Below are positions 1 through 64,000 of a stretch of 64,000 nucleotides of DNA, piece after piece (the stretch's first letter is position 1; each line of letters starts with the position of its first letter). The position numbers and the translations under genes are program-made. The notes beneath the pieces were generated by a model. That model made no database searches and was not told the DNA's origin. It was given only the letters and a program-made list of their open reading frames with translations. Source of the DNA: Bacteroidota bacterium (GTDB taxonomy: Bacteria > Bacteroidota > Bacteroidia > Chitinophagales > Saprospiraceae); NCBI GenBank assembly GCA_016124585.1, contig WGNL01000017.1:62001-126000 (forward strand). The letters are read 5' to 3'.

Positions 1-127
1 GGAGGCCGTGGCCGAGATGGCCTACTTGACATTGCAGATCAACCCCCATGCGCCAAGGCTGAAAGATTCATTGATAAAAAAACACTACGAACGTAAGCAC
101 GGAAAAAACGCCTATTACGGTCAATAA
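1..127 (+). CDS. araD: L-ribulose-5-phosphate 4-epimerase, C-terminal fragment
   Basis: The second reading frame is open from base 2 to the TAA at 125-127 and encodes about 41 residues. The tail ends in KKHYERKHGKNAYYGQ, which closely matches the C-terminus of class II aldolase-type L-ribulose-5-phosphate 4-epimerases (AraD), including the RKHGxxAYYGQ ending of the E. coli protein. AraD converts L-ribulose 5-phosphate to D-xylulose 5-phosphate in the cytoplasm. The start and the metal-binding residues lie upstream of the window. araA begins 14 bp downstream on the same strand, which supports an arabinose operon. The fragment is short, so the call rests on the tail motif and this context. Confidence 0.8.
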   Translation, partial: EAVAEMAYLTLQINPHAPRLKDSLIKKHYERKHGKNAYYGQ

Positions 128-141
128 ACTGAACGATTTTA

Positions 142-1650
142 ATGAAGAAAATTGAGAACAAAGAAATCTGGTTCATCACCGGAAGCCAGCATTTGTACGG
201 GCCAGAGACCCTGAAGCAGGTGGCGCAGCACTCCCAGAGCGTTGTGGACGGGCTGAACGCTGACGCTGGACTGTTGGTGGGATTGAAGTACAAGGAGGTG
301 GTGAAGACCCCTGATGAAATCCTCCAGACCTGTATTGCGGCGAACGCCGACCCGAACTGCATTGGCGTGGTGGTCTGGATGCACACGTTTTCCCCTGCCA
401 AAATGTGGATACGGGGGCTGTCGAACCTTCGCAAACCGCTCTGCCACCTGCACACGCAGTACAATGCCGAAATCCCGTGGGAGAGCATCGACATGGACTT
501 CATGAACCTGAACCAAGCGGCGCACGGCGACCGGGAGTTCGGTCACATCATGTCGAGGATGCGGAAGAAGCGGAAAATCGTGGTGGGCCACTGGCAAAGC
601 CCGTCCGTTCGGCAAAAACTGGCCGTCTGGTCACGGGTGGCGATGGGCTGGCACGAGTTGCAGACGCTGAAACTGACCCGCATCGGCGACAACATGCGGG
701 AGGTGGCCGTGACAGAGGGCGACAAGGTCGAGGCACAGCTCCGCTTTGGCTTTTCGGTGAACGGATACGACACAACTGATGTGCTGCGCTTCCTGCCAGA
801 GGCTTCGGCCAGCGAGGTGACAAACTTGCTTGAGGCCTACGAGAGCGAATACAATTTGACCGCTTCGCTGAAAAAGGGCGGCAACCAACGGGAGTCGCTC
901 GTAGAGGCGGCCCGCATCGAACTGGCGCTGCGGGGATTTTTGGATAACGGCGGCTTCGGTGCCTTCACCGATACTTTCGAGAACCTCGGCCAGTTCAAAC
1001 AACTGCCAGGACTTGCCGTGCAGCGCCTTATGGCCGACGGCTACGGCTTTGGTGGGGAAGGCGATTGGAAAACCTCGGCCATGCTCCGTTGCATGAAAGT
1101 GATGGCGCAGGGACTGGACGGCGGCACCTCGTTCATGGAGGACTACACCTACCATTTTACCCCGGAAAAATCCTACGTGCTCGGCTCGCACATGCTCGAA
1201 ATCTGCCCCAGCATTGCTTCGCACAAGCCTTCCTGCGAGATTCACCCGTTGGGCATCGGCGGCAAGGCCGACCCGGTCCGCCTCGTGTTCAACAGCGCCA
1301 CCGGACCGGCCATCAATGCGTCACTGGTGGACATGGGCAACCGTTTTCGACTGATAATCAACGAAGTGGAAGCCGTTTCGCCGAAGGCGGAATTGCCGAA
1401 ACTGCCCGTGGCACGGGTGCTCTGGGATGCAAAGCCGAACCTAGAAGTGGCTGCCACGGCGTGGATTCTGGCGGGCGGGGCGCACCACACCGTTTACACC
1501 CAAGCCCTCACAACGGAGTACATGGAGGACTTCGCCGACATGGCGGGCATCGAAATCGTCGTCATCGACGAGCAAACGAATATTCGAGATTTCAAGAACT
1601 TACTCAATGCGAATGAGGTGTACTATCACCTGTTTCAGCATGGAATGTAA
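142..1650 (+). CDS. araA: L-arabinose isomerase
   Basis: Isomerises L-arabinose to L-ribulose in the cytoplasm. The protein has 502 residues, the usual AraA length (about 500). It begins [16 protein letters not shown], the family N-terminus. The metal and catalytic residues are visible: a Glu in [15 protein letters not shown] (about residue 306), a Glu in [10 protein letters not shown] (about 331), and His residues near 348 and in GGAHHTVY (about 448). It starts 14 bp after araD, so the two form an operon. The stop is followed by an intergenic region with two interleaved inverted repeats before galM. Identification is secure. Confidence 0.96.
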
Positions 1651-1657
1651 TCAGTGA

Positions 1658-1755
1658 GGGATTGGAAAGCCCGAAGGGATTTCTAAGCCTGAACGGACAT
1701 GGAATTTATTTTAAATTGGCCGGGCTTTCCAATCCCATTGGGCTTAGAAATCCCT
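1658..1755. repeat. two interleaved inverted repeats between araA and galM
   Basis: A 16-nt arm at 1658-1673 is the exact reverse complement of 1721-1736. A second 15-nt arm at 1675-1689 is the exact reverse complement of 1741-1755. The order is A, B, A', B', so the stems are not nested. Both could form together only as a pseudoknot; otherwise they are alternative hairpins. The sequence lies just after the araA stop and before the galM ATG at 1773. Confidence 0.85.
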
Positions 1756-1772
1756 CCTATCAACCAACAAAA

Positions 1773-2948
1773 ATGAACAAACCTTTTTCCCATCTACTCA
1801 TCATCGCCCTCGTGGCGGCAACTTCCATTTTTATGGTAAACTGCAAAAACGAAACGCCACCAACACAGGAGGCTGAAACGCCTGCTCCGGCTGCCACCGC
1901 CATTGCGAAAGCACCTTTCGGCACAACAGCGGACGGACAAGCCGTGGAAAAGTATTCCTTGAAAAACAAGCAAGGCATGCAGGTGGATGTGATTACGTAC
2001 GGCGGTATCATCACCTCATGGACAGCACCAGACAAGGCAGGCAACTACGCCAACGTGGTGCTCGGCTACGACAATCTGGCGCAGTACGAGAAGGCCACGC
2101 CGTACTTCGGGGCACTGATTGGTCGCTACGGCAACCGCATTGCCAAAGGCAAATTCACCCTCGACGGCCAGACGTACCAACTGGAAACCAACGACGGTCC
2201 GAACACCCTGCACGGCGGTGTGAAAGGTTTCGACAAAGTAGTTTGGACAGCGAGCGAGCAGCCTGTTGACAATGGCTCGGCGCTGAAACTCACGTACGTA
2301 AGCAAGGACGGCGAGGGTGGCTATCCCGGCACATTGACCAGCACGGTAGTTTATCATTTGACCGACGACAATGCACTGGAAGTAAGCTACGAGGCAACCA
2401 CCGACAAAAAGACGGTGGTAAACCTGACTCAACACAGCTATTTCAACCTGTCAGGTGATTTCACGAAGCCCATCCTCGACCACGAGCTGACGATTGATGC
2501 GGACAAATTCATTCCGGTTGACGCCACCTTGATTCCAACGGGCGAACTAAAGCCCGTGGAGAAAACGCCTTTTGATTTCCGACAGACCAAAACCATTGGT
2601 CAGGACATCGAACAGAAGGACGACCAGTTGACGAAGGGTAAAGGCTATGACCACTGCTGGGTGCTGAATGGTCAAGGTTTCCGCAAGGTGTCCACTGCTT
2701 ACCATGCTGGTACAGGCAGGGTGTTGGAAGTTTCCACCGACGAACCGGGCATCCAATTCTACTGTGGCAACTTCTTGGATGGCACTTTGCCGATGCCGGG
2801 CGGCGGTACTTATGCCCATCGCACAGGTTTTTGCTTGGAAACGCAGCATTATCCTGATTCTCCGAACCAACCTTCGTTCCCAAGCACTACCTTAGCACCG
2901 GGCGAAAAGTACGCCACGAAAACAACGTTTAAGCTAATGGTAAAATGA
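1773..2948 (+). CDS. galM: aldose 1-epimerase (galactose mutarotase), lipoprotein form
   Basis: Interconverts alpha and beta anomers of sugars such as galactose, glucose or arabinose. The start is set at ATG 1773 rather than an upstream in-frame TTG, because it opens a lipoprotein signal peptide of 23 residues ending before Cys24 (FMVNC). The enzyme is therefore probably anchored in an envelope membrane. Family residues are present: YGNRIAKGKF, NTLHGG (His), NLTQHSYFNL (His) and FCLETQHYPDSPN (catalytic Glu). The 391-aa length fits GalM plus a signal. It follows araA and precedes a Na+/sugar symporter, so it probably prepares anomers for uptake. The last codons (MVK, stop) lie inside a TTTACCAT-family repeat. 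Confidence 0.93.
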   Translation: MNKPFSHLLIIALVAATSIFMVNCKNETPPTQEAETPAPAATAIAKAPFGTTADGQAVEKYSLKNKQGMQVDVITYGGIITSWTAPDKAGNYANVVLGYDNLAQYEKATPYFGALIGRYGNRIAKGKFTLDGQTYQLETNDGPNTLHGGVKGFDKVVWTASEQPVDNGSALKLTYVSKDGEGGYPGTLTSTVVYHLTDDNALEVSYEATTDKKTVVNLTQHSYFNLSGDFTKPILDHELTIDADKFIPVDATLIPTGELKPVEKTPFDFRQTKTIGQDIEQKDDQLTKGKGYDHCWVLNGQGFRKVSTAYHAGTGRVLEVSTDEPGIQFYCGNFLDGTLPMPGGGTYAHRTGFCLETQHYPDSPNQPSFPSTTLAPGEKYATKTTFKLMVK

Positions 2949-3014
2949 TGAATGGTAAATGGTAAATGTGGGCGTCACGAAATTTACCATTTACCACTCA
3001 TCATTTACCATTTA
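2949..3014. repeat. TTTACCAT-family inverted repeat, left of the four-helix-bundle gene
   Basis: Copies of ATGGTAAATGG around 2950-2968 face copies of ATTTACCATTTACCA around 2981-3012, so the RNA can fold into a long AU-rich hairpin. The same family recurs at 3409-3497 on the other side of the 127-aa gene. Confidence 0.8.
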
Positions 3015-3024
3015 ATAAACTGCT

Positions 3025-3408
3025 ATGGAAAACGCTCAAGAAGGGAAGAGAAATGATCCTTTGAAGGAAAAGTCCTTTGGGTTAGCCGTAAGAATAGTTC
3101 GGTTGAGCAAATACCTAATGGAAGAAAAGAAAGCGTTCGTCCTTAGTAAACAAATAATGCGTTGCGGAACGAACCCAGGTGCAATGGTCAGGGAAGCGGC
3201 CAATGCAGAAAGCGGTTCGGATTTTATCCATAAACTTTCAATTGCTCAAAAGGAAACTGGGGAGACTCAATATTGGCTTGACTTGTTGTTTGCAACTAAT
3301 TACATCAGTCAGTCTGAATTTGATTCATTGTCAAAAGACGTTGAAGAAGTGATGAAATTGATTTCAAAATCCATCATCACCAAAAAGAAAAACATGAAAC
3401 TTTTGTAA
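3025..3408 (+). CDS. four-helix-bundle protein (23S rRNA intervening-sequence protein family)
   Basis: A 127-aa protein resembling the S23/IVP four-helix-bundle family found scattered through many bacteria and inside some 23S rRNA intervening sequences. Typical features are the opening KSFGLAVRIVRLSKYL, the middle SKQIMRCGTNPGAMVREA, and KLSIAQKETGETQYWLDLL. No signal peptide or catalytic residue is evident. The family's molecular role is not established. The related bAvd protein helps diversity-generating retroelements, but no reverse transcriptase is present here. The gene interrupts an otherwise logical sugar cluster (galM to symporter). It is flanked on both sides by TTTACCAT repeats and looks more AT-rich than its neighbours, which suggests insertion. 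Confidence 0.85.
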   Translation: MENAQEGKRNDPLKEKSFGLAVRIVRLSKYLMEEKKAFVLSKQIMRCGTNPGAMVREAANAESGSDFIHKLSIAQKETGETQYWLDLLFATNYISQSEFDSLSKDVEEVMKLISKSIITKKKNMKLL

Positions 3409-3497
3409 TGGTAAATGTAAAATGATAAATGGTGAAATACAAGGAGTAAGCTGTTCACCACCAATCATTTACCATTTACCATTCATCATTTACCATT
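3409..3497. repeat. TTTACCAT-family inverted repeat, right of the four-helix-bundle gene
   Basis: Starts at the stop codon of the four-helix-bundle gene with ATGGTAAATG and ATGATAAATGG. It ends with ATCATTTACCATTTACCATT and ATCATTTACCATT just before the symporter ATG. Arm sequences and layout match the repeat at 2949-3014. Confidence 0.8.
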
Positions 3498-3503
3498 ATT
3501 AAA

Positions 3504-5258
3504 ATGTCAGTACTAGCGACCATTGATTGGGTAGTCATTGCCCTGTATTTCACCATTATTTTGGGCATCGCCTGGTGGGTCATCCGCCAAGGGAACGACA
3601 CCTCCGAAGAATTCTTTTTGGCCGGTCGTAACCTCGGCTGGTTCGTCATCGGGGCTTCCATTTTTGCTTCCAACATCGGTTCGGAGCATATTGTGGGGCT
3701 GGCGGGTGCAGGTGCTACCAGCGGCGTGGCCATGGCGCACTACGAACTCCATGCCTGGTGCCTGTTAGTGCTTGGCTGGATATTGGCGCCCTTTTACATG
3801 CGCTCCAACATCTACACGATGCCGGAGTTTTTGGAAAAAAGGTTTTCGCCGACCGCCCGTTGGGTGCTTTCGGTCATTTCCCTTGTTGCATACGTGCTCA
3901 CCAAAATCGCAGTTGGCATTTTCGCTGGCGGTGTTGTGTTCGCCGTGCTTTTGCCAGAAATGAGCTTCATGGGCTTGGACAGCTTTTGGATTGGCTCCAT
4001 TCTCGTCATCATCCTCACCGGTATTTACACGATACTTGGCGGCTTGAAGGCGGTGGCCTATACCGAGGCCATCCAGACCGTCATCCTCATTTTCGGCTCG
4101 CTCATGGTGACCATTTATGGGCTTCAAGCACTGGGTGGCTGGGATGAACTCAAGTCCATCGCAGGCACCGAAATGTTCAACCTCTGGAAACCGCTCGTAC
4201 CAGCGGGCATCGAGGGTACTTGGGCACCAGTGAAAACAGGCACCCAGATGGCCTGGTACTTCAACGGCAACTACCCTTGGCTCGGCATGCTGTTCTGTGC
4301 GCCCATCATCGGCCTGTGGTACTGGTGTACCGACCAGTACATCGTGCAGCGGATGCTCGGTGCGCCGAACCTGACGGAAGCCCGTCGTGGCACCATTGCC
4401 GCTTCATTTTTCAAACTGCTGCCTGTTTTCATTTTCATCATTCCCGGCATCATCTGCTATGCCTTGGCGGTCAGTGGCAAGAATCAGGAAATAGCCCAAA
4501 CGCTGCTGGATGGAAACGGCAAACTCATCACGGCCAACGCCCAGCAGGTGTTCCCGTTGTTGGTGGCCAAGATATTGCCTTCCGGCATCCGTGGCATTGT
4601 GGTGGCTGGCTTGCTGGCGGCGCTGATGAGCTCGTTGGCCGGGGTTTTCAATGCCTGTTCGACGCTGTTCACGATGGACTTGTATCCGAAGTTCAGCACC
4701 AATGTTTCCGAGAAAAACCTCGTCCGCATCGGGCGCATCGCCACGGGGGTGATGGTGGTCATCGGCCTGCTCTGGATTCCCGTGATAAAGGGCAGCCGGG
4801 GCCTGTACGATTATTTGCAGAGCGTGCAGGGCTATCTTGCCCCGCCCATTTTCGTCGTGTTTTTCTTCGGAATTTTCAATAAACGGATGAATGCCAAAGG
4901 CGCCATGGCGGCTTTGTTGGTCGGCTTCGCAATGGGGCTTTTCCGCTTGGCCATCGATACGCCAGTGACGCTGACGGAGGGCTTCCATTACGAGGAGGGC
5001 ACCTTTTTCTGGATTATCAACAACATCTTCTTCCAATACTACAGCCTCTTGATTTTCTTGGTTTCCGCTGCCGCAATGCTAATTGTGAGCTACAGAACGG
5101 AAGCACCAAATCCAGAACAGATACAGGGCCTCACGCTCGGTACGGTCTCTGCCGAACAAAAGGCTGAGACCAAAGCAACTTATCAGACGATTGACTACGT
5201 TTTTTCAGGGCTGGTCATTGTACTGATTTTGGCGGCTTACTTGTATTTCCAAGGCTAA
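3504..5258 (+). CDS. sodium/solute symporter of the SGLT type (probable sugar importer)
   Basis: A 584-aa integral inner-membrane protein of the solute:sodium symporter (SSS) family with roughly 14 hydrophobic segments. Recognisable stretches are FFLAGRNLGWFVIGASIFASNIGSEHIVGLAGAG near the N-terminus, YTILGGLKAVAYTEAIQ, CAPIIGLWYWCTDQYIVQR, and LAALMSSLAGVFNACSTLFT. These resemble Vibrio SglT and eukaryotic SGLT Na+/glucose-galactose symporters. Its place after araDA and galM suggests it imports arabinose, galactose or a related sugar with Na+, but the substrate cannot be read from sequence. ATG 3504 follows an AAAA stretch with no Shine-Dalgarno, as is usual in Bacteroidota. Confidence 0.9.
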   Translation: MSVLATIDWVVIALYFTIILGIAWWVIRQGNDTSEEFFLAGRNLGWFVIGASIFASNIGSEHIVGLAGAGATSGVAMAHYELHAWCLLVLGWILAPFYMRSNIYTMPEFLEKRFSPTARWVLSVISLVAYVLTKIAVGIFAGGVVFAVLLPEMSFMGLDSFWIGSILVIILTGIYTILGGLKAVAYTEAIQTVILIFGSLMVTIYGLQALGGWDELKSIAGTEMFNLWKPLVPAGIEGTWAPVKTGTQMAWYFNGNYPWLGMLFCAPIIGLWYWCTDQYIVQRMLGAPNLTEARRGTIAASFFKLLPVFIFIIPGIICYALAVSGKNQEIAQTLLDGNGKLITANAQQVFPLLVAKILPSGIRGIVVAGLLAALMSSLAGVFNACSTLFTMDLYPKFSTNVSEKNLVRIGRIATGVMVVIGLLWIPVIKGSRGLYDYLQSVQGYLAPPIFVVFFFGIFNKRMNAKGAMAALLVGFAMGLFRLAIDTPVTLTEGFHYEEGTFFWIINNIFFQYYSLLIFLVSAAAMLIVSYRTEAPNPEQIQGLTLGTVSAEQKAETKATYQTIDYVFSGLVIVLILAAYLYFQG

Positions 5259-5285
5259 GCGGATTTACGATTTGAATTGTTCCTA

Positions 5286-5326
5286 AAGTGACGGCGTGAT
5301 ATCGGATCACACCGTCACTTTTAATT
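5286..5326 (+). terminator. terminator hairpin after the symporter gene
   Basis: The arms AAAGTGACGG and CCGTCACTTT enclose a further partly paired CGTGAT/ATCACA segment and are followed by a T-rich stretch. The hairpin lies about 30 bp after the symporter stop. It probably ends the araDA-galM-symporter transcript. Confidence 0.75.
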
Positions 5327-5383
5327 TATCAGAAGCAACTAATTTTATTTAAACTGGCTTTGGCCAACAACCAACAGCAAAAA

Positions 5384-6034
5384 ATGTACAAAGGATTCAT
5401 TTTTGATATGGACGGCACCATGATAGACAACATGATGGTGCATCACCGGGCTTGGCAGCGCAAACTAGCAGCGCTGGGACTTGACATGACATTGGAAGAA
5501 GTCAAGGAACAAATCCACGGCATCAACGAGGAGATTCTGGAGCGGATATTCGGAGACCGCTTCACACCAGAGGAGCGCCGTCAGATTGCTTGGGAAAAGG
5601 AGGCCGCCTATCGTGAAATCTTCCTGCCAGAACTTAAGCTAGTGCAGGGGTTGCCTGCTTTTTTGGATAAGGCAAAAGCCGCCGGTATTCCCATGGCTAT
5701 TGGTACGGCAGCACCCACGGAAAACGTGGATTTCGTGCTTGACCACCTTGAACTGCGACCATATTTCATGGGTGTTTTCGATGCGAAAAGCGTCTCGAAA
5801 GGGAAGCCCGACCCCGAAATTTTTGAAAAAGCAGCAGCCTCCATGGGCCTTTCCGCTGCTGATTGCCTGATTTTCGAGGACAGTGTGACGGGAGCCGAAG
5901 CTGCAAAAAGGGCGGGCGCAAAAGCGTTTATCGTCACGACGACTCACGCCGTGGAGGAGTTTGCGAAGTATGACCATATTGTCCGGTATATTGACAATTT
6001 CGAAGGACTGGAATTGGATATCTTGAAAGCATAA
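5384..6034 (+). CDS. HAD-superfamily phosphatase/phosphoglucomutase-like hydrolase
   Basis: A 216-aa haloacid-dehalogenase family protein. ATG 5384 is chosen over an upstream in-frame TTG because the motif I Asp pair then sits at the usual position (FDMDGT, residues 8-10). Other motifs are GTAAPTEN (motif II region, about residue 107), SKGKPDPEIF (motif III Lys, about 143) and LIFEDSVTGAEAAKRAGA (motif IV, about 165). An alpha-helical cap follows motif I. This subclass includes beta-phosphoglucomutase and sugar-phosphate phosphatases. Its position at the end of a sugar gene cluster suggests action on a sugar phosphate, but the substrate is not determinable. It has its own upstream gap containing the terminator hairpin. 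Confidence 0.88.
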   Translation: MYKGFIFDMDGTMIDNMMVHHRAWQRKLAALGLDMTLEEVKEQIHGINEEILERIFGDRFTPEERRQIAWEKEAAYREIFLPELKLVQGLPAFLDKAKAAGIPMAIGTAAPTENVDFVLDHLELRPYFMGVFDAKSVSKGKPDPEIFEKAAASMGLSAADCLIFEDSVTGAEAAKRAGAKAFIVTTTHAVEEFAKYDHIVRYIDNFEGLELDILKA

Positions 6035-6135
6035 AAGATGAACGCTGCAACCGCTCCGCTGTGAAATTCGACAATTGTTTTGTGGTGAAAAATTGAAGCG
6101 CTCAGTCGAACAGATAAATTCAACAGTTCCACAAA

Positions 6136-6166
6136 GAAAAAAGCCCATCCACTTTTGGACGGGCTT
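6136..6166 (-). terminator. intrinsic terminator for the minus-strand gene at 6230-6652
   Basis: Read on the minus strand, AAGCCCGTCCA pairs with TGGATGGGCTT (one mismatch) and is followed by a run of T. It is preceded on that strand by a segment containing AATTAGTGATAG, also seen upstream of the terminator at 13702-13737. Confidence 0.8.
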
Positions 6167-6229
6167 AACGACTATCACTAATTCGCTTTGGAACAAATAC
6201 AATTTTATACACTCCAGCTACTGAGTATC

Positions 6230-6652
6230 TCAGCGTTGCTCCTCATTCTCGGTGCTCAGTTCAGCGATGTCTCGCTCAAGGAGTGATTTCAGTTTCAACA
6301 AGTCCTCCACCTTAGATTTCAAGATGTTGACGTCAACTTTGCTAGGCTCTTCTACTTCTAGGTTTTTGATGATGGCCGCTTTTTCAGCTAGTTTTTGCTT
6401 TGTTACTGCCTCTGATCGGTTCAAGATGGCCATGTGCGACATAGCCAAAGCTTCATAAGCCTGTTGGAGGCTGTCCACCTGCCCCGTGAGGTAGGTTTTC
6501 AGAATACCAAAATCCCGAATCTCGTCTTGAAGCAGCTCGATTCTGTGGGCTTTTGCCGCTCTTTCCGCACTCAAGTTATAGGTGTGAAAACCGAGCAGTA
6601 AAACCGAAACTAACCCAGCCGACATTGCGACAAACCCTTTAGTTGAGTTCAT
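6230..6652 (-). CDS. hypothetical single-pass membrane protein with a coiled coil
   Basis: A protein of about 140 aa that I do not recognise. Residues 6-25 form one hydrophobic segment (GFVAMSAGLVSVLLLGFHTY), probably an N-terminal membrane anchor. The rest is highly charged and heptad-like (SAERAAKAHRIELLQDEIRDF; KLAEKAAIIKNLEVEE; KSKVEDLLKLKSLLERDIAEL), predicting a coiled coil outside the membrane. ATG 6652 was chosen; a GTG two codons upstream is also possible. It lies downstream of the giant T9SS cargo gene on the same strand with its own terminator, so it may be a partner, but nothing in the sequence proves this. Confidence 0.6.
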   Translation of the reverse strand: MNSTKGFVAMSAGLVSVLLLGFHTYNLSAERAAKAHRIELLQDEIRDFGILKTYLTGQVDSLQQAYEALAMSHMAILNRSEAVTKQKLAEKAAIIKNLEVEEPSKVDVNILKSKVEDLLKLKSLLERDIAELSTENEEQR

Positions 6653-6768
6653 GGCCACATCAATTTATTTAGGTGAGAAAAGCCAGTGTGCCATTTATCT
6701 CCGCCCCTTCTTTTAAATGAGGGGACGGAGATTTATAGCAAATTGGGTTCATAGTTTATTAATCAAAA

Positions 6769-9700
6769 TCAATTTCCAACTACCAATCGGCGCATGGCCA
6801 CACCACCTGCCGAACGCAGTTGAACATTGTAAACACCTGCTGCAAGACCTGTCAGGTCGAGGCTGAGGCGGTCTGTTTGGCTGACGAACTGCTGGCGTTT
6901 CACCAATTTGCCCGTGATGTCAAACAGTTGTACTTCTAGTGCCTGCGGCAATGGATTTTGCAGTACTATCGTCGTTTGACCTGAAGCTGGGTTCGGTTGT
7001 AGAATGGCCCCTTGTCCCCAGCTTGGCTCGTTGACACCTGTTAGGTTCTGTACTGTAACTGTCATACTTGTGATGCTGCAACCATTTGCGTCAGTGATAA
7101 CTACCACGTAGTCGCCCATCATCAAATTTATTAGGTCTTGGCTCGTTGAAAATGGTTGGCCATTACGAGTCCAAGCATAAGTGTAAGGCGTTACACCGCC
7201 TGTTACACTGATTTGTGCAGCACCCACACCCGCACCGTTCACATCATTTACCACTTGGTCAACTGTTAATTCAAGCGCCGTTGGCTCCGTGATAGTGAAG
7301 GTCAATGTTTGCAGGCACCCAGCCCCATCCGTTACAGAAGCTTCGTAAGCACCACTGCAGAGGTTCGTAGCTGTAGTGCCAATCTGGCCATTACTCCAGA
7401 GTACGCTGAATGGTGGCAATCCACCACTGATAGCTACACTGGCAGTGCCGTTACATGTACCATTGCAGGTTGCATTTGTGAAAGAAGGTGTAATCATGGC
7501 CGCTGGGCTCACCGTTACTGTGAAACTGCAAGTAGCGTTGTTGCCGGCTAGATCAGTGTAACTGAAAGTCTGCGTCGTAATGCCAGCCGGGAAGTCTGAA
7601 CCGGAAGGCAAACCGTTGGTTTGGATCAGCAGTGCAGGATTCAAAGTGCAGTTGTCCGTTACCGTTGGGAGGGCAAAAGTTGCAGTAGGATTGCAGTAAC
7701 TGATTGCCACGTTAGCAGGGCAAGTGATTACTGGGACAATATTGTCCGTCACTGTCACCATGGCTGTGTTAGTGCTACTATTTCCGCTACCGTCCGTAGC
7801 CGTCAAGGTGACGACATGCACACCTAGGTCACCGCAGTCAAAAGTATTTGGAGAAACATTCCAGTTGGCGATTCCACAGTTGTCGGTGCTGCCAGCGTCA
7901 AATAGTGCAGGATCCAAAGTCACGCTTCCGTTTGTGCCGAGCGCCACACTGGCATTTTGCAAAACAAGGGTGGGCGCCTCGGTGTCAGTTGCAACCAGTG
8001 TTACTGTTTCTGAAAGGGAACAACCATTGAAATCGGTTACAATGACGGTGTAAACGCCCGAACCCAAGCCAGTTAAATTATCTCCTGTACTTCCGTTTGT
8101 CCAATCAAAATTGTAGCTACCATTGCCACCTGTCACTACTGCTTGGATGGTGCCAGAGTTGTCATTGGCGCAGGCAGGGTTGGTGGAGGTCAGCGATAGG
8201 GTCAACGGCTGTGGCTCATTAATCGTGAAATTCATTGTGCTGCTGCACCCACCAGCATCCGAAACCGTGGCTGAGTAGTTGCCGGCACAAAGTCCAGTGC
8301 CATCGCCGCCGTTGCTCCAGGTAATCGTCACAGGTTGAAGGCCGCCGGATACGCTTACATTGACAGCGCCATCGCAAGCACCTGCACAGGTTATGTCAGA
8401 CAGTACTGCTGCATAGGTGAGGGTGTTTTCCACCGTCACATTGAAACTGCATGTGCCAGTATTGCCGGACGCATCCGTGTAGGAAAAAGTTTGAACAGTT
8501 GTGGTGCCAATTGGGAAATCGGAACCAGAAGGCAACCCTGCAGTTTGCGAAAGCAACGCTATGTCCACGCCGCAGTTGTCAGAAACCGTAGGGAGCGCAA
8601 AGTCAACCGTTGTGTTGCAAGCACTCACTGAAATATTGCTTGGGCAAACCACTGTTGGAGCAATTTTGTCCTCCACAGTAACTTCTGCGATTCCAACGCT
8701 TTGCAAGCCGCTCATGTCAGTAGCTGTGATAGTTACTGTGAAAGTTCCAATCTGGCTACAGTCAAAAGTTGAGGGGCTAACCGTCATATTGGCAATGCCA
8801 CAGTTGTCGCTGCTACCAGCATCAAACATTTGAGCTGTGATGGTTACCTGACCGTTGTCGTCCAAAGAAGCAAGTGCATTTGTCAGCTCCAGTACGGGAG
8901 GTTCAGTATCTGTTCCCACAATGGTGGACGTCATAGTCGTTTGGCAACCATTTGCATCCGTAACCGAAAGTGTATAGGTGCCGACACTTAAGCCACCGGC
9001 AGTTGCAGCGCTGCTGCCATTCGTCCAAGCGTAGGTGTAGGGTTGTGTACCACCATTTACCGCAGCTGTGACTGTTCCGTCTGCAACACCACCGGGGCAG
9101 CTTGCATCATTGTGGAACAATTCAACAACCGTTAATTGGCTAGGCTCCGCAATGGTGAAATTGAAAAACTGCGAACAGCCTGACGCATCCGATACTGACA
9201 CTGAGTAAGCACCAGCTGCCAAGTTGTTGGCCGTGGCTTGCGTGCTACCATTTGACCAGTTGTACTGAACTGGTGGCATCTGGTTGTTCACTGTCACTGT
9301 AGCTGATCCAGTAGCACTGCCAAAGCAGTTGGCATTGGTCGTAGAAATGGAAGCAGTAAGCGAGCAGGCAGCTGCATTCACGTTTACGGTCGCTGAGGCA
9401 GAGCAGTTGTTCATGTCAGACACCGACACGGTGTAAGCACCGGGTGCTAGACCAGTAATATTTGGAGTGGTTTGACCACTATTCCAATTGTAGAAATATG
9501 GCGCATTGCCACCTGTAACGTTCACATTGGCAGTGCCATCGTTCATGCCTGGTGCAGACTGTGGTGTAGCAGAAATAGCAAGGTTAAGTGCTGTTGCAGG
9601 TTGGCCAATCGTGGCAGTACCAGTGGCCGTACAACCATTTCCATCGCTAATAGTAACCGTGTAGGTTCCAACCATCAAGCCGTTCGCTGTCTGAACGTGA

Positions 9701-12700
9701 ACGCCATTTGACCAAGTGTAAGAGTAAAAACCAGTTCCGCCACTTGGGGTCGCAGTTGCTGAACCGGAAGGAAATGCAAAACAGGTAGCGTCCATTGAAG
9801 TGACTGAAACAGTAACAGGCGGTGAAAGTGTCACCGTTGTGCTAGCGCTGGCAGTGCAACCATTTGCCTGGTTTGTAACGGTCAGAACATAAGTTCCAAC
9901 GGCATTGACCGTAGGCATTAAGGTGTTTGCACCTGCGGTAATGTTGCCGTTAACAGTCGTCCAAGCATAGGTGAATCCAGCTCCTTGTGAAGAACCTGTA
10001 CCATTCAATTTCCCACTGGAAACATGACAGTTTAGGTTAAATCCAGCACCAGCATTAGCAACTGGTGGTGTTGTGTTGAGTGTTACAGCCACAGTCGCCG
10101 AGCTTGAACAACCATTGATAGAATTGGTCGCTGTCACTGTATAATTGCCAGTAGCGCTCACGGAAGGATTTTGCTGATTGGAGGAGAAACCGTTGGGGCC
10201 AGTCCAAGCATATGTTACTGTTCCCAATGCAAAGGCGTTGAGGGTAACTGGTGCAGCATTACACCCAATAAAGCCACCTGTTGCAGTTAGGTTTGGCAGC
10301 AAAATGCTTTCATCTACTGTTGCAACAGCCGCTGCACTACAACCATTCAAGGTATCGGTAACGGTCAGTATGTAATCGCCCTGAACGCTTACGATTGGGG
10401 TGGGCACTGAGGAAGTGAAGCCGTTAGGGCCAGTCCAACCAAAAACAGTGTTGTTTGGAATAAAAATACCAGTCAACATCACGGACGGTGAAGTACATGT
10501 AATGGTACCACCATGTGCCAAAACAGTTGGCGCAGTATTGTTTTCATCTACTAAAACTTCATCAAAAGCTGTACAACCGTTGACGGTATTCGTTACTGTC
10601 AGCACATAAGTACCGCCAGCATCCACAGTCGCCATATCAGTATTAACACCTGCTGTGATGTTGCCATCTGCCGTTGTCCAAGCATAGGAAAATTCGCTAC
10701 CCAACGAAGTGGTCGTACCGCTCAGTTGCAACGAAGTGGCAATACAAGTGAGAGTTGCGTCAGCACCAGCATCTGCAATTGGCGCCAAAGTATCCATTGT
10801 CACAGCCGTAATGGCCATTGCGGAGCAACCATTCAATGTATCCATCACAGACAAGGTATAATCACCAGGTTCAGCTACCTCAGGGCTTGGCTCGGTGGAG
10901 GTAAAGCCATTCGGGCCATCCCAGGTCCATGAAATATCATTTGATGAAGCAGTGAAATTGAGTACAACGGTAGCATTTGTGCAAGTTACGCTACCACCAT
11001 TTACCGTCAAGGTTGGAGGTTCATTGTCAGCCAAAACACTTGCAGTTGCTACGCTGGTACAGGTTGTCACAGTATCAGTGATAGTAAAAACATAGTCGCC
11101 AGCCTCCATCACCAAGGTATCCAACACGTCCGCAACAAAGCCGTTCGGGCCTGCCCAACCAAAGTTGGTGTTCATCGTGTCAGCAACCGCCAACAACTGG
11201 ACAGTTGGAGAAAAACAAGTCAGTGTGCCACCTGCTACTGCCAACATAGGAGGATCGTTATCACCTGTCACGAGGGTCGTGTCTGTTGCAGAACAACCAT
11301 TTTCAACAATTTGAACGGTAAGTACGTAAGTACCTGCATGGTCGATGTCAGGCGTGAGCGTGTTTGCACCCAAAAATATATGACCACCGTCAAAGGTCGT
11401 CCAATGATAAGATAGGGAGTAATTTGGACCGGCACCACCAAAACCTTGCAGGGACAAAGCAGTGTTGGTGCAAAGTGCATTTACATCTGCCCCAGCGTCA
11501 GCGGAGGGTGCCAATGTGTCAACTGTGACAGTGGCAACAGCCGTTGCGGAGCAACCATTCAAGGTATCAGTAACCGTCAAAGTGTAGTCACCTCCTTCAA
11601 TAGCAACAGGGTTTGCTTCATCGGATGTAAAACCGTTCGGGCCAACCCAACTCACGGAAATATCCGTCGAGGAAGCTGTAAAGCTCAAGATTGCAGAAGT
11701 ATCGGCACAAGTAATTTGACCACCTGTCACCGTAATGATTGGGGGCAGATTGTTCGCCAGCACTACAGCAGTTGCTACGCTCGTGCAAGTAGTCAGCGTA
11801 TCGGTTACCGTGAAAACAAAGTTTCCAGCCTCAGAAACACTTGGGTTCAACTCATCGGAAGTGAAACTGTTTGGGCCTGCCCAGCCGAAGCTAGTGTCCA
11901 TCGTATCAACTTGGGCTGAGAGCTGTACCGCTGGCACAAAACAGGTCAGTGTGCCACCTGCTACTACCAACATAGGAGGATCGTTATCACCTGTCACGAG
12001 GGTCGTATCCGTTGCGGAACAACCATTTTCAACGATTTGAACGGTAAGCACGTACGTACCTGCGTGGTCGATATTGGGTGTAAGGGTATTATCGCCAGCG
12101 ACAATGTTTCCTCCATCAAATGAAGTCCATTGAATATCTAATGTGTGACTTGGATCGGCACTCACGCTGCCGCCCAAAGTAAGTGCTGAATTGGTGCAAG
12201 GAGCATTGATGTCCAAACCTGCATCAATAATTGGTGCGAGGGTATCCACTGCGATGTCGATATCTGCTGTGGCAACGCAGCCGTTAAGGGTGTCGGTCAA
12301 AGTCAAAGTGTAAGTTCCTGCCGCTTCAGTGAAGACAACGAGAGAATCGGTCGGGGAACTGAATTCACCGCCATTGGAAGCGGACCATTCAAAAATGGTG
12401 TTTGGGCCTAGCACACTGGCCGACCCGTCCAACTGAGCTGTAGGATGGCTACATGTTACATCACCATCAGCAGAAAGTGATATTGCAGGGAACAAGGGTT
12501 GCAAGACGTAGCTGTAGTTTGCTTCGCAACCATTGGAGTCTGTTACCAACAAGTCATAAATACCCGCTGTCAGGTCTGTGATGGTGTCTGAAGTTTCGCC
12601 ATTGCTCCATGCCAACTGAAAAGGGGAAACGCCGCCACTTACTTGTACCCCCAGTGCACCTAATTGTCCGGTGCAACTAGGTAACTCCGTGTAAACTAGC

Positions 12701-13041
12701 GAAGCGTTGACAGGGTTGATGGGGTCTGGCAACAGGATGTCTTCTAGCGCAGCCGTGTTGTTGTCGTCATCAGTTACAGTGACGCTGTAAAGACCAGCAG
12801 GCAGTCCTGCTAGGTCTTCGGTAATTTCACCATTGCTCCAAAGGAAGCTGTATGGTGCTGTGCCACCAGTGATGGAAATGAAAAGAGCCCCATCGTTGCC
12901 ATTGAGGCAGGTAGGAGAATTGGCACTATCCAACGAAATCGACAAGGTGTCGGGCAACGGGCTGCTAGGTGTACTAGCCTGCACTGCTCGAATAGAACAG
13001 ATTAAGGTGAAAAATAAGAATGGTAGAAACGAGTTCTTCAT
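6769..13041 (-). CDS. giant secreted SprB-repeat/HYR protein with T9SS C-terminal sorting domain
   Basis: A 2090-aa exported protein. Residues 1-22 form a signal peptide ending near VQAS. SprB-type repeats follow (for example GGTAPYSFLWSNGEITEDL and LPAGLYSVTVTDDDN). The centre is a long series of Ig/PKD-like repeats of about 80-130 aa rich in Thr, Asn, Gly and paired Cys, two of which share YVLTVQIVENGCSATDTTLV. After more SprB repeats come two HYR-like blocks (APTVVCPSNISVSACN; VITCPANVAISYCN). The last 85-90 residues are a Por secretion-system tail (ILQPNPASGQ, LFDITGKLV, AAGVYNVQL, RRLVVGN). It is therefore probably carried across the outer membrane by the type IX system and attached outside as an adhesin or gliding-related protein. 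A regulated promoter region lies about 500 bp upstream. Confidence 0.9.
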   Translation of the reverse strand: MKNSFLPFLFFTLICSIRAVQASTPSSPLPDTLSISLDSANSPTCLNGNDGALFISITGGTAPYSFLWSNGEITEDLAGLPAGLYSVTVTDDDNNTAALEDILLPDPINPVNASLVYTELPSCTGQLGALGVQVSGGVSPFQLAWSNGETSDTITDLTAGIYDLLVTDSNGCEANYSYVLQPLFPAISLSADGDVTCSHPTAQLDGSASVLGPNTIFEWSASNGGEFSSPTDSLVVFTEAAGTYTLTLTDTLNGCVATADIDIAVDTLAPIIDAGLDINAPCTNSALTLGGSVSADPSHTLDIQWTSFDGGNIVAGDNTLTPNIDHAGTYVLTVQIVENGCSATDTTLVTGDNDPPMLVVAGGTLTCFVPAVQLSAQVDTMDTSFGWAGPNSFTSDELNPSVSEAGNFVFTVTDTLTTCTSVATAVVLANNLPPIITVTGGQITCADTSAILSFTASSTDISVSWVGPNGFTSDEANPVAIEGGDYTLTVTDTLNGCSATAVATVTVDTLAPSADAGADVNALCTNTALSLQGFGGAGPNYSLSYHWTTFDGGHIFLGANTLTPDIDHAGTYVLTVQIVENGCSATDTTLVTGDNDPPMLAVAGGTLTCFSPTVQLLAVADTMNTNFGWAGPNGFVADVLDTLVMEAGDYVFTITDTVTTCTSVATASVLADNEPPTLTVNGGSVTCTNATVVLNFTASSNDISWTWDGPNGFTSTEPSPEVAEPGDYTLSVMDTLNGCSAMAITAVTMDTLAPIADAGADATLTCIATSLQLSGTTTSLGSEFSYAWTTADGNITAGVNTDMATVDAGGTYVLTVTNTVNGCTAFDEVLVDENNTAPTVLAHGGTITCTSPSVMLTGIFIPNNTVFGWTGPNGFTSSVPTPIVSVQGDYILTVTDTLNGCSAAAVATVDESILLPNLTATGGFIGCNAAPVTLNAFALGTVTYAWTGPNGFSSNQQNPSVSATGNYTVTATNSINGCSSSATVAVTLNTTPPVANAGAGFNLNCHVSSGKLNGTGSSQGAGFTYAWTTVNGNITAGANTLMPTVNAVGTYVLTVTNQANGCTASASTTVTLSPPVTVSVTSMDATCFAFPSGSATATPSGGTGFYSYTWSNGVHVQTANGLMVGTYTVTISDGNGCTATGTATIGQPATALNLAISATPQSAPGMNDGTANVNVTGGNAPYFYNWNSGQTTPNITGLAPGAYTVSVSDMNNCSASATVNVNAAACSLTASISTTNANCFGSATGSATVTVNNQMPPVQYNWSNGSTQATANNLAAGAYSVSVSDASGCSQFFNFTIAEPSQLTVVELFHNDASCPGGVADGTVTAAVNGGTQPYTYAWTNGSSAATAGGLSVGTYTLSVTDANGCQTTMTSTIVGTDTEPPVLELTNALASLDDNGQVTITAQMFDAGSSDNCGIANMTVSPSTFDCSQIGTFTVTITATDMSGLQSVGIAEVTVEDKIAPTVVCPSNISVSACNTTVDFALPTVSDNCGVDIALLSQTAGLPSGSDFPIGTTTVQTFSYTDASGNTGTCSFNVTVENTLTYAAVLSDITCAGACDGAVNVSVSGGLQPVTITWSNGGDGTGLCAGNYSATVSDAGGCSSTMNFTINEPQPLTLSLTSTNPACANDNSGTIQAVVTGGNGSYNFDWTNGSTGDNLTGLGSGVYTVIVTDFNGCSLSETVTLVATDTEAPTLVLQNASVALGTNGSVTLDPALFDAGSTDNCGIANWNVSPNTFDCGDLGVHVVTLTATDGSGNSSTNTAMVTVTDNIVPVITCPANVAISYCNPTATFALPTVTDNCTLNPALLIQTNGLPSGSDFPAGITTQTFSYTDLAGNNATCSFTVTVSPAAMITPSFTNATCNGTCNGTASVAISGGLPPFSVLWSNGQIGTTATNLCSGAYEASVTDGAGCLQTLTFTITEPTALELTVDQVVNDVNGAGVGAAQISVTGGVTPYTYAWTRNGQPFSTSQDLINLMMGDYVVVITDANGCSITSMTVTVQNLTGVNEPSWGQGAILQPNPASGQTTIVLQNPLPQALEVQLFDITGKLVKRQQFVSQTDRLSLDLTGLAAGVYNVQLRSAGGVAMRRLVVGN

Positions 13042-13137
13042 GCGTAAAAGGTTTTTGATAAAGAAATATGTTCATGGACGATTAGCTGTGCTCGCCCGTT
13101 TTCTAAAATTGCTGACCAATTTATTTTGCTCAAAAGT

Positions 13138-13172
13138 GAGCCTGCCCGGCGCTGTTGCGAGGCAGGCTCCCA
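13138..13172. other. GC-rich hairpin in the leader of the giant adhesin gene
   Basis: GAGCCTGCC at the left pairs with GGCAGGCTC at the right around a loop of about 15 nt. On the minus strand only a short ACTTTTG follows, so it is not a strong terminator. It sits about 100 nt before the adhesin start codon, within the presumed 5' untranslated region. Confidence 0.55.
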
Positions 13173-13417
13173 GTAATTGAGAATCATACTAAGCTCGGGT
13201 TTGGGAATTTTATCAGTACCGTGAGTCGAAACATGCGAACCGTAGTACTGGAAAAATATCTAAAAGTCTGATGGGTGAATACAAGGGAAAGTGTTTGACA
13301 TCAGTTCTCATTTCATGAGTAGATAAGATAGGAGCAAATTGCAAAGCAGAAAAACAGTATTTAGTGCTAATTAAAATCATGGGTATTCTTGTTTGAGTTA
13401 GCTCAATTTCCTCCTCG

Positions 13418-13475
13418 TGGTCTCCCCTCAGCGACAGGTCAAATTTTGAGTCCGTCCCTGAGGGGAGAGCGAGGC
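13418..13475. repeat. CTCCCCTCAG hairpin, copy 1
   Basis: TCTCCCCTCAG and CTGAGGGGAGA pair around a loop of about 27 nt. The sequence GCGAAAATTTCAAGGT (plus strand) borders it, exactly as in copy 2 at 13990-14055. Confidence 0.75.
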
Positions 13476-13555
13476 GAAAATTTCAAGGTGTTTGTAAATC
13501 GGAGTATTGGGATGCAATGCTGTTATATCCACTAACACTTAAACATTTGATGACG

Positions 13556-13614
13556 CAAAGATTTGGGCAGCCCCCTTAAACGGGAATTAAACACCTATTA
13601 AAATAAAATTAAAA
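13556..13614 (-). promoter_or_regulatory. four 11-bp direct repeats plus promoter upstream of the giant adhesin
   Basis: On the minus strand four contiguous 11-mers run from 13614 to 13571: TTTTAATTTTA, TTTTAATAGGT, GTTTAATTCCC and GTTTAAGGGGG, all built on TTTAA at an exact 11-bp period. Such spacing is typical of operators bound by tandem OmpR/PhoB-family dimers. Fifteen bases further on lies AATCTTTG (13563-13556), close to the Bacteroidota -7 element TAnnTTTG. The repeats thus cover the -33 area, as expected for an activator site. An OmpR-family regulator is encoded 2 kb away. Confidence 0.6.
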
Positions 13615-13701
13615 TGTGAAAAATGTGAATTTGTGAGGTTTGGAGCTTATCAAATACTGGTTTGTCAGCAAGGAATAAAGTGTGATATCATAGACATTGT
13701 A

Positions 13702-13737
13702 GAAAAAAAGAAGCCCGACCAAAAATGGCCGGGCTCG
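13702..13737 (-). terminator. intrinsic terminator, minus strand
   Basis: On the minus strand, AGCCCGGCC and GGTCGGGCT pair (one G-U) around ATTTTT, followed by C and a run of eight T. It is preceded by TTGTTCCAATTAGTGATAG, the motif shared with the terminator at 6136-6166. Confidence 0.8.
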
Positions 13738-13806
13738 GTATCTATCACTAATTGGAACAATAGCATTTAACTTTAGGGGAGCGTAATTATATTCACTTGC
13801 TTTGAT

Positions 13807-14135
13807 TAAAAAAGCATCTGCTAAAAATTATGCAGATGCCCCTATTTTAATCAAAATCAATACCCTAAAATACTTAGAATGGCTCCAGCCAATTTGCTGA
13901 AAAAAGCATTTGTGCATTTTTTTTTGCGAAGCAAAGCCGAAGCGGTGTAAGCCTTAAAACGCTTTTGAACTAAGGCCTCACCCACAACTTCTCCCCTCAG
14001 CGACTTCCCATTAAATGGTTGCACTGAGGGGAGAGTGGGGCGAAAATTTCAAGGTTACAGTTTATAGACCAATGGAAACTCTATTGCAGAAAACACTCAC
14101 TCTAAATTTCTTGCGATGATTGGGGTGCGTTTTGA
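13807..14135 (-). ncRNA. possible short non-coding transcript between operator copy 2 and a terminator
   Basis: The promoter-like AATCTTTG at 14148-14141 predicts a start near 14135. A strong terminator (GCATCTGC/GCAGATGC stem at 13814-13839 followed by six T on the minus strand) would end the RNA near 13807. The roughly 330-nt product has no convincing reading frame and contains the conserved CTCCCCTCAG hairpin. It could be a small RNA or just a decayed duplicate of the adhesin promoter. Both ends are inferred. Confidence 0.3.
13990..14055. repeat. CTCCCCTCAG hairpin, copy 2
   Basis: CTCCCCTCAG and CTGAGGGGAG pair around a loop of about 25 nt. GGGGCGAAAATTTCAAGGT follows, matching copy 1 at 13418-13490 except for a few bases. 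Confidence 0.75.
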
Positions 14136-14140
14136 TGATA

Positions 14141-14199
14141 CAAAGATTTGGGCAGCCCCCTTAAACGGCAATTAAAGAGCAATTAAAATAAAATTAAAA
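14141..14199 (-). promoter_or_regulatory. four 11-bp direct repeats plus promoter, copy 2
   Basis: Minus-strand 11-mers from 14199 to 14156: TTTTAATTTTA, TTTTAATTGCT, CTTTAATTGCC, GTTTAAGGGGG. The downstream CTGCCCAAATCTTTG is identical to copy 1. The array begins only 12 bp after the stop codon of the sensor kinase gene, so it is an intergenic promoter facing away from that gene's end. Confidence 0.6.
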
Positions 14200-14210
14200 A
14201 GCGATGTGAG

Positions 14211-15590
14211 TCATTTCGGTAGGCGGAGCGGCAATCGGACGATGAAAATACTGCCTTTACCCTGAGATGATTTCAGTTCAATTTCACCTCCATGCAACTG
14301 GGCAATCTTTTGGCAAAGCGATAAACCAATGCCATGCCCTTTGGCGACTCCTTGGGCGTTGGAAGCCCGGTGGAAAGCATTAAAAACTTTCTCTTGCTCA
14401 TCCAGTGGTATCCCTATTCCATTGTCACGGAAGCGGATTTCAAGGCGACCTTGGGTAGAAATCAAGGAAATATGAACCGTGTGGTCAGGCGAGAACTTGC
14501 AGGCATTGTCCATAAAATTCAGGAAGGCGATGGAGAGCAGTTGTTCATTCCCCTGCACTGTGAGCGCCTCCTCATCATCGGGCAGCGCATCATAATCCAT
14601 CTGAAAATGGTATTCGGGGTGCAGCTTTGCCAATTCTTCCTGTGCAGTGAAAAGCGTCTCATCTACCCGACAAGGCGTAAACCGGAATCGCTGGTTGTCC
14701 ATGTTGGACTGTGCTAGGTGAAGCAAACCAGTGGTCAGTCTAGCAAAGGCATCCGTATCGTCAAGCAATGATTGCAGCGTAGCCCGATATTCTTCGGCAG
14801 TACGGTCCTTCGAAAGGGTGACTTGAAGCTGGCTACGCATGACGGCCAAAGGCGTACGCAGCTCATGCGAGGCATTTGCAACGAAGCTTTGTTGCATCTC
14901 AAAAGCAGTCTCAAGGCGTTTAAGCATCAAATTGAAGTTCATGGCTAGTCGGGCAATTTCATCGGTGCGGTTGCCTTCGTCCAAGCGGCGGTCCAGATTC
15001 CCGGCGTTGATGCTAGCCACCTGATCGTTCATTTTTGCCAAAGGTGCCAAGCCCTGCTGTGCAAAAATCCAGCCTGCTGGCACAGTAATTCCAATACCAA
15101 CCAGCCAGCCTATGAGCAATATCGTACGTAAGTTTTTAAGTTTTCTTCTCCCAAAACGATCGTATGCCGATGCTATCACCACATATTCACCCTCAACTTC
15201 CCGGTACCGCAGCCCCACTTGTTCAATGTCGCCCGTTCTAAAAAATATTTTGCCCTCCCGGCGCACTTTCTCGATGAAATCAGGCTCGTAGGTAATGGTC
15301 GGGCTTTCCACACTGCTATAATCTATTTCATTGTTTTTGTCAAAAATCAATACTTGCTCCTCTGGCAGCGCTGGTATTGAGTTCTGGTCAATAATACGGA
15401 GCAAAGCTTTGTCCACTTCCTGTACGGTGACCAAAAGGCGAGCAGTAGTAGTCGCCCTGCTTTCCAAACGATCATAAAACTCTCCACTGCGGAAGCGGGC
15501 CGAAAACACAAAAACGGCAACAGAAAACAGCGTTAGGATAGAAGCCACGATGGCGCTAAAGCGTAGGGTCAGTTTGGCTAGGATATTCAT
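14211..15590 (-). CDS. two-component sensor histidine kinase
   Basis: A 459-aa membrane kinase. TM1 lies at about residues 10-30 and TM2 at about 155-180, enclosing a periplasmic sensor region of about 120 aa. HAMP follows (LAPLAKMNDQVASINAGNLD), then HisKA with the phospho-acceptor His in ASHELRTPLA, and HATPase_c with an N box (FMDNACKFSP), a G1 box (RFRDNGIGIP) and GHGIGLSLCQKIA. It should autophosphorylate and pass phosphate to the adjacent OmpR-type regulator, whose gene overlaps it by 4 bp (ATGA). The signal sensed is unknown. The neighbouring 11-bp repeat operators and the adhesin gene suggest a surface or adhesion-related output. Confidence 0.93.
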   Translation of the reverse strand: MNILAKLTLRFSAIVASILTLFSVAVFVFSARFRSGEFYDRLESRATTTARLLVTVQEVDKALLRIIDQNSIPALPEEQVLIFDKNNEIDYSSVESPTITYEPDFIEKVRREGKIFFRTGDIEQVGLRYREVEGEYVVIASAYDRFGRRKLKNLRTILLIGWLVGIGITVPAGWIFAQQGLAPLAKMNDQVASINAGNLDRRLDEGNRTDEIARLAMNFNLMLKRLETAFEMQQSFVANASHELRTPLAVMRSQLQVTLSKDRTAEEYRATLQSLLDDTDAFARLTTGLLHLAQSNMDNQRFRFTPCRVDETLFTAQEELAKLHPEYHFQMDYDALPDDEEALTVQGNEQLLSIAFLNFMDNACKFSPDHTVHISLISTQGRLEIRFRDNGIGIPLDEQEKVFNAFHRASNAQGVAKGHGIGLSLCQKIAQLHGGEIELKSSQGKGSIFIVRLPLRLPK

Positions 15591-16279
15591 AATTCCTTCA
15601 GGAAATAACCCATGCCGGGCTTGGTGTGGATAAGCTTTGGCTCAAAGTTCTTGTCTATTTTCTTTCGCAAGAAATTAATGTAAACATCCACCACGTTTGT
15701 GCCGGTGTCGAAGTTGACATCCCAGACGAATTCACTGATTTCGGAGCGCCCGACTACTCTGCCGTTGCGTTTCAGCAGGAATTCGAGCAGAGCAAACTCC
15801 TTGGCAGTCAAGGAAATGGGCATACCTCGACGATGGACGGTCTTTGCACCAGTATTCATCTCCAAGTCGGCCACCCTCAAGATGACGTCCTGTTGCTGTT
15901 CACCCTCCGATGCGCTGCGTTTCAAAAAAACCTTGATGCGGGCTAGTAACTCTCGAAAATCGAAAGGCTTAATGATGTAATCATCGGCACCCACATCGAA
16001 TCCAGTGATTTTGTTCTCGATGGTCTGCATTGCTGTCAACATGATGACTGGTACGCTTGGGTCTTTGGCCCTTACGCTTCGGCAAACCTCGTAACCGCTC
16101 ACATGTGGCAGATTCACATCGAGAAGAATAATGTCGTATTTTTTTGAGCCTGCCAAAAAATTACCTACTGCCCCATCGGGGGCATGGTCCACATGGTATC
16201 CATTCTCTTCCAAGCCTTGCTTGATAGATGCAGCTACCTTGGGTTCATCTTCGACAAAAAGTATGGATGGAATATTCAT
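15587..16279 (-). CDS. OmpR/PhoB-family response regulator
   Basis: A two-domain regulator of about 230 aa. The receiver domain shows ILFVEDEPK (acidic pair), DIILLDVNLP (phospho-Asp) and IIKPFDFREL (Lys). The C-terminal winged helix of the Trans_reg_C type includes SLTAKEFALLEFLLKRNGRV and VDVYINFLRKKID. I set the start at ATG 16279 (MNIPSILFVEDEP). An ATG six codons upstream (16297) lies inside a 28-nt inverted repeat and adds an atypical MPFFGS extension. The gene is translationally coupled to the kinase by an ATGA overlap. DNA-binding domains of this family normally bind 11-bp direct repeats, like the two arrays nearby. Confidence 0.94.
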   Translation of the reverse strand: MNIPSILFVEDEPKVAASIKQGLEENGYHVDHAPDGAVGNFLAGSKKYDIILLDVNLPHVSGYEVCRSVRAKDPSVPVIMLTAMQTIENKITGFDVGADDYIIKPFDFRELLARIKVFLKRSASEGEQQQDVILRVADLEMNTGAKTVHRRGMPISLTAKEFALLEFLLKRNGRVVGRSEISEFVWDVNFDTGTNVVDVYINFLRKKIDKNFEPKLIHTKPGMGYFLKEL

Positions 16280-16294
16280 GCTGCCAAAAAACGG

Positions 16295-16322
16295 CATTTG
16301 TTACATATTTCGGTAACAAATG
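16295..16322. promoter_or_regulatory. inverted repeat at the response-regulator start
   Basis: CATTTGTTAC and GTAACAAATG form perfect 10-bp arms around 8 nt. The repeat sits directly upstream of the preferred start codon and covers the alternative ATG. It could be an autoregulatory operator or a 5'UTR hairpin controlling translation. Confidence 0.6.
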
Positions 16323-16490
16323 CTCTATGATTTAATTGTGAACGACTTTAAACGAGGGTTTCAAGTTTTTGATTAGCCCTGAGTCAGAATATTAATTGTA
16401 GATGCAAAACAAAGTTGCCAGTTTTTTCCATGTAGTTTTTAAAGGCAATAAAATGATGATAGTGTCAATGCGCAGACAACTACTAATCTT

Positions 16491-16547
16491 TCAACAACGA
16501 AACGGCCTCCAATTTCTGACAGAAGCTGGAGGCCGTTTCGTTGTTGA
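16491..16547. terminator. long perfect hairpin downstream of amt
   Basis: A 21-bp perfect stem (16491-16511 against 16527-16547) with a 15-nt loop. It lies about 40 bp after the amt stop on the minus strand and about 170 bp upstream of the two-component operon. No long T tract follows on either strand, so it may block transcription or stabilise an RNA end rather than act as a classical terminator. The rest of 16323-16584 shows no gene. Confidence 0.6.
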
Positions 16548-16584
16548 ATTAAATTAAATGCCGGGTAGCGACTATTTTTTCGCT

Positions 16585-17982
16585 TTATTCTACAAGGGGC
16601 ATCTCTGCCATTTTGCCATTTGGCTGGGGAACCAGCAAAGTACCCTGTACATATTTTTCGTTGTGCTGGGTGGCGTCAAGACCTATCTCCTCATCCATCG
16701 AGCTTACCCGCATCGGCTCAATAAAGTTTATCAATTTAAAAATTAGGAAAGAAACAATGCTGCTATAGGCTACTGCCGCCAACATGCCTTTCAATTGTGT
16801 AAAAAAGAACGAAAAGCCACCATAAATCACACCATCAGCCCCCGCTGAGTTCACGGCTGTACTGGCAAATACACCTGTAAGCAACATGCCAACTATTCCA
16901 CCGATGCCGTGGCATGGAAAAACATCAAGCGTATCGTCAAGCGAAGTTTTTGATTTGTAGTAAACTGCTACATTGGACACGATGGCTGCAAATGCTCCAA
17001 TGAAAATGCTTTGTGGGATTGGCACAAAACCAGCGCCGGGAGTAATTGCCACCAAGCCTACCACCGCACCGATGCAAAAACCAAGTACCGATGGTTTTTT
17101 TCCCTTCAAAACATCAAAAAACATCCAAGATAGCCCTGCTGCTGCCGCAGCGGTGTTGGTCGTTGCGAAAGCGGAAACCGCCAGGGAGTTAGCACCAAGC
17201 GCCGAGCCAGCGTTGAACCCGAACCAACCAAACCAGAGCAGGCCCGTCCCGATGAGAACGTAAGGAATATTTGCCGGGGGAATTTCTTGGTTTTCGATGT
17301 GTGACTGTCTCCGTTTTAGCACCAAAGCACCCATCAGTGCTGCACAACCAGCCGAAATGTGCACCACTGTGCCTCCGGCGAAGTCAAGCACTCCCATCTT
17401 GAACAAAAAACCATCGGGATGCCAAGACCAGTGTGCCAACGGTGCATAAACCAACAGGCTGAAGAGCGCCGTAAACAATATATAAGATGTGAAGCGGATA
17501 CGCTCTGCAACAGCTCCCACCACAAGCCCTGGTGTAATGATGGCAAACATCAATTGAAATAGCGCAAATAATGTCTTTGGAATGGTCGGAGCTAAGCTCC
17601 AAGGTTCACCGGAAGCTACACCTTTAAAGAATAAGAAAGTTGACGGATTGCCAACGAAGCCGCCCATGTCATCACCGAAAGCTAAGCTAAAGCCAATAAC
17701 AATCCAGATTACACCAACAATGCCAGCGGCCACCACACTTTTAATCATGGTAGAAATAACATTTTTGCGATGCACCATTCCACCATAGAAAAACGCAAGG
17801 CCCGGCGTCATTAGGAACACGAAAGCGGTTGCCACAAGTATCCAAGTAATGTCCGCAGCATTGTACCTATCGCCAGCATCAAAATCAGGAAGTGCGGGCA
17901 CAAATATGGAAGCTATTGCTAGCAATGCTAGCAGGATAAATGGAGCCGCCTGTTTGGTTGTCAATTTTTTCATAGAACCCAT
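16585..17982 (-). CDS. amt: ammonium transporter
   Basis: A 465-aa Amt/MEP/Rh family inner-membrane channel with 11-12 hydrophobic segments after a cleavable-looking N-terminal hydrophobic segment. Hallmarks are TPGLAFFYGGMVHRKNV near the N-terminus, the two pore His regions (YAPLAHWSWHPDGFL and DVFPCHGIGGIVG) and FGWFGFNAGSALGAN. It conducts ammonium/ammonia into the cell. No glnK/PII gene lies next to it in the window. A promoter with TATCTTTG lies at 18122-18115 and leaves a 5' leader of about 125 nt. The location fits nitrogen supply for the gltBD and arginine genes. Confidence 0.95.
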   Translation of the reverse strand: MGSMKKLTTKQAAPFILLALLAIASIFVPALPDFDAGDRYNAADITWILVATAFVFLMTPGLAFFYGGMVHRKNVISTMIKSVVAAGIVGVIWIVIGFSLAFGDDMGGFVGNPSTFLFFKGVASGEPWSLAPTIPKTLFALFQLMFAIITPGLVVGAVAERIRFTSYILFTALFSLLVYAPLAHWSWHPDGFLFKMGVLDFAGGTVVHISAGCAALMGALVLKRRQSHIENQEIPPANIPYVLIGTGLLWFGWFGFNAGSALGANSLAVSAFATTNTAAAAAGLSWMFFDVLKGKKPSVLGFCIGAVVGLVAITPGAGFVPIPQSIFIGAFAAIVSNVAVYYKSKTSLDDTLDVFPCHGIGGIVGMLLTGVFASTAVNSAGADGVIYGGFSFFFTQLKGMLAAVAYSSIVSFLIFKLINFIEPMRVSSMDEEIGLDATQHNEKYVQGTLLVPQPNGKMAEMPLVE

Positions 17983-18114
17983 AATTTAGATGAATAAACC
18001 TTAAATGGAATTCAAGCACCTTGTTTTATAGGCCTGATTCCTATCTTTTAAATGGTTGGCTAGATTCAGTTAGGTAGGTATTAAGATGAGAATTTATCAT
18101 TCATAAATCTTGGG

Positions 18115-18145
18115 CAAAGATAGGTTGACAAATGAGCTAATCCAA
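18115..18145 (-). promoter_or_regulatory. predicted amt promoter
   Basis: On the minus strand TATCTTTG (18122-18115) matches the Bacteroidota -7 consensus TAnnTTTG. TTGG (18145-18142) is a possible -33 element 19 bp upstream. Confidence 0.5.
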
Positions 18146-18368
18146 TAAAAAATAACTTTTTTGAAACAAGGCCCCAAAACAAATGGGGTATGCTGCAATT
18201 ATTTTAAATGAAATCAGAATTTACCCCTATAATTTCATAGGGTAAACTCTAAAAACAAAAAAACTGGTTCTTCGAAAATATCGAATTCATAAATATTTAA
18301 CACAGACTACTTAAAAAGGTCTCTTTTTCGCTTTTTGTGTTACCATTTTCAAAAAAAACAATCCGATC

Positions 18369-18400
18369 ATTGCATTGTGTCAAACTAACACATACATTTG
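18369..18400 (+). promoter_or_regulatory. predicted promoter of the arginine operon leader
   Basis: TACATTTG (18393-18400) is a perfect match to TAnnTTTG, and ATTG (18369-18372) lies 20 bp upstream. Transcription should begin near 18405, only a few bases before the leader-peptide ATG at 18409. Confidence 0.6.
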
Positions 18401-18408
18401 CCCCATCA

Positions 18409-18501
18409 ATGACGACGCAGTATTTTACATATCCTACTTCTACTCCGAGCATGCCGGCGCACATGCCGCAGCCTCGTCGTGCGTTCCGTCCCCGCCCGTA
18501 A
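18409..18501 (+). CDS. arginine-rich leader peptide (putative arg attenuator)
   Basis: A 30-codon reading frame immediately after a good promoter, 174 bp upstream of the first arginine-biosynthesis gene. It starts MTTQYFTYP and ends RRAFRPRP before TAA: four Arg codons among the last eight. This is the layout of a ribosome-mediated attenuation peptide, in which stalling at Arg codons when charged tRNA-Arg is scarce would let transcription continue. A weak terminator-like hairpin (18615-18643) lies between it and the first gene. The peptide is likely to act in cis only. I know of no described leader of this exact sequence. Confidence 0.6.
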   Translation: MTTQYFTYPTSTPSMPAHMPQPRRAFRPRP

Positions 18502-18614
18502 GGGCAATCAATTTACATATTACCACCATTGGGTGAGAATTTTTTCCCACCAAAGTCCTTCGGGGCGAGTTTCCAATTTTTATTTCGATTGAAAACGCTG
18601 GCAGGGCTGACTTA

Positions 18615-18643
18615 GCGAATTTAATTTTTCAAAATCGCTTTTT
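18615..18643 (+). terminator. candidate attenuator hairpin before the arginine operon
   Basis: GCGAATTT pairs with AAAATCGC (one mismatch, 8-nt loop) and is followed by five T. It is weak, but correctly placed between the leader peptide and the GNAT gene ATG at 18675. The stretch 18502-18614 also contains an imperfect GGGTGAG/CCCACC hairpin that might act as an antiterminator. Confidence 0.4.
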
Positions 18644-18674
18644 CCAGTTCTCCAGGCCAAAGCAAATTCCTACG

Positions 18675-19283
18675 ATGATTATCAATGTCCTTATCGCCGC
18701 AGCAGACCAAGCAGGCTATGCGGAAGAAATTTGTTCCCTCCTTGAAGTCTCAGCCCAGCAACGGGGCACCGGTATCGCCCGCCGGTCGCCCGACTACATT
18801 AGGCGGAAAATCGAGTCTGGCAATGCCATCATCGCACTTACGGAAGACGGCAAGCTCGCTGGGTTCTGCTACATCGAAATCTGGAGCCATGGTAAATATG
18901 TCGCCAATTCCGGCCTTGTCGTTGCACACGAATTCCGGCAATTTGGCCTCGCTAAAAAAATAAAGCGGCAGGCGTTTGACCTCGCCCGCGACAAATACCC
19001 AGCCGCACGGGTTTTCGGCATCACCACCAGTCTGGCCGTGATGAAAATCAACTCCGAACTTGGCTACAAACCCGTCACATTTTCCGAGCTGACACAGGAT
19101 GAAGCATTCTGGCTCGGCTGCCAGAGCTGTCCTAACTACGACATCCTTCAACGCTGTAACCACAAGATGTGTCTTTGCACAGGTATGCTCGCCCCCAGCA
19201 AAATCGAAGAAATGGAAGCAAATGAAGGTTTTGATTTAATAGACTTAGTTCTGAAAAAAGAAACGCAAGCTGTAGCCGCTTGA
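18675..19283 (+). CDS. GNAT acyltransferase, probable N-acylglutamate synthase (first arginine step)
   Basis: A 202-aa GNAT-fold protein. The acetyl-CoA-binding region is VVAHEFRQFGLAKKIKRQAF (about residues 82-102). The N-terminal part includes RRSPDYIRRKIESGNAIIAL. The C-terminal half carries several Cys (CQSCPNY, CNHKMCLC) that could bind a metal. As first gene of an arginine operon that lacks argA and argJ, it most likely acylates glutamate. In Bacteroides the pathway uses succinyl rather than acetyl intermediates, and the transcarbamylase here has an Ala at the specificity position, so succinyl-CoA may be the donor. The role is inferred from context. Confidence 0.75.
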   Translation: MIINVLIAAADQAGYAEEICSLLEVSAQQRGTGIARRSPDYIRRKIESGNAIIALTEDGKLAGFCYIEIWSHGKYVANSGLVVAHEFRQFGLAKKIKRQAFDLARDKYPAARVFGITTSLAVMKINSELGYKPVTFSELTQDEAFWLGCQSCPNYDILQRCNHKMCLCTGMLAPSKIEEMEANEGFDLIDLVLKKETQAVAA

Positions 19284-19353
19284 TCAGGAATTTGATGTTA
19301 AGAAATTGATTTACAACGACTTAATTACTAAATTCCCAATTTTCTCAAATTCT

Positions 19354-20559
19354 ATGAAAATAACACTCGCATATTCAGGTGGCCTCGATACATCGTTTTG
19401 CATCAAATACCTGACCGAACAAGGCCACGAAGTCCACTGTGTAACAGTGGATACGGGCGGCTTCACTCCCGATGATGTTGAGGGAATGGAAGCCAAGGCG
19501 TTCCGACTCGGAGCAGCCAGTTTCCATTGTGTGGATGCCGTGCAGGATTATTATGACCAGTGCATCCGTTACCTCGTGTTTGGGAATGTGCTGCGCAATA
19601 ACACCTATCCCCTATCGGTCAGTGCTGAACGTATGTTCCAAGCGGTGGCCATTGCGAAGCAGGCACAACTGATTGGCAGTGAGGCGATTGCGCATGGCAG
19701 CACGGGTGCTGGCAATGACCAGGTGCGCTTCGATTTGGCCTTCTCGGTCCTCTGCCCAGAGATGCAAATCATCACGCCCATCCGTGACCACCGTTTTTCA
19801 CGGGAAGAAGAAGTGGCTTACCTCGCTAAGCACGGCTTCGAGTGGACGCAGCAAAAAGCCAAGTACAGTATCAACCCCGGCATTTGGGGCACGAGTGTGG
19901 GTGGAGCAGAAACGCTGACCTCACATTTGCCCCTGCCTGAAAGCGCTTGGCCGACGCAATTGACTGAGAATGAGCCAACTACCGTTAGGCTTTCTTTTGA
20001 AAAAGGCGAACTCGTTGGTGTGAACGGGCAGTCTTTCGAGCACCCAACCGAAGCCATTCGGGCCTTGCAAGCGCTTGCTGCGCCCTACGCCATCGGGCGG
20101 GACACACACGTCGGCGACACGATTATTGGTATAAAAGGCCGTGTCGGCTTCGAAGCTGCTGCACCGCTCATCATTATCAAGTCGCACCACTTACTCGAAA
20201 AACATACCCTCGTCAAATGGCAGCAATACTGGAAGGAACAGCTCGCCAATTGGTACGGCATGATGCTCCATGAGGCGCTTTTCCTCGACCCCGTGATGAG
20301 GAATATTGAAGCGTTTTTGTCCTCCACACAAGAAATGGTGACAGGTGAAGTCTTTGTCAAACTCCTACCTTATCGTTTTGAATTACAGGGAATTAAGTCA
20401 GATTTTGACTTGATGCAAAGCGAGGCGGGCAAGTACGGCGAGATGAACAACGGCTGGTCAGGTGAGGATGTGAAGGGGTTCACGAAGATATTGGGGAACC
20501 AGTTGAAAATTTACCAATCAATGAGCAGAAACTCGGAAATTGAGAAATTGGGAAATTAG
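19354..20559 (+). CDS. argG: argininosuccinate synthase
   Basis: Joins citrulline and aspartate using ATP. The start is set at ATG 19354 so that the protein opens MKITLAYSGGLDTS, where the PP-loop SGGLDTS binds ATP; the in-frame sequence upstream is not conserved-looking. Other family stretches are AHGSTGAGNDQVRFD and YSINPGIWGTSVGG. The length of about 401 aa is normal. The last residues (about RNSEIEKLGN) are encoded by a GAAATTGAGAAATTGGG repeat, so the C-terminus has probably been reshaped by repeat insertion. It is the second gene of the arginine operon. Confidence 0.93.
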   Translation: MKITLAYSGGLDTSFCIKYLTEQGHEVHCVTVDTGGFTPDDVEGMEAKAFRLGAASFHCVDAVQDYYDQCIRYLVFGNVLRNNTYPLSVSAERMFQAVAIAKQAQLIGSEAIAHGSTGAGNDQVRFDLAFSVLCPEMQIITPIRDHRFSREEEVAYLAKHGFEWTQQKAKYSINPGIWGTSVGGAETLTSHLPLPESAWPTQLTENEPTTVRLSFEKGELVGVNGQSFEHPTEAIRALQALAAPYAIGRDTHVGDTIIGIKGRVGFEAAAPLIIIKSHHLLEKHTLVKWQQYWKEQLANWYGMMLHEALFLDPVMRNIEAFLSSTQEMVTGEVFVKLLPYRFELQGIKSDFDLMQSEAGKYGEMNNGWSGEDVKGFTKILGNQLKIYQSMSRNSEIEKLGN

Positions 20560-20593
20560 AAATTCCCGTCATCCAATTTCATAATTTCTCAAT
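20535..20593. repeat. AAATTGAGAAATTGGG-family inverted repeat at the argG/argC junction
   Basis: GAAATTGAGAAATTGGGAAA at 20535-20554 faces AATTTCATAATTTCTCAAT at 20575-20593. The left arm overlaps the last codons and stop of argG, and the right arm ends 4 bp before argC. Confidence 0.75.
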
Positions 20594-20596
20594 ATC

Positions 20597-21562
20597 ATGC
20601 TTAAAATCGGCATCATCGGCGGGGCAGGCTATACGGCAGGGGAACTCATCCGCATCTTGCCGCACCATCCGGCAGCGGAAATCGCCTTTGTGCAGAGCCG
20701 CAGCTCGGCAGGCAAACCCGTTTCCAGCGTCCACGATGACCTGGTGGGGGATACGGATTTGCGCTTTGTTGCCGAAATGCCAGCTGAGCCGAACGTGCTG
20801 TTCCTCTGCTCCGGCCACGGTGAGTCGAAAGCATTTTTGGAGAAAAACAGTTTTTCCAACTCGTTGAAAATCATAGACTTGAGCCATGATTTCCGGCTCC
20901 ATCGCCCCGGCAATGACTTCATTTACGGGCTGCCCGAACTGAACCGGGCCGCCATTTGCGAAGCGAAAAAAATTGCCAACCCGGGGTGCTTTGCAACGGC
21001 CATCCAATTGGCGCTTTTGCCGCTAGCTGCCGAGGGATTACTTCAAGACGAAGTGCACGTCCATGCCGTCACCGGCTCTACGGGGGCAGGCCAGCAGCTA
21101 ACAGAAACCACGCATTTCAGCTACCGGAGCAACAACCTGAGCATCTACAAACCATTCGGACATCAGCATTTGGGTGAAATTGGTCAGAGCCTTCGGCAGT
21201 TGCAGCCCGGCTTCGACCATGCAGTGAACTTCCTGCCCGTTCGGGGCGATTTTACGAGGGGCATTTTCGCCAGTGCGTACACTCATTGCGAAGCGACCGA
21301 AAATCATGTGAAGGAACTGTACCGAACATTTTACGCTGACGCCCCATTTACCAAAATAACGGACGAAAACCCCTCGCTGAAGCAGGTGGTGAATACCAAC
21401 AAATGCTTGCTCTACTTGGAAAAACACGGTGGTAAACTTTTGATAATCAGCATCATAGATAACCTGCTGAAAGGTGCAAGCGGGCAGGCGGTTCAGAATA
21501 TGAACCTTATGTTCGGATTGCCAGAGACAGCAGGATTGGCCCTAAAAGCCAACGCATTTTAA
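20597..21562 (+). CDS. argC: N-acyl-gamma-glutamyl-phosphate reductase
   Basis: NADPH-dependent reduction of N-acylglutamyl phosphate to the semialdehyde, third step of arginine synthesis. The 321-aa protein begins with the dinucleotide-binding IGIIGGAGYTAGELIRIL. It carries the catalytic Cys in IANPGCFATAIQLALLPL and the family segment GSTGAGQ. The conserved GASGQAVQNMNLMFGL near the C-terminus is intact. It lies between argG and argD in the operon with short spacers. Confidence 0.95.
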   Translation: MLKIGIIGGAGYTAGELIRILPHHPAAEIAFVQSRSSAGKPVSSVHDDLVGDTDLRFVAEMPAEPNVLFLCSGHGESKAFLEKNSFSNSLKIIDLSHDFRLHRPGNDFIYGLPELNRAAICEAKKIANPGCFATAIQLALLPLAAEGLLQDEVHVHAVTGSTGAGQQLTETTHFSYRSNNLSIYKPFGHQHLGEIGQSLRQLQPGFDHAVNFLPVRGDFTRGIFASAYTHCEATENHVKELYRTFYADAPFTKITDENPSLKQVVNTNKCLLYLEKHGGKLLIISIIDNLLKGASGQAVQNMNLMFGLPETAGLALKANAF

Positions 21563-21589
21563 CAATCAAACAATCTTAACAATTCAGCA

Positions 21590-22735
21590 ATGACCCTTTT
21601 CGATGTCTATCCACTTTTCCCCATAGACATTCAGCGCAGCCACGGCTGCCACGTCTATGACCAGCACGGCAGGCGCTACCTCGATTTTTATGGGGGACAC
21701 GCTGTCATTTCCGTTGGGCATTCCCATCCGCATTTCCTGAAACGGGTGAAAGACCAGATGGACAAAATCGCCTTTTACTCCAATTTCGTAGAAAATGAAC
21801 TTCGGGAAGTATTGGCTGCAAAGCTCGGCGAGTTGTCGGGATATGCTGATTATCAACTGTTTATGGTAAACAGTGGGGCGGAGGCCATTGAAAATGCAAT
21901 GAAATTGGCGAGCTTCCAAAATGGCCGCACAAAGGTCGTCGCCTTCGGCAAAGGCTTCCACGGACGCACCGCTGCCGCCGTCAACATCACCGATGACACC
22001 AGCATCCAAGCTCCCATCACGCATGGTTTTGAGGTAGATTATCTGCCGTTGAACGACTTGGAGGCAGTGAAAAAATCCTTGTCAGGTGGCGACGTTTGCG
22101 CCGTGGTAGTGGAAGGCATCCAAGGCATCGGCGGCATCAACGTGCCTACCAAAGAGTTTTTGCAAGGGCTACAAACCGCTTGCGAAGCGCATGGCACTAT
22201 CCTCATTTTGGATGAAATTCAATCCGGCTATGGCCGCAGCGGCAAATTTTTCGCTCATCAATACGCTGGCATCCGTCCCGACCTTATCACGGTGGCCAAG
22301 GGAATGGGCAACGGATTCCCCATAGGCGGGGTCATCATTTCACCAAAATTCAAGTCTCGGCACGGCTTGATCGGTACTACTTTCGGCGGTACGCACATGG
22401 CCTGTGCCGCAGCGCTCGGCGTGTTGGAAATCATTGAAAATGAGCATCTTATCGAAAATGCAGCCAAGCAGGGCGAACGTCTCTTCGCTGAATTAAATGG
22501 CTTGGAAGGCATCAAGGAAATCCGTGGCAAGGGTCTGATGATTGGAGTGGAACTCGAATTTCCGGCTGCCCCTTTCCGCAAGAAATTGATGGAGGAATTT
22601 GGGGTTTTCACGGGCTCTTCTTCCAACAAAAACACGGTGCGCCTGTTGCCGCCACTTTCTGTAAACGACGCTGAGGTAGAGGAATTTTTGGGAGCTTTCA
22701 AGGCTTGTTTAGAGGCGATTTCTGTTGCAGTTTAA
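21590..22735 (+). CDS. argD: N-acylornithine aminotransferase
   Basis: A PLP-dependent class III aminotransferase of 381 aa that makes N-acylornithine from the semialdehyde with glutamate as donor. It shows the class III pattern LILDEIQSGYGRSGKFFAHQ, with the PLP-Lys in VAKGMGNGFPIGG. The substrate-side GGHAVISVGHSHP and TFGGTHMACAAALGVLEI are typical of ArgD. It is 27 bp downstream of argC. It is followed by a 33-bp near-perfect palindrome and then argF'. Confidence 0.93.
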   Translation: MTLFDVYPLFPIDIQRSHGCHVYDQHGRRYLDFYGGHAVISVGHSHPHFLKRVKDQMDKIAFYSNFVENELREVLAAKLGELSGYADYQLFMVNSGAEAIENAMKLASFQNGRTKVVAFGKGFHGRTAAAVNITDDTSIQAPITHGFEVDYLPLNDLEAVKKSLSGGDVCAVVVEGIQGIGGINVPTKEFLQGLQTACEAHGTILILDEIQSGYGRSGKFFAHQYAGIRPDLITVAKGMGNGFPIGGVIISPKFKSRHGLIGTTFGGTHMACAAALGVLEIIENEHLIENAAKQGERLFAELNGLEGIKEIRGKGLMIGVELEFPAAPFRKKLMEEFGVFTGSSSNKNTVRLLPPLSVNDAEVEEFLGAFKACLEAISVAV

Positions 22736-22743
22736 TTGCCTAT

Positions 22744-22776
22744 AACGTCGGCGAGGTTTTAAACCTCGCCGACGTT
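22744..22776. repeat. AACGTCGGCGAGGTTT palindrome, copy A
   Basis: Perfect 16-bp arms around one central base, just after argD. The same element occurs at 29765-29797 with the complementary central base, that is, in the opposite orientation. A copy split by another palindrome is at 41637-41681. As RNA it forms a very stable hairpin. Confidence 0.9.
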
Positions 22777-22810
22777 TAACCCTACCTAAAACCTTGATTA
22801 TCAAAACATA

Positions 22811-23800
22811 ATGCAACACTTCACCAGTATAACCGACGTCCCCAACCCCGCCGCCCTCATCCAACGGGCACTTGAAATCAAGCAATCCGTCAACCGTCAA
22901 CCGTCAACCATCAACCGCAAAACGCTAGTTTTGCTTTTCTTCAACCCCAGCCTCCGCACCCGCCTCAGCACCGAGAAGGCGGCGCAAAACCTCGGGATGA
23001 ACGTCATCACGATGAACGCCGATGCAGGCTGGAAAATCGAATTCGAGGACGGTACGGTGATGGACGGCGACAAGGCCGAACACGTGCGGGAAGCGGCGGG
23101 CGTTATCAGTCAGTACGCCGACGTGATAGGCATCCGCTCCTTCCCGACGCTGAAAGATAGGGACTGGGACTACGCCGAGGTCGTTTTGAATCAATTCAAA
23201 AAATACGCCTCGGTGCCCATCATCAGTCTGGAATCAGCGACACTGCACCCCCTCCAGTCCCTCGCCGATGCGGTGACGATTGAGGAATTCAAAACTAAGC
23301 TCCGCCCAAAAGTTGTGCTCACTTGGGCGCCACATGTGCGGGCATTGCCGCAGGCTGTCCCAAATTCCTTCGTGGAATGGATGAAAAACCTTGATGTGGA
23401 ACTCGTCGTGACGCATCCGCCAGAGGCAGACTTAGCTCCGCAATTCGTTGACAATGTGCAAGTTGAGTACGAACAACAACGAGCATTCGAGGGAGCGGAT
23501 TTCATTTATGCTAAAAACTGGTCATCGTTCCACGACTATGGTCAAATCATCACCCCAAAGGAAAATTGGATGGTGACCCCCGAAAAAATGGCGCTCACCG
23601 ATAATGCCCGTTTCATGCACTGCCTCCCCGTTCGCCGGAACGTCGTAGTGGCAGATGCCGTGCTGGACGATCCAAGCTGCCTGATTTTCGAGCAGGCCAA
23701 AAACCGGGAGGTGGCGGCGCAGGCGGTGTTGGAAGTAACGTCGGCTTCAGCCGGCGACGTAAAACAACCTTCAGGTTGTTCTTCAGATTGTTCAAAATAA
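22811..23800 (+). CDS. argF': N-acylornithine carbamoyltransferase (probably N-succinylornithine-specific)
   Basis: Carbamoylates an N-acyl-ornithine. The 329-aa protein has the carbamoyl-phosphate motif SLRTRLS (47-53), TWAPHVRALPQAVPNSF, and MHCLPVRRN near the C-terminus. It resembles the Bacteroides N-succinylornithine enzyme more than ordinary OTCases. The specificity position that is Glu92 in Xanthomonas (acetyl) and Pro90 in B. fragilis (succinyl) is Ala89 here (MDGDKAEH). Residues 26-35 are encoded by tandem CGTCAAC copies (22887-22916). The last 20 or so residues (after EVTSASAG) come from palindromic repeats, giving a tail not seen in B. fragilis. Confidence 0.9.
   Translation: MQHFTSITDVPNPAALIQRALEIKQSVNRQPSTINRKTLVLLFFNPSLRTRLSTEKAAQNLGMNVITMNADAGWKIEFEDGTVMDGDKAEHVREAAGVISQYADVIGIRSFPTLKDRDWDYAEVVLNQFKKYASVPIISLESATLHPLQSLADAVTIEEFKTKLRPKVVLTWAPHVRALPQAVPNSFVEWMKNLDVELVVTHPPEADLAPQFVDNVQVEYEQQRAFEGADFIYAKNWSSFHDYGQIITPKENWMVTPEKMALTDNARFMHCLPVRRNVVVADAVLDDPSCLIFEQAKNREVAAQAVLEVTSASAGDVKQPSGCSSDCSK
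22887..22916 (+). repeat. tandem CCGTCAA copies inside argF'
   Basis: Three CCGTCAA units followed by CCATCAACC, read in frame as SVNRQPSTIN in a loop before the first conserved strand. The same base pattern is common as an intergenic repeat in Bacteroidota. Confidence 0.75.
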
Positions 23801-23848
23801 AAAACCGCCTAAAGGCGATTTTACTACACCGGCTAAAGCCGATGCTAC
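23737..23848. repeat. cluster of small palindromes covering the argF' tail and argF'-argB gap
   Basis: From left to right: an imperfect ACGTCGGCTTCAGCCGGCGACGT-type palindrome, AACAACCTTCAGGTTGTT, TCGCCTAAAGGCGA-like CGCCTAAAGGCG, and CGGCTAAAGCCG. The first two lie inside the argF' reading frame and the last two between its stop and argB. Confidence 0.8.
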
Positions 23849-23849
23849 T

Positions 23850-24614
23850 ATGCTAACAGTACTCAAAATCGGTGGCAAACTCCTTGACGACGAAGCCCAA
23901 CTCGGCTCAGCTTTAGCCGCTTTTGCAAACATCGAAGGCCCGAAAATTCTGGTACACGGCGGTGGCAAAAAAGGCAGCGAAATCAGTCGTCGACTCGGTA
24001 TCGAACCGCAAATGGTGGATGGCCGCCGCATTACCGACGCTGCCACGCTCGAGGTGGTCACAATGGTCTATGCCGGGCTGTTGAACAAGACGGTGGTGGC
24101 CAAATTGCAGGCACTCGGTTGCAATGCACTCGGTCTAAGCGGAGCAGATGGGAACGCCGTTTTATCGAAAAAAAGAGGTACTGGCGCAATTGACTACGGC
24201 TTCGTTGGTGATATCGAATCGGTAAACAACGAGCTAATAATCAACTTTTTAGAAAATAATTTAACGCCTGTTGTCAGCCCCATCACGCACGATAGCCAAG
24301 GCCAATTGCTCAACACCAACGCCGATACCATCGCCCAGATGCTGGCTGTTTCGCTGGCGCAAAATTTTGAGGTGACGCTGAAGTTTTGCTTCGAAAAAAA
24401 CGGCGTCCTAGTTGACCCAACTGACGATGATTCGGTGCTGCCCTCACTCGATTCTGCGGCTTACGAAGGGTACAAATCCGCTGGTGTCATCAGCGAAGGA
24501 ATGCTGCCAAAGCTGGACAATGCGTTCGCCGCAAAACATGGTGGCGTGAAGGATGTTTGGGTGTGTGGGATTGAGGGAATTGCAAAAGAGTTTGGAACAC
24601 TAATTTACCCCTGA
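23850..24614 (+). CDS. argB: N-acylglutamate kinase
   Basis: Phosphorylates N-acylglutamate, second arginine step. The 254-aa amino-acid-kinase-fold protein has LKIGGKLLDDE (Lys/GG nucleotide site), ILVHGGGKKGSEISRRLG (substrate Gly-rich loop), GLSGADGNAVLSKK and PVVSPITHDSQGQLLNTNAD. ATG 23850 follows a CTACT stretch with no Shine-Dalgarno. The last two codons and stop (Tyr, Pro, TGA) lie in a 25-bp inverted repeat arm. Being mid-operon, it is presumably controlled by the upstream leader. Feedback inhibition by arginine cannot be judged from sequence. Confidence 0.93.
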   Translation: MLTVLKIGGKLLDDEAQLGSALAAFANIEGPKILVHGGGKKGSEISRRLGIEPQMVDGRRITDAATLEVVTMVYAGLLNKTVVAKLQALGCNALGLSGADGNAVLSKKRGTGAIDYGFVGDIESVNNELIINFLENNLTPVVSPITHDSQGQLLNTNADTIAQMLAVSLAQNFEVTLKFCFEKNGVLVDPTDDDSVLPSLDSAAYEGYKSAGVISEGMLPKLDNAFAAKHGGVKDVWVCGIEGIAKEFGTLIYP

Positions 24615-24702
24615 CCCCTAAAGGGGAACCTGAATCCGTTCTTTTGTGGTAACTTCAACTGACGAACCTCCCAAGTTAGGTTCCCCTTTAGGGGTCAGGG
24701 GT
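24607..24702. repeat. 25-bp perfect inverted repeat between argB and argE
   Basis: Arm 24607-24631 (CCCCTGACCCCTAAAGGGGA core) is the exact reverse complement of 24678-24702, with a 46-nt loop. Each arm contains its own smaller CCCCTAAAGGGG palindrome. The argB stop codon is inside the left arm, and argE starts 10 bp after the right arm. Confidence 0.9.
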
Positions 24703-24711
24703 CAAAACACA

Positions 24712-25764
24712 ATGCAAGAATTAATAACCGAAGCCATCCAACTGCTCAAGCAGCTAATATCAACCCCCTCATTTTCGAGGGAAGAGGCTGTTACAGCTGA
24801 CCTGTTGGCGGCGTTTTTTCATCAAAAAAACATGCCGACGGAGCGGATGGGCAACAACGTCGTGGCACGTGCAAAGCACTGGCATTCCGACCGCCCAACC
24901 CTGCTGCTTTGCTCGCACCATGACACAGTACGGCCCGTGGCAGGCTGGCAGCGTGACCCCTTCCAACCGACAGTCGAAGATGGCAAATTGTACGGCCTTG
25001 GCAGCAACGATGCTGGTGCTTCGTTGGTGTCCTTGGCAGCGGTTTTCGCCCATTTTTACGAAGAAAAAAACCTGCGTTGGAACTTGATTTTTCTCGGCGC
25101 TGCCGAAGAGGAAATATCTGGAAATCAAGGCGTTGCGATGGTGCTTCCGCAATTGGGTCCGATTGATTGTGGCATCGTCGGAGAGCCAACTGGGATGCAA
25201 ATGGCCGTGGCGCAAAAGGGCCTACTCGTTGTGGATGCTACTGCTCACGGCAAGGCTGGACACGCCGCCCGTACCGAGGGAGAGAACGCCATTTACACCG
25301 CCTTCCAGGACATCGAGTTTTTGCGAAGCTTCCAGTTCGAAAAAACCTCCGACCTGCTCGGTCCGGTGAAAATGACAGTGACGCAAATCGAGGCTGGGAC
25401 ACAACACAACGTCGTACCGGACGCCTGCCGCTTCGTAGTGGACATCCGCACCAACGAATGCTACTCGAACGAGGAGGTCTTCGCCATTTTGCAAACAAAA
25501 CTGCGTTCCGAACTGAAAGCACGTTCCTTCCGCCTCAACTCGTCGAGCATACCCCTTGACCATCCGCTGGTGCAGCAGGGCAAGGCACTCGGTTTGCGCA
25601 GCTTCGGCTCCCCCACCCTCTCCGACTCGGCGCTGATGCCTTTTCCTGTGCTGAAAATCGGGCCGGGCGAAAGCGAACGGTCGCACACGGCGGACGAGTT
25701 TGTTTACCTTCGGGAAATCGAGGAGGGGATTGATGTTTATGAAAGGTTGATAAAAGGTTCATAA
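24712..25764 (+). CDS. argE: M20-family N-acyl-citrulline/acyl-ornithine deacylase
   Basis: A 350-aa zinc amidohydrolase. ATG 24712 is chosen (MQELITEAIQ); the upstream in-frame stretch is repeat DNA. Metal ligands appear in LLCSHHDTVRP (His), GLGSNDAGASLVSL (bridging Asp), LGAAEEEISGNQG (catalytic Glu pair) and IVGEPTGMQ. A C-terminal His is in ESERSHTADEF. Because the transcarbamylase acts on acylated ornithine, the substrate in this operon should be N-acyl-citrulline. The final residues (RLIKGS) are encoded at the start of a GTTGATAA-type repeat. Confidence 0.9.
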   Translation: MQELITEAIQLLKQLISTPSFSREEAVTADLLAAFFHQKNMPTERMGNNVVARAKHWHSDRPTLLLCSHHDTVRPVAGWQRDPFQPTVEDGKLYGLGSNDAGASLVSLAAVFAHFYEEKNLRWNLIFLGAAEEEISGNQGVAMVLPQLGPIDCGIVGEPTGMQMAVAQKGLLVVDATAHGKAGHAARTEGENAIYTAFQDIEFLRSFQFEKTSDLLGPVKMTVTQIEAGTQHNVVPDACRFVVDIRTNECYSNEEVFAILQTKLRSELKARSFRLNSSSIPLDHPLVQQGKALGLRSFGSPTLSDSALMPFPVLKIGPGESERSHTADEFVYLREIEEGIDVYERLIKGS

Positions 25765-25849
25765 AGTTGATGAGGTTGATAGGGGTTTGGTGAAATCCCT
25801 GCGACTCATCAGCTTTTATAAACCATTATCAACCCTTATCAACCAAAAA
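25741..25849. repeat. GTTGATAAGG/CCTTATCAAC inverted-repeat region between argE and argH
   Basis: GGTTGATAAAAGG and AGTTGATGAGGTTGATAGGG on the left face CCATTATCAACCCTTATCAA on the right. The right part (TTATCAACC followed by AAAAAATG) also precedes metZ and, on the minus strand, occurs just before leuA. Confidence 0.7.
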
Positions 25850-27184
25850 ATGAAACTCTGGTCCAACACACAGAATGTCAACGATTTAGTTGAAAAATTT
25901 ACCATCGGGCAAGACAACATCCTTGACCTACGGCTGGCTCGTTTCGATGTGCTGGGCACATTGGCACACATCGAAATGCTGACCTCCATCGGCTTGCTTA
26001 CAGCGGAGGAATTGGCCGTTTTGCAGCCTGCTCTTCGAGCAATTTTGGGGCAAATCGAGGCGGGCGAGTTCACCATCGAGCAGGGGGTGGAGGACGTGCA
26101 TTCGCAGGTCGAACTACTGCTCACCCGCTCCCTCGGCGATGTGGGTAAGAAAATCCACTCGGGCCGTAGCCGAAATGACCAGGTACTGGTGGACCTTCGC
26201 CTGTTTTTCCGAAGCGAAATCCGGGAGGTGACGGGGCTGGTCGGCGAGTTGTTCGAAGTGCTGATGGCACAGGCAGCGGCGCATGAAGACGTGCCGATGC
26301 CCGGCTACACGCACACGCAGGTGGCGATGGTCTCGTCCTTCGGGCTGTGGTTCAGCGCCTACGCCGAGTCGCTGGTGGACGACCTGAGACTGTGGCAAAG
26401 CGTTTTTGAAATTGTCAATCAAAACCCGCTCGGCTCAGCGGCGGGTTACGGCAGCTCGTTCCCGCTCGACCGCCGCATGACGACCCAGCTTTTGGGATTT
26501 AATGACCTGAATTACAACGTGTTGCATGCGCAGATGGGGCGGGGAAAATCGGAGCAATTCCTCGGCTTTGCAATGGTCGGACTGGCTGCCACGCTCAGCA
26601 AGTTCGCCGCTGACGTCTGTCTTTTCAACAGCCAGAACTTTGGTTTTTTGAAACTGCCCGTGGAATTCACGACGGGCAGCAGCATCATGCCGCACAAGAA
26701 AAATCCCGATGTTTTCGAGCTGATACGTGCCCGTTGCAGCCGAATGCAAACGCTGCCGCAACAGGTATCCGCCGTCACCACCAACCTCACGAGCGGCTAC
26801 CACCGGGATTTTCAGATTCTGAAGGAAACCGTTTTTCCCACCATAGAGGAACTCAAAAACTGCTTGCGGTTGGCCATTTTGAGCATCCCAAAATTCGAGG
26901 TGAACGAGCATATTTTAGCCGATGAAAAATACCGCTACCTGTTCACGGTGGAAGTGGTGAACCAGCTTGTACTGGATGGGATACCTTTCCGGGAGGCGTA
27001 TCGACAAGTTGCGAAGCAGGTGGAAGAGGGGACGTTCCGATTCGAGGGCGAAATCAGCCACACACACGAGGGGAGCATCGGCAACCTTTGCCTCGGTGAC
27101 ATTCGACGGAAGTACGGGGAGGTTCTGGCGGGGTTTGATTTTGAGGGAAGTATCGGAGTGGCGGAGCGGCTGGCTGCAAGTTGA
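25850..27184 (+). CDS. argH: argininosuccinate lyase
   Basis: Splits argininosuccinate to arginine and fumarate, the last step. The 444-aa protein starts at ATG 25850 (MKLWSNTQ); sequence before this is repeat DNA. The fumarase/aspartase superfamily signature GSSIMPHKKNPDVFELIRAR is complete, and VHSQVELLLTRSLGDVGKKIH and HSGRSRNDQV match ArgH. It is the last gene of the arginine operon, 85 bp after argE. Confidence 0.95.
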   Translation: MKLWSNTQNVNDLVEKFTIGQDNILDLRLARFDVLGTLAHIEMLTSIGLLTAEELAVLQPALRAILGQIEAGEFTIEQGVEDVHSQVELLLTRSLGDVGKKIHSGRSRNDQVLVDLRLFFRSEIREVTGLVGELFEVLMAQAAAHEDVPMPGYTHTQVAMVSSFGLWFSAYAESLVDDLRLWQSVFEIVNQNPLGSAAGYGSSFPLDRRMTTQLLGFNDLNYNVLHAQMGRGKSEQFLGFAMVGLAATLSKFAADVCLFNSQNFGFLKLPVEFTTGSSIMPHKKNPDVFELIRARCSRMQTLPQQVSAVTTNLTSGYHRDFQILKETVFPTIEELKNCLRLAILSIPKFEVNEHILADEKYRYLFTVEVVNQLVLDGIPFREAYRQVAKQVEEGTFRFEGEISHTHEGSIGNLCLGDIRRKYGEVLAGFDFEGSIGVAERLAAS

Positions 27185-27228
27185 CACTTGAGGAATGACT
27201 ACTTTTGCAAAAGGTAAAAACCTAATTT

Positions 27229-27651
27229 ATGCACATCACCCTACAGCGCCTCAACGACGCCGTCCATTTTGAGGCAAAAAATGACGACGGCAACACCATC
27301 CACCTTGACGGCAGCCCCGACATCGGCGGGGAGCGAAAGGGAGTCCGGCCCATGCAGGCATTGCTCATGAGCTTGGCTGGGTGCAGCAGCATGGACGTGG
27401 TTTCAATTTTAAAAAAAATGCGGCAGCCGCTGGATGATATGCGTGTGGAGGTCATCGGTGAACGGGTGGACGAGATACCAGCTGTTTTCAAAAAAATCCA
27501 CATGCAGTTTTTTTTGAAGGGTGATTTGGATGAGACGAAGGCAAAAAAAGCTATCGGAATGTCGGTCGAAAAATACTGCTCGGTGGCGAGGATGCTGGAT
27601 AAGACAGCGGAGATTTCGTGGGGGCTGGAGATTGAAAAAACTGACCAATAA
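27229..27651 (+). CDS. OsmC/Ohr-family protein
   Basis: A 140-aa OsmC-like protein. The two redox Cys of the family are visible in LAGCSSMDVVSIL (about residue 51) and YCSVARML (about 122). OsmC/Ohr proteins reduce organic hydroperoxides in the cytoplasm; this shorter YhfA-like branch is less well characterised. It starts 44 bp after argH on the same strand and may be partly co-transcribed with the arginine operon, but no functional link is evident. Confidence 0.85.
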   Translation: MHITLQRLNDAVHFEAKNDDGNTIHLDGSPDIGGERKGVRPMQALLMSLAGCSSMDVVSILKKMRQPLDDMRVEVIGERVDEIPAVFKKIHMQFFLKGDLDETKAKKAIGMSVEKYCSVARMLDKTAEISWGLEIEKTDQ

Positions 27652-27668
27652 CCTGAAATTAATCTTTT

Positions 27669-28499
27669 ATGTCAAAAAATACCATAACCGTACTTGGGCT
27701 AGAAATCGTAGTTGAGCGATTTGACAGCGAAGATTATATTTCCCTGACAGACATTGCGAAGCAAACTGAACGGAAGCCCGCCGACACTATTGCCGACTGG
27801 TTAAGGAATGCTTCAACGCTACTTTTCCTTCAAACTTGGGAGTTTTTGCACAACGAAGATTTTAAAGTCGGGCAAATGCACGACTTTAGAATGGGCGCTG
27901 TGGACAACCGAAAAGCGGTCAGCCCGCAACGCTACGTAGAAGAAACTGGGGCCATCGGATTGGTTTCAAGGTCCGGCAGGTACGGTGGCACTTTTGCCCA
28001 TTCGGACATCGCTACGAACTTCTGCAACTGGCTCAGCCCGGAATTTCAGGTGTATTTCATCAAGGAATTCAAGCGGCTAAAAGAAGATGAGGCCGACCGC
28101 TTAGGGCTGAATTGGAACCTTCGTCGGGAACTCGCCAAGGCCAACTACCCCATCCACACGGAGGCAGTTCGCACCAACCTGGTGCCGATGGTTGATTGGA
28201 ACACGAAACGAGAGGGCATGCACTTCGCCAGTGAGGCAGACTTGCTGAACCTCGCTGTTTTTGGAACCACGGCCAAGCAGTGGCGGGAGGCAAATCCCGA
28301 TGCCAAGGGCAACATACGTGACGCTGCGAGCGAGCAGGAACTGCAAGTGCTGTCGAACATGGAAAGTGCCAATGCCTTGCTCATTGACCAAGGCTTCAAC
28401 AAGGAGGAACGTTTTGCCATTCTCTCGAAACGGGCCGCCCGGGAGCTGGATATTTTGGCGGAGGTGAAGGCTGCGCAAGCGTTGAAAAAATTGAAATAG
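27669..28499 (+). CDS. KilA-N domain protein
   Basis: A 276-aa protein whose N-terminal half fits the KilA-N DNA-binding domain: DYISLTDIAKQT, DTIADWLRNASTLLFLQTWE, GRYGGTFAHSDIATNFCNWLSPEFQVYFIKEF split over residues 20-135. The C-terminal half (NYPIHTEAVRTNLVP; KEERFAILSKRAARELDIL) occurs in similar genes in bacteria. KilA-N proteins come from phages and mobile DNA and are often scattered as orphan genes. No other phage gene is near. It starts 17 bp after the OsmC-like gene and ends before a GTCCC/GGGAC hairpin. Function unknown. Confidence 0.85.
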   Translation: MSKNTITVLGLEIVVERFDSEDYISLTDIAKQTERKPADTIADWLRNASTLLFLQTWEFLHNEDFKVGQMHDFRMGAVDNRKAVSPQRYVEETGAIGLVSRSGRYGGTFAHSDIATNFCNWLSPEFQVYFIKEFKRLKEDEADRLGLNWNLRRELAKANYPIHTEAVRTNLVPMVDWNTKREGMHFASEADLLNLAVFGTTAKQWREANPDAKGNIRDAASEQELQVLSNMESANALLIDQGFNKEERFAILSKRAARELDILAEVKAAQALKKLK

Positions 28500-28508
28500 C
28501 TCATTTCT

Positions 28509-28532
28509 ATTCTGTCCCGTTTGGGACAGAAT
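28509..28532. terminator. ATTCTGTCCC/GGGACAGAAT hairpin
   Basis: Perfect 10-bp arms around GTTT, 10 bp after the KilA-N stop. No T run follows, so it may be a repeat element or transcript-end stabiliser rather than an efficient terminator. Confidence 0.55.
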
Positions 28533-28589
28533 AACAACAACTCCTTCATTATCAACCTAATAAACCCTCTCAACTTTATCAACCAAAAA

Positions 28590-29759
28590 ATGCATTTCGA
28601 AACCACCGCCATCCGTACCCAGACCGACCGCACCCAGCACCGGGAGCACAGCACACCCATTTTCCCCACCAGCAGTTTCATTTTTGAGGATGCTGAACAA
28701 ATGCGGGCCATGTTCGCCGACGAGCTGGAGGGCAATATCTACAGCCGTTTCACCAATCCCAGTATGCGGGAATTCGAGGAAAAAATGGCACTGCTCGAAG
28801 GCGTGGAAGATGCCGTGGCCACGGCCAGTGGCATGGCTGCCGTGTTCGCCTCGTTCCTCGCTTTCTTAAAAACGGGCGACCACTTGCTAGCCTCGAAGGC
28901 AGTCTTTGGGTCGAGCTACACCATCATTACCCAATACCTGCCAAAATGGGGCATCAGCTTTGACTGGCTACCGACTGACACCTCAAAATGGCAGGAATTG
29001 GTGAAACCGAATACTAAAATGCTTTTCCTGGAAACGCCCTCGAACCCCGGCCTTGACGTGATTGACCTTGCCTTCACCGGGCAGTTTTGCAAACACAACT
29101 CCTTGATATTCAATATTGACAATTGCTTCGCAACGCCCTACCTGCAACAACCAGTACACTTCGGCGCCGACCTAATCACCCATTCAGCCACCAAGTGGAT
29201 TGACGGCCAAGGCCGGGTTCTCGGCGGCGTGGTAGCTGGCAGTAAAGCGATGATTGCGGATGTGAAAAAACTTTGCCGCAGCACAGGGCCTTCCCTCTCG
29301 CCATTCAATGCTTGGGTGTTGTCAAAAAGCTTGGAGACACTGGCCGTCCGCATGGATAGGCATTGCGAGAATGCTCTTTTGCTTGCGCAATTTTTGGAGC
29401 AAAACGGGCAGGTTGCACGGGTCATTTACCCCTTCCTCGACTCACATCCAATGTGTACCGTTGCAAAGCAACAAATGAAAAAAGGCGGCGGTATCGTGGC
29501 CTTTGAAATCAAGGGCGGATTGGAGCAGGGTCGCCGTTTTTTGAACGCCGTCGAGATGTGTTCACTCTCCGCCAACCTCGGTGATACCCGCACCATCGTC
29601 ACACACCCGGCCAGCACCACCCACGCCAAACTGACCGAAGAAGCCCGGCAGGACGTGGGCATCACGAATAGCCTCGTGCGGGTATCGGTGGGTCTGGAAC
29701 ATATTGACGATATTGTGGTGGATATTGACAATGCATTGAAAATGAGTTCCTTACAATAA
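28590..29759 (+). CDS. metZ: O-acyl-homoserine sulfhydrylase (Cys/Met metabolism PLP enzyme)
   Basis: A 389-aa Cys/Met-metabolism PLP enzyme that makes homocysteine from an O-acylated homoserine and sulfide. The start ATG 28590 gives MHFETTAIRTQTDRT. The PLP site is in LITHSATKWIDGQGRVLGG (Lys), with the upstream NIDNCFATPYLQQP, and the family opening STPIFPTSSFIFEDAEQM is clear. The adjacent metX acetylates homoserine, so O-acetylhomoserine is the likely substrate. The two genes are separated by a 33-bp palindrome (29765-29797). Cystathionine-forming activity cannot be excluded. Confidence 0.88.
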   Translation: MHFETTAIRTQTDRTQHREHSTPIFPTSSFIFEDAEQMRAMFADELEGNIYSRFTNPSMREFEEKMALLEGVEDAVATASGMAAVFASFLAFLKTGDHLLASKAVFGSSYTIITQYLPKWGISFDWLPTDTSKWQELVKPNTKMLFLETPSNPGLDVIDLAFTGQFCKHNSLIFNIDNCFATPYLQQPVHFGADLITHSATKWIDGQGRVLGGVVAGSKAMIADVKKLCRSTGPSLSPFNAWVLSKSLETLAVRMDRHCENALLLAQFLEQNGQVARVIYPFLDSHPMCTVAKQQMKKGGGIVAFEIKGGLEQGRRFLNAVEMCSLSANLGDTRTIVTHPASTTHAKLTEEARQDVGITNSLVRVSVGLEHIDDIVVDIDNALKMSSLQ

Positions 29760-29764
29760 GTATT

Positions 29765-29797
29765 AACGTCGGCGAGGTTTAAAACCTCGCCGACGTT
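29765..29797. repeat. AACGTCGGCGAGGTTT palindrome, copy B
   Basis: Same arms as the copy at 22744-22776, with A rather than T as the central base. It lies between metZ and metX. Confidence 0.9.
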
Positions 29798-29809
29798 TTG
29801 ACGAAGACT

Positions 29810-30862
29810 ATGCAGCAAACGACCTATACCATCCCTGTCCACATCCCCGACCTGAAATTCTTTCATTCTCCCATACCCTTCCAATTGGAAGCTGGCGGCG
29901 TTTTGTCGGAATTGACCATCTCATACCACACCTACGGCACGCTGAATGCCGAGCGGAATAACGTTATTTGGGTTTGCCATGCGCTCACTGCCAACTCGAA
30001 TGTGGCGGACTGGTGGGCAGGGCTTTTTGGGCCGGGCAACGTCTTCGACCCAGAGCGGTATTTCATCGTTTGCGCCAACATCATTGGCTCGTGTTACGGC
30101 AGTACGGGGCCACGAAGCATCAACCCAGCAACTGGCAAGGCTTATGGGTTGGATTTTCCATTGGTGACAATTCGGGATTGGGCGCAGGCACATGATTTGC
30201 TCCGAAAACACCTTGATATTGAGGAAATTGCGCTTTGCATCGGCGGCTCGTGCGGGGGGCATCAGGTATTGGAGTTTGCCTATCTTTTACGCCATCGACT
30301 CAAAAAAATGGCGCTGCTGGTGACGAGTGCACGGGAAACTGCATGGGCCATCGCCATCCACGAAGCACAGCGAATGGCTATGCAGGCTGACCCCAGTTTT
30401 TACGAAGACAAAGATGACGGCGGCGCTGGCGGCATGCGGGCGGCAAGGGGATTTGGGCTGGTCACCTATCGTACTTTTGAAGCATATCAGCATGGACAGA
30501 CCGATACGGATGAAAAGTTAAACAATTTAAAATCAGCGAGTTATATCCAGTATCAAGGCAAAAAATTGGAAATGCGGTTCTATGCCCAATGTTACTGGTT
30601 TTTATCGAAGGCGCTTGATTCTCACAATGTCGGGCGAGGGCGAGGTGGCGCTGCGACAGCGCTTTCAGAAATTGGCATCCCCGCATTGGTGCTGTCTATT
30701 GACTCCGACTTGTTGATTCCGCCAAGTGAGCAGCGTTTCCTAGCGCAACATTTACCGCAGTCGGAATATGTGGAGCTTGCCTCGCCGTTTGGACATGATG
30801 GGTTTTTGATTGAAACGGAACGGATTAGGGAAATTCTTCAGTCATTTATCGATAGTCATTAG
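29810..30862 (+). CDS. metX: homoserine O-acetyltransferase
   Basis: An alpha/beta-hydrolase fold enzyme of 350 aa that transfers an acyl group from acyl-CoA to homoserine. ATG 29810 is preferred to an in-frame TTG inside the palindrome. The nucleophile is the Ser of CIGGSCGGHQVLEFAY (usual form GGSMGG; Cys replaces Met). The acid is in LSIDSDLLIPP and the His in SPFGHDGFLIE. CHALTANSNVADWW and GSCYGSTGPRS match the family. With metZ it supplies homocysteine for methionine. The stop is followed at once by a CATTAG/CTAATG repeat. Confidence 0.9.
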   Translation: MQQTTYTIPVHIPDLKFFHSPIPFQLEAGGVLSELTISYHTYGTLNAERNNVIWVCHALTANSNVADWWAGLFGPGNVFDPERYFIVCANIIGSCYGSTGPRSINPATGKAYGLDFPLVTIRDWAQAHDLLRKHLDIEEIALCIGGSCGGHQVLEFAYLLRHRLKKMALLVTSARETAWAIAIHEAQRMAMQADPSFYEDKDDGGAGGMRAARGFGLVTYRTFEAYQHGQTDTDEKLNNLKSASYIQYQGKKLEMRFYAQCYWFLSKALDSHNVGRGRGGAATALSEIGIPALVLSIDSDLLIPPSEQRFLAQHLPQSEYVELASPFGHDGFLIETERIREILQSFIDSH

Positions 30863-30915
30863 CCATTGCGACATTGGTCTTTTCAGGAGTAATAGCTCAA
30901 TGACTAATGACCACT
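30843..30915. repeat. ATGACTAATGACC-family repeat between metX and the symporter
   Basis: ATAGTCATTAGCCATTG on the left faces CAATGACTAATGACCACTAG on the right. The right end supplies the last codons and stop of the minus-strand symporter (Gly-His-stop). The same family is at 42279-42361. Confidence 0.7.
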
Positions 30916-32607
30916 AGCCTCCCCTGCCCCTAGCGGTATCCGAATGTCCTCCACCAAATGCTGAATATGCTCCGGTGGTGGCGGTGTCAGCCTGGACACG
31001 GTAATGGTGATGACCATGTTTACCAGCATGCCAATCGTACCGATGCCTTCCGGAGAAATGCCGAATAGGTAATTTTTTTCGCTCCAGCCTCCGAACTTGA
31101 AGCCGACAATATAAACCACAGTGAACAGCAATCCGATAACCATCCCAGAAATGGCGCCCTGCTTGTTCGTGCGTTTATCAAAAATGCCCAAAATGATGGC
31201 TGGAAAAAACGACGAGGCTGCCAAGCCGAAGGCGAATGCCACAATCGCCGCTACAAAATCCGGTGGGTAAATGCCAATCAGACCCGCCAGCAATACAGCC
31301 ACACCCGCCGCTACACGCGCTGCCAGCAGTTCATTCTTTTCCGAAATATCAGGTTTGATGGCATTCTTCAGCAGGTCGTGCGAGATGGCCGAGGAAATGA
31401 CGAGCAGCAGTCCCGCAGCCGTACTGAGTGCTGCCGCCAAGCCGCCCGCCGCCACAAGGCCAATGACCCAAGCGGGCAAGCCTGCAATCTCCGGATTGGC
31501 CAACACCATGATGTCCCTGTCGATGCTCAACTCGTTTCCTTTCCAGTTTTTTTGCTCCGCAACAGCCAGGAAATCGGCGTCCTTGCTCTTGTCGTTGTAG
31601 TATTGAATAAGGCCGTCGCCATTCTTGTCCTCGAATTTTATCAGGTCGGCTTTCTCCCATTTTTTGAACCAAGCGGGCGCTTCTGAGTAAGTCGAGTTGG
31701 GTACGGTTTGGAGCAAATTGGTGCGTACAAATACCCCAATGGCCGGAGCGGTCGTGTACAAAATAGCGATGAAAAGCAGCGCCCAACCTGCCGAGGAGCG
31801 CGCATCACGCACTTTGGGGACCGTAAAAAAACGGACGATGACGTGCGGCAGCCCCGCCGTGCCTATCATCAGCGCTGCTGTGATGGCTATCACATCAATC
31901 ATCGGTTTCGAACCGTTGGTATAAGCGGCAAATCCCAGTTCCGTGCTGAGGCCGTCGAGTTTATCGAGCATTTGCCCAAAACCCAACTGCGGCACAGGGT
32001 TGCCGGTCATTTGAAAAGAAATGAAAATGGCAGGCACCATGAAGGCAAAAATCAACACGCAATACTGGGCTACTTGGGTGTAGGTAATGCCCTTCATCCC
32101 GCCCATCACGGCGTAAAAAAAGACGATGGCCATGCCGATGATGACGCCTTTTGTCACGTCAATTTCGAGGAAACGGGCGAAGACGATACCCACGCCCCGC
32201 ATTTGCCCGGAGATGTAAGTGAAGGAAACGAACAGCGCACAGATGACCGCCACGACACGGGCCGTCTGTGAATAATAGCGGGTGCCGATGAAGTCCGGTA
32301 CGGTGAATTTGCCGAATTTCCGAAGGTATGGCGCCAGCAGAAGTGCCAGCAGCACATAACCACCCGTCCAGCCCATGAGGTAAACGCTGCCGTCGTAGCC
32401 AGCGAACGAAATGATGCCCGCCATCGAAATGAACGATGCCGCCGACATCCAATCTGCCGCTGTGGCCATGCCATTGATGATGGGTGGAACGCCGCCGCTT
32501 GCCACGTAAAAATCCTTGGTAGATTTCGCCCTCGACCAGATGGCGATGCCGATGTAAATGGCGAAGGAAATGCCCACCATGATGAGGGTCCAGGTCAGTA
32601 CAGTCAT
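30904..32607 (-). CDS. sodium:solute symporter, large subunit (ActP-like, partner of DUF4212)
   Basis: A 567-aa SSS-family membrane protein with about 13 hydrophobic segments. It shows AKSTKDFYVASGGVPPIINGMATAADWMSAASFI at the N-terminus and FGLAASSFFPAIILGIF later, the pattern of the acetate symporter-like group that pairs with DUF4212. A periplasmic loop has a Ca-binding-like stretch EDKNGDGLIQYYNDK (about residue 315). The DUF4212 gene lies 39 bp upstream in the same transcript. The substrate is probably a short carboxylate but cannot be read from sequence. Confidence 0.88.
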   Translation of the reverse strand: MTVLTWTLIMVGISFAIYIGIAIWSRAKSTKDFYVASGGVPPIINGMATAADWMSAASFISMAGIISFAGYDGSVYLMGWTGGYVLLALLLAPYLRKFGKFTVPDFIGTRYYSQTARVVAVICALFVSFTYISGQMRGVGIVFARFLEIDVTKGVIIGMAIVFFYAVMGGMKGITYTQVAQYCVLIFAFMVPAIFISFQMTGNPVPQLGFGQMLDKLDGLSTELGFAAYTNGSKPMIDVIAITAALMIGTAGLPHVIVRFFTVPKVRDARSSAGWALLFIAILYTTAPAIGVFVRTNLLQTVPNSTYSEAPAWFKKWEKADLIKFEDKNGDGLIQYYNDKSKDADFLAVAEQKNWKGNELSIDRDIMVLANPEIAGLPAWVIGLVAAGGLAAALSTAAGLLLVISSAISHDLLKNAIKPDISEKNELLAARVAAGVAVLLAGLIGIYPPDFVAAIVAFAFGLAASSFFPAIILGIFDKRTNKQGAISGMVIGLLFTVVYIVGFKFGGWSEKNYLFGISPEGIGTIGMLVNMVITITVSRLTPPPPEHIQHLVEDIRIPLGAGEASGH

Positions 32608-32608
32608 T

Positions 32609-32646
32609 TTGATGTGATTGGTGATTAGTGAATGGTGACTGGGAAA
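32609..32646. repeat. GTGATTGGTGATTAGTG repeat between the symporter subunits
   Basis: A short tandem of GTGATTGGTGATTAGTGAATGGTGA type fills the gap between the two symporter genes, like the other short-word repeats found at gene ends in this window. Confidence 0.5.
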
Positions 32647-32901
32647 TCACTTGCCCTCTCCTACCCCGTGGCGTTCATCGAGGCGGTTCATCAGTTTTAC
32701 ATAAATGAAAATGAGGATGACGAAGACGTAAATGGATCCGTTTTGGGCGAACCAGAAACCGAGCTTGAAGCCGCCGATTCGAACCGTGTCCAGTTGTTCC
32801 CGAAAGAGGATGCCGCAGCCGTAGGACACCAGAAACCAGACAGCGAGCAAAATGGCGAGATAGCGCAGGTTGGTGCGCCAGTATTGTTGAAGGTTTTTCA
32901 T
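32647..32901 (-). CDS. DUF4212 protein, small symporter subunit
   Basis: An 84-aa membrane protein with two hydrophobic segments (YLAILLAVWFLVSYGCGILF and GSIYVFVILIFIYVKLM), matching the DUF4212 family (putative solute:sodium symporter small subunit). Genes of this family almost always precede an ActP-like SSS gene, as here. It probably assists assembly or function of the large subunit in the inner membrane. The exact role is not known. Confidence 0.88.
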   Translation of the reverse strand: MKNLQQYWRTNLRYLAILLAVWFLVSYGCGILFREQLDTVRIGGFKLGFWFAQNGSIYVFVILIFIYVKLMNRLDERHGVGEGK

Positions 32902-33001
32902 GTAGCCAGTTAGTTTTGCTGGCCTAATGATAGGGACTATCCTTCGGAAAACCGAAACTGGCCGCGCTTATTTGGTATTGGTTGGAAAAATAAAGTACGC
33001 T

Positions 33002-34531
33002 TCAAAGCGCCGCCACAAGAGAAGCATCCTTGGTTTCCAACAGCGAACTACCCATCAAATATTCGTCCACCTTGCGGGCACACTCCCGCCCCTCGCTGAT
33101 GGCCCATACCACGAGTGACTGCCCACGGCGCATATCGCCAGCACAGAATATCTTCGGAATGGTAGTCTGGTAACTCCGCTCCGGTGCCCGCACATTGCCG
33201 ACGCCGGTGGTCTCCACGCCAAGCTGTTCAAGCATCCCTTCTTTTTGAGGGTAAAGGAATCCCATCGCCAGCAATGCCAGTTCGCAAGGGATTTCCCGCT
33301 GAGTGCCAGCCACCTCCGTGAAACCTGCCGGACGGCCATCCTTTGCGCCAGCCCATTGAATATCAACGACTTGCAATGCCCGAAGCTTACCGTTTTCATC
33401 GCCTAAAAATGCTTTGGTCAAAATAGCAAACTGCCGCTCACAACCCTCCTCGTGCGAGGTCGTGGTTTTGAAAATCATCGGATAGGTGGGCCAAGGCATA
33501 TTCGGGGTGCGCTCCATAGGAGGCGTTGGCATGAGTTCGAGTTGCGTGACGGAGGCTGCTCCTTGGCGGTTGGAAGTGCCTACGCAGTCGCTGCCTGTAT
33601 CACCACCGCCGATGACGACGACATGCTTGCCGGTCGCGGTAACACGGTCTGCCAGACCGTGCGTTTCCGCTGGTAGGTTGTCTGAATTTGAAGTGGGGAA
33701 GCACGGACTGGCAGTCCGTGTTACGGCCACTGCCTTATTCTGTTGTTTCAAAAAATCCATCGCAAAATGGACACCATCCAGTTCCCGACCGGGCACGGTC
33801 AAATCCCTTGGAATCGTCGAGCCGCCCGCTAACACGATGGCGTGGAACTCCCGCAACAGGTCGCCGACGGGGACGTTTTTGCCCACGTTTGCATTGCAAC
33901 GAAACTCGACCCCTTCCTCCTCCATCAAATTAATGCGGCGGTCAACGACTGATTTTTCCAATTTGAAATCGGGGATGCCGTATCGGAGCAGCCCGCCTGG
34001 TGCGTCGTCCCGTTCGAAGACGGTGACCAAGTGCCCAGCGCTGTTGAGTTGCGCAGCAGCAGCAAGTCCTGCCGGGCCGGAGCCGACTACGGCGACTTTT
34101 TTACCCGTTCGGGCAATGTGCTGCTTGGCTTTCACGTAGCCCCGCTCGAAGGCGATTTCGATGATGTGCCGCTCGATTTCCTCGATGGCCACGGGCGGTT
34201 GATTGATGCCCAGCACGCAGGCACTCTCGCACGGAGCAGGGCAGATGCGCCCCGTGAACTCTGGGAAATTGTTCGTGCTGGCGAGTATCTCATACGCCTC
34301 CTCGAACTGCCCCCGATATACGGCGTCGTTGAACTCCGGGATGACATTGCCCAGCGGGCAACCGTTGTGGCAGAACGGGATGCCACAGTCCATGCAGCGG
34401 CCCGCCTGCTTGTTGAGGTCAGTGGTGCTGTACTGCTCGATGAACTCGCCGTAGTGTTTCAGCCTGCTCTCCACAGCTTCCTTGGCGGGAAGCTGGCGGG
34501 TATTTTCTAAAAATCCGGTTGGTTTGCCCAT
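33002..34531 (-). CDS. gltD: glutamate synthase (NADPH) small subunit, with repeat-derived insertion
   Basis: A 509-aa FAD/NAD(P) oxidoreductase that feeds electrons to GltB. N-terminal iron-sulfur Cys cluster CMDCGIPFCHNGCPLGN (about residues 41-57), FAD site VAVVGSGPAGLAAAAQLNSAG, NAD(P) site HVVVIGGGDTGSDCVGT. Between FLKQQNKAV and ATGKHVVV about 25-30 extra residues (TRTASPCFPTSNSDN...) are encoded by two palindromes (33643-33661 and 33702-33720), an insertion not found in other GltD proteins I know. The frame stays open, so the subunit may still work. It is 6 bp downstream of gltB. Confidence 0.92.
   Translation of the reverse strand: MGKPTGFLENTRQLPAKEAVESRLKHYGEFIEQYSTTDLNKQAGRCMDCGIPFCHNGCPLGNVIPEFNDAVYRGQFEEAYEILASTNNFPEFTGRICPAPCESACVLGINQPPVAIEEIERHIIEIAFERGYVKAKQHIARTGKKVAVVGSGPAGLAAAAQLNSAGHLVTVFERDDAPGGLLRYGIPDFKLEKSVVDRRINLMEEEGVEFRCNANVGKNVPVGDLLREFHAIVLAGGSTIPRDLTVPGRELDGVHFAMDFLKQQNKAVAVTRTASPCFPTSNSDNLPAETHGLADRVTATGKHVVVIGGGDTGSDCVGTSNRQGAASVTQLELMPTPPMERTPNMPWPTYPMIFKTTTSHEEGCERQFAILTKAFLGDENGKLRALQVVDIQWAGAKDGRPAGFTEVAGTQREIPCELALLAMGFLYPQKEGMLEQLGVETTGVGNVRAPERSYQTTIPKIFCAGDMRRGQSLVVWAISEGRECARKVDEYLMGSSLLETKDASLVAAL
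33637..33726. repeat. in-frame palindromic insertion inside gltD
   Basis: Two 19-nt palindromes, CACGGTCTGCCAGACCGTG (33643-33661) and CACGGACTGGCAGTCCGTG (33702-33720), lie about 40 bp apart. Both have outer GTAACACGG words in inverted orientation (GTAACACGG on the left, CCGTGTTAC on the right). They code for about residues 268-298 of GltD, in a loop before the NAD(P)-binding strand. Confidence 0.85.
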
Positions 34532-34537
34532 GATGAA

Positions 34538-37500
34538 TTAGGAATTTTGGGTGATGAGATTGGATTTTGCGGCCAGCGCTTTCTTGTAATCCTTCGGAAA
34601 CACCTTCACGAACCTTCCCGCCTCGCTCTCGAAATCGCTGAGTATGAACCTCGCCACCGTGCTGCCAGTCAGGTCGAAATGTTGCTGGATGAGGCTTCGC
34701 AACTCTGCAGTGTCCTCCTCCATCAGCGGGTCGAGGTCAATCATTTCGGGGTTGCAGTTTTGGGCGAAGTCACCTTGGGTGTCCCAGACGTAGGCGATAC
34801 CACCGCTCATGCCCGCCCCGAAATTGCGGCCTGTGCCGCCGAGGATGACCACCCGACCGCCCGTCATGTACTCGCAGCCGTGGTCGCCGATACCCTCCAC
34901 CACCACCGAGGCGCCACTGTTGCGTACGCAAAAACGCTCGCCCGCTTTGCCCCGGATGTATGCCTCACCGCTCGTGGCGCCGTAGAACGCCACGTTGCCA
35001 ATGATGCTGTTTTCCGTGGGAACAAAAGTGGCTGTTTTGTCGGGGTAAACGACCAGCCTGGCACCGCTCAGGCCCTTACCGAAGTAGTCGTTGGCACCGC
35101 CTTCCAGTTCCAGCCAGACGCCACGGGTATTGAACGCCCCAAAGCTCTGCCCTGCCGTGCCCCGCAGTTTGAAGTGGATGGTGTCATCCGGTAGGCCTTC
35201 ACCACGGTACTTTTTCGTGATTTCATTCGATAAAATTGCCCCGATGGTGCGGTCGGTGTTCAGCACTGGAAACTCAGCAGTGACAGGTATTTTGGCTTCC
35301 AACGCAGGTTGCGCAGCAGCCAATAATCTCCAATCGAGTACGCCCGCCAAGCCGTGGTCCTGCTCCTCTTGCTTGTACAAGCCTACGCTTGGGTCGGCTG
35401 GTTCACGGTAAAGTATTGGCGACAAATCGAGTCCTTTGACCTTGAAATTATTCGCCAAATTCTCCTCCTTGACCTCCAAGAATTCGGACTGTCCGACCAT
35501 TTCATCCACTGTCCTAAAGCCCAAATCTGCCATGATTTCCCGCAGCTCTTCGGTGAGGAATTTGAAAAAATTGACAACGTGTTCTGGGTCGCCGTTGAAG
35601 CGCTTGCGAAGCTCCGGGTCTTGGGTCGCCACACCAACGGGGCAGGTGTTAAGGTGACATTTCCGCATCAGGATGCAGCCCTCAACAACGAGCGCCGCCG
35701 TAGCCACGCCCCATTCTTCCGCTCCCAACAGCGCAGCGATGGCGATGTCCCGACCCGTTTTCATCTGCCCGTCCGCCTGCACGGTGACACGGCTGCGGAG
35801 TTTGTTTTTCACCAAAGTCTGGTGCGTTTCCGCAAGTCCAAGTTCCCACGGAAGGCCCGCATGGCGGATGCTGCTCATGGGCGATGCGCCCGTGCCGCCG
35901 TCGTGACCGCTGATGAGGATGACGTCGGCCTTGGCCTTCGCAACGCCTGCGGCAATGGTGCCCACGCCTGCCTTCGACACCAGCTTAACATTGATACGGG
36001 CGCTGCGATTGGCGTTTTTTAAATCAAAAATCAATTGCGCCAAATCCTCGATGGAGTAGATGTCGTGGTGCGGCGGCGGCGAAATCAGCCCCACGCCCGG
36101 TGTTGAGTGACGCACCTTGCCAATCCAATCGTCCACTTTGTGGCCGGGAAGCTGGCCGCCCTCGCCGGGCTTTGCGCCCTGCGCCATTTTGATTTGCAGC
36201 TCGTCGGCTTCGGTGAGGTAGAGGCTTGTTACGCCGAAACGACCGGAGGCAACTTGTTTTATTGAGCTGCGGAGGCTGTCACCCGTTTTGAATTGAGAAT
36301 TGAAAATTGAAAATTGAAAATTATCAGCACCCCCAATTTTCAATTCTCCATTTTCAATTTTCAATTCCGCATAGCGGCGTTCGTCCTCCCCGCCTTCCCC
36401 CGTGTTGCTCTTGCCGCCAAGGCGGTTCATCGCAATCGCCAAGGTCGTGTGCGCCTCCCATGAGATGCTGCCGAAGGACATGGCCCCTGTTGCGAAGCGC
36501 TTGTAAATATTCTCGGCGGGCTCAACCTCCTCGATGGGGATGGACGGCCTCAGTTTTTTGAACTCAAAAAGGCTGCGCAAAGTGACCGCCCGCTCGCTCT
36601 GGTCATTGATGACTTTAGAGTATTTTTTGAAGGTTGGGTAGTCGCCCGTGCGAGTCGAGAGTTGCAGCAGGTGGACGCTGGCAGGGTTCCAAAGGTGCGC
36701 CTCGCCTTTGCGTTTCCACTGGTAAATGCCGCCAACGGGCAGGCGGTCCACCGGGATTTCCTTTTTGCTGAAAGCAAGGTAATGCTTCGCCAATGTTTCC
36801 CGTGCGATTTCGTCCAAGCCCATGCCACCGATGCGGCTGGTCGCCCCAGTAAAGCATTTGTCCACCACCGTTTTGTTCAGGCCGATAATTTCAAAAATCT
36901 GCGCCCCTTGGTAGGATTGCAGCGTGGAAATGCCCATTTTCGAGAAGACCTTTAGCAGCCCGTCGTTCACCGCTTTGATATAGTTGTATTCGAGTTGCCC
37001 CTCGGAAAGATGGGTTTCCAGCCGCTTGTTTCTCGCCATGTCTTTGATGCTCGACAAGGCGAGATAGGGGTTGATTGCGGTAGCACCAAAGGCCAACAAA
37101 CAAGCGAAATGATGCACCTCCCACACGTCGCCCGCCTCGACGACGAGGCCCACTTTTCCCCGCAAACCCTTGCGGATGAGGTGGTGGTGGATAGCCGAAG
37201 TAGAGAGCAGGGACGGAATGGATGCGTGCGTCGAATCCACCGAACGGTCTTGCAGCACAAGTACCTGAAAACCATCGTTCACCGCGTCCTCTGCATAGCG
37301 GCAAATTCGGTCGAGCGCCTTACGCATGCTGTCCGGCTGTCCGTCAGCTCGGAAGTACATCTGCAAGGTTTTCGCTTGGAAACTGCCCGTGTCGATGCTT
37401 CGGATTTGCTCCAATTGCTGGTTCGTCAATACAGGTTGCTTGAGCGCCACGGTGTGGCAAACCTCTGGTGTGACCTCCAGTAGATTACCGATATTTCCCA

Positions 37501-39130
37501 AAAAGGTGGTCAGCGACATCACCATCCGCTCCCGAATCGGGTCAATTGGTGGATTGGTCACTTGTGCGAACAATTGCTTGAAATAGCTGCTCAGGTGCTG
37601 CGGTTCGTTGCTGAGAACGGCCAGCGGAACATCCGTTCCCATCGAACCAATCGGCTCTTTGCCGTCAAGTGCCATTGGCGCAATGATTTCCTCCAAATCC
37701 TCGCTTGTGTAACCGAACGCCTTCTGGTACCTGAACACCTGCGCCGATTCGAGGTCGCTGAACGTGACCCGTGGCGGTGGCAGTTCTTCGAGGCGGATTT
37801 TGTGCTTTTCGAGCCACTCGCCGTAGGGCTGTTGGGCGCAGATTTCGGCTTTCAGTTCCTCGTCGCTGATGATGCGGCCCTTGCTCAAATCTACGACGAA
37901 CATCCGGCCTGCCTTCAAGCGTCCGTGTTCCTTCACGAGGGCGGGGTCAATTGGCAGCGCCCCGCTTTCGGAGGCCATAATGACCCTATCATCGTGGGTC
38001 ACGGTGTATCGGCTGGGGCGTAGCCCGTTGCGGTCAAGCGTGGCGCCTATGATGTTTCCGTCGGTAAACGAAATGGAAGCGGGGCCATCCCAAGGCTCCA
38101 TCATGGAAGCGTGGAACTCGTAGAAATCACTGCGCTGCTTGTCCATCTGGTCGTTGCCGTCCCAGACTTCAGGGATGAGCATCATCATCACGTGCGGCAG
38201 TGAGCGGCCCGTGTGCGTCAGCAGTTCAATCATATTGTCGAGGCAGGCGGAATCGCTGGCCGCCTCGTCCACGATGGGCAGCAGCATATCCATTTCCTCC
38301 TTCGTGAAATAGGGAGACGAGAAGCCTTTTTCGCTAGTACGCAGCCAGTTGAGGTTGCCCTGCAAAGTGTTGATTTCGCCGTTGTGGGCGATGAAACGGA
38401 AGGGTTGCGCCAGCTTCCAAGAGGGGAAGGTGTTGGTTGCAAAGCGGCTGTGCACGAGGCCGAAGGCACTGACAAGGCGCTTGTTGCTAAGGTCGGGGAA
38501 ATACTGGCGCACTTGGTGGCTCGTTAGCTGTCCTTTGTACACCACGATTTTGTGTGATAATGAGGCGAGGTAAAAGCCTACTTCGTCTTTCGGAACGGTG
38601 TCCTTGGCGAGGTGCGACGAGAAGTTGCGCAGCACGAACAGCTTGCGTTCGAATTCTTCTGGCGTGGCGATGCTGTCGGGTCGGGCGATAAAAACCTGTT
38701 CTATTTCTGGTTCGACAGAAAGGGCGGTTGGCCCAATTCCATCAGTATTTACAGGCACTTTGCGCCAGCAAAGCACCTCCAGCCCCAGCCGCTCCGCTGC
38801 CCTAAGGAAGATTTCACGGCACTCTTCCCGCAGCCTGATTTCCTTCGGGAAAAAGACCATGCCGACGCCGTACTTGCCGTAAGTAGGTAAGTACGTGCCG
38901 AGCTTTTGACATTCTTCGAAAAAGAATTCGTGCGGCGTTTGTATGAGGATTCCCGCACCGTCGCCCGTGTTTTCCTCGCAGCCACAGGCACCTCGATGCT
39001 CCATATTCTCCAGCACTGTGAGCGCATCGCTCACAGTTTGGTGGTTCTTGTTGCCCTTTATGTTCGCCACGAAGCCGATGCCACAGGCATCGTGCTCGAA
39101 TTGTGGTAGATACAGACCTTTATTCTTCAT
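34538..39130 (-). CDS. gltB: glutamate synthase (NADPH) large subunit, with repeat-derived insertion
   Basis: A 1530-aa enzyme that makes two glutamates from glutamine and 2-oxoglutarate. The class II amidotransferase nucleophile is Cys16 in [12 protein letters not shown], exposed after removal of a short propeptide. The FMN-binding synthase domain contains [25 protein letters not shown] and [12 protein letters not shown]. The iron-sulfur Cys are in [18 protein letters not shown], and the C-terminal beta-helix ([21 protein letters not shown]) is complete. Between EDERRYAE and [14 protein letters not shown] an insertion of about 26 residues (about 921-947) is encoded by an AATTGAAAATTG inverted repeat. 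With gltD and amt it forms the main ammonia-to-glutamate route. Confidence 0.95.
36291..36366. repeat. in-frame AATTGAAAATTG inverted repeat inside gltB
   Basis: Arm 36291-36322 is made of AATTGAAA words and arm 36335-36366 of TTTCAATT words, with a 12-nt loop (ATCAGCACCCCC). The two pair almost perfectly over 32 bp. It reads through without stop as [17 protein letters not shown]... in GltB. The same word family occurs at intergenic sites in many Bacteroidota. Confidence 0.85.
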
Positions 39131-39215
39131 AAAATATGGGTTTCGGTTCTATCGATTAGGTCTGTGCGATTTGGATAATGCTAAATAGTAAGGAGCCTTC
39201 CAAAGTTATTAAACA

Positions 39216-40463
39216 TTACACCAAATACCCAAACAGCGCATCATCCTTGTTCACCTCCGTAAAGTCCACATTGTATCGCCTCATGTTCTCCAACAAACGT
39301 TCGTAGTCGCCGCGCTTTTGCAGCTCGATGCCGACCAGTGCTGGGCCGGTTTCCTTGTTCGTTTTTTGCATGTACTCGAAGCGGGTGATGTCGTCCGTAT
39401 CGCCGAGGACGTGGTTCACAAACTCCTTCAGCGCACCCGGCCGCTGCGCAAAACGGACGAGGAAATAATGCTTCAAACCCTCGTACTGCAACGACCGCTC
39501 CTTGATTTCCGGCAGGCGGTCAATGTCGTTGTTGCTGCCGGATACCACGCAGACGACGGTCTTGCCGACGATTTGCTCGGCGTAGTTTTCCAGCGCCGTG
39601 ATGCTCAACGCCCCAGCGGGTTCCACCACGATGGCGTCTTCATTGTACAGCTTCAAAATCGTGGTGCAGACCCGGCCCTCCGGCACCAGCACGAGGTCGT
39701 CGAGGGCGGTTCGGCAATAATCGAAAGTCAAGTCCCCTACCCTTTTCACCGCTGCCCCGTCCACGAAACGGTCAATGCTCGATAGCGTCACGGGCTGTCC
39801 GGCTTTCAGCGACTCGTACATGGCGGGAGCGCCTTCCGGCTCCACGCCCACGACTTTTGTTTTCGGTGAAAACGTCTTGAAATAAACGCCCATCCCCGCA
39901 CTCAACCCGCCACCGCCAACTGGTACGAATAGGAAATCCACGTCAGGCAATTCGTCCAAGACTTCCAGTGCCACCGTGCCCTGCCCCTCGATGACCCGAT
40001 GGTCGTCGAAAGGCGGGATAAAGGTCGCCCCATGCTCCGCAGTGTACTTTTTGGCGGCCACGGCGCACTCGTCGAAGTTGTCACTCACCAGCCGGATTTC
40101 CACAAAGCCATCGCCGAACATCTCGGTCTGTGAAACCTTCTGCCTCGGCGTGATGACGGGCATGAAGACCACGCCTTTCGCCCCCAGTTTTTTACAAGAC
40201 CAAGCAAAGCCCTGCGCATGGTTGCCCGCACTGGCACACACCACGCCCCGTTGCAACTGCTCCTCCGGCAGGCTGCTCATCAGGTTGAAAGCGCCCCGCA
40301 GTTTGTACGAGCGCACCACTTGCAAGTCCTCCCGCTTGAGATAGACGGTGCAGTTGTAGCGCTTCGACAGGCCAACGTGCTGCTGCAACGGCGTTTTTCG
40401 GACGACTTTTTGGAGGCGTCTTGCCGCTTCGTGGATGGCTAATGCTGGCTGGTTTGTGGTCAT
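39216..40463 (-). CDS. ilvA: threonine ammonia-lyase (threonine deaminase)
   Basis: Deaminates threonine to 2-oxobutanoate, entry to isoleucine. The 415-aa PLP enzyme has the Lys site YLKREDLQVVRSYKLRGAFN, the Gly-rich phosphate loop VPVGGGGLSAG, and CASAGNHAQGFAW. A single ACT-like C-terminal domain (YFLVRFAQRPGALKEFVNHV) suggests allosteric control by isoleucine, as in the shorter biosynthetic form. It is the last gene of the leu-ilv run on this strand, 75 bp after ilvC across an ATATTGGG repeat. Confidence 0.93.
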   Translation of the reverse strand: MTTNQPALAIHEAARRLQKVVRKTPLQQHVGLSKRYNCTVYLKREDLQVVRSYKLRGAFNLMSSLPEEQLQRGVVCASAGNHAQGFAWSCKKLGAKGVVFMPVITPRQKVSQTEMFGDGFVEIRLVSDNFDECAVAAKKYTAEHGATFIPPFDDHRVIEGQGTVALEVLDELPDVDFLFVPVGGGGLSAGMGVYFKTFSPKTKVVGVEPEGAPAMYESLKAGQPVTLSSIDRFVDGAAVKRVGDLTFDYCRTALDDLVLVPEGRVCTTILKLYNEDAIVVEPAGALSITALENYAEQIVGKTVVCVVSGSNNDIDRLPEIKERSLQYEGLKHYFLVRFAQRPGALKEFVNHVLGDTDDITRFEYMQKTNKETGPALVGIELQKRGDYERLLENMRRYNVDFTEVNKDDALFGYLV

Positions 40464-40464
40464 G

Positions 40465-40536
40465 AATTTTGAATATTGGGATATTGGGATATTGAGTGAA
40501 TGGTTACCAATATCTTAATCACCCAAATATCTCAAT
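40465..40536. repeat. ATATTGGGATATTG-family repeat between ilvC and ilvA
   Basis: GAATATTGGGATATTGGGAT on the left faces CCAATATCTTAATCACCCAA and ATATCTCAATATC on the right, giving an AU-rich hairpin. Confidence 0.7.
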
Positions 40537-40537
40537 A

Positions 40538-41596
40538 TCAAGCCTCTACAGGTTGGTTCTCCGGCCTCAAACTCCGAACCGTTTTCCCTGCCTGCCACAT
40601 CTCGCTCTCCCGAAGTTCGGTCAGTTCAACTTCCAGTTTTTCCCGGTAATCTGGTTGGCTGTTGGACGAAATGGACTTGGCGGCCTCTTTGCCTTCGGCA
40701 ACACTGGTGTAGAGTTCGTTGAAAACGGGGAGGGTGGCATCCCGGAATTTTTTCCACCAATCCAATGCGCCACGCTGGGCGGTGGTGGAGCAGTTGGCGT
40801 ACATCCAGTCCATGCCATTCTCGGCGACTAGCGGCATCAGCGACTGGGTGAGTTCTTCCACCGTCTCGTTGAATGCCTCGGAAGGTGAGTGACCACGCTG
40901 ACGCAGCACCTCGTATTGCGCAGCGAAAATGCCCTGGATGGCGCCCATGAGCGTACCGCGCTCGCCTGTCAGGTCGGAGTAAACTTCTTTTTTGAAGGTT
41001 GTCTCAAACAGGTAGCCGCTGCCAACGGCGATGCCCAATGCCACGACCCGCTCCCATGCCCGACCCGTAGCATCCTGGTGGATGGCGAAGGAGCTGTTCA
41101 GGCCCCGGCCTTGCAGGAACATTCGGCGCAGTGAGGTGCCAGAGCCTTTCGGTGCAACGAGTATCACGTCCACATCGGCAGGTGGGATGATGCCAGTCTG
41201 GTCGTTGTAGGTGATGCCGAAGCCGTGTGAGAAGTAGAGCGCCTTGCCGGGCGTTAGGTGCTTTTTCACCGTGGGCCAGAGGGCGATTTGTGCCGCATCG
41301 CTGAGCAGGTAGCAGATGATGGTGCCCCGCTGCAGCGCCTCTTCGATTTCAAAAAGGGTCTCACCTGGCACGAAGCCATCCCGGACAGCCTTGTTCCAAG
41401 TTTTCGAGTCCTTGCGCTGCCCGACGATGACGTTGATGCCGTTGTCAAGCTGGTTTAGCGCCTGACCGGGGCCTTGCACGCCGTAACCAATGACAGCGAC
41501 GGTTTCGTTGCGAAGGACTTCCTGCGCTTTTTCGAGGGGAAATTCTTCCCGTGTGACGACGTTTTCTACAGTGCCGCCGAAGTTTAGTTTTGCCAT
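40538..41596 (-). CDS. ilvC: ketol-acid reductoisomerase
   Basis: Converts acetohydroxy acids to dihydroxy acids with NAD(P)H and Mg2+. The 352-aa length is slightly longer than standard class I (about 330). Rossmann site VAVIGYGVQGPGQALNQLDNG; cofactor-selecting loop VGQRKDSKTW with Arg/Lys/Ser typical of NADPH; metal-binding Asp/Glu in YSDLTGERGTLMG and ETVEELTQSL. It lies between ilvN and ilvA and is preceded by a palindrome-within-palindrome element. Confidence 0.94.
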   Translation of the reverse strand: MAKLNFGGTVENVVTREEFPLEKAQEVLRNETVAVIGYGVQGPGQALNQLDNGINVIVGQRKDSKTWNKAVRDGFVPGETLFEIEEALQRGTIICYLLSDAAQIALWPTVKKHLTPGKALYFSHGFGITYNDQTGIIPPADVDVILVAPKGSGTSLRRMFLQGRGLNSSFAIHQDATGRAWERVVALGIAVGSGYLFETTFKKEVYSDLTGERGTLMGAIQGIFAAQYEVLRQRGHSPSEAFNETVEELTQSLMPLVAENGMDWMYANCSTTAQRGALDWWKKFRDATLPVFNELYTSVAEGKEAAKSISSNSQPDYREKLEVELTELRESEMWQAGKTVRSLRPENQPVEA

Positions 41597-41636
41597 GATT
41601 TTTTACTTAAAAGATTGATTGTCAAAATATTGCCTA

Positions 41637-41681
41637 AACGTCGGCGTCCCGATAGCTATCGGGATTAACCTCGCCGACGTT
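41637..41681. repeat. nested palindrome: AACGTCGGCG element split by TCCCGATAGCTATCGGGA
   Basis: Outer arms AACGTCGGCG (41637-41646) and CGCCGACGTT (41672-41681) belong to the family at 22744 and 29765. In place of the left inner arm sits an 18-bp perfect palindrome (41647-41664), and the right inner arm survives as AACCT. One palindromic element therefore appears to have been inserted into, or copied over, another. Confidence 0.85.
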
Positions 41682-41689
41682 GTGCTTCC

Positions 41690-42277
41690 TTACATTGAGA
41701 AAACCTTTTCCCCTTCATTCAAAAATTCGTTCTCCGCCGTCTCCTCGCTCGGTTCCAAGGCCTCGAACTCCCGCAACCGCTCATGGAAACTATGGCTGCC
41801 CTTGATGATGGCCACCCTCGCGCTGCGCACGAATTCGATGAGTCCGTAGGGTTCGAGCGCCTTCATCAGGCCATCCGTTTCTTCCCGATGTCCTGTCGTT
41901 TCGAACACGGTGTAGTCCTTCCGGATGACCACCGCCCGTGCGCCGTGCTCCCGCAGCAGCCGCTCGACTTTCACCTTTTCGGCGATTTCATCGGTGGGCA
42001 CTTTGAAGAGCGCCATCTCCTGCCAGATGATTTCCTCGTTGGTGCTGAAATAGACCTTCAGCACGTCCACCTGCTTCTCGATTTGGCGGGCGACCTTGCG
42101 CACGACCTCCTCCGTTTCGTCCACCACAATATTGAAGCGATGGATGCCCGGTATTTCGCTCGGCGAGGTGTTCAAGCTGTCGATGTTGATTTTCCGCCGG
42201 GAAAACATGATGGCGATGCGGTTGAGCAGGCCGACCTGATTTTCAGTGTAGACGGTTATGGTGAATTCTTGCTTCAT
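41690..42277 (-). CDS. ilvN: acetolactate synthase small (regulatory) subunit
   Basis: A 195-aa regulatory subunit. ATG 42277 (MKQEFTITVYTENQVGLLNRIA) gives the usual N-terminal ACT domain: QVGLLNRIAIMFSRRKINIDSLN with IPGIHRFNIVV. A second ACT-like half follows (VFETTGHREETDGLMKAL). It should confer valine feedback inhibition on IlvB. It is 84 bp after ilvB, the gap being filled by a TCATTTGTCATTGG-type repeat. Confidence 0.92.
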   Translation of the reverse strand: MKQEFTITVYTENQVGLLNRIAIMFSRRKINIDSLNTSPSEIPGIHRFNIVVDETEEVVRKVARQIEKQVDVLKVYFSTNEEIIWQEMALFKVPTDEIAEKVKVERLLREHGARAVVIRKDYTVFETTGHREETDGLMKALEPYGLIEFVRSARVAIIKGSHSFHERLREFEALEPSEETAENEFLNEGEKVFSM

Positions 42278-42278
42278 A

Positions 42279-42361
42279 AAATTGTCATTGGGGTCATTTG
42301 TCATTTGTCATTGGCCATTTAGGCATACACCCAATGACTTCAATGACTAATGACCAATGAC
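42279..42361. repeat. ATGACTAATGACC-family repeat between ilvB and ilvN
   Basis: GTCATTTGTCATTTGTCATT on the left faces CAATGACTAATGACCAATGA on the right. The right end touches the ilvB stop codon. Same family as 30843-30915. Confidence 0.7.
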
Positions 42362-44121
42362 TATTTCAATCGTATCTCCGCCACCCCACAGCCCTGCGGC
42401 ACCATCGGGAACACATTATTCTCCTTCCCGACCATCACCTCCAACAAGTACGCACCTGGCGCATCGAGCATGGTTTGGATGGCATTTTTCAAAAAATCAC
42501 GCTCGCAAACTCGCTGCCCGGGTATGCCATAGGCGTCGGCGAGCTTCACGAAATCGGGCGTCACCATGTCCGTGAACGAGTAACGGCGCTCGTGGAAAAG
42601 CTCCTGCCATTGCCGCACCATGCCGAGGAACTGGTTGTTCAAAATCACGATTTTCACCCCAACGCCATACTGCTGGATGACGCCAAGTTCCTGCAAGGTC
42701 ATCTGGAAGCCACCGTCCCCGATGATGCCGATGACCGTTCGGTCTGGCTGACCGACCTTGGCACCGATGGTTGCCGGAAGGCCAAAGCCCATCGTACCGA
42801 GACCGCCGCTGGTGATGTTGCTGCGGGTCTGGTTGAGTTTTGCGTAGCGGCAGGCGACCATCTGGTGCTGCCCTACATCGCTGACGATGATGGCATCGCC
42901 GCCCGTCAGTTCGTTCAGTAGGTTGACCACCTCGCCCATCGTGAGGATGTCGCTGGTCGGGTGCAGCTCGTTTTCGATGACGGCGACCTGTTCTTGAGCA
43001 TCGTGCTCCCGGAATTTGGCCACCCAGTCGTCATGTTTTTTCGGTGAAACGAGCGCCGTCAGCATGGGCAGTGTTTCCTTGCAATCACCCCAAACGGGCA
43101 CGTCGGCCTTCACGTTTTTGTCAATTTCCGCCGGGTCAATGTCGAGGTGGATGACCTTGGCCTGTTTGGCGTACTTATCGAGACGACCCGTCACCCGGTC
43201 GTCGAAGCGCATGCCAATAGCAATCAGCACGTCACACTTGTTGGTCAGCACGTTGGGGCCGTAATTTCCGTGCATGCCCAGCATCCCGACGTTCAACGGG
43301 TGGTCGGTAGGAATTGCGCCAGCACCCAAAATCGTCCAAGCGGCAGGGATGCCCGATTTTTCAATAAAAGCCTGAAATTCAGCTTCCGCATTCCCTAAAA
43401 TCACACCTTGCCCGAACAGCACAAATGGCCGCTCCGCCCGGTTGATGAGTACAGCTGCCTGTTCGATGTACTCCTTCCGAACGATGGGTTTCGGGCGGTA
43501 GCTGCGGATGTGGTTGCAAGACACATATCCTTCATAATCAAAAGTCTGCAACTGGGCATTCTTCGAAATATCCACCAGCACAGGGCCGGGCCTACCGCTG
43601 CGGGCGATGAAAAACGCCTTGGCCAGCACCTGCGGGATTTCCCGTGCATCGGTCACTTGGTAGTTCCACTTCGTGACAGGTGTGGTGATGTTGATGACAT
43701 CCGTTTCCTGAAAGGCGTCCGTGCCGAGCAGGTGCGCAAACACCTGCCCCGTGATGCAGACCAGCGGCGTGCTGTCAATCTGCGCATCGGCCAGCCCAGT
43801 CACGAGGTTCGTAGCGCCCGGCCCGCTCGTTGCGAAGACGACCCCCACCTTGCCGGAAGCACGGGCATAACCCTGTGCCGCGTGGATGCCGCCCTGCTCG
43901 TGCCGCACGAGGATGTGGCGCAGCTTGTCTGAGTAGTCGTACAATGCATCGTAAATGGGCATGATGGCCCCGCCGGGGTAGCCGAAAATGGTTTCGGTGC
44001 CTTCGGCCAGGAGGGCGTCCAAAACGGCAACCGAGCCAGAAACCACGGCGGTTTTGGGCTGTGCCGGAGCAGCGCCGTTTTGATGCTTTTCTGACTTGGG
44101 TATTGCTATGGTTTGCTCCAT
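42361..44121 (-). CDS. ilvB: acetolactate synthase large (catalytic) subunit
   Basis: A ThDP-dependent enzyme of 586 aa that condenses pyruvate with pyruvate or 2-oxobutanoate. Catalytic Glu region ETIFGYPGGAIMPIYDAL, HILVRHEQGGIHAAQGYARA; central domain FVLFGQGVILGNAE; ThDP-binding motif GIIGDGGFQMTLQELGVIQQ ending in a VILNNQFLGMVRQWQ segment. It is expressed with ilvN in the leu-ilv cluster, downstream of a small lipoprotein gene. Confidence 0.95.
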   Translation of the reverse strand: MEQTIAIPKSEKHQNGAAPAQPKTAVVSGSVAVLDALLAEGTETIFGYPGGAIMPIYDALYDYSDKLRHILVRHEQGGIHAAQGYARASGKVGVVFATSGPGATNLVTGLADAQIDSTPLVCITGQVFAHLLGTDAFQETDVINITTPVTKWNYQVTDAREIPQVLAKAFFIARSGRPGPVLVDISKNAQLQTFDYEGYVSCNHIRSYRPKPIVRKEYIEQAAVLINRAERPFVLFGQGVILGNAEAEFQAFIEKSGIPAAWTILGAGAIPTDHPLNVGMLGMHGNYGPNVLTNKCDVLIAIGMRFDDRVTGRLDKYAKQAKVIHLDIDPAEIDKNVKADVPVWGDCKETLPMLTALVSPKKHDDWVAKFREHDAQEQVAVIENELHPTSDILTMGEVVNLLNELTGGDAIIVSDVGQHQMVACRYAKLNQTRSNITSGGLGTMGFGLPATIGAKVGQPDRTVIGIIGDGGFQMTLQELGVIQQYGVGVKIVILNNQFLGMVRQWQELFHERRYSFTDMVTPDFVKLADAYGIPGQRVCERDFLKNAIQTMLDAPGAYLLEVMVGKENNVFPMVPQGCGVAEIRLK

Positions 44122-44211
44122 TTTAATGGGCTTTTATTTTTCAAACTCCAACCACTTACTTTCCATGTAAATGTATCCTTGAAGTTCTTCCTTTTTATAA
44201 ACTGCTACCTT

Positions 44212-44607
44212 TTAAAACTCTCCAATGCTTGAGTCAAAAACGAGTGCCATATCTTCCATTTTGCTGGTTTCATAATATGCACCGAATGGACATCCAAATG
44301 GGTTTCCTTCCACTTCATCAGTAAAAATTGACAGCAAAAACATTTTCCTTGAACTTGTATCCGGCTGCTCGTATCCAAAAATCCTGTGGTCACGTTTCAT
44401 GTTAGCAAATAGGAAAACAGTGCTGTCTTTCTCAATAATTGCTTTTGTAGCGTACTCAAAAGCAATTGCTTCCATTTTTGGCTTACTCGAAGCAACTTGG
44501 TCAACTTTGCTATCATGCTGAGCCTTATTCCCGCTCCCTTTACTATTAGAGATATTGCAGGATACGAGGACTATGCAGCCAATTGAGAAGAATAAATTCA
44601 ATTTCAT
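44212..44607 (-). CDS. hypothetical lipoprotein inside the ilv operon
   Basis: A 131-aa protein I do not recognise. It starts with a lipoprotein signal (FFSIGCIVLVSC; lipobox LVSC, Cys17), so it is probably membrane-anchored. The mature part has a Ser/Lys-rich linker and a mixed domain with FEYATKAIIEKDSTVFLFANM and a paired CPFGAYYETSK. It lies 18 bp after ilvD and 90 bp before ilvB, on the same strand but visibly AT-richer than both. It has no apparent link to branched-chain amino acids and may be a recent insertion. Confidence 0.6.
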   Translation of the reverse strand: MKLNLFFSIGCIVLVSCNISNSKGSGNKAQHDSKVDQVASSKPKMEAIAFEYATKAIIEKDSTVFLFANMKRDHRIFGYEQPDTSSRKMFLLSIFTDEVEGNPFGCPFGAYYETSKMEDMALVFDSSIGEF

Positions 44608-44625
44608 TTTGGTATAAACCTTTAG

Positions 44626-46305
44626 TTATAAATCCGTCACACATCCATCACTCGCTGAACTCACCTGCTTCGCATATTTGTACAACACCCCATTCTTCAC
44701 CTTCAATGCTGGCTTCACCCAATTTTTCCTCCGCTCCGCAATTTCTGCCTCGCTCAAGTTCGCCACCAGTTCGTTGTTCTCAGCGTCAATGGTGATGCGG
44801 TCGCCGTTTTTCACCAAAGCAATCAGGCCGCCGTCATAGGCTTCAGGGGTGACGTGGCCGACCACGAAGCCGTGGGTGCCGCCGCTGAACCGCCCATCGG
44901 TGATGAGTGCCACGCTGCTGCCAAGGCCCCGACCCATGATGGCGCTGGTCGGCACGAGCATTTCGGGCATGCCAGGCGCACCCTTCGGCCCCTCGTAGCG
45001 GATGACAACGACGTGCCCCGCTTGCACTTCCCCGCTGCGGATGGCAGCGATGCAGTCGAATTCGTTGTCAAAAACGATGGCTGTGCCTTCAAACTTTTGG
45101 CCTTCCTTGCCAGATATTTTTGCGACAGCACCGCCCTCGGCGAGGTTGCCGCCGAGGATGCGCAGGTGCCCCGTGGCTTGGATGGGTCGGTCAATTGGCA
45201 GGACAACCGTTTGCCCTTCGGTCAAGCTAGGCAGCTCCGCTAAGTTTTCGGCAATGGTTTTACCAGTAACCGTCATGCTATCGCCGTGCAGCAGTTTTTC
45301 CGACAACATGTACTTCATCACGGCAGGCACGCCACCCACATCGTGGACGTTTTCCATGTGGTACTTGCCGCTGGGTTTGAGGTCAGCCAGTACGGGCGTT
45401 TTCTTCGAAATCGCCTTGATGTCGTTCATCGAAAGCGGGATGCGAGCGGTACGGGCGATGGCCAGCAGGTGCAACACGGCATTGGTGCTACCGCCGAGAA
45501 CGGTCACGAGGCGAAGGGCATTTTCGAAGCTCTCCCGCGTCAGGATGTCCAGCGGCTTCAGGTCTTTTTCGAGCAAAATTTTCATGGCAGGGCCAACGGC
45601 GGCACATTCTTTTTCCTTTGCTTCGCCAACGGCGGGGTTGCTCGCACTGTAGGGCAGGGACAGCCCCAACGCCTCGATGGCGCTCGACATGGTGTTGGCG
45701 GTGTACATACCGCCGCAGGCGCCGGGGCCGGGGCAAGCATGGCGGATGATGGCGTACAGTTCCGCCGCCTCGATATTGCCCGCATATTTTTTTCCCAATG
45801 CCTCGAACGGCGACACGATGTCGAGGGTGCGGCCGTCCCAATGCCCGGTGGCGATGGTGCCGCCATAGACCATGAGCGAGGGGCGGTTGAGGCGTATCAT
45901 GGCCATGACGGAGCCGGGCATGTTCTTGTCGCAGCCGGGGATGGTCACGAGGGCATCGTAGTAGTGGGCCCCCATCACCGCCTCGATGCTGTCGGCGATG
46001 ATTTCCCGGCTGACGAGCGAGTAGCGCATGCCCTCCGTGCCGTTGGATATGCCGTCACTGACGCCGATGGTGTTGAACTCCAGTCCGGTCAGTCCCGCTG
46101 CCCGCACGCTGGCTCGAATTTTCGTTGCTAAATCCCGTAGGTGACGGTTGCAGGGGTTACCCTCGTACCAGTTGCTACAGATGCCGACGAAGGGCTGCTG
46201 CATGTCCTGCTCGGTGAGACCTGCACCGTAGAGCATGGCCATGCTGCCGGCCTGGGTGTCGGTTTGGGAGACGAGGGAGGAGTATTTTTTTAGGTTGTTG
46301 CTCAC
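44626..46305 (-). CDS. ilvD: dihydroxy-acid dehydratase
   Basis: Dehydrates dihydroxy acids to 2-oxo acids, the shared penultimate step of isoleucine and valine synthesis. An iron-sulfur enzyme of about 559 aa with cluster Cys in [26 protein letters not shown] and the first Cys in [17 protein letters not shown] 46305 is preferred as start (then SNNLKKYSS, the family N-terminus); an upstream TTG (46332) would add nine residues. It is directly downstream of an attenuator (leader peptide 46471-46412 and hairpin 46391-46347). Confidence 0.93.
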
Positions 46306-46346
46306 GCTATTTTGATGTTTTTTTGATTTCAACTTGTTGGTTAAAA

Positions 46347-46391
46347 CAAAAGCGCCTTTCCCGTTTGCCGTCGAGAAAGGCGCTTTGTTTT
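46347..46391 (-). terminator. ilv attenuator terminator hairpin
   Basis: On the minus strand AAAGCGCCTTTC and GAAAGGCGCTTT pair around an 11-12-nt loop and are followed by TTTTGTTTT. It stands between the ilv leader peptide and ilvD, the position of a transcription attenuator. Confidence 0.85.
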
Positions 46392-46411
46392 TCTGCGAAA
46401 AACGTCCCTTC

Positions 46412-46471
46412 TCAACCCGGTGGGCTGACGACGATAATAATGATGGCGATAATGTTGGTTAGGTTAGGCAT
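46412..46471 (-). CDS. ilv leader peptide (attenuation)
   Basis: A 19-codon frame, ATG at 46471 and TGA ending at 46412, whose core is IIAIIIIVV: six Ile and two Val codons plus one Leu in 15 codons. It is followed within about 20 nt by a strong terminator hairpin and then ilvD. This is the classical arrangement of ribosome-mediated attenuation: stalling at Ile/Val codons would prevent terminator formation. It lies 42 bp after the leuB stop, so it can separate expression of the ilv genes from the leu genes upstream. Confidence 0.85.
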
Positions 46472-46513
46472 TCAAAAAAAGGACAGAATATTTTCAAAAA
46501 ATCTGATACAAAA

Positions 46514-47596
46514 TCAAGCCAATTCTGCTGTTTTGGCTGACAATTCAGCCACCTTCCCGGCTACCAAATCCCCCATTTCCGAGCACCGTACTGTCTTCTC
46601 CGCTTGCAAATCGGAAGTACCAAAGCCCGCTTCTAGCACAGCCTTCACTGCCTCCCGCACCGTGTTCGCTTCTTCGCCGAGGCCGAGGTGGTCGAGGAGC
46701 ATGGCGGCGCTGAGGATGGCAGCCAAAGGGTTGGCGATGTCCTTCCCGGCGGCCTGAGGGTAGCTGCCGTGTATCGGCTCGAAGAGTGCCACTTTCGCAC
46801 CGACCGAGGCCGAGGGCAACATGCCGAGCGAACCCGCCAGCACACTGGCCTCGTCGCTGAGGATATCGCCAAACATGTTCTCCGTCAGCACCACATCGAA
46901 ACTGGCGGGGAACTGGATAATTTGCATGGCGGCATTGTCCACGTACATCCAGTCGAGTTGCACGTCGGGGTACTCGACGGCACCGAGGTCGAAGACGATT
47001 TTACGCCAGAAACGGCTGGTTTCCAGCACGTTGGCCTTGTCCACGAGGGTCAGTTTGTTGCGGCGCTGACGGGCGTACTCGAAGGCCAATCGGGCGATGC
47101 GCTCGACCTCCGGTTTCGTGTACACGCAGTGGTCATAGGCGCTGTCTTCGGTCTTGCCTTTTTCCCCGAAATAGATGCCGCCCGTCAGTTCCCGGAAGAT
47201 GACGAAGTCCACGCCCCGCACTTTGTCCTCCCGCAGCGGGGAGAGGCGGGCGAGGTTGTCATAGACCGTCACCGGGCGGATATTGGCGAAGAGGCCGAGG
47301 CTTTTGCGCAAGCGCAAGAGGCCCTGTTCTGGCCGCACCTTGGCCGTCGGGTCATTATCAAAACGGGGGTGACCGATGGCGCCGAACAGGATGGCGTCGG
47401 CAGCCATGCAGGTGTCCAGCGTTGCCTGCGGCAATGGGTCGCCGTGCTTGTCAATGGCGATGGCACCCATGTCGGCGAAGTGGCAATCGAAGCGGTGGCC
47501 GAAGGTGGATTCCACTGTTTTCAGCACTTTCAAGGCTTGGTCGGTGACTTCTGGGCCGATGCCGTCGCCTGGGAGGACTGCTAGTTTGAAATTCAT
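46514..47596 (-). CDS. leuB: 3-isopropylmalate dehydrogenase
   Basis: NAD-dependent oxidation and decarboxylation of 3-isopropylmalate. The 360-aa protein shows LPGDGIGPEVTDQALKVL, LLRLRKSLGLFANIRPV, FRELTGGIYFGEKG and the C-terminal NMFGDILSDEASVLAGSLGMLPSAS split across the active site, with EPIHGSYPQAAGKDIANP. It follows leuD with a small membrane protein gene between them. It is the last leu gene before the ilv attenuator. Confidence 0.95.
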   Translation of the reverse strand: MNFKLAVLPGDGIGPEVTDQALKVLKTVESTFGHRFDCHFADMGAIAIDKHGDPLPQATLDTCMAADAILFGAIGHPRFDNDPTAKVRPEQGLLRLRKSLGLFANIRPVTVYDNLARLSPLREDKVRGVDFVIFRELTGGIYFGEKGKTEDSAYDHCVYTKPEVERIARLAFEYARQRRNKLTLVDKANVLETSRFWRKIVFDLGAVEYPDVQLDWMYVDNAAMQIIQFPASFDVVLTENMFGDILSDEASVLAGSLGMLPSASVGAKVALFEPIHGSYPQAAGKDIANPLAAILSAAMLLDHLGLGEEANTVREAVKAVLEAGFGTSDLQAEKTVRCSEMGDLVAGKVAELSAKTAELA

Positions 47597-47641
47597 AAAA
47601 TTATTGACTTTGACCCCAATAGGGGAATTTATATTTATCCC

Positions 47642-47854
47642 TCATTTGCTACGTAAAATCGCATAAAACATCAACAAAACAAGCCCTACAATCACGAATA
47701 CGATTGCTCCTGGCCAAGCCATTGAAAACCAAATAAATCCGCCAATGCCACCAAAAACAGTCACAATGATTGCAAAAAGAAATGCACCTATGAAATTTGC
47801 CATTGCTCCCCAATAAAGAAATTTTTCAACATCGGATTTTGGCTTTTTTCCCAT
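47642..47854 (-). CDS. hypothetical small membrane protein
   Basis: A 70-aa protein with two hydrophobic segments (MANFIGAFLFAIIVTVFGGI and WPGAIVFVIVGLVLLMFYAI) and a basic N-terminus (MGKKPKSDVEKFLYW). ATG 47854 is used because it begins 7 bp after the leuD stop; an upstream ATG would overlap leuD. I do not recognise a family. It is AT-richer than its neighbours and interrupts the leuD-leuB order. Confidence 0.55.
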   Translation of the reverse strand: MGKKPKSDVEKFLYWGAMANFIGAFLFAIIVTVFGGIGGFIWFSMAWPGAIVFVIVGLVLLMFYAILRSK

Positions 47855-47861
47855 GGTTAAG

Positions 47862-48473
47862 CTATGCAACAGCTTTCTCGTTCAATACTTCTTTTCCTTG
47901 TTCGAACTGCTCAATTTCATCTTTTAGGCTCAGCAAGAAATCAATGTCATCATACCCATTCAGCATGCAAACCTTGCGGAACGGGTCAATGTCAAATTGT
48001 TCCTCCCGCTCCGTCCCAGGGATGGCGATGGTCTGGTGCTCCAGGCTGACGATGAACTTGGTCTGTGGGTCAGCTTCGATGGCCGTGAACATTTCATGCA
48101 GGAACGCTGGCGATACTTGCACGGGCAGAAGGCCATTGTTCAGCGCATTTCCTCGAAAAATATCGGCAAAGAAGCTGCTCACCACGACTTTGAAACCGTA
48201 ATCCGTGAGAGCCCAGGCGGCGTGTTCCCGGCTGCTGCCGCAACCGAAGTTCTTGCCCGCCACGAGAATTTTGCCGCTGTACGTCGGGTTATTCAACACG
48301 AAATCGGACTTGGGGCTGCCGTCGGCGTTGTAGCGCCAGTCGCAGAACAGGTTTTTCCCAAAACCTTCCCTCGTCGTCGCCTTCAAGAAGCGGGCGGGGA
48401 TGATTTGGTCGGTGTCCACATCCTCAATGGGAAGTGGGACAGCGGTAGAAACTATGTGCGTGAATTTTTCCAT
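47862..48473 (-). CDS. leuD: 3-isopropylmalate dehydratase small subunit
   Basis: Forms the LeuCD isomerase that interconverts 2- and 3-isopropylmalate. ATG 48473 ([26 protein letters not shown]) gives 203 aa, the usual length. An upstream in-frame ATG would overlap leuC and adds a non-conserved extension. The swivel-domain motif [21 protein letters not shown] is intact. It begins 13 bp after the leuC stop. Confidence 0.94.
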
Positions 48474-48486
48474 TTTCTTGATTACA

Positions 48487-49878
<1,392 letters not shown>

Positions 49879-49896
49879 TTTTCTTCAATATTGAAT

Positions 49897-51087
49897 TTAG
49901 GAGATGGCAGCATGAGTAGCTTTTTCTTGCTCAACTTCCCAAGCCCTGAACTTCATGATTTCCACTAAATCTTCATCGCTGACTTCTTTCTTCCTATCCG
50001 CTACCACGAGGAAATTGGAGTAAACTGCGTCCAATTCGTCCTTCGTCAAATTGTAGCCAAGACATTTGGCACGGTAGGCCAAAGCAGCACGGCCGCTGCG
50101 TGCGGTGAGCACGATTTTCGAGTGGTCAACGCCCACTTCGAGTGGGTCAATGATTTCGTAAGTCTCGCGTTTTTTAATGACACCGTCCTGGTGGATGCCA
50201 CTACTGTGGGCAAAGGCATTCGCCCCGACAATGGCCTTGTTGGGCTGCACCACCACGCCCATTTTATCAGAAACCAAGTGACTGATGGGGTTCAGGAGGC
50301 GGGTGTTGATGCCCGTCGTATATCCGAGGTCGCCGTGCTGGCGCAATATCATGACGACTTCCTCCAGTGAGGTGTTGCCTGCCCGTTCACCGATACCGTT
50401 GATGGTGCACTCGATTTGGCGGGCACCGTTGATGACCCCGCTGATGGAATTGGCAGTAGCCAAACCCAAATCGTTGTGACAGTGAGTGCTCAAAATGGCT
50501 TTCTCAATGCCTCGCACATTTTCGTAAAGGTATTTGATTTTGGCGCCGTATTGTTCCGGAAGGCAATAGCCTGTGGTATCGGGGATATTGAGCACAGTGG
50601 CCCCGGCCTTGATGGCAGCTTCGAGTACGCGGGCGAGGAATTCATTGTCGGCACGACCAGCGTCCTCAGCGTAGAATTCGACGTCTTCCACAAACGACTT
50701 TGCGTATTTCACGGCGGCGGCGGCACGGTAAAGGATATCCTCTGGGGTGGTCTGCAACTTGTAACGAATGTGCATTTCCGACACACCGATGCCCGTATGG
50801 ATACGCGGACGGACGGCACCTTCCAAGGACTCAGCCGCAGTTTTGATATCTTTTTCGATGGCCCGGCTCAGACCGCATACGGTTGGTCTTCGAACGGCAC
50901 TGGCCACTCTGTGCACTGCTTCAAAATCACCTGGACTGCTGATGGGGAAGCCTGCTTCAATCACATCAACCCCCAATTCTTCGAGCGCACGGGCGATTTC
51001 GATTTTCTGAACGGTGTTCAATTTACAGCCAGGCACCTGCTCGCCGTCGCGGAGGGTAGTGTCGAAGATTTGGATTTGTGTAGCCAT
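49897..51087 (-). CDS. leuA: 2-isopropylmalate synthase, short form without regulatory domain
   Basis: Condenses 2-oxoisovalerate with acetyl-CoA, first committed leucine step. The 396-aa TIM barrel starts [20 protein letters not shown] and contains [28 protein letters not shown] (metal His) and [16 protein letters not shown]. It then has [20 protein letters not shown]. It ends soon after the linker region, so the C-terminal LeuA allosteric domain of the 500-aa enzymes is missing. Leucine feedback inhibition may thus be absent or different. It is the first gene of the leu-ilv run. No leucine-rich leader peptide is visible upstream. Confidence 0.92.
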
Positions 51088-51205
51088 ACTATTGAGTTGA
51101 TAAGGGTTGATGGGGGCTGTGATTTATATTTGCGTTTCAAAAATAGCCCTACCCTACTCTGTCGGGAAATCAAGTTTTTGGCGTTCTCCTATTTCAAAAC
51201 TGACA

Positions 51206-51213
51206 TACATTTG
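51206..51213 (+). promoter_or_regulatory. possible promoter -7 element of the 518-aa gene
   Basis: TACATTTG matches TAnnTTTG on the plus strand and predicts a start near 51219, about 80 nt before the GTG at 51301. A second match, TATATTTG, lies at 51125-51132. No clear -33 element was found for either. Confidence 0.35.
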
Positions 51214-51300
51214 GTTTATTAAATTGATAATCAATTACTTATAAACAAATTTTCTACGACGCCAAATCAACCATTTTCAACTATTTATCAATCCATAAAA

Positions 51301-52857
51301 GTGGCTAAACAACGCACTGACGACTTACTCCAACTCATCCGCACCCTTACACAGGGTGAAAAGCGACAGTTCCGTCTTTTTGCAAAGCGAAATTCTTCGT
51401 CAGACGACTTGCTTTTCTTGCAGTTGTTCGATGCATTGGATAAAAAAAGTGAGTACGACGAGGCGTCCATTTTGAAGAGAATCCCATCGCTGAAAAAAGA
51501 ACAGTTGCCAAACTTGAAGGCACACCTTTACGGACAATTGCTTACCAGTTTGCGGTTACTGGCGAGGGGACGTAACGAGGATATCCTGCTCCGCGAAAAC
51601 ATTGACTATGCCCATGTACTGTACGACAAGGGGCTCTACCGGCAGGCTTTGGATTTGCTCGGAAAAACAAAGGAACGGGCGGTTAACGGACAGTTCAAGT
51701 CACTTGCAATGGAGATTTTGGAATTTGAAAAACTGATAGAAGGGCAGTATATCACCCGAAGTATTGAGGGACGGGCTCAAGCACTTTCGGAGCAGACATT
51801 GGAAATCGGGCAGGCACTGTCCCAAACACACGAATTTTCTAACCTCGCACTCCAGATGTACGGGCTTTTCATAAAAATCGGCTTCGTACGCAACGAGCGG
51901 GATTATTTTTTCGTGCGGGAGTTTTTCAATGCCCGTTTGCCGCAGGCGAAGTTTGAGGAACTGGATTTTACGGGTAGGGTTTATTTCTGTCAGTCACATG
52001 TTTGGTTGTACCATATTTGTCAAGAATTTGCCCCTTGCTACCGTTATGCGCAGCGCTGGGTGGATATTTTTTCAGAAAACCCTTCCATGAAGGGGCTACA
52101 CCCTGTTTTTTACTTGAAAGGGCTGCACAACTTGCTCCTTGCACTGTTCAACAGCCTTCACGACGAGCGATTTGGGATGGCCCTTCATTTGCTGGAACGC
52201 TATCCCCAAGAAGTAGATTTTAGTCAAAACCGTAACGTGGAGGGGCTTTACCAACTTTACCTAAATATCCATCAAATTAATGCATTTTACTTAAGCGGTG
52301 ATTACGAAGGAGGCGTCAAAATCATTCCCAAATTAGCATCTTTGCTCGAATCGAATCTCTATAATTGGGACTCCAACCGCATCATGGTTTTTCAATACCG
52401 AATCGCCTGCTTGTATTTTGGGAATGGAGAATACGGCCACGCTATTGAGTTTTTAAACAAAATCATTAATCAAAAAACAATTGACTATCGGGCTGATATT
52501 CAGTGTTTTGCAAGGATACTTAACCTCATTGCTCATTTTGACTTGGGCAATGCTGACCTAGTGGAATACCAAGTAAAGTCTGTTTACAGGTACCTGCTTC
52601 ACTTGGAAGATTTACAGCAGGTTCAACGCGAGGTTTTCAACTTTCTTCGTAAAATGCCTAGCACTAGACCTGCTGACCTACATAAGGAGTTCCAATATTT
52701 GCATGAACGACTAGTGCCGCTTCAAGGCGATTCTTACGAACGGAGACCCTTCCTTTACCTTGACATTATCTCATGGTTGGAATCAAAACTTGAGAACAGG
52801 TCAATAAAAGAAATTATCCGTGAGAAAACGGCAATGAGATTACATCGGCGCAGTTAA
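51301..52857 (+). CDS. hypothetical helical-repeat protein (TPR-like)
   Basis: A 518-aa protein with a GTG start and no signal peptide. I do not recognise a family. The sequence is almost entirely alpha-helical. Helix-pair patterns resembling TPRs include YAHVLYDKGLYRQALDLLGK (about residues 100-119) and IACLYFGNGEYGHAIEFLNK (about 366-385). The N-terminus (DLLQLIRTLTQGEKRQFRLF) is basic. A scaffold or regulatory role is possible. It is divergent from leuA and convergent with the replication initiator, ending 24 bp from the latter's stop, where a 26-bp palindrome lies. Confidence 0.6.
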   Translation: MAKQRTDDLLQLIRTLTQGEKRQFRLFAKRNSSSDDLLFLQLFDALDKKSEYDEASILKRIPSLKKEQLPNLKAHLYGQLLTSLRLLARGRNEDILLRENIDYAHVLYDKGLYRQALDLLGKTKERAVNGQFKSLAMEILEFEKLIEGQYITRSIEGRAQALSEQTLEIGQALSQTHEFSNLALQMYGLFIKIGFVRNERDYFFVREFFNARLPQAKFEELDFTGRVYFCQSHVWLYHICQEFAPCYRYAQRWVDIFSENPSMKGLHPVFYLKGLHNLLLALFNSLHDERFGMALHLLERYPQEVDFSQNRNVEGLYQLYLNIHQINAFYLSGDYEGGVKIIPKLASLLESNLYNWDSNRIMVFQYRIACLYFGNGEYGHAIEFLNKIINQKTIDYRADIQCFARILNLIAHFDLGNADLVEYQVKSVYRYLLHLEDLQQVQREVFNFLRKMPSTRPADLHKEFQYLHERLVPLQGDSYERRPFLYLDIISWLESKLENRSIKEIIREKTAMRLHRRS

Positions 52858-52864
52858 GTTTTTA

Positions 52865-52890
52865 AGTAGATAAGTACGTACTTATCTACT
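52865..52890. repeat. 26-bp perfect palindrome at the 3' end of the initiator gene
   Basis: AGTAGATAAGTAC and GTACTTATCTACT are exact reverse complements with no spacer. It overlaps the last codons and stop of the Rep_3 gene. It uses the same AAGTA/TACTT words as the array upstream of parA (55800-56078), and may also terminate the two convergent transcripts. Confidence 0.75.
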
Positions 52891-54321
52891 CATAGTTTTC
52901 ATTTTTTCTTCCAAGACCTTGATTTTAGGTTCATATTCAGCTAGAATCTCTGCAAACGAATCAGCGTGCTGTTCCACTATAGCTTGTCTGACTAGATACC
53001 GCAACATCTTATCTCGGCGGTAATCTTCCAGTTCCAATTCCTTCTTAGCCGTTTTTTCCTTTTTTTCAACAATTACCTTGGCATAGGGATTGTCCCTCAA
53101 GCTTGCAATTGCTTTAAGTGTAACATCAGGCTCTTCTGCTGTAAGCGTCTTTATTTGCTCATTAATACGGTCTGCGGCTACTTCTCTAAGCATTTCCAAT
53201 TCGCCCCGGAGTGTTTCCACTATCCTACCCTTTTCAACCTCTTCGGTCTGACGCCGGAGTTGTTCTTCCTTGACGTCCGTATAGCCGTTGCGTAGTGAAT
53301 TGACGAAAAAACCAGGCACGCTGGTTTTAATCTGGTTGTTAGCTTTAGCTCGCTGCGTAACGCGAATGGCCTGGGCTACCTGATCTTCCGTGCAGTCTTC
53401 CAATAATTCTAAAAAGACCGTAGGTGTTACGCCAAACTTCTGCACGACATCCGCTTGGTATTTATTGAATAAGATATCTCGCATGGTGGTTTGTGGTACG
53501 TCGGATACCTCTGCCACATCTCCAATCACCTTGCCATTAAAAGGTAGTTCAAGAGGCTTTGGCACTACCCTACTTCGTACATGAGGAATGTCCTCGTCTG
53601 GTTTCCTTCGGAAAACAAAACGAAGGCTGACTACTTTCTTACCTTCCTTCACCTTTATGCAATCTGTGATTAGCAGGTCTGTATGCGAGTTTATTTCCTT
53701 GATAGCTGGGCTGACTACCCAGCGGAAGAAATCCGGAAACCGCTGGTATTCTTTCGTTATTTCAAACATCCGCTTGATTTCTTCAATATCCATCGTCCGT
53801 TCGCCTATACTTTCATACTGCTTCAGTAGCTCGTACACACGTATGGGATAAGCGCCTAGCTTGACGACGTTCCGGAGATCATAAGCCGTAAAATTTCTTT
53901 GCAATTGGAGGAAAAATGGCTTCATTTCTTGCTCTATAGTCACATCAATATATTCCTGACTTTCTCTGGGTTGGCCATCCCTTCCATCTTTGAGGTAGTC
54001 TATCTTTCGCAAAATGTGATATTGTACCTCACGGGTCGTCCCATCTTTCTCGTAGCTGACGAAGAAAGATTTGCTCATAATGCTTTTGGCTGCCTCTCGC
54101 AACAAATTGTAGGATTGGTTGGATTTCAAGTTGAATGCGCGAATCACATCTTTGTACCACACACGATACACCTGAAAGTCGTCATCATCGCGACGGATCT
54201 GAGATAAAATGGACAGAAAGAACCGCGTTTCCCAGATGTCGAACCTGTAACGCGACTCAATTAGTTGGTTGGCCTTTTTGATGACGACTATGCCACCACT
54301 TTTACGTCTTCTTTTACCCAT
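52882..54321 (-). CDS. repB: Rep_3-family replication initiator protein
   Basis: A 479-aa initiator of the plasmid RepB/RepE/Rep_3 type. ATG 54321 (MGKRRRKSGGIVVIKKANQLIE) is preferred to an upstream frame running into the iterons. The N-terminal winged-helix pair shows YRFDIWETRFFLSILSQI, VWYKDVIRAFNLKSNQSYNLL, YDLRNVVKLGAYPIRVYELLKQYE, then RRFPDFF-like FPDFFRWVVSPAIKEINSHTDL, covering residues 20-240. A C-terminal extension of over 200 aa, much of it charged coiled coil, is longer than in most plasmid initiators. It should bind the iterons directly upstream to open DNA and load helicase, and probably represses itself through the iterons at its own start. Confidence 0.88.
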   Translation of the reverse strand: MGKRRRKSGGIVVIKKANQLIESRYRFDIWETRFFLSILSQIRRDDDDFQVYRVWYKDVIRAFNLKSNQSYNLLREAAKSIMSKSFFVSYEKDGTTREVQYHILRKIDYLKDGRDGQPRESQEYIDVTIEQEMKPFFLQLQRNFTAYDLRNVVKLGAYPIRVYELLKQYESIGERTMDIEEIKRMFEITKEYQRFPDFFRWVVSPAIKEINSHTDLLITDCIKVKEGKKVVSLRFVFRRKPDEDIPHVRSRVVPKPLELPFNGKVIGDVAEVSDVPQTTMRDILFNKYQADVVQKFGVTPTVFLELLEDCTEDQVAQAIRVTQRAKANNQIKTSVPGFFVNSLRNGYTDVKEEQLRRQTEEVEKGRIVETLRGELEMLREVAADRINEQIKTLTAEEPDVTLKAIASLRDNPYAKVIVEKKEKTAKKELELEDYRRDKMLRYLVRQAIVEQHADSFAEILAEYEPKIKVLEEKMKTMSR

Positions 54322-54327
54322 GACACT

Positions 54328-54571
54328 AAATGTGAGAGATTTGGGACACAATTGCTAAATGTGAGAGATTTGGGAGTATTTTAGATTTGCAAATAAAAGC
54401 TGAACATCAAATAGCGAGCCTAAACTCCCATTTTTCTCACATTTAATCCCAAATATCTCACATTTTCCCAATTCTCTCACATTTTCTCCCATTTTTCTCG
54501 TTTTTCCTCCCAATTCTCTCGTCGTGTATTCCCAATTCTCTCACACTATAACCCAATTCTCTCACATTTAA
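54328..54571. other. iteron array (plasmid-type replication origin)
   Basis: Nine copies of a motif close to AAATGTGAGAGAATTGGG. Two read on the plus strand (GGG at 54343 and 54372), next to the repB start. Seven read in the opposite orientation (CCC at 54427, 54448, 54467, 54488, 54509, 54531, 54552). Spacing of the seven is 19-22 bp, about two helical turns, placing all on the same DNA face. An AT-rich stretch (about 54575-54640) follows. This is the layout of an iteron origin served by the adjacent Rep_3 protein. No DnaA box of the TTATCCACA form was found beside it. Confidence 0.85.
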
Positions 54572-54639
54572 TCATGCTAAGTACCTGATTATCAGCAATA
54601 TATAGCATCCTAAAAGCTATAAAACAATGATAAAAAATA

Positions 54640-54676
54640 AAACACCAACAAAGGGCATCCTTTGTTGGTGTTGAAG
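54640..54676 (-). terminator. terminator of the parA-RHH operon
   Basis: AACACCAACAAAGG and CCTTTGTTGGTGTT pair perfectly around GCAT. On the minus strand it is followed by a T-rich TTTATTTTTTAT. It insulates the partition operon from the iteron region. Confidence 0.85.
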
Positions 54677-54711
54677 CTCTATTAATAAACAAGAAGAAAT
54701 ATCTGCTAGGG

Positions 54712-55068
54712 TTACTCACCAAGGTCGCGCTCTATGAGCATTTCGACATAGTGCATGATATCTGAATCATGTTCAATTGCTTTTATCTTCAGACGCTTGT
54801 GGAGCGATGGATGTATATCGACGGAAAGGCGGACTTTTCTCACGGGAGTTTCTACTACATCCCGGCTCTCTTTTTTTGGCTGCTTAGTTGCAGAAGTTTT
54901 TTTGGTGGTGGTTTTTGAAACTTCTTTTAATGTAGTAGGTTTTGCTGAAGTTTCAGGTTCCGTCTTTGCATCATGTATCTGTTTGATGGCACTTTCTATG
55001 TCATCTACTGAAAGCTGTTTTGGTGGAAGAGACAAAGTGCTTTTTATATTGAAGGTCTTTTTTGCCAT
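54712..55068 (-). CDS. ribbon-helix-helix protein, probable partition partner of ParA
   Basis: A 118-aa protein. Residues 1-70 are a flexible Lys/Thr/Ser-rich region; 75-118 (VRKVRLSVDIHPSLHKRLKI, then KAIEHDSDIMHYVEMLIERD) form a ribbon-helix-helix fold like ParG, omega or CopG. In type Ib partition systems such small RHH proteins bind the centromere and repress the operon, while their flexible N-terminus stimulates ParA ATPase. It begins 30 bp after parA in the same transcript. Assignment as ParB analogue rests on the fold and neighbours. Confidence 0.82.
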   Translation of the reverse strand: MAKKTFNIKSTLSLPPKQLSVDDIESAIKQIHDAKTEPETSAKPTTLKEVSKTTTKKTSATKQPKKESRDVVETPVRKVRLSVDIHPSLHKRLKIKAIEHDSDIMHYVEMLIERDLGE

Positions 55069-55098
55069 TTTGATTATTTTTAAAATTTTTAAATGGGT

Positions 55099-55755
55099 TT
55101 ATAGCAGTTTTTCAATTTCGGTTGCGAGCGACTCTATTTCGCCTTGAGCGTTTTTATCCTTCAACTCCATGATACCGAGACCCTGAACAGTGGCTTCTTT
55201 ATAAGCTACCCTAGTTGATATCTTTGAAGCCAATAAATTAATACCCATTTCTCCAATAGTTTCACCTATTTCCCGGTCTAGGTTTGTGCGCTCATTGTAC
55301 TTATTGAGGACTACAAAAAGTTCTACTTTACCGCCCATTGCCTCCTTGGTTATTCGAGCCTCTTCGAAACGCTTCAAAAAGGTTTCGAGCGCCCAAACGT
55401 CGGTGGCACTAGCTAAAATAGGTGTAACGACAAGGTCACTCATTATTATTATCCTGGTAGTCAATTCAGTCAATGCCGGGGTCCCATCTATGATGACCAA
55501 GTCGTAATTCTTACCTAATTTATTTAAAATCTGATCCGAAATTGTATCCGGATTTATTTGGTAAACTGGTATTTCAGGTACATTCACATCCTCAATTTCA
55601 GCTCTAACACTTCCCCATTTTACAGAGGTTTGCTGTTCAACGTCTGTATCAGCTATGCATAGCTTCCGGCCTTTTTGGGTGAGATAAACAGCTAGATTTT
55701 GTGCCAAAGTGCTTTTCCCTACACCACCCTTGAGATTTGTAACTGAAATTATCAT
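55099..55755 (-). CDS. parA: ParA-family partition ATPase (type Ib)
   Basis: A 218-aa deviant Walker ATPase. Walker A KGGVGKST (residues 9-16), switch regions IADTDVEQQTSVKW and YDLVIIDGTPALTELTTR. It lacks the N-terminal DNA-binding domain of type Ia ParA, and its length fits type Ib (about 210 aa). It should form ATP-dependent complexes on DNA that move or position the replicon through the RHH partner. Upstream lies a 300-bp region full of AAGTA/TACTT palindromes, a plausible centromere and operator. Confidence 0.9.
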   Translation of the reverse strand: MIISVTNLKGGVGKSTLAQNLAVYLTQKGRKLCIADTDVEQQTSVKWGSVRAEIEDVNVPEIPVYQINPDTISDQILNKLGKNYDLVIIDGTPALTELTTRIIIMSDLVVTPILASATDVWALETFLKRFEEARITKEAMGGKVELFVVLNKYNERTNLDREIGETIGEMGINLLASKISTRVAYKEATVQGLGIMELKDKNAQGEIESLATEIEKLL

Positions 55756-56331
55756 CTTGCTTAATTTTTTAAACTGTTGATTGTCAATTAAATAAATCTA
55801 AGTACGATACTTATTTAAGTAAGTAGTTTCCTTTTTTAATTTTTGCACCACAATAGTTGTACTTATTTAAGTACATAAGTAAGTATCGTTGCGCTTGCGA
55901 AGCAAAAGTATGAAACTTAAATAAGTATTGTAAGTTTTTACTTGAATAATATTTAAACTTATATACTTATGTGCTTAAAAACTTAAGTAAGTTTCTACTT
56001 ATGTTTGTAAAATAAGTAATTACTTATGGTTTTATTTTACTTAAATACTTAAGTAAGTACTTACTTAAGTATTTAAGTTTTGTAAGTAAAGAAATAGTAG
56101 ATACCGGAAATCTGAGTATTAATTCTCCCTGCGAATCATAAATTTGCAGCGAATAGGGTAGGAGTAACAATGGAGAGCTGTTTCTATAATCAATGTGCTA
56201 GTGAAGGCCGCATTTTTTTGGTGGAAAAATAGTTTTCTTTGCATTGAACCCATGTCCACATCCAAACGAACAGAAGCTTACTTCTTCTGTTTGTTTTTCA
56301 ATCACCATAATCTTGATTGACCATGTTTTTA
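55756..56331. other. AAGTA/TACTT repeat region (candidate centromere) and uxuA upstream region
   Basis: About 55800-56090 is extremely AT-rich and packed with TTAAGTAAGTA, TACTTATTTAAGTA and ATAAGTAAGTA words in both orientations. It includes a perfect 40-bp palindrome (56039-56078). It abuts parA and probably contains the partition site and the parA promoter/operator. From 56100 to 56331 composition returns toward average. A weak promoter-like TTTCTTTG (about 56233-56240) could serve uxuA. No gene was seen. Confidence 0.7.
56039..56078. repeat. perfect 40-bp palindrome
   Basis: The left half ACTTAAATACTTAAGTAAGT and the right half ACTTACTTAAGTATTTAAGT are exact reverse complements with no spacer. 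It is the longest member of the AAGTA/TACTT set upstream of parA. Confidence 0.9.
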
Positions 56332-57498
56332 ATGGAACAAACCATGCGCTGGTATGGCCCAGAAGACCCAGTCACACTTTGGCATATTCGACAGGCAGGT
56401 TGTACTGGAGTTGTTACTGCGCTTCACCATCTTGAATATGGCGAGGTATGGCCCCTAAGCGAAATTGTAAAACGAAAAAAGCAAATCGAAGCCTTGGGTA
56501 TGACTTGGACAGTCGTTGAAAGCCTGCCTGTCCATGAGGACATCAAAAAGCAGCGTGGCGATTGGAAACTTTACATCAAAAATTACAAAACCAGTCTCCG
56601 AAATCTAGCTGAGTGTGGCCTAAGGGTTGTCACTTATAATTTCATGCCCATTTTAGACTGGCTTCGTACAGACCCTGCTTTCCCCCTTCCTGACGGCAGC
56701 CGTACATTACGATTCGAGCGCGCTGCTTTCATAGCTTTCGATCTTTTTTTATTGAAAAGACCTGGTGCTGAGCGCGACTACACTCCAGCTGAGATTGTGA
56801 AAGCAAAGATGCGCTTTGATTCAATGACCAATGAATTCCGGCGTGTGTTGTATGAAAACATCCTGTTGGGATTGCCCGGTGATGACGAACCATTTACAGC
56901 AGCTGAAGTGCTAGAGGCATTGGAAGGTTACGCTAATATCGGTGCGAAAGAACTGAAAAAACACTTGTTTGACTTCTTGCGAGAAGTTGTTCCAGTGGCG
57001 GAGGAGGTAGGCCTTAAAATGGCCATCCATCCCGATGACCCGCCGTACCCAGTGCTAGGTCTCCCTCGTGTAGTGAGTACCGAACAGGATGTGGCAGACC
57101 TGCTGGCAGCTGCACCATCGCCGGCCAATGGCCTTTGTTTCTGTGCTGGTAGTTTTGGTTCTCGGCCTGACAATAACCTGTCTGGTATGGTCAAGCGATT
57201 TGGCGATCAAATCCACTTCCTACACCTCCGCAACACAAAACGTGATAACGAGGGCAATTTTTACGAAGCCAACCACCTAAGTGGTGATACGGATATGCCT
57301 ACCTTGGTGCGAGAAGTCTTGGCGATTATGCAGCGCCGAGGTGTCAGCATACCTATGCGACCCGACCATGGTCACCAAATGTTGGATGATCTTGACAAGA
57401 AGACTTACCCTGGCTACTCGGCTATCGGAAGGCTTCGGGGGTTGGCTGAACTTCGGGGGCTGGAGAAAGGGTTAGCCTATGCAATGACGCAAAAATGA
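56332..57498 (+). CDS. uxuA: mannonate dehydratase
   Basis: Dehydrates D-mannonate to 2-keto-3-deoxygluconate in hexuronate (glucuronate) breakdown. The 388-aa protein starts at ATG 56332, giving [16 protein letters not shown], which parallels the E. coli start MEQTWRWYGPNDPVSL; nearby upstream starts are less likely. Metal-site and family segments include [52 protein letters not shown] and [14 protein letters not shown]. It is followed on the same strand by xylB and xylA, so uronate and xylose use are grouped. Confidence 0.94.
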
Positions 57499-57586
57499 TA
57501 CTAAGTAAAACTGTAGTAAATTAGTTTGCATTGATATGAACCAAGTCGGTGGAGCTCCATCAACCTAGTATCTAAAAGATATTTTC

Positions 57587-59077
57587 ATGTATTTAATTGG
57601 TTTTGACATAGGTAGTTCATCTATCAAAGCGGCACTAGTGGAGGCTGAAACAGGAGCTACTTTGGCCATTGCCCAGTCTCCAGCATCGGAAATGGGTATG
57701 ATTGCGCACCAACCGGGCTGGGCAGAACAAAACCCCGAAGACTGGTGGACGCACGTTTGCGCTGCAACCCGCCAATTATTGGCAGATTGTAGCGTAACAC
57801 CAGCCGAGATCAGGGGCATCGGCATCAGCTACCAAATGCACGGGCTCGTAGTGGTAGGCGACGATTTGAAGCCGCTGCGCCCATCCATCATCTGGTGCGA
57901 CAGCCGGGCAGTACCTTTTGGGAATAAGGCCTTCGATGAAATTGGCCACCAGAAATGCTCTTCACACCTGCTCAATTCCCCAGGAAATTTCACGGCTGCA
58001 AAATTAGCTTGGGTAAAGGAAAATGAACCAGCATTGTTTGCTAAGATAAGGCATTTCATGTTGCCAGGCGACTATATCGCCCTACGCCTGACCGGAGAGG
58101 CCATGACCACCCCTAGTGGCTTGAGTGAAGGCATTCTCTGGGATTTTTTGAAAAACGATATTTCTGATCCAGTATTGGATTATTTCGGTTTCAGTAAAAA
58201 ATTGGTGCCACATGTCACGCCCACATTTTCATTGCAAGGTAATTTAACACCCGAAGCTGCTGCTGCCACGGGTCTTGCTGTAGGCACCCCGGTAGCCTAT
58301 CGTGCTGGCGACCAGCCAAACAATGCTCTCAGTCTCAATGTACTGCAACCAGGTGAGGTTGCTGCTACAGGTGGCACCTCTGGCGTCGTGTACGGTATCG
58401 TAGGAAAGCCTGTTTTTGATATTCAATCGAGGGTCAATGGATTTTGCCACGTGAATCACGATGCTGACAACCAACACATCGGCATTTTACTTTGCATCAA
58501 CGGGGCTGGCAGTATGTACCGCTGGCTACGCCAAACGGTGGGTCAGGGTAGCATAAGCTATCCCGACATGGAACGGCTAGCCGATACTGTCCCCATCGGC
58601 TCAGATGGACTACGCATTCTGACCTTCGGCAATGGTGCGGAACGTATACTCAATAACCTTGACATAGGTGCACAGGTGAACAACCTACAACTGAACCGCC
58701 ATTCGGCTTCTCACCTCTATCGAGCAGGGCTGGAAGGCATCGCTTTCTCGTTCGTGTATGGTGTCCAAATTTTAAAGGAAATGGGCCTCGAAATTTCCGT
58801 CATGCGGGTCGGTAACGATAACCTGTTTCAGTCAGCTGTTTTTTCCAAAACAATTGCTAGCTTGCTTGGCTGCTCAATTGACATGGTGCAAACGACTGGA
58901 GCAGTAGGTGCTGCCAAAGCAGCAGGAGTAGCAACAGGAATTTACCCTAACATTGAAACGGCAATGGCAAACGTTCAAATCATTGGCCGTTACGAGCCAA
59001 CACCGGGTAGAGTAGGGGAGTACCGGGCTGCGTATGAAACTTGGGTTGCGGATCTAAAAAAGAATATTTCACAATAA
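57587..59077 (+). CDS. xylB: xylulokinase
   Basis: Phosphorylates D-xylulose to xylulose 5-phosphate. FGGY-family kinase of 496 aa. N-terminal phosphate-1 motif IGFDIGSSSIKAALVEAE, substrate segment ISYQMHGLVVVGDDLKPLRPSIIWCD, and the C-terminal FGGY signature region SHLYRAGLEGIAFSFVYGVQ with ATGGTSGVV for nucleotide binding. It sits 88 bp after uxuA and 18 bp before xylA. The neighbour xylA makes xylulokinase more likely than another FGGY kinase. Confidence 0.93.
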   Translation: MYLIGFDIGSSSIKAALVEAETGATLAIAQSPASEMGMIAHQPGWAEQNPEDWWTHVCAATRQLLADCSVTPAEIRGIGISYQMHGLVVVGDDLKPLRPSIIWCDSRAVPFGNKAFDEIGHQKCSSHLLNSPGNFTAAKLAWVKENEPALFAKIRHFMLPGDYIALRLTGEAMTTPSGLSEGILWDFLKNDISDPVLDYFGFSKKLVPHVTPTFSLQGNLTPEAAAATGLAVGTPVAYRAGDQPNNALSLNVLQPGEVAATGGTSGVVYGIVGKPVFDIQSRVNGFCHVNHDADNQHIGILLCINGAGSMYRWLRQTVGQGSISYPDMERLADTVPIGSDGLRILTFGNGAERILNNLDIGAQVNNLQLNRHSASHLYRAGLEGIAFSFVYGVQILKEMGLEISVMRVGNDNLFQSAVFSKTIASLLGCSIDMVQTTGAVGAAKAAGVATGIYPNIETAMANVQIIGRYEPTPGRVGEYRAAYETWVADLKKNISQ

Positions 59078-59095
59078 ACTGACAATCATAAACTT

Positions 59096-60457
59096 ATGGC
59101 AAATAAAAAAGCAATAAAAACCACAAAATCCAACCTAACAGTTGGTAAAAAAGAATACTTCAAGGGTATTGGCCAGGTTCCGTTCGAAGGACCTGCGAGC
59201 GATAACCCCCTGGCATTCCGGTGGTACGATGAGGGACGCATCGTGCAGGGTAAAACGATGAAGGAGCATTTTCGCTTCGCAATGGCATGGTGGCACACGC
59301 TCTGCGGCACGGGCGGTGACCCCTTTGGCCCCGGCACAAAGTCCTTTCCTTGGCTCAAGGCAAAAGATCCAGTTGAGCAGGCGAAGGACAAAATGGACGC
59401 TGGTTTTGAGTTCATCACCAAGATGGGCATACCTTTCTACTGCTTCCACGACTATGACCTCGTTGCCGAAGGTGATACGCTGAAGGAAAGCGGAAAGCGC
59501 CTTGAAAAAATCACGGACTACGCTGCCGAGAAGCAGAAGGAGAGCGGCGTGCAACTGCTGTGGGGAACGGCGAATTTGTTCAGCCACCCTCGTTACATGA
59601 ACGGTGCTGCCACAAACCCCGACTTTGACGTGGTGGCCTATGCAGGTGCGCAGGTAAAAAATGCCCTTGATGCTACCATCAAATTGGATGGTGCAGGCTA
59701 TGTGTTCTGGGGTGGCCGTGAGGGTTACATGTCGCTGTTGAACACAGACATGAAACGTGAACTGGACCACCTCGCCCGCTTTTTGCACATGGCAAGGGAT
59801 TATGGCCGCAAAAACGGCTTCAAGGGTACATTCTTCATCGAACCAAAACCGATGGAACCGAGCAAGCACCAGTACGACTTTGATGCGGCAACTTGCCTGA
59901 ACTTCCTTCGGGAATTTGACCTGATGGCGGATTTCAAACTGAACATTGAAGTAAACCACGCAACGCTTGCGCAGCATACCATGCAGCACGAGATGCGGGT
60001 GGCGGCTGATGCCGGTGCATTGGGTAGTCTTGACGCCAACCGCGGCGACTATCAGAATGGATGGGACACCGACCAATTCCCGAACAATGTAGTTGAACTG
60101 ACGGAGGCGATGTTGGTACTGCTAGAAAGTGGCGGCTTGCAAGGTGGGGGCATCAACTTCGATGCGAAAACTAGGCGGAACTCTACGGATTTGGCAGATA
60201 TTTTCTATGCCCATATTGGAGGCATGGACACATTTGCAAGGGCATTGCTGGCCGCTGATGCAGTTTTGGAAAAGTCGGAATATGGAAAATTACGGCAAGA
60301 GCGATATGCTTCTTTTGACAAGGGCAAAGGCAAGGATTTCGAGAAAGGGAAATTGGACTTGAAAGACTTGGCCAAACTAGCCAACGAAAATGGTGAACCA
60401 AAGCAGCGAAGCGGCAAGCAGGAACTTTTTGAGAACATCATCAACCGGTTTGCGTAA
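59096..60457 (+). CDS. xylA: xylose isomerase
   Basis: Interconverts D-xylose and D-xylulose. The 453-aa length is that of class II enzymes. Active-site His in YCFHDYDLV, metal-binding stretches [56 protein letters not shown] and [19 protein letters not shown] are complete. The N-terminus has a Lys-rich extension ([13 protein letters not shown]). It is directly after xylB, so the two form an operon. The xylulose 5-phosphate formed is also the product of the araDA route at the other end of the window. Confidence 0.96.
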
Positions 60458-60539
60458 AAAAGGTGACTCGTTCCCGAGAGCTAGAAAACCTAAGCTTTCA
60501 GTTTTTGGTGATAGCTCAATTTGTCAATAACGGTTTTTT

Positions 60540-61283
60540 ATGAAAAAAAATAGTTTTAAAATGCTGAACAGAATATTCCCAATCATCCTCTTGGTTGCTA
60601 TCTTGGGAAGTTGCAACAACTCGAACAATAATGCTGGTAGTGCCAAAATACCTGATAATATTGGTGGTTATTGGGTAAATGCCACGTGGTGGCAAGAGCT
60701 ACAAAACACCAAGTCTCCTATGAAGGCGGCAGAGAAAACGGGTGATGTTGCGGCGGCTATTTTCCACCACGAGGACAGTACTAGGTGGCTGGTGGACTTG
60801 AGCTACGGTTGGCATGAAGGTCAGCAATTGACCCTGCGCACAAAAGACGGTGGCCTTCAGGTTTACGACCCGATGAACGCCACGGTTCACCAATACAATC
60901 TTGTTCCACAGTCCGATGGCTCCATCCACTTGGACGACACGCCAATGGTGCGCCTTGGCGATGCCTACACAGGTTTCAACGTCATTGCTCATACGCTTGT
61001 GGGAGGACAGTATGACCTTGACGGTAAAACAGTGGTATTCAACCCGAAAGGCACAGTCGTCGGGCTTGACGACTATTACCGTTATGAATTGTTGCTGGAC
61101 TATGTAGCCGAAGATGTACCAGCCGACCAACTCATGCTTTCGAAAGAAGGCCGAACTCCTGAATTTTATGCCTTCAAAATCGAGGGAAATCACTTGTTGC
61201 TTTACGAGATTGACGATATGGGCGGCAAGGAAGAATTCAAGTACGAGGTAGGAAAATTGAAGTATGATTTAGTGAAAAAATAG
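60540..61283 (+). CDS. hypothetical lipoprotein downstream of xylA
   Basis: A 247-aa protein of unknown function. It starts with a long lipoprotein signal (RIFPIILLVAILGSC, Cys about residue 25) followed by an Asn/Ser-rich linker, so it should be attached to a membrane. The mature part is rich in short beta-like segments (GGLQVYDPMNATVHQYNLVP, GQYDLDGKTVVFNPKGTVVG), suggesting a beta-rich fold. It follows xylA by 82 bp on the same strand and may be part of the sugar operon, though nothing shows a sugar role. A hairpin terminator follows. Confidence 0.6.
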   Translation: MKKNSFKMLNRIFPIILLVAILGSCNNSNNNAGSAKIPDNIGGYWVNATWWQELQNTKSPMKAAEKTGDVAAAIFHHEDSTRWLVDLSYGWHEGQQLTLRTKDGGLQVYDPMNATVHQYNLVPQSDGSIHLDDTPMVRLGDAYTGFNVIAHTLVGGQYDLDGKTVVFNPKGTVVGLDDYYRYELLLDYVAEDVPADQLMLSKEGRTPEFYAFKIEGNHLLLYEIDDMGGKEEFKYEVGKLKYDLVKK

Positions 61284-61293
61284 TTTCAAGGGA

Positions 61294-61325
61294 GGGGCAA
61301 TTGTACAAGGTCAATTGCCCTTTCC
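61294..61325. terminator. bidirectional terminator between convergent genes
   Basis: GGGCAATTG (61295-61303) pairs with CAATTGCCC (61312-61320) around TACAAGGT and is followed by TTTCC on the plus strand. The right arm overlaps the stop codon (TGA at 61313-61311) of the minus-strand gene. Confidence 0.7.
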
Positions 61326-64000
61326 TTGCTGCTCATAAAACGATTTGCGCATCTCCCTTTCGTCGTCCATCTTTGGCCCACGCTTAATTTTTTCCCAATT
61401 AAATGTTTTGTGATAAACATCCATCGCCCGCTGTGGGTCGAAGACCCGCGTATCCGAAGGCTCCAAATCGTAGGGCGTGAAGTCCGGCTGGTCAGTGAAA
61501 AAATCGGAGAGCAGGCTCGCCGTCAAGTCGTACTGGTTCAGGTAGCCAGCGCCGAGTAGGTTGTAGATTACCTTCATCAGGCTCCCAAAATTGGCGTGGG
61601 TGGGCGACACGTAGCCGCGTTTCACGTAAGGCCCCGCCATCATCAGCACCGAGCGGTGCGCATCCACGTGGTCAACGCCACCCTGCGGGTCGTCCTCCGT
61701 CACAATGACGAGCATATCCTTCCAGTACGGCGTCCGGCTAAGGAAATGCAAGAGCCTGCCCAGCGCCAAATCATTGTCCGACATGTACGAATGCCAGTAG
61801 GGGTAGCCCTCCTCCGGGCGGGTGCCAGCGCCGTGGTCGTTCGGGATGATGATGGTCACTAATTGAGGCATCACTTCTTTCCCCTTCAACCATTTCTCGG
61901 TGAAAATCTCCTCAAATTTATCCATCCGGAATTGGTCGGGCACGTTGGTGTTGTAGCCGGGGTATTCAAAACTGGTTCGGTCGAAAAGCGGCTTCGGCAT
62001 CGGAAAAACGACCGGGTGCCGCGCACCGAACAGCGTGTCAAATTTCTCCTCCGACGGTCCAGTGTACTCGTTCGCTTCGCCAAAATTGTAGTAGCTGATT
62101 TCCCTCCGGGCCAATTTGTCCCATATGCCGCCTCGCTCGTTGTAGTCCTCTGGGTCGGTAGCGCCTGTGGTGCGCGGGAACCGCCTGCCCGGCGCGCTGC
62201 TGAACGGCATGAATTCCGCCTTGGCCTGCGAATTGGCCTCCACGTACTCGTTCGGAATCGTTCCGACCATCCACTTGTGACCGTGGATGCTGGCATCGCT
62301 GTCGCAATAAAAATTGTCGCTGAACGCCCACTGCTGCGCCATCTTCAGGTGGTTGGGCATGACCTTCGCCCCCGTTAGCTCCGGAGCGCCTTCCTTCGTG
62401 GCAGGTATGCTTACATCCGTGCCGCAGCGGGCGAGGCTGGGGTCACCTTTTGCTTGCGCAAGCTGCCCGAACACCTCGTCGTAAGTCCGGTTTTCCTTCG
62501 TAACGTAAACGATGTGCTTGATGGGACTTTGCCGAAGTCCCGGCAGCGGCGGTAGCGGGTTCTTGCCATCATCCGTGATTTTTACTTCCTGAAACGTGTT
62601 GCGCAGCACTTGGTCTGTGTAGTTTTTCAAGGTCAAATCATCGGGCACAGCAATAGTCTGGAAAGTGGCCAGTTGGATGTCGCCGATGTAGGTTCCCTGC
62701 GGTGGCGGCGTGAAACCCGCACCACCGTTGGGCCCAGCGCCGAAGCCACGGGCGCTCGTCACGTAGATTTTTTGGCCATCCGGCGAAAGCTTCACCCGCG
62801 TCGGCATCCAGCCTGTGGGGATGTAACCCTTCACTTTCCGTTTTTTCACATCCACGACGGCGACGGCATTCAGGCTCAGGCAGGCCACGTAGAGCGTTTT
62901 TTCATCTGGCGAAAGCGCCAGGCCGAAGGGCATCACACCGCGGTAGGCATCCAGTTTTTTGTGAAAACGGAGTGGAATATCCGCTATCACCTTGTGTTTT
63001 TTTAGGTCAAAAACGGAAATCAAATCGTTCTGCGCATTGGAAATGAAGGCGCAGCGACTGCCCACTGCCACAGAACTCGGGTGTGCCCCACCCACGATTT
63101 CGCCTTCCTCTTCCTCCTCCTCATTTTCAAATTCATCGCCGATTTGCAGGCCCGTCTTGAACTTGCCCGTCACCGTGTTTTTATCCAAATCCACCGTCCA
63201 GATGCTCATCGCTTCCTCGTCCAGCGGATCGCCGAGACCGGGGATTTTTCGACCATCGGGATAGGTGACGCCTTCCTCGGCTTCTTTCGAAGGGTAGCCA
63301 TAGGTGGGCACTTCTAAGCCTTTTTCCCCAATATTTTCAGGGGTGACGCCCGGCACGAGCGGGTATTCGAACAACCCGACGTTTGCCACAAAAGCTGTTT
63401 TGCCATCCGGCGAAATCGAAATGCCAAACGGGATACGCCCGACGGGGATGCTGGCCGTGATTTTTTGCGAAGCGACGTCGATCAAAACCAAGCGGTTGTT
63501 TGCTCTATCCAACACGAGCAGTTGGTTCCGCTTTTTATCAAAAACCAAATCGGAGGTGTAGCTGTCGGCGAAGTTTTTCCCACCAAATTCGCCATTCAAG
63601 GAAATGACCCGGCCCCGGCGGCGCTCCTTCACCTCGAACTCCACGACCGTGCCTTCCCCGCCACCACTCAGCCATGCCGTTTTCCCATCTGGTAAATAGG
63701 TGACCCCGAGAAACGACGAGCCTTCCAGCACGGATGGTACATTTCCATCGTAGCTGGGCATCCGCAGTGGTTGTTCGCTGGGGTTTTCAAGGTTGAGCCA
63801 GGTGACCACGTTGCTGTGCAGCACTAGCGCCGATTTCCCATCGGGACTGATGGCGAGGCCGTAGGGCGCGCTGGTGATGTTGCGTATCTGTCCCGCTGGC
63901 GTCACATATCGGCCGCTCGGTAGCACGGAGTAGCCCGTTGGGTCTATTTTACAAAACTCCGAAATGCCGGGCACTTGCAAGGTGGTGACGGTTTTTTGGG
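61311..64000 (-). CDS. YncE-like beta-propeller / phosphoesterase fusion, 5' end missing
   Basis: The frame is open to the window edge, giving at least 895 residues; the true start and any signal peptide lie outside. The N-terminal part has repeated YncE/NHL-like propeller blades (GLAISPDGKSALVLHSNVV, FGISISPDGKTAFVANVGLF, GLALSPDEKTLYVACLSLNA, RVKLSPDGQKIYVTSARGFG). The C-terminal part fits the PF04185 phosphoesterase (acid phosphatase/phospholipase C-like) family: KHIVYVTKENRTYDEVFG, NFYCDSDASIHGHKW, TIIIPNDHGAG and VTEDDPQGGVDHVDAHR hold the metal-binding residues. It is probably periplasmic or secreted. The substrate is unknown. Confidence 0.82.
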   Translation of the reverse strand, partial: QKTVTTLQVPGISEFCKIDPTGYSVLPSGRYVTPAGQIRNITSAPYGLAISPDGKSALVLHSNVVTWLNLENPSEQPLRMPSYDGNVPSVLEGSSFLGVTYLPDGKTAWLSGGGEGTVVEFEVKERRRGRVISLNGEFGGKNFADSYTSDLVFDKKRNQLLVLDRANNRLVLIDVASQKITASIPVGRIPFGISISPDGKTAFVANVGLFEYPLVPGVTPENIGEKGLEVPTYGYPSKEAEEGVTYPDGRKIPGLGDPLDEEAMSIWTVDLDKNTVTGKFKTGLQIGDEFENEEEEEEGEIVGGAHPSSVAVGSRCAFISNAQNDLISVFDLKKHKVIADIPLRFHKKLDAYRGVMPFGLALSPDEKTLYVACLSLNAVAVVDVKKRKVKGYIPTGWMPTRVKLSPDGQKIYVTSARGFGAGPNGGAGFTPPPQGTYIGDIQLATFQTIAVPDDLTLKNYTDQVLRNTFQEVKITDDGKNPLPPLPGLRQSPIKHIVYVTKENRTYDEVFGQLAQAKGDPSLARCGTDVSIPATKEGAPELTGAKVMPNHLKMAQQWAFSDNFYCDSDASIHGHKWMVGTIPNEYVEANSQAKAEFMPFSSAPGRRFPRTTGATDPEDYNERGGIWDKLARREISYYNFGEANEYTGPSEEKFDTLFGARHPVVFPMPKPLFDRTSFEYPGYNTNVPDQFRMDKFEEIFTEKWLKGKEVMPQLVTIIIPNDHGAGTRPEEGYPYWHSYMSDNDLALGRLLHFLSRTPYWKDMLVIVTEDDPQGGVDHVDAHRSVLMMAGPYVKRGYVSPTHANFGSLMKVIYNLLGAGYLNQYDLTASLLSDFFTDQPDFTPYDLEPSDTRVFDPQRAMDVYHKTFNWEKIKRGPKMDDEREMRKSFYEQQGKGN

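Follow-up and report, generated by a model that had tools for sequence, protein, structure and literature searches.

A Rep_3-ParA module among amino acid biosynthesis genes is very probably the origin and partition locus of a separate plasmid-type replicon in a Saprospiraceae genome

Results

A replication and partition module at 52.9-56.1 kb

The window, which is the whole 64,000-nucleotide stretch of DNA analyzed here, represents the middle (about one third) of a 182,266-bp contig, C15, in a 6.63-Mb draft genome related to those of Saprospiraceae. The original prediction recognized a Rep_3 initiator, nine iterons, a type Ib ParA, an RHH partner and an AT-rich palindromic region at 52.9-56.1 kb. 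These parts are all borne out, with the RHH assignment being marginal because its RHH_10 score is 26.9 bits against a cut-off of 27. The module consists of the following features.

52865-52890, no strand: perfect 26-bp palindrome of ACTTA/TAAGT words, just downstream of rep
52882-54321, minus strand: rep, Rep_3 (RepE/RepB-type) initiator gene with an ATG start, 479 aa, winged-helix domains WH1 and WH2
54328-54346 and 54357-54375, plus strand: two inverted iterons directly upstream of the rep ATG
54426-54569, minus strand: seven direct iterons with a 19-bp core, start-to-start spacing 19-22 bp
54712-55068, minus strand: gene for the RHH-type partner of ParA, 118 aa, marginal Pfam RHH_10
55099-55755, minus strand: parA, short (type Ib) partition ATPase gene, 218 aa, Pfam AAA_31 73.6 bits
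55780-56095, no strand: AT-rich (78% AT) ACTTA/TAAGT cluster upstream of parA

Rep contains both winged-helix domains (Pfam Rep3_N, 96.4 bits; Rep3_C, 64.4 bits), and its best PDB relative is the F-plasmid initiator RepE (1rep; E 1.5e-14). All seven same-direction iterons match 14-19 of the 19 positions of the 19-mer, and two exact 15-mers from the iteron unit are confined to the module in the 1.80 Mb of the genome that was scanned. The number and spacing of the direct iterons are identical in the congeners G154 and G165, and the inverted iterons are kept in the same two genomes and, in a diverged form, in G158. A WH1/WH2 initiator with conserved direct iterons adjoining its gene fits a putative Rep_3 iteron-type theta replicon. 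The seven-iteron array is the probable origin, and the inverted pair is the probable rep operator. No DnaA box was found in four orthologous modules within one mismatch of the consensus, TTATCCACA; a DnaA box near the iterons is common, not universal, in Rep_3 iteron-type replicons.

ParA is short and ParF-like and does not contain an N-terminal DNA-binding domain, as is typical of type Ib. Its best solved relative is ParF of TP228 (4dzz; E 5.4e-18), and it scores 161.6 bits against NCBIfam NF041546, for which the cut-off is 180. The RHH-type protein does not match any NCBIfam model. Its gene is located directly downstream of parA, a position that fits a type Ib partner, and the protein probably plays a ParG-like role. 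The AT-rich cluster upstream of parA holds a perfect 40-bp palindrome (56039-56078) and 28 ACTTA/TAAGT words, compared with 4.8 +/- 2.0 (maximum 11) in 1000 dinucleotide shuffles. At least 12 such words occur in only 3 of the 17,732 genome windows of 300 bp, all three of which overlap the cluster. Upstream of parA in G154, G158 and G165, the best 300 bp contain 17, 14 and 21 words, respectively, whereas the five other Rep_3-ParA modules of the same genome have just 2-5. The cluster is a probable centromere or operator of the ParA-RHH pair.

The Rep orthologues in congeners share 84% and 72% identity with Rep. pN is 0.10-0.18 with saturated synonymous sites, and dN/dS is 0.04 for the single close pair. 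Both Rep and ParA are intact, with strong purifying selection acting on them, and the inactivating mutations that the original prediction had allowed for are not found in them.

Biosynthesis genes on both sides of the module

As had been predicted, the module lies between leuA, with its leu-ilv-glt cluster, and uxuA-xylBA, as confirmed with NCBIfam models (the xylB-like gene scores below the cut-off).

19306-27184, plus strand: arg block with argC (20597), N-acetylornithine carbamoyltransferase (22811), argB (23850) and argH (25787) by NCBIfam, and argG-like (19306), argD-like (21590) and argE-like (24646) genes below the NCBIfam cut-off
28521-30862, plus strand: homoserine sulfhydrylase-like (28521) and metX-like (29798) genes, best NCBIfam models below their cut-offs
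33002-34531 and 34538-39130, minus strand: gltD and gltB, glutamate synthase (NCBIfam)
39216-46332, minus strand: ilvA (39216), ilvC (40538), ilvN (41690), ilvB (42361) and ilvD (44626) (NCBIfam)
46514-47596, 47862-48533, 48487-49878 and 49897-51087, minus strand: leuB, leuD, leuC and leuA (NCBIfam)
51301-52857, plus strand: gene for a 518-aa protein, adjoining the leu genes
56317-60457, plus strand: uxuA, xylB-like gene (below cut-off) and xylA (NCBIfam)

The arg cluster and the met-type genes at 19-31 kb are absent from the original prediction. The 518-aa protein has no Pfam match; in G061, G156 and G159, its homologues (42% identity in G061) are encoded within leu clusters of chromosomal type. 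leuA, ilvC and argG are each single-copy in the genome, and all three are on C15.

Contig C15 as a replicon

What kind of molecule carries the module? The ends of C15 share an exact 78-bp direct overlap, and joining them over this overlap yields one stop-to-stop frame of 2653 codons, which we interpret as extending from a signal peptide to a T9SS-type tail. The last 400 bp of C15 have no match above 79% identity elsewhere in the genome, save the start of C15 itself. This in-frame joining is weaker than it appears because the overlap sits inside a repetitive surface-protein gene, and the other overlaps of the assembly (within C3; C1 with C2) are 141 bp, longer than that of C15.

C15 differs in composition from the contigs without a Rep_3 gene, with a GC content of 51.1% versus 45.8 +/- 3.0% (52 segments) and a tetranucleotide correlation of 0.88 versus a median of 0.95. 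No tRNA was found on C15 or on a 79-kb congener contig described below; Rfam has no match on C15 and one small-RNA match on the congener contig. As proof of plasmid status, the absence of tRNAs is weak, given that the other sampled stretches have only 7 tRNAs. Six Rep_3 genes occur in the genome, all of them close to a ParA, and their repeats fall into six different families, as expected for compatible replicons. The idea of a genome without dnaA was rejected, since one full dnaA gene is present on contig C30 (219.8 bits).

The original prediction also took strand orientation and skew as possible signs of an origin, and this argument fails for C15, where neither GC nor TA skew singles out the module (rank 0.66 in both). 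On the 79-kb congener contig, the module lies 1.1 kb away from a GC-skew peak but has a rank of only 0.076, and TA skew disagrees with GC skew (module rank 0.78). Skew was discarded as origin evidence, being absent for C15 and weak for the 79-kb contig.

Distribution among relatives

Relatives of Rep with at least 72% identity are confined to the genus, where they occur in 4 of the 13 other congeners (120 relatives searched); the remaining 9 of 13 have no match to Rep at E 1e-100. In the congener G158 (the same as G153; JALHQW010000035.1), Rep, ParA and uxuA occur together with leu, ilv, glt and arg genes on a 79,315-bp contig. The ends of this contig share 143 bp at 96.5% and correspond, in the same orientation, to neighboring C15 genes (at about 89.2 and 89.7 kb), where C15 is continuous.

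The neighborhood, whose conservation in relatives the original prediction proposed as a test, is conserved in part. Rep and ParA have uxuA within about 4 kb in three loci (L057, L058 and L060). On the other side, the 518-aa gene and leuA directly adjoin the module in L058, follow only after some 8 kb occupied by other genes in L060 and on the contig of L059, and are missing from that side in L057. The link between leu cluster and module is not universal: in G162, a 13.8-kb contig that lacks Rep has a leu cluster of the C15 type close to a ClpB-type gene. In G163, C15-type leuA is found on two small contigs. leuA and ilvC are on different contigs in G061, G156 and G159; in G061 and G156, leuA adjoins ligA, together with htpG-type and rpoB genes, and it adjoins ligA also in the one-contig genome G062. 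In the two-contig genomes G127 and G057, more distant Rep homologues (27% and 30%, respectively) are located on the smaller contig. In G085, a 577-kb contig carries near its end a Rep homologue interrupted by three in-frame stops, which indicates that decayed or integrated copies of such modules occur in the family.

Discussion

Very probably, C15 is a circular plasmid-type replicon of its own, about 182 kb in size, with the module as its replication origin and partition locus, rather than a chromosomal contig with an integrated plasmid. Several observations favor this reading, in which the closure and autonomous replication of C15 are inferred: its ends overlap each other and match no other contig above 79%; the 79-kb contig has a circular gene order; GC content and tetranucleotides differ from those of contigs without Rep_3; tRNAs are absent from C15 and the 79-kb contig, as are Rfam matches from C15; six Rep_3-ParA modules with different repeats coexist with a dnaA on C30; Rep homologues reside on a Haliscomenobacter hydrossis plasmid and on the smaller contigs of G127 and G057; Rep and ParA are intact and selected, with conserved iterons; and leuA, ilvC and argG are sole copies on C15, with leuA located beside ligA in G061, G156 and G062. 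The impression that the module is embedded in a chromosome arises because a plasmid-type replicon carries unusual cargo.

We propose that binding of Rep to the seven direct iterons would open the origin, and that Rep may repress its own gene via the two inverted iterons at the rep start, a model based on RepE-type plasmids. ParA and the RHH protein would segregate the replicon via the ACTTA/TAAGT cluster upstream of parA, as modeled on ParF-ParG of TP228. A replicon with such cargo would predate the split of several congeneric species, and it is probably indispensable in poor medium because it holds the sole copies of at least leuA, ilvC and argG, alongside further Leu, Ile/Val, Arg and glutamate synthase genes and some of Met type.

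The original prediction offered two alternatives, a replicon (a chromid or the like) that starts replication here and a plasmid integrated into the chromosome; the former is supported and the latter is not. An integration between leuA and uxuA, which would make C15 an ordinary chromosomal contig, is consistent with the core metabolic nature of the neighboring genes, the termination of C15 in a repeat joined by just 78 bp, the chromosomal leu cluster of G061 and G156 and the decayed Rep homologue on the 577-kb contig of G085. We nevertheless consider it unlikely, given the circular gene order of the G158 contig, the deviating composition of C15, an intact and selected module and C15 ends that overlap each other but find no other partner contig above 79%, which speaks against integration without amounting to closure by reads. 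Moreover, a single insertion beside leuA fails to explain the leu-ilv-glt-arg block because leuA and ilvC are on different contigs in G061, G156 and G159.

The deviating composition would also be expected if C15 were the plasmid of another organism, and plasmid contigs are often misbinned. Misbinning is very improbable here, since no second leuA, ilvC or argG exists in the genome and the close relatives of Rep, found solely in the same genus among the 120 relatives searched, share its neighbors. Initiation of the main chromosome at the module instead of a DnaA oriC can be dismissed almost entirely: the module is intact and has no DnaA box, as such a role would allow, but the genome has a full dnaA and five further Rep_3-ParA modules, most congeners do not match Rep and skew does not turn at the module in C15.

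Beyond the separate replicon itself, we tentatively raise the possibility, which we hold to be rather doubtful, of a prototrophy plasmid: amino acid pathways that are scattered on the chromosome in some congeners would have come together on a single small Rep_3 replicon, which would hold their sole copies, and could be lost together. leuA, ilvC and argG were surveyed in 14 genomes of the genus, five with Rep and nine without, with the 27% LeuA-like match of G161 counted as no leuA. All three genes are present in four of the five Rep-bearing genomes (as contig-edge fragments in G165, and with one stop in argG of G163) and missing in the fifth, G154, which is 99% complete. On the plasmid contig of G154, the leu genes and the ilvB-to-arg block are gone from beside rep, and ilvD is kept. 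Among the genomes without Rep, one has all three genes, three have none and five have one or two. If the idea is correct, one plasmid would decide the auxotrophy of a whole lineage. C15 provides a naturally occurring example in which to study how pathways leave the chromosome and whether prototrophy can be gained or lost as one unit. It is also a caution for draft genomes of this group, in which a pathway called missing may instead reside on a plasmid that was trimmed or left unbinned. Core biosynthesis genes on plasmid-type replicons are already known in chromids and Buchnera. Here, sole copies of genes from the Leu, Ile/Val and Arg pathways lie on a probable Rep_3 replicon of 79-182 kb in a 6.6-Mb Bacteroidota genome.

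Comparison with known systems

In the open-licence literature, we found nothing on a Saprospiraceae plasmid with leucine biosynthesis, a Saprospiraceae megaplasmid or a Bacteroidota secondary replicon with amino acid biosynthesis, and nothing on point for a Saprospiraceae chromid. Parabacteroides 'plasmid 12' (NZ_OY725757.1) was rejected as a parallel; it carries ilv and leu genes, but RelA/SpoT-type and other housekeeping-like genes within the 29 kb examined make it a suspected chromosomal fragment. Plasmid pHALHY03 of H. hydrossis (NC_015513.1, 92 kb) resembles C15 in its Rep_3 protein (42.6% identity over 97% of the query) with ParA and a KilA-N gene nearby. Unlike C15, it has no leu or uxuA gene within the 17-kb stretch examined and a different gene order around rep.

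The best solved relatives of Rep and ParA belong to the F plasmid (RepE/ori2) and TP228 (ParF-ParG). The F plasmid has direct iterons and inverted copies at the rep operator, like the module, although the sequence similarity of Rep and ParA to RepE and ParF is remote and Rep extends about 240 aa past the WH2 match.

In cargo, C15 is similar to pLeu of Buchnera aphidicola, which carries leuABCD on a plasmid; LeuA matches 119 PLSDB records at E 1e-60, of which 63 come from Buchnera, and the Buchnera record among the matches listed is 8.2 kb. Unlike the C15 host, Buchnera is an obligate symbiont, and its pLeu, with seven genes in the pea-aphid symbiont, has the replication genes repA1/repA2 (PMC3229713). 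By the definition in PMC12456017, C15 is chromid-like in that it combines plasmid-type replication and partition with core genes found on the chromosomes of relatives; the second chromosomes of Flammeovirga (PMC8653839) are the chromid comparison. A chromid proper was rejected on composition, with GC content about 5 points above that of the contigs without Rep_3. The size of just 79-182 kb is a further difference. We read C15 as an autonomous, chromid-like plasmid that gathered core biosynthesis genes.

Architecture of the module

The replication and partition module originally predicted from the sequence is real and intact, and rep, the iterons, an RHH-type gene, parA and an AT-rich stretch were all located.

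Features of the module (window coordinates)
52882-54321, minus strand: rep, ATG start, 479 aa; Rep_3 initiator with both domains matched
54328-54346 and 54357-54375: two inverted iterons, between the RHH gene and rep
54426-54569: seven direct iterons, between the RHH gene and rep
54712-55068, minus strand: RHH-type gene, a marginal match (26.9 bits; cut-off 27)
55099-55755, minus strand: parA, encoding a short ParA

Rep matches Pfam Rep3_N (96.4 bits) and Rep3_C (64.4 bits) and, of the proteins with a solved structure, RepE, the initiator of the F plasmid (1rep, E 1.5e-14). The closest solved structure to ParA is ParF of TP228 (4dzz, E 5.4e-18). The stretch upstream of parA is 78% AT and contains 28 ACTTA/TAAGT words; 1000 dinucleotide shuffles gave 4.8 on average and never more than 11. 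At least 12 such words occur in only three of 17,732 300-bp windows from 1.80 Mb of the genome, all three of which overlap this cluster.

RepE-type initiators open the origin as monomers on direct iterons and repress rep as dimers on inverted iterons, and ParF-ParG pairs segregate plasmids by way of repeats located upstream of parF. The module's arrangement fits both systems. By analogy, Rep monomers would open the origin at the seven direct iterons and Rep dimers would repress rep at the two inverted copies, and the ParA-RHH pair would drive segregation via the repeats upstream of parA. No DnaA box with up to one mismatch was found in the four modules examined.

C15 as a probable separate replicon

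Two alternatives had been proposed for the module: a plasmid integrated into the chromosome, or a replicon that starts replication at the module. Four lines of evidence indicate that C15, the 182,266-bp contig containing the window (at positions 62001-126000), is a replicon of its own; its ends and composition, and the circular gene order of a related contig in a congener, argue against integration. The two ends of C15 share an exact 78-bp overlap and, when joined, form one stop-to-stop frame of 2653 codons; no other contig of the genome matched the last 400 bp above 79% identity. We infer closure rather than observe it because the overlap is short, shorter than the 141-bp overlaps elsewhere in the assembly, and sits in repetitive DNA. 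The GC content of C15 is 51.1% versus 45.8 +/- 3.0% in 52 segments from contigs that lack Rep_3 genes, and its tetranucleotide correlation is 0.88 versus a median of 0.95 in the same segments. C15 contains neither a tRNA nor an Rfam match at gathering thresholds, a weak sign given that the other stretches sampled yielded only 7 tRNAs. Beyond the window's right edge, an open frame of 5565 aa (G000:C15:159657-176354) adjoins further large open frames.

A contig of the congener G158 (= G153; JALHQW010000035.1, 79,315 bp) carries Rep, ParA and uxuA together with leu, ilv, glt and arg genes. When its 60 ORFs of 120 aa or more were compared with 1.3 Mb of the window's genome, 34 had their best match on C15 (28 at at least 70% identity) and five on other contigs, and 21 had none. 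The genes at the start of this contig have their counterparts in C15 at or below 89.2 kb and those at its end at or above 89.7 kb, with the orientation unchanged. The genes at its ends are neighbours in C15, and the contig therefore closes where C15 is continuous. It contains no tRNA, and its one match to a small RNA is Acido-Lenti-1 (39.1 bits; cut-off 37).

A GC-skew turning point at the module, suggested as a sign of an origin, is absent from C15 (module rank 0.66). In the G158 contig, the GC-skew peak lies 1.1 kb from the module (rank 0.076) and TA skew disagrees, so that the skew only hints at an origin there.

Biosynthetic cargo and its losses

NCBIfam models identify leuA, leuC, leuD, leuB, ilvD, ilvB, ilvN, ilvC, ilvA, gltB and gltD in the window. 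An arginine set runs from argG to argH and includes N-acetylornithine carbamoyltransferase; argG, argD and argE, as well as metX- and sulfhydrylase-like genes, fall below the model cut-offs. Copy number was examined for leuA, ilvC and argG: the window's genome has a single copy of each, all on C15, and G158 likewise has one of each, all on its 79-kb contig. In three congeners (G061, G156 and G159), leuA and ilvC lie on different contigs. In G061 and G156, leuA adjoins ligA, with an Hsp90-type gene across the cluster and rpoB ~14 kb off (G061 names by Pfam); a homologue of the 518-aa neighbour is present in this leu cluster (42% in G061), and Rep is absent. Thus, genes that are scattered on the chromosome in some congeners stand gathered on the C15-type replicon.

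The plasmid LeuA (49897-51087) is of a short type, with 396 aa and no LeuA_dimer regulatory (allosteric) domain, and the 510-aa LeuA of G159 contains LeuA_dimer; leucine feedback control may differ. LeuA matches were found in 51 of 90 family genomes, with frames of ~390-440 aa as the commoner form, and those of G061, G156 and G159 are of the 508-510-aa type (68-69% identity). The plasmid-borne genes may either have moved from the chromosome or have replaced chromosomal versions.

Rep is present in G154 (99% complete), in which leuA, ilvC and argG were not found. On its unclosed contig of 85.7 kb, rep is followed by ilvD and then by genes whose C15 counterparts lie at 89 and 78 kb. This contig lacks the leu genes that separate rep from ilvD in C15, as well as the ilvB-to-arg block. 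The three pathway genes and a window-type Rep were not found in G160 (98% complete), G155 (89%) or G161 (100%), save for a 27% LeuA-like match in G161, and argG is the sole one of the three in G164 (99%). Because binning can drop plasmids, loss is seen on the replicon itself only in G154.

Conservation of the module

At E <= 1e-100, Rep relatives at 72-84% occur in four of the 13 congeneric genomes. The expectation of a shared neighbourhood held in part: ParA and uxuA accompany Rep at three congener loci (L057, L058 and L060), but the leuA side is only partly kept. The 518-aa gene and leuA are directly next to Rep in L058, come only after ~8 kb of intervening genes in L060 and L059 (the contig of L059 begins inside rep), and are absent from L057. 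Synonymous sites are saturated in comparisons of the window's genome with the other genomes, with pN of 0.10-0.18 for rep and 0.09-0.14 for parA; in the one close pair, G154/G165, dN/dS of rep is 0.04. Seven direct and two inverted iterons recur with the window's spacing in G154 and G165 and are more diverged in G158. Judged from these sequences, the module and part of its neighbourhood have been kept over a long divergence, the module intact.

Other Rep_3 modules in the genome

The genome (6,632,590 bp, 45 contigs, completeness given as 100%) contains six Rep_3 genes, on C1, C2, C3, C7, C15 and C43, each near a ParA-type gene, and one dnaA gene, on C30. Each module has a separate repeat family. 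All six show spacings of 21-22 bp, and those of C43, C1, C2 and C3 have wider ones as well. Terminal overlaps are present in C3 (141 bp), which also carries a relaxase gene, and in C7 (195 kb; 136 bp, exact). The overlaps, the relaxase gene and the six modules with their own repeats make it probable that the cell carries several plasmid-type replicons.

C7 (L073/L123, L005), probably another circular replicon, has its own ParA, a Rep 52% identical to that of the window, different iterons and, in the RHH position, a 132-aa gene with no Pfam match. C43 (270 kb) may represent a second circular replicon shared across the genus. Its module lies in L006 (G000:C43:240876-260875; rep 8987-10558, ParA 11670-12308 within L006), and Rep orthologues with shared neighbours were found in all five congeners searched (G061, G154, G158, G163 and G165; 64-89% identical). 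Genes from its two ends adjoin each other in G061, G158 and G163, and its tetranucleotide correlation is chromosome-like (0.94 or more) in 8 of 14 segments. C1 and C2 (86 kb each; L017/L003 and L021/L008) share an exact 141-bp stretch at one end, with 176 bp (95%) shared at the opposite end, and may be linked through a shared repeat. KilA-N domain genes are present on C15 (window 27669-28499), C1 (L003 8135-8971) and C2 (L008 12140-13000), and one is annotated near rep in H. hydrossis pHALHY03. In another genome of the family, a 577-kb contig carries close to its end a Rep_3 homologue interrupted by three in-frame stops (L045, G085:C1:571585-575238), possibly a decayed, integrated module.

Comparison with known systems

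The closest Rep matches come from Saprospiraceae or Saprospirales MAGs, and the nearest named plasmid by Rep is from Haliscomenobacter hydrossis. The C15 replicon probably works in the manner of a Rep_3 plasmid and would replicate autonomously from the module. Among the Bacteroidota, Prevotella intermedia reportedly has a second chromosome (PMC4755523). A second chromosome in this phylum is also described for Flammeovirga in PMC8653839. A search of open-licence papers found no account of a comparable replicon for Saprospiraceae. C15 agrees with two of the three chromid criteria as worded in a passage of PMC12456017 and is not classed as a chromid because its composition departs from the third (GC 51.1% versus 45.8 +/- 3.0%). 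The best-known case of leu genes on a plasmid is Buchnera pLeu (PMC3229713), and of the 119 PLSDB records that match LeuA at E 1e-60, 63 belong to Buchnera.
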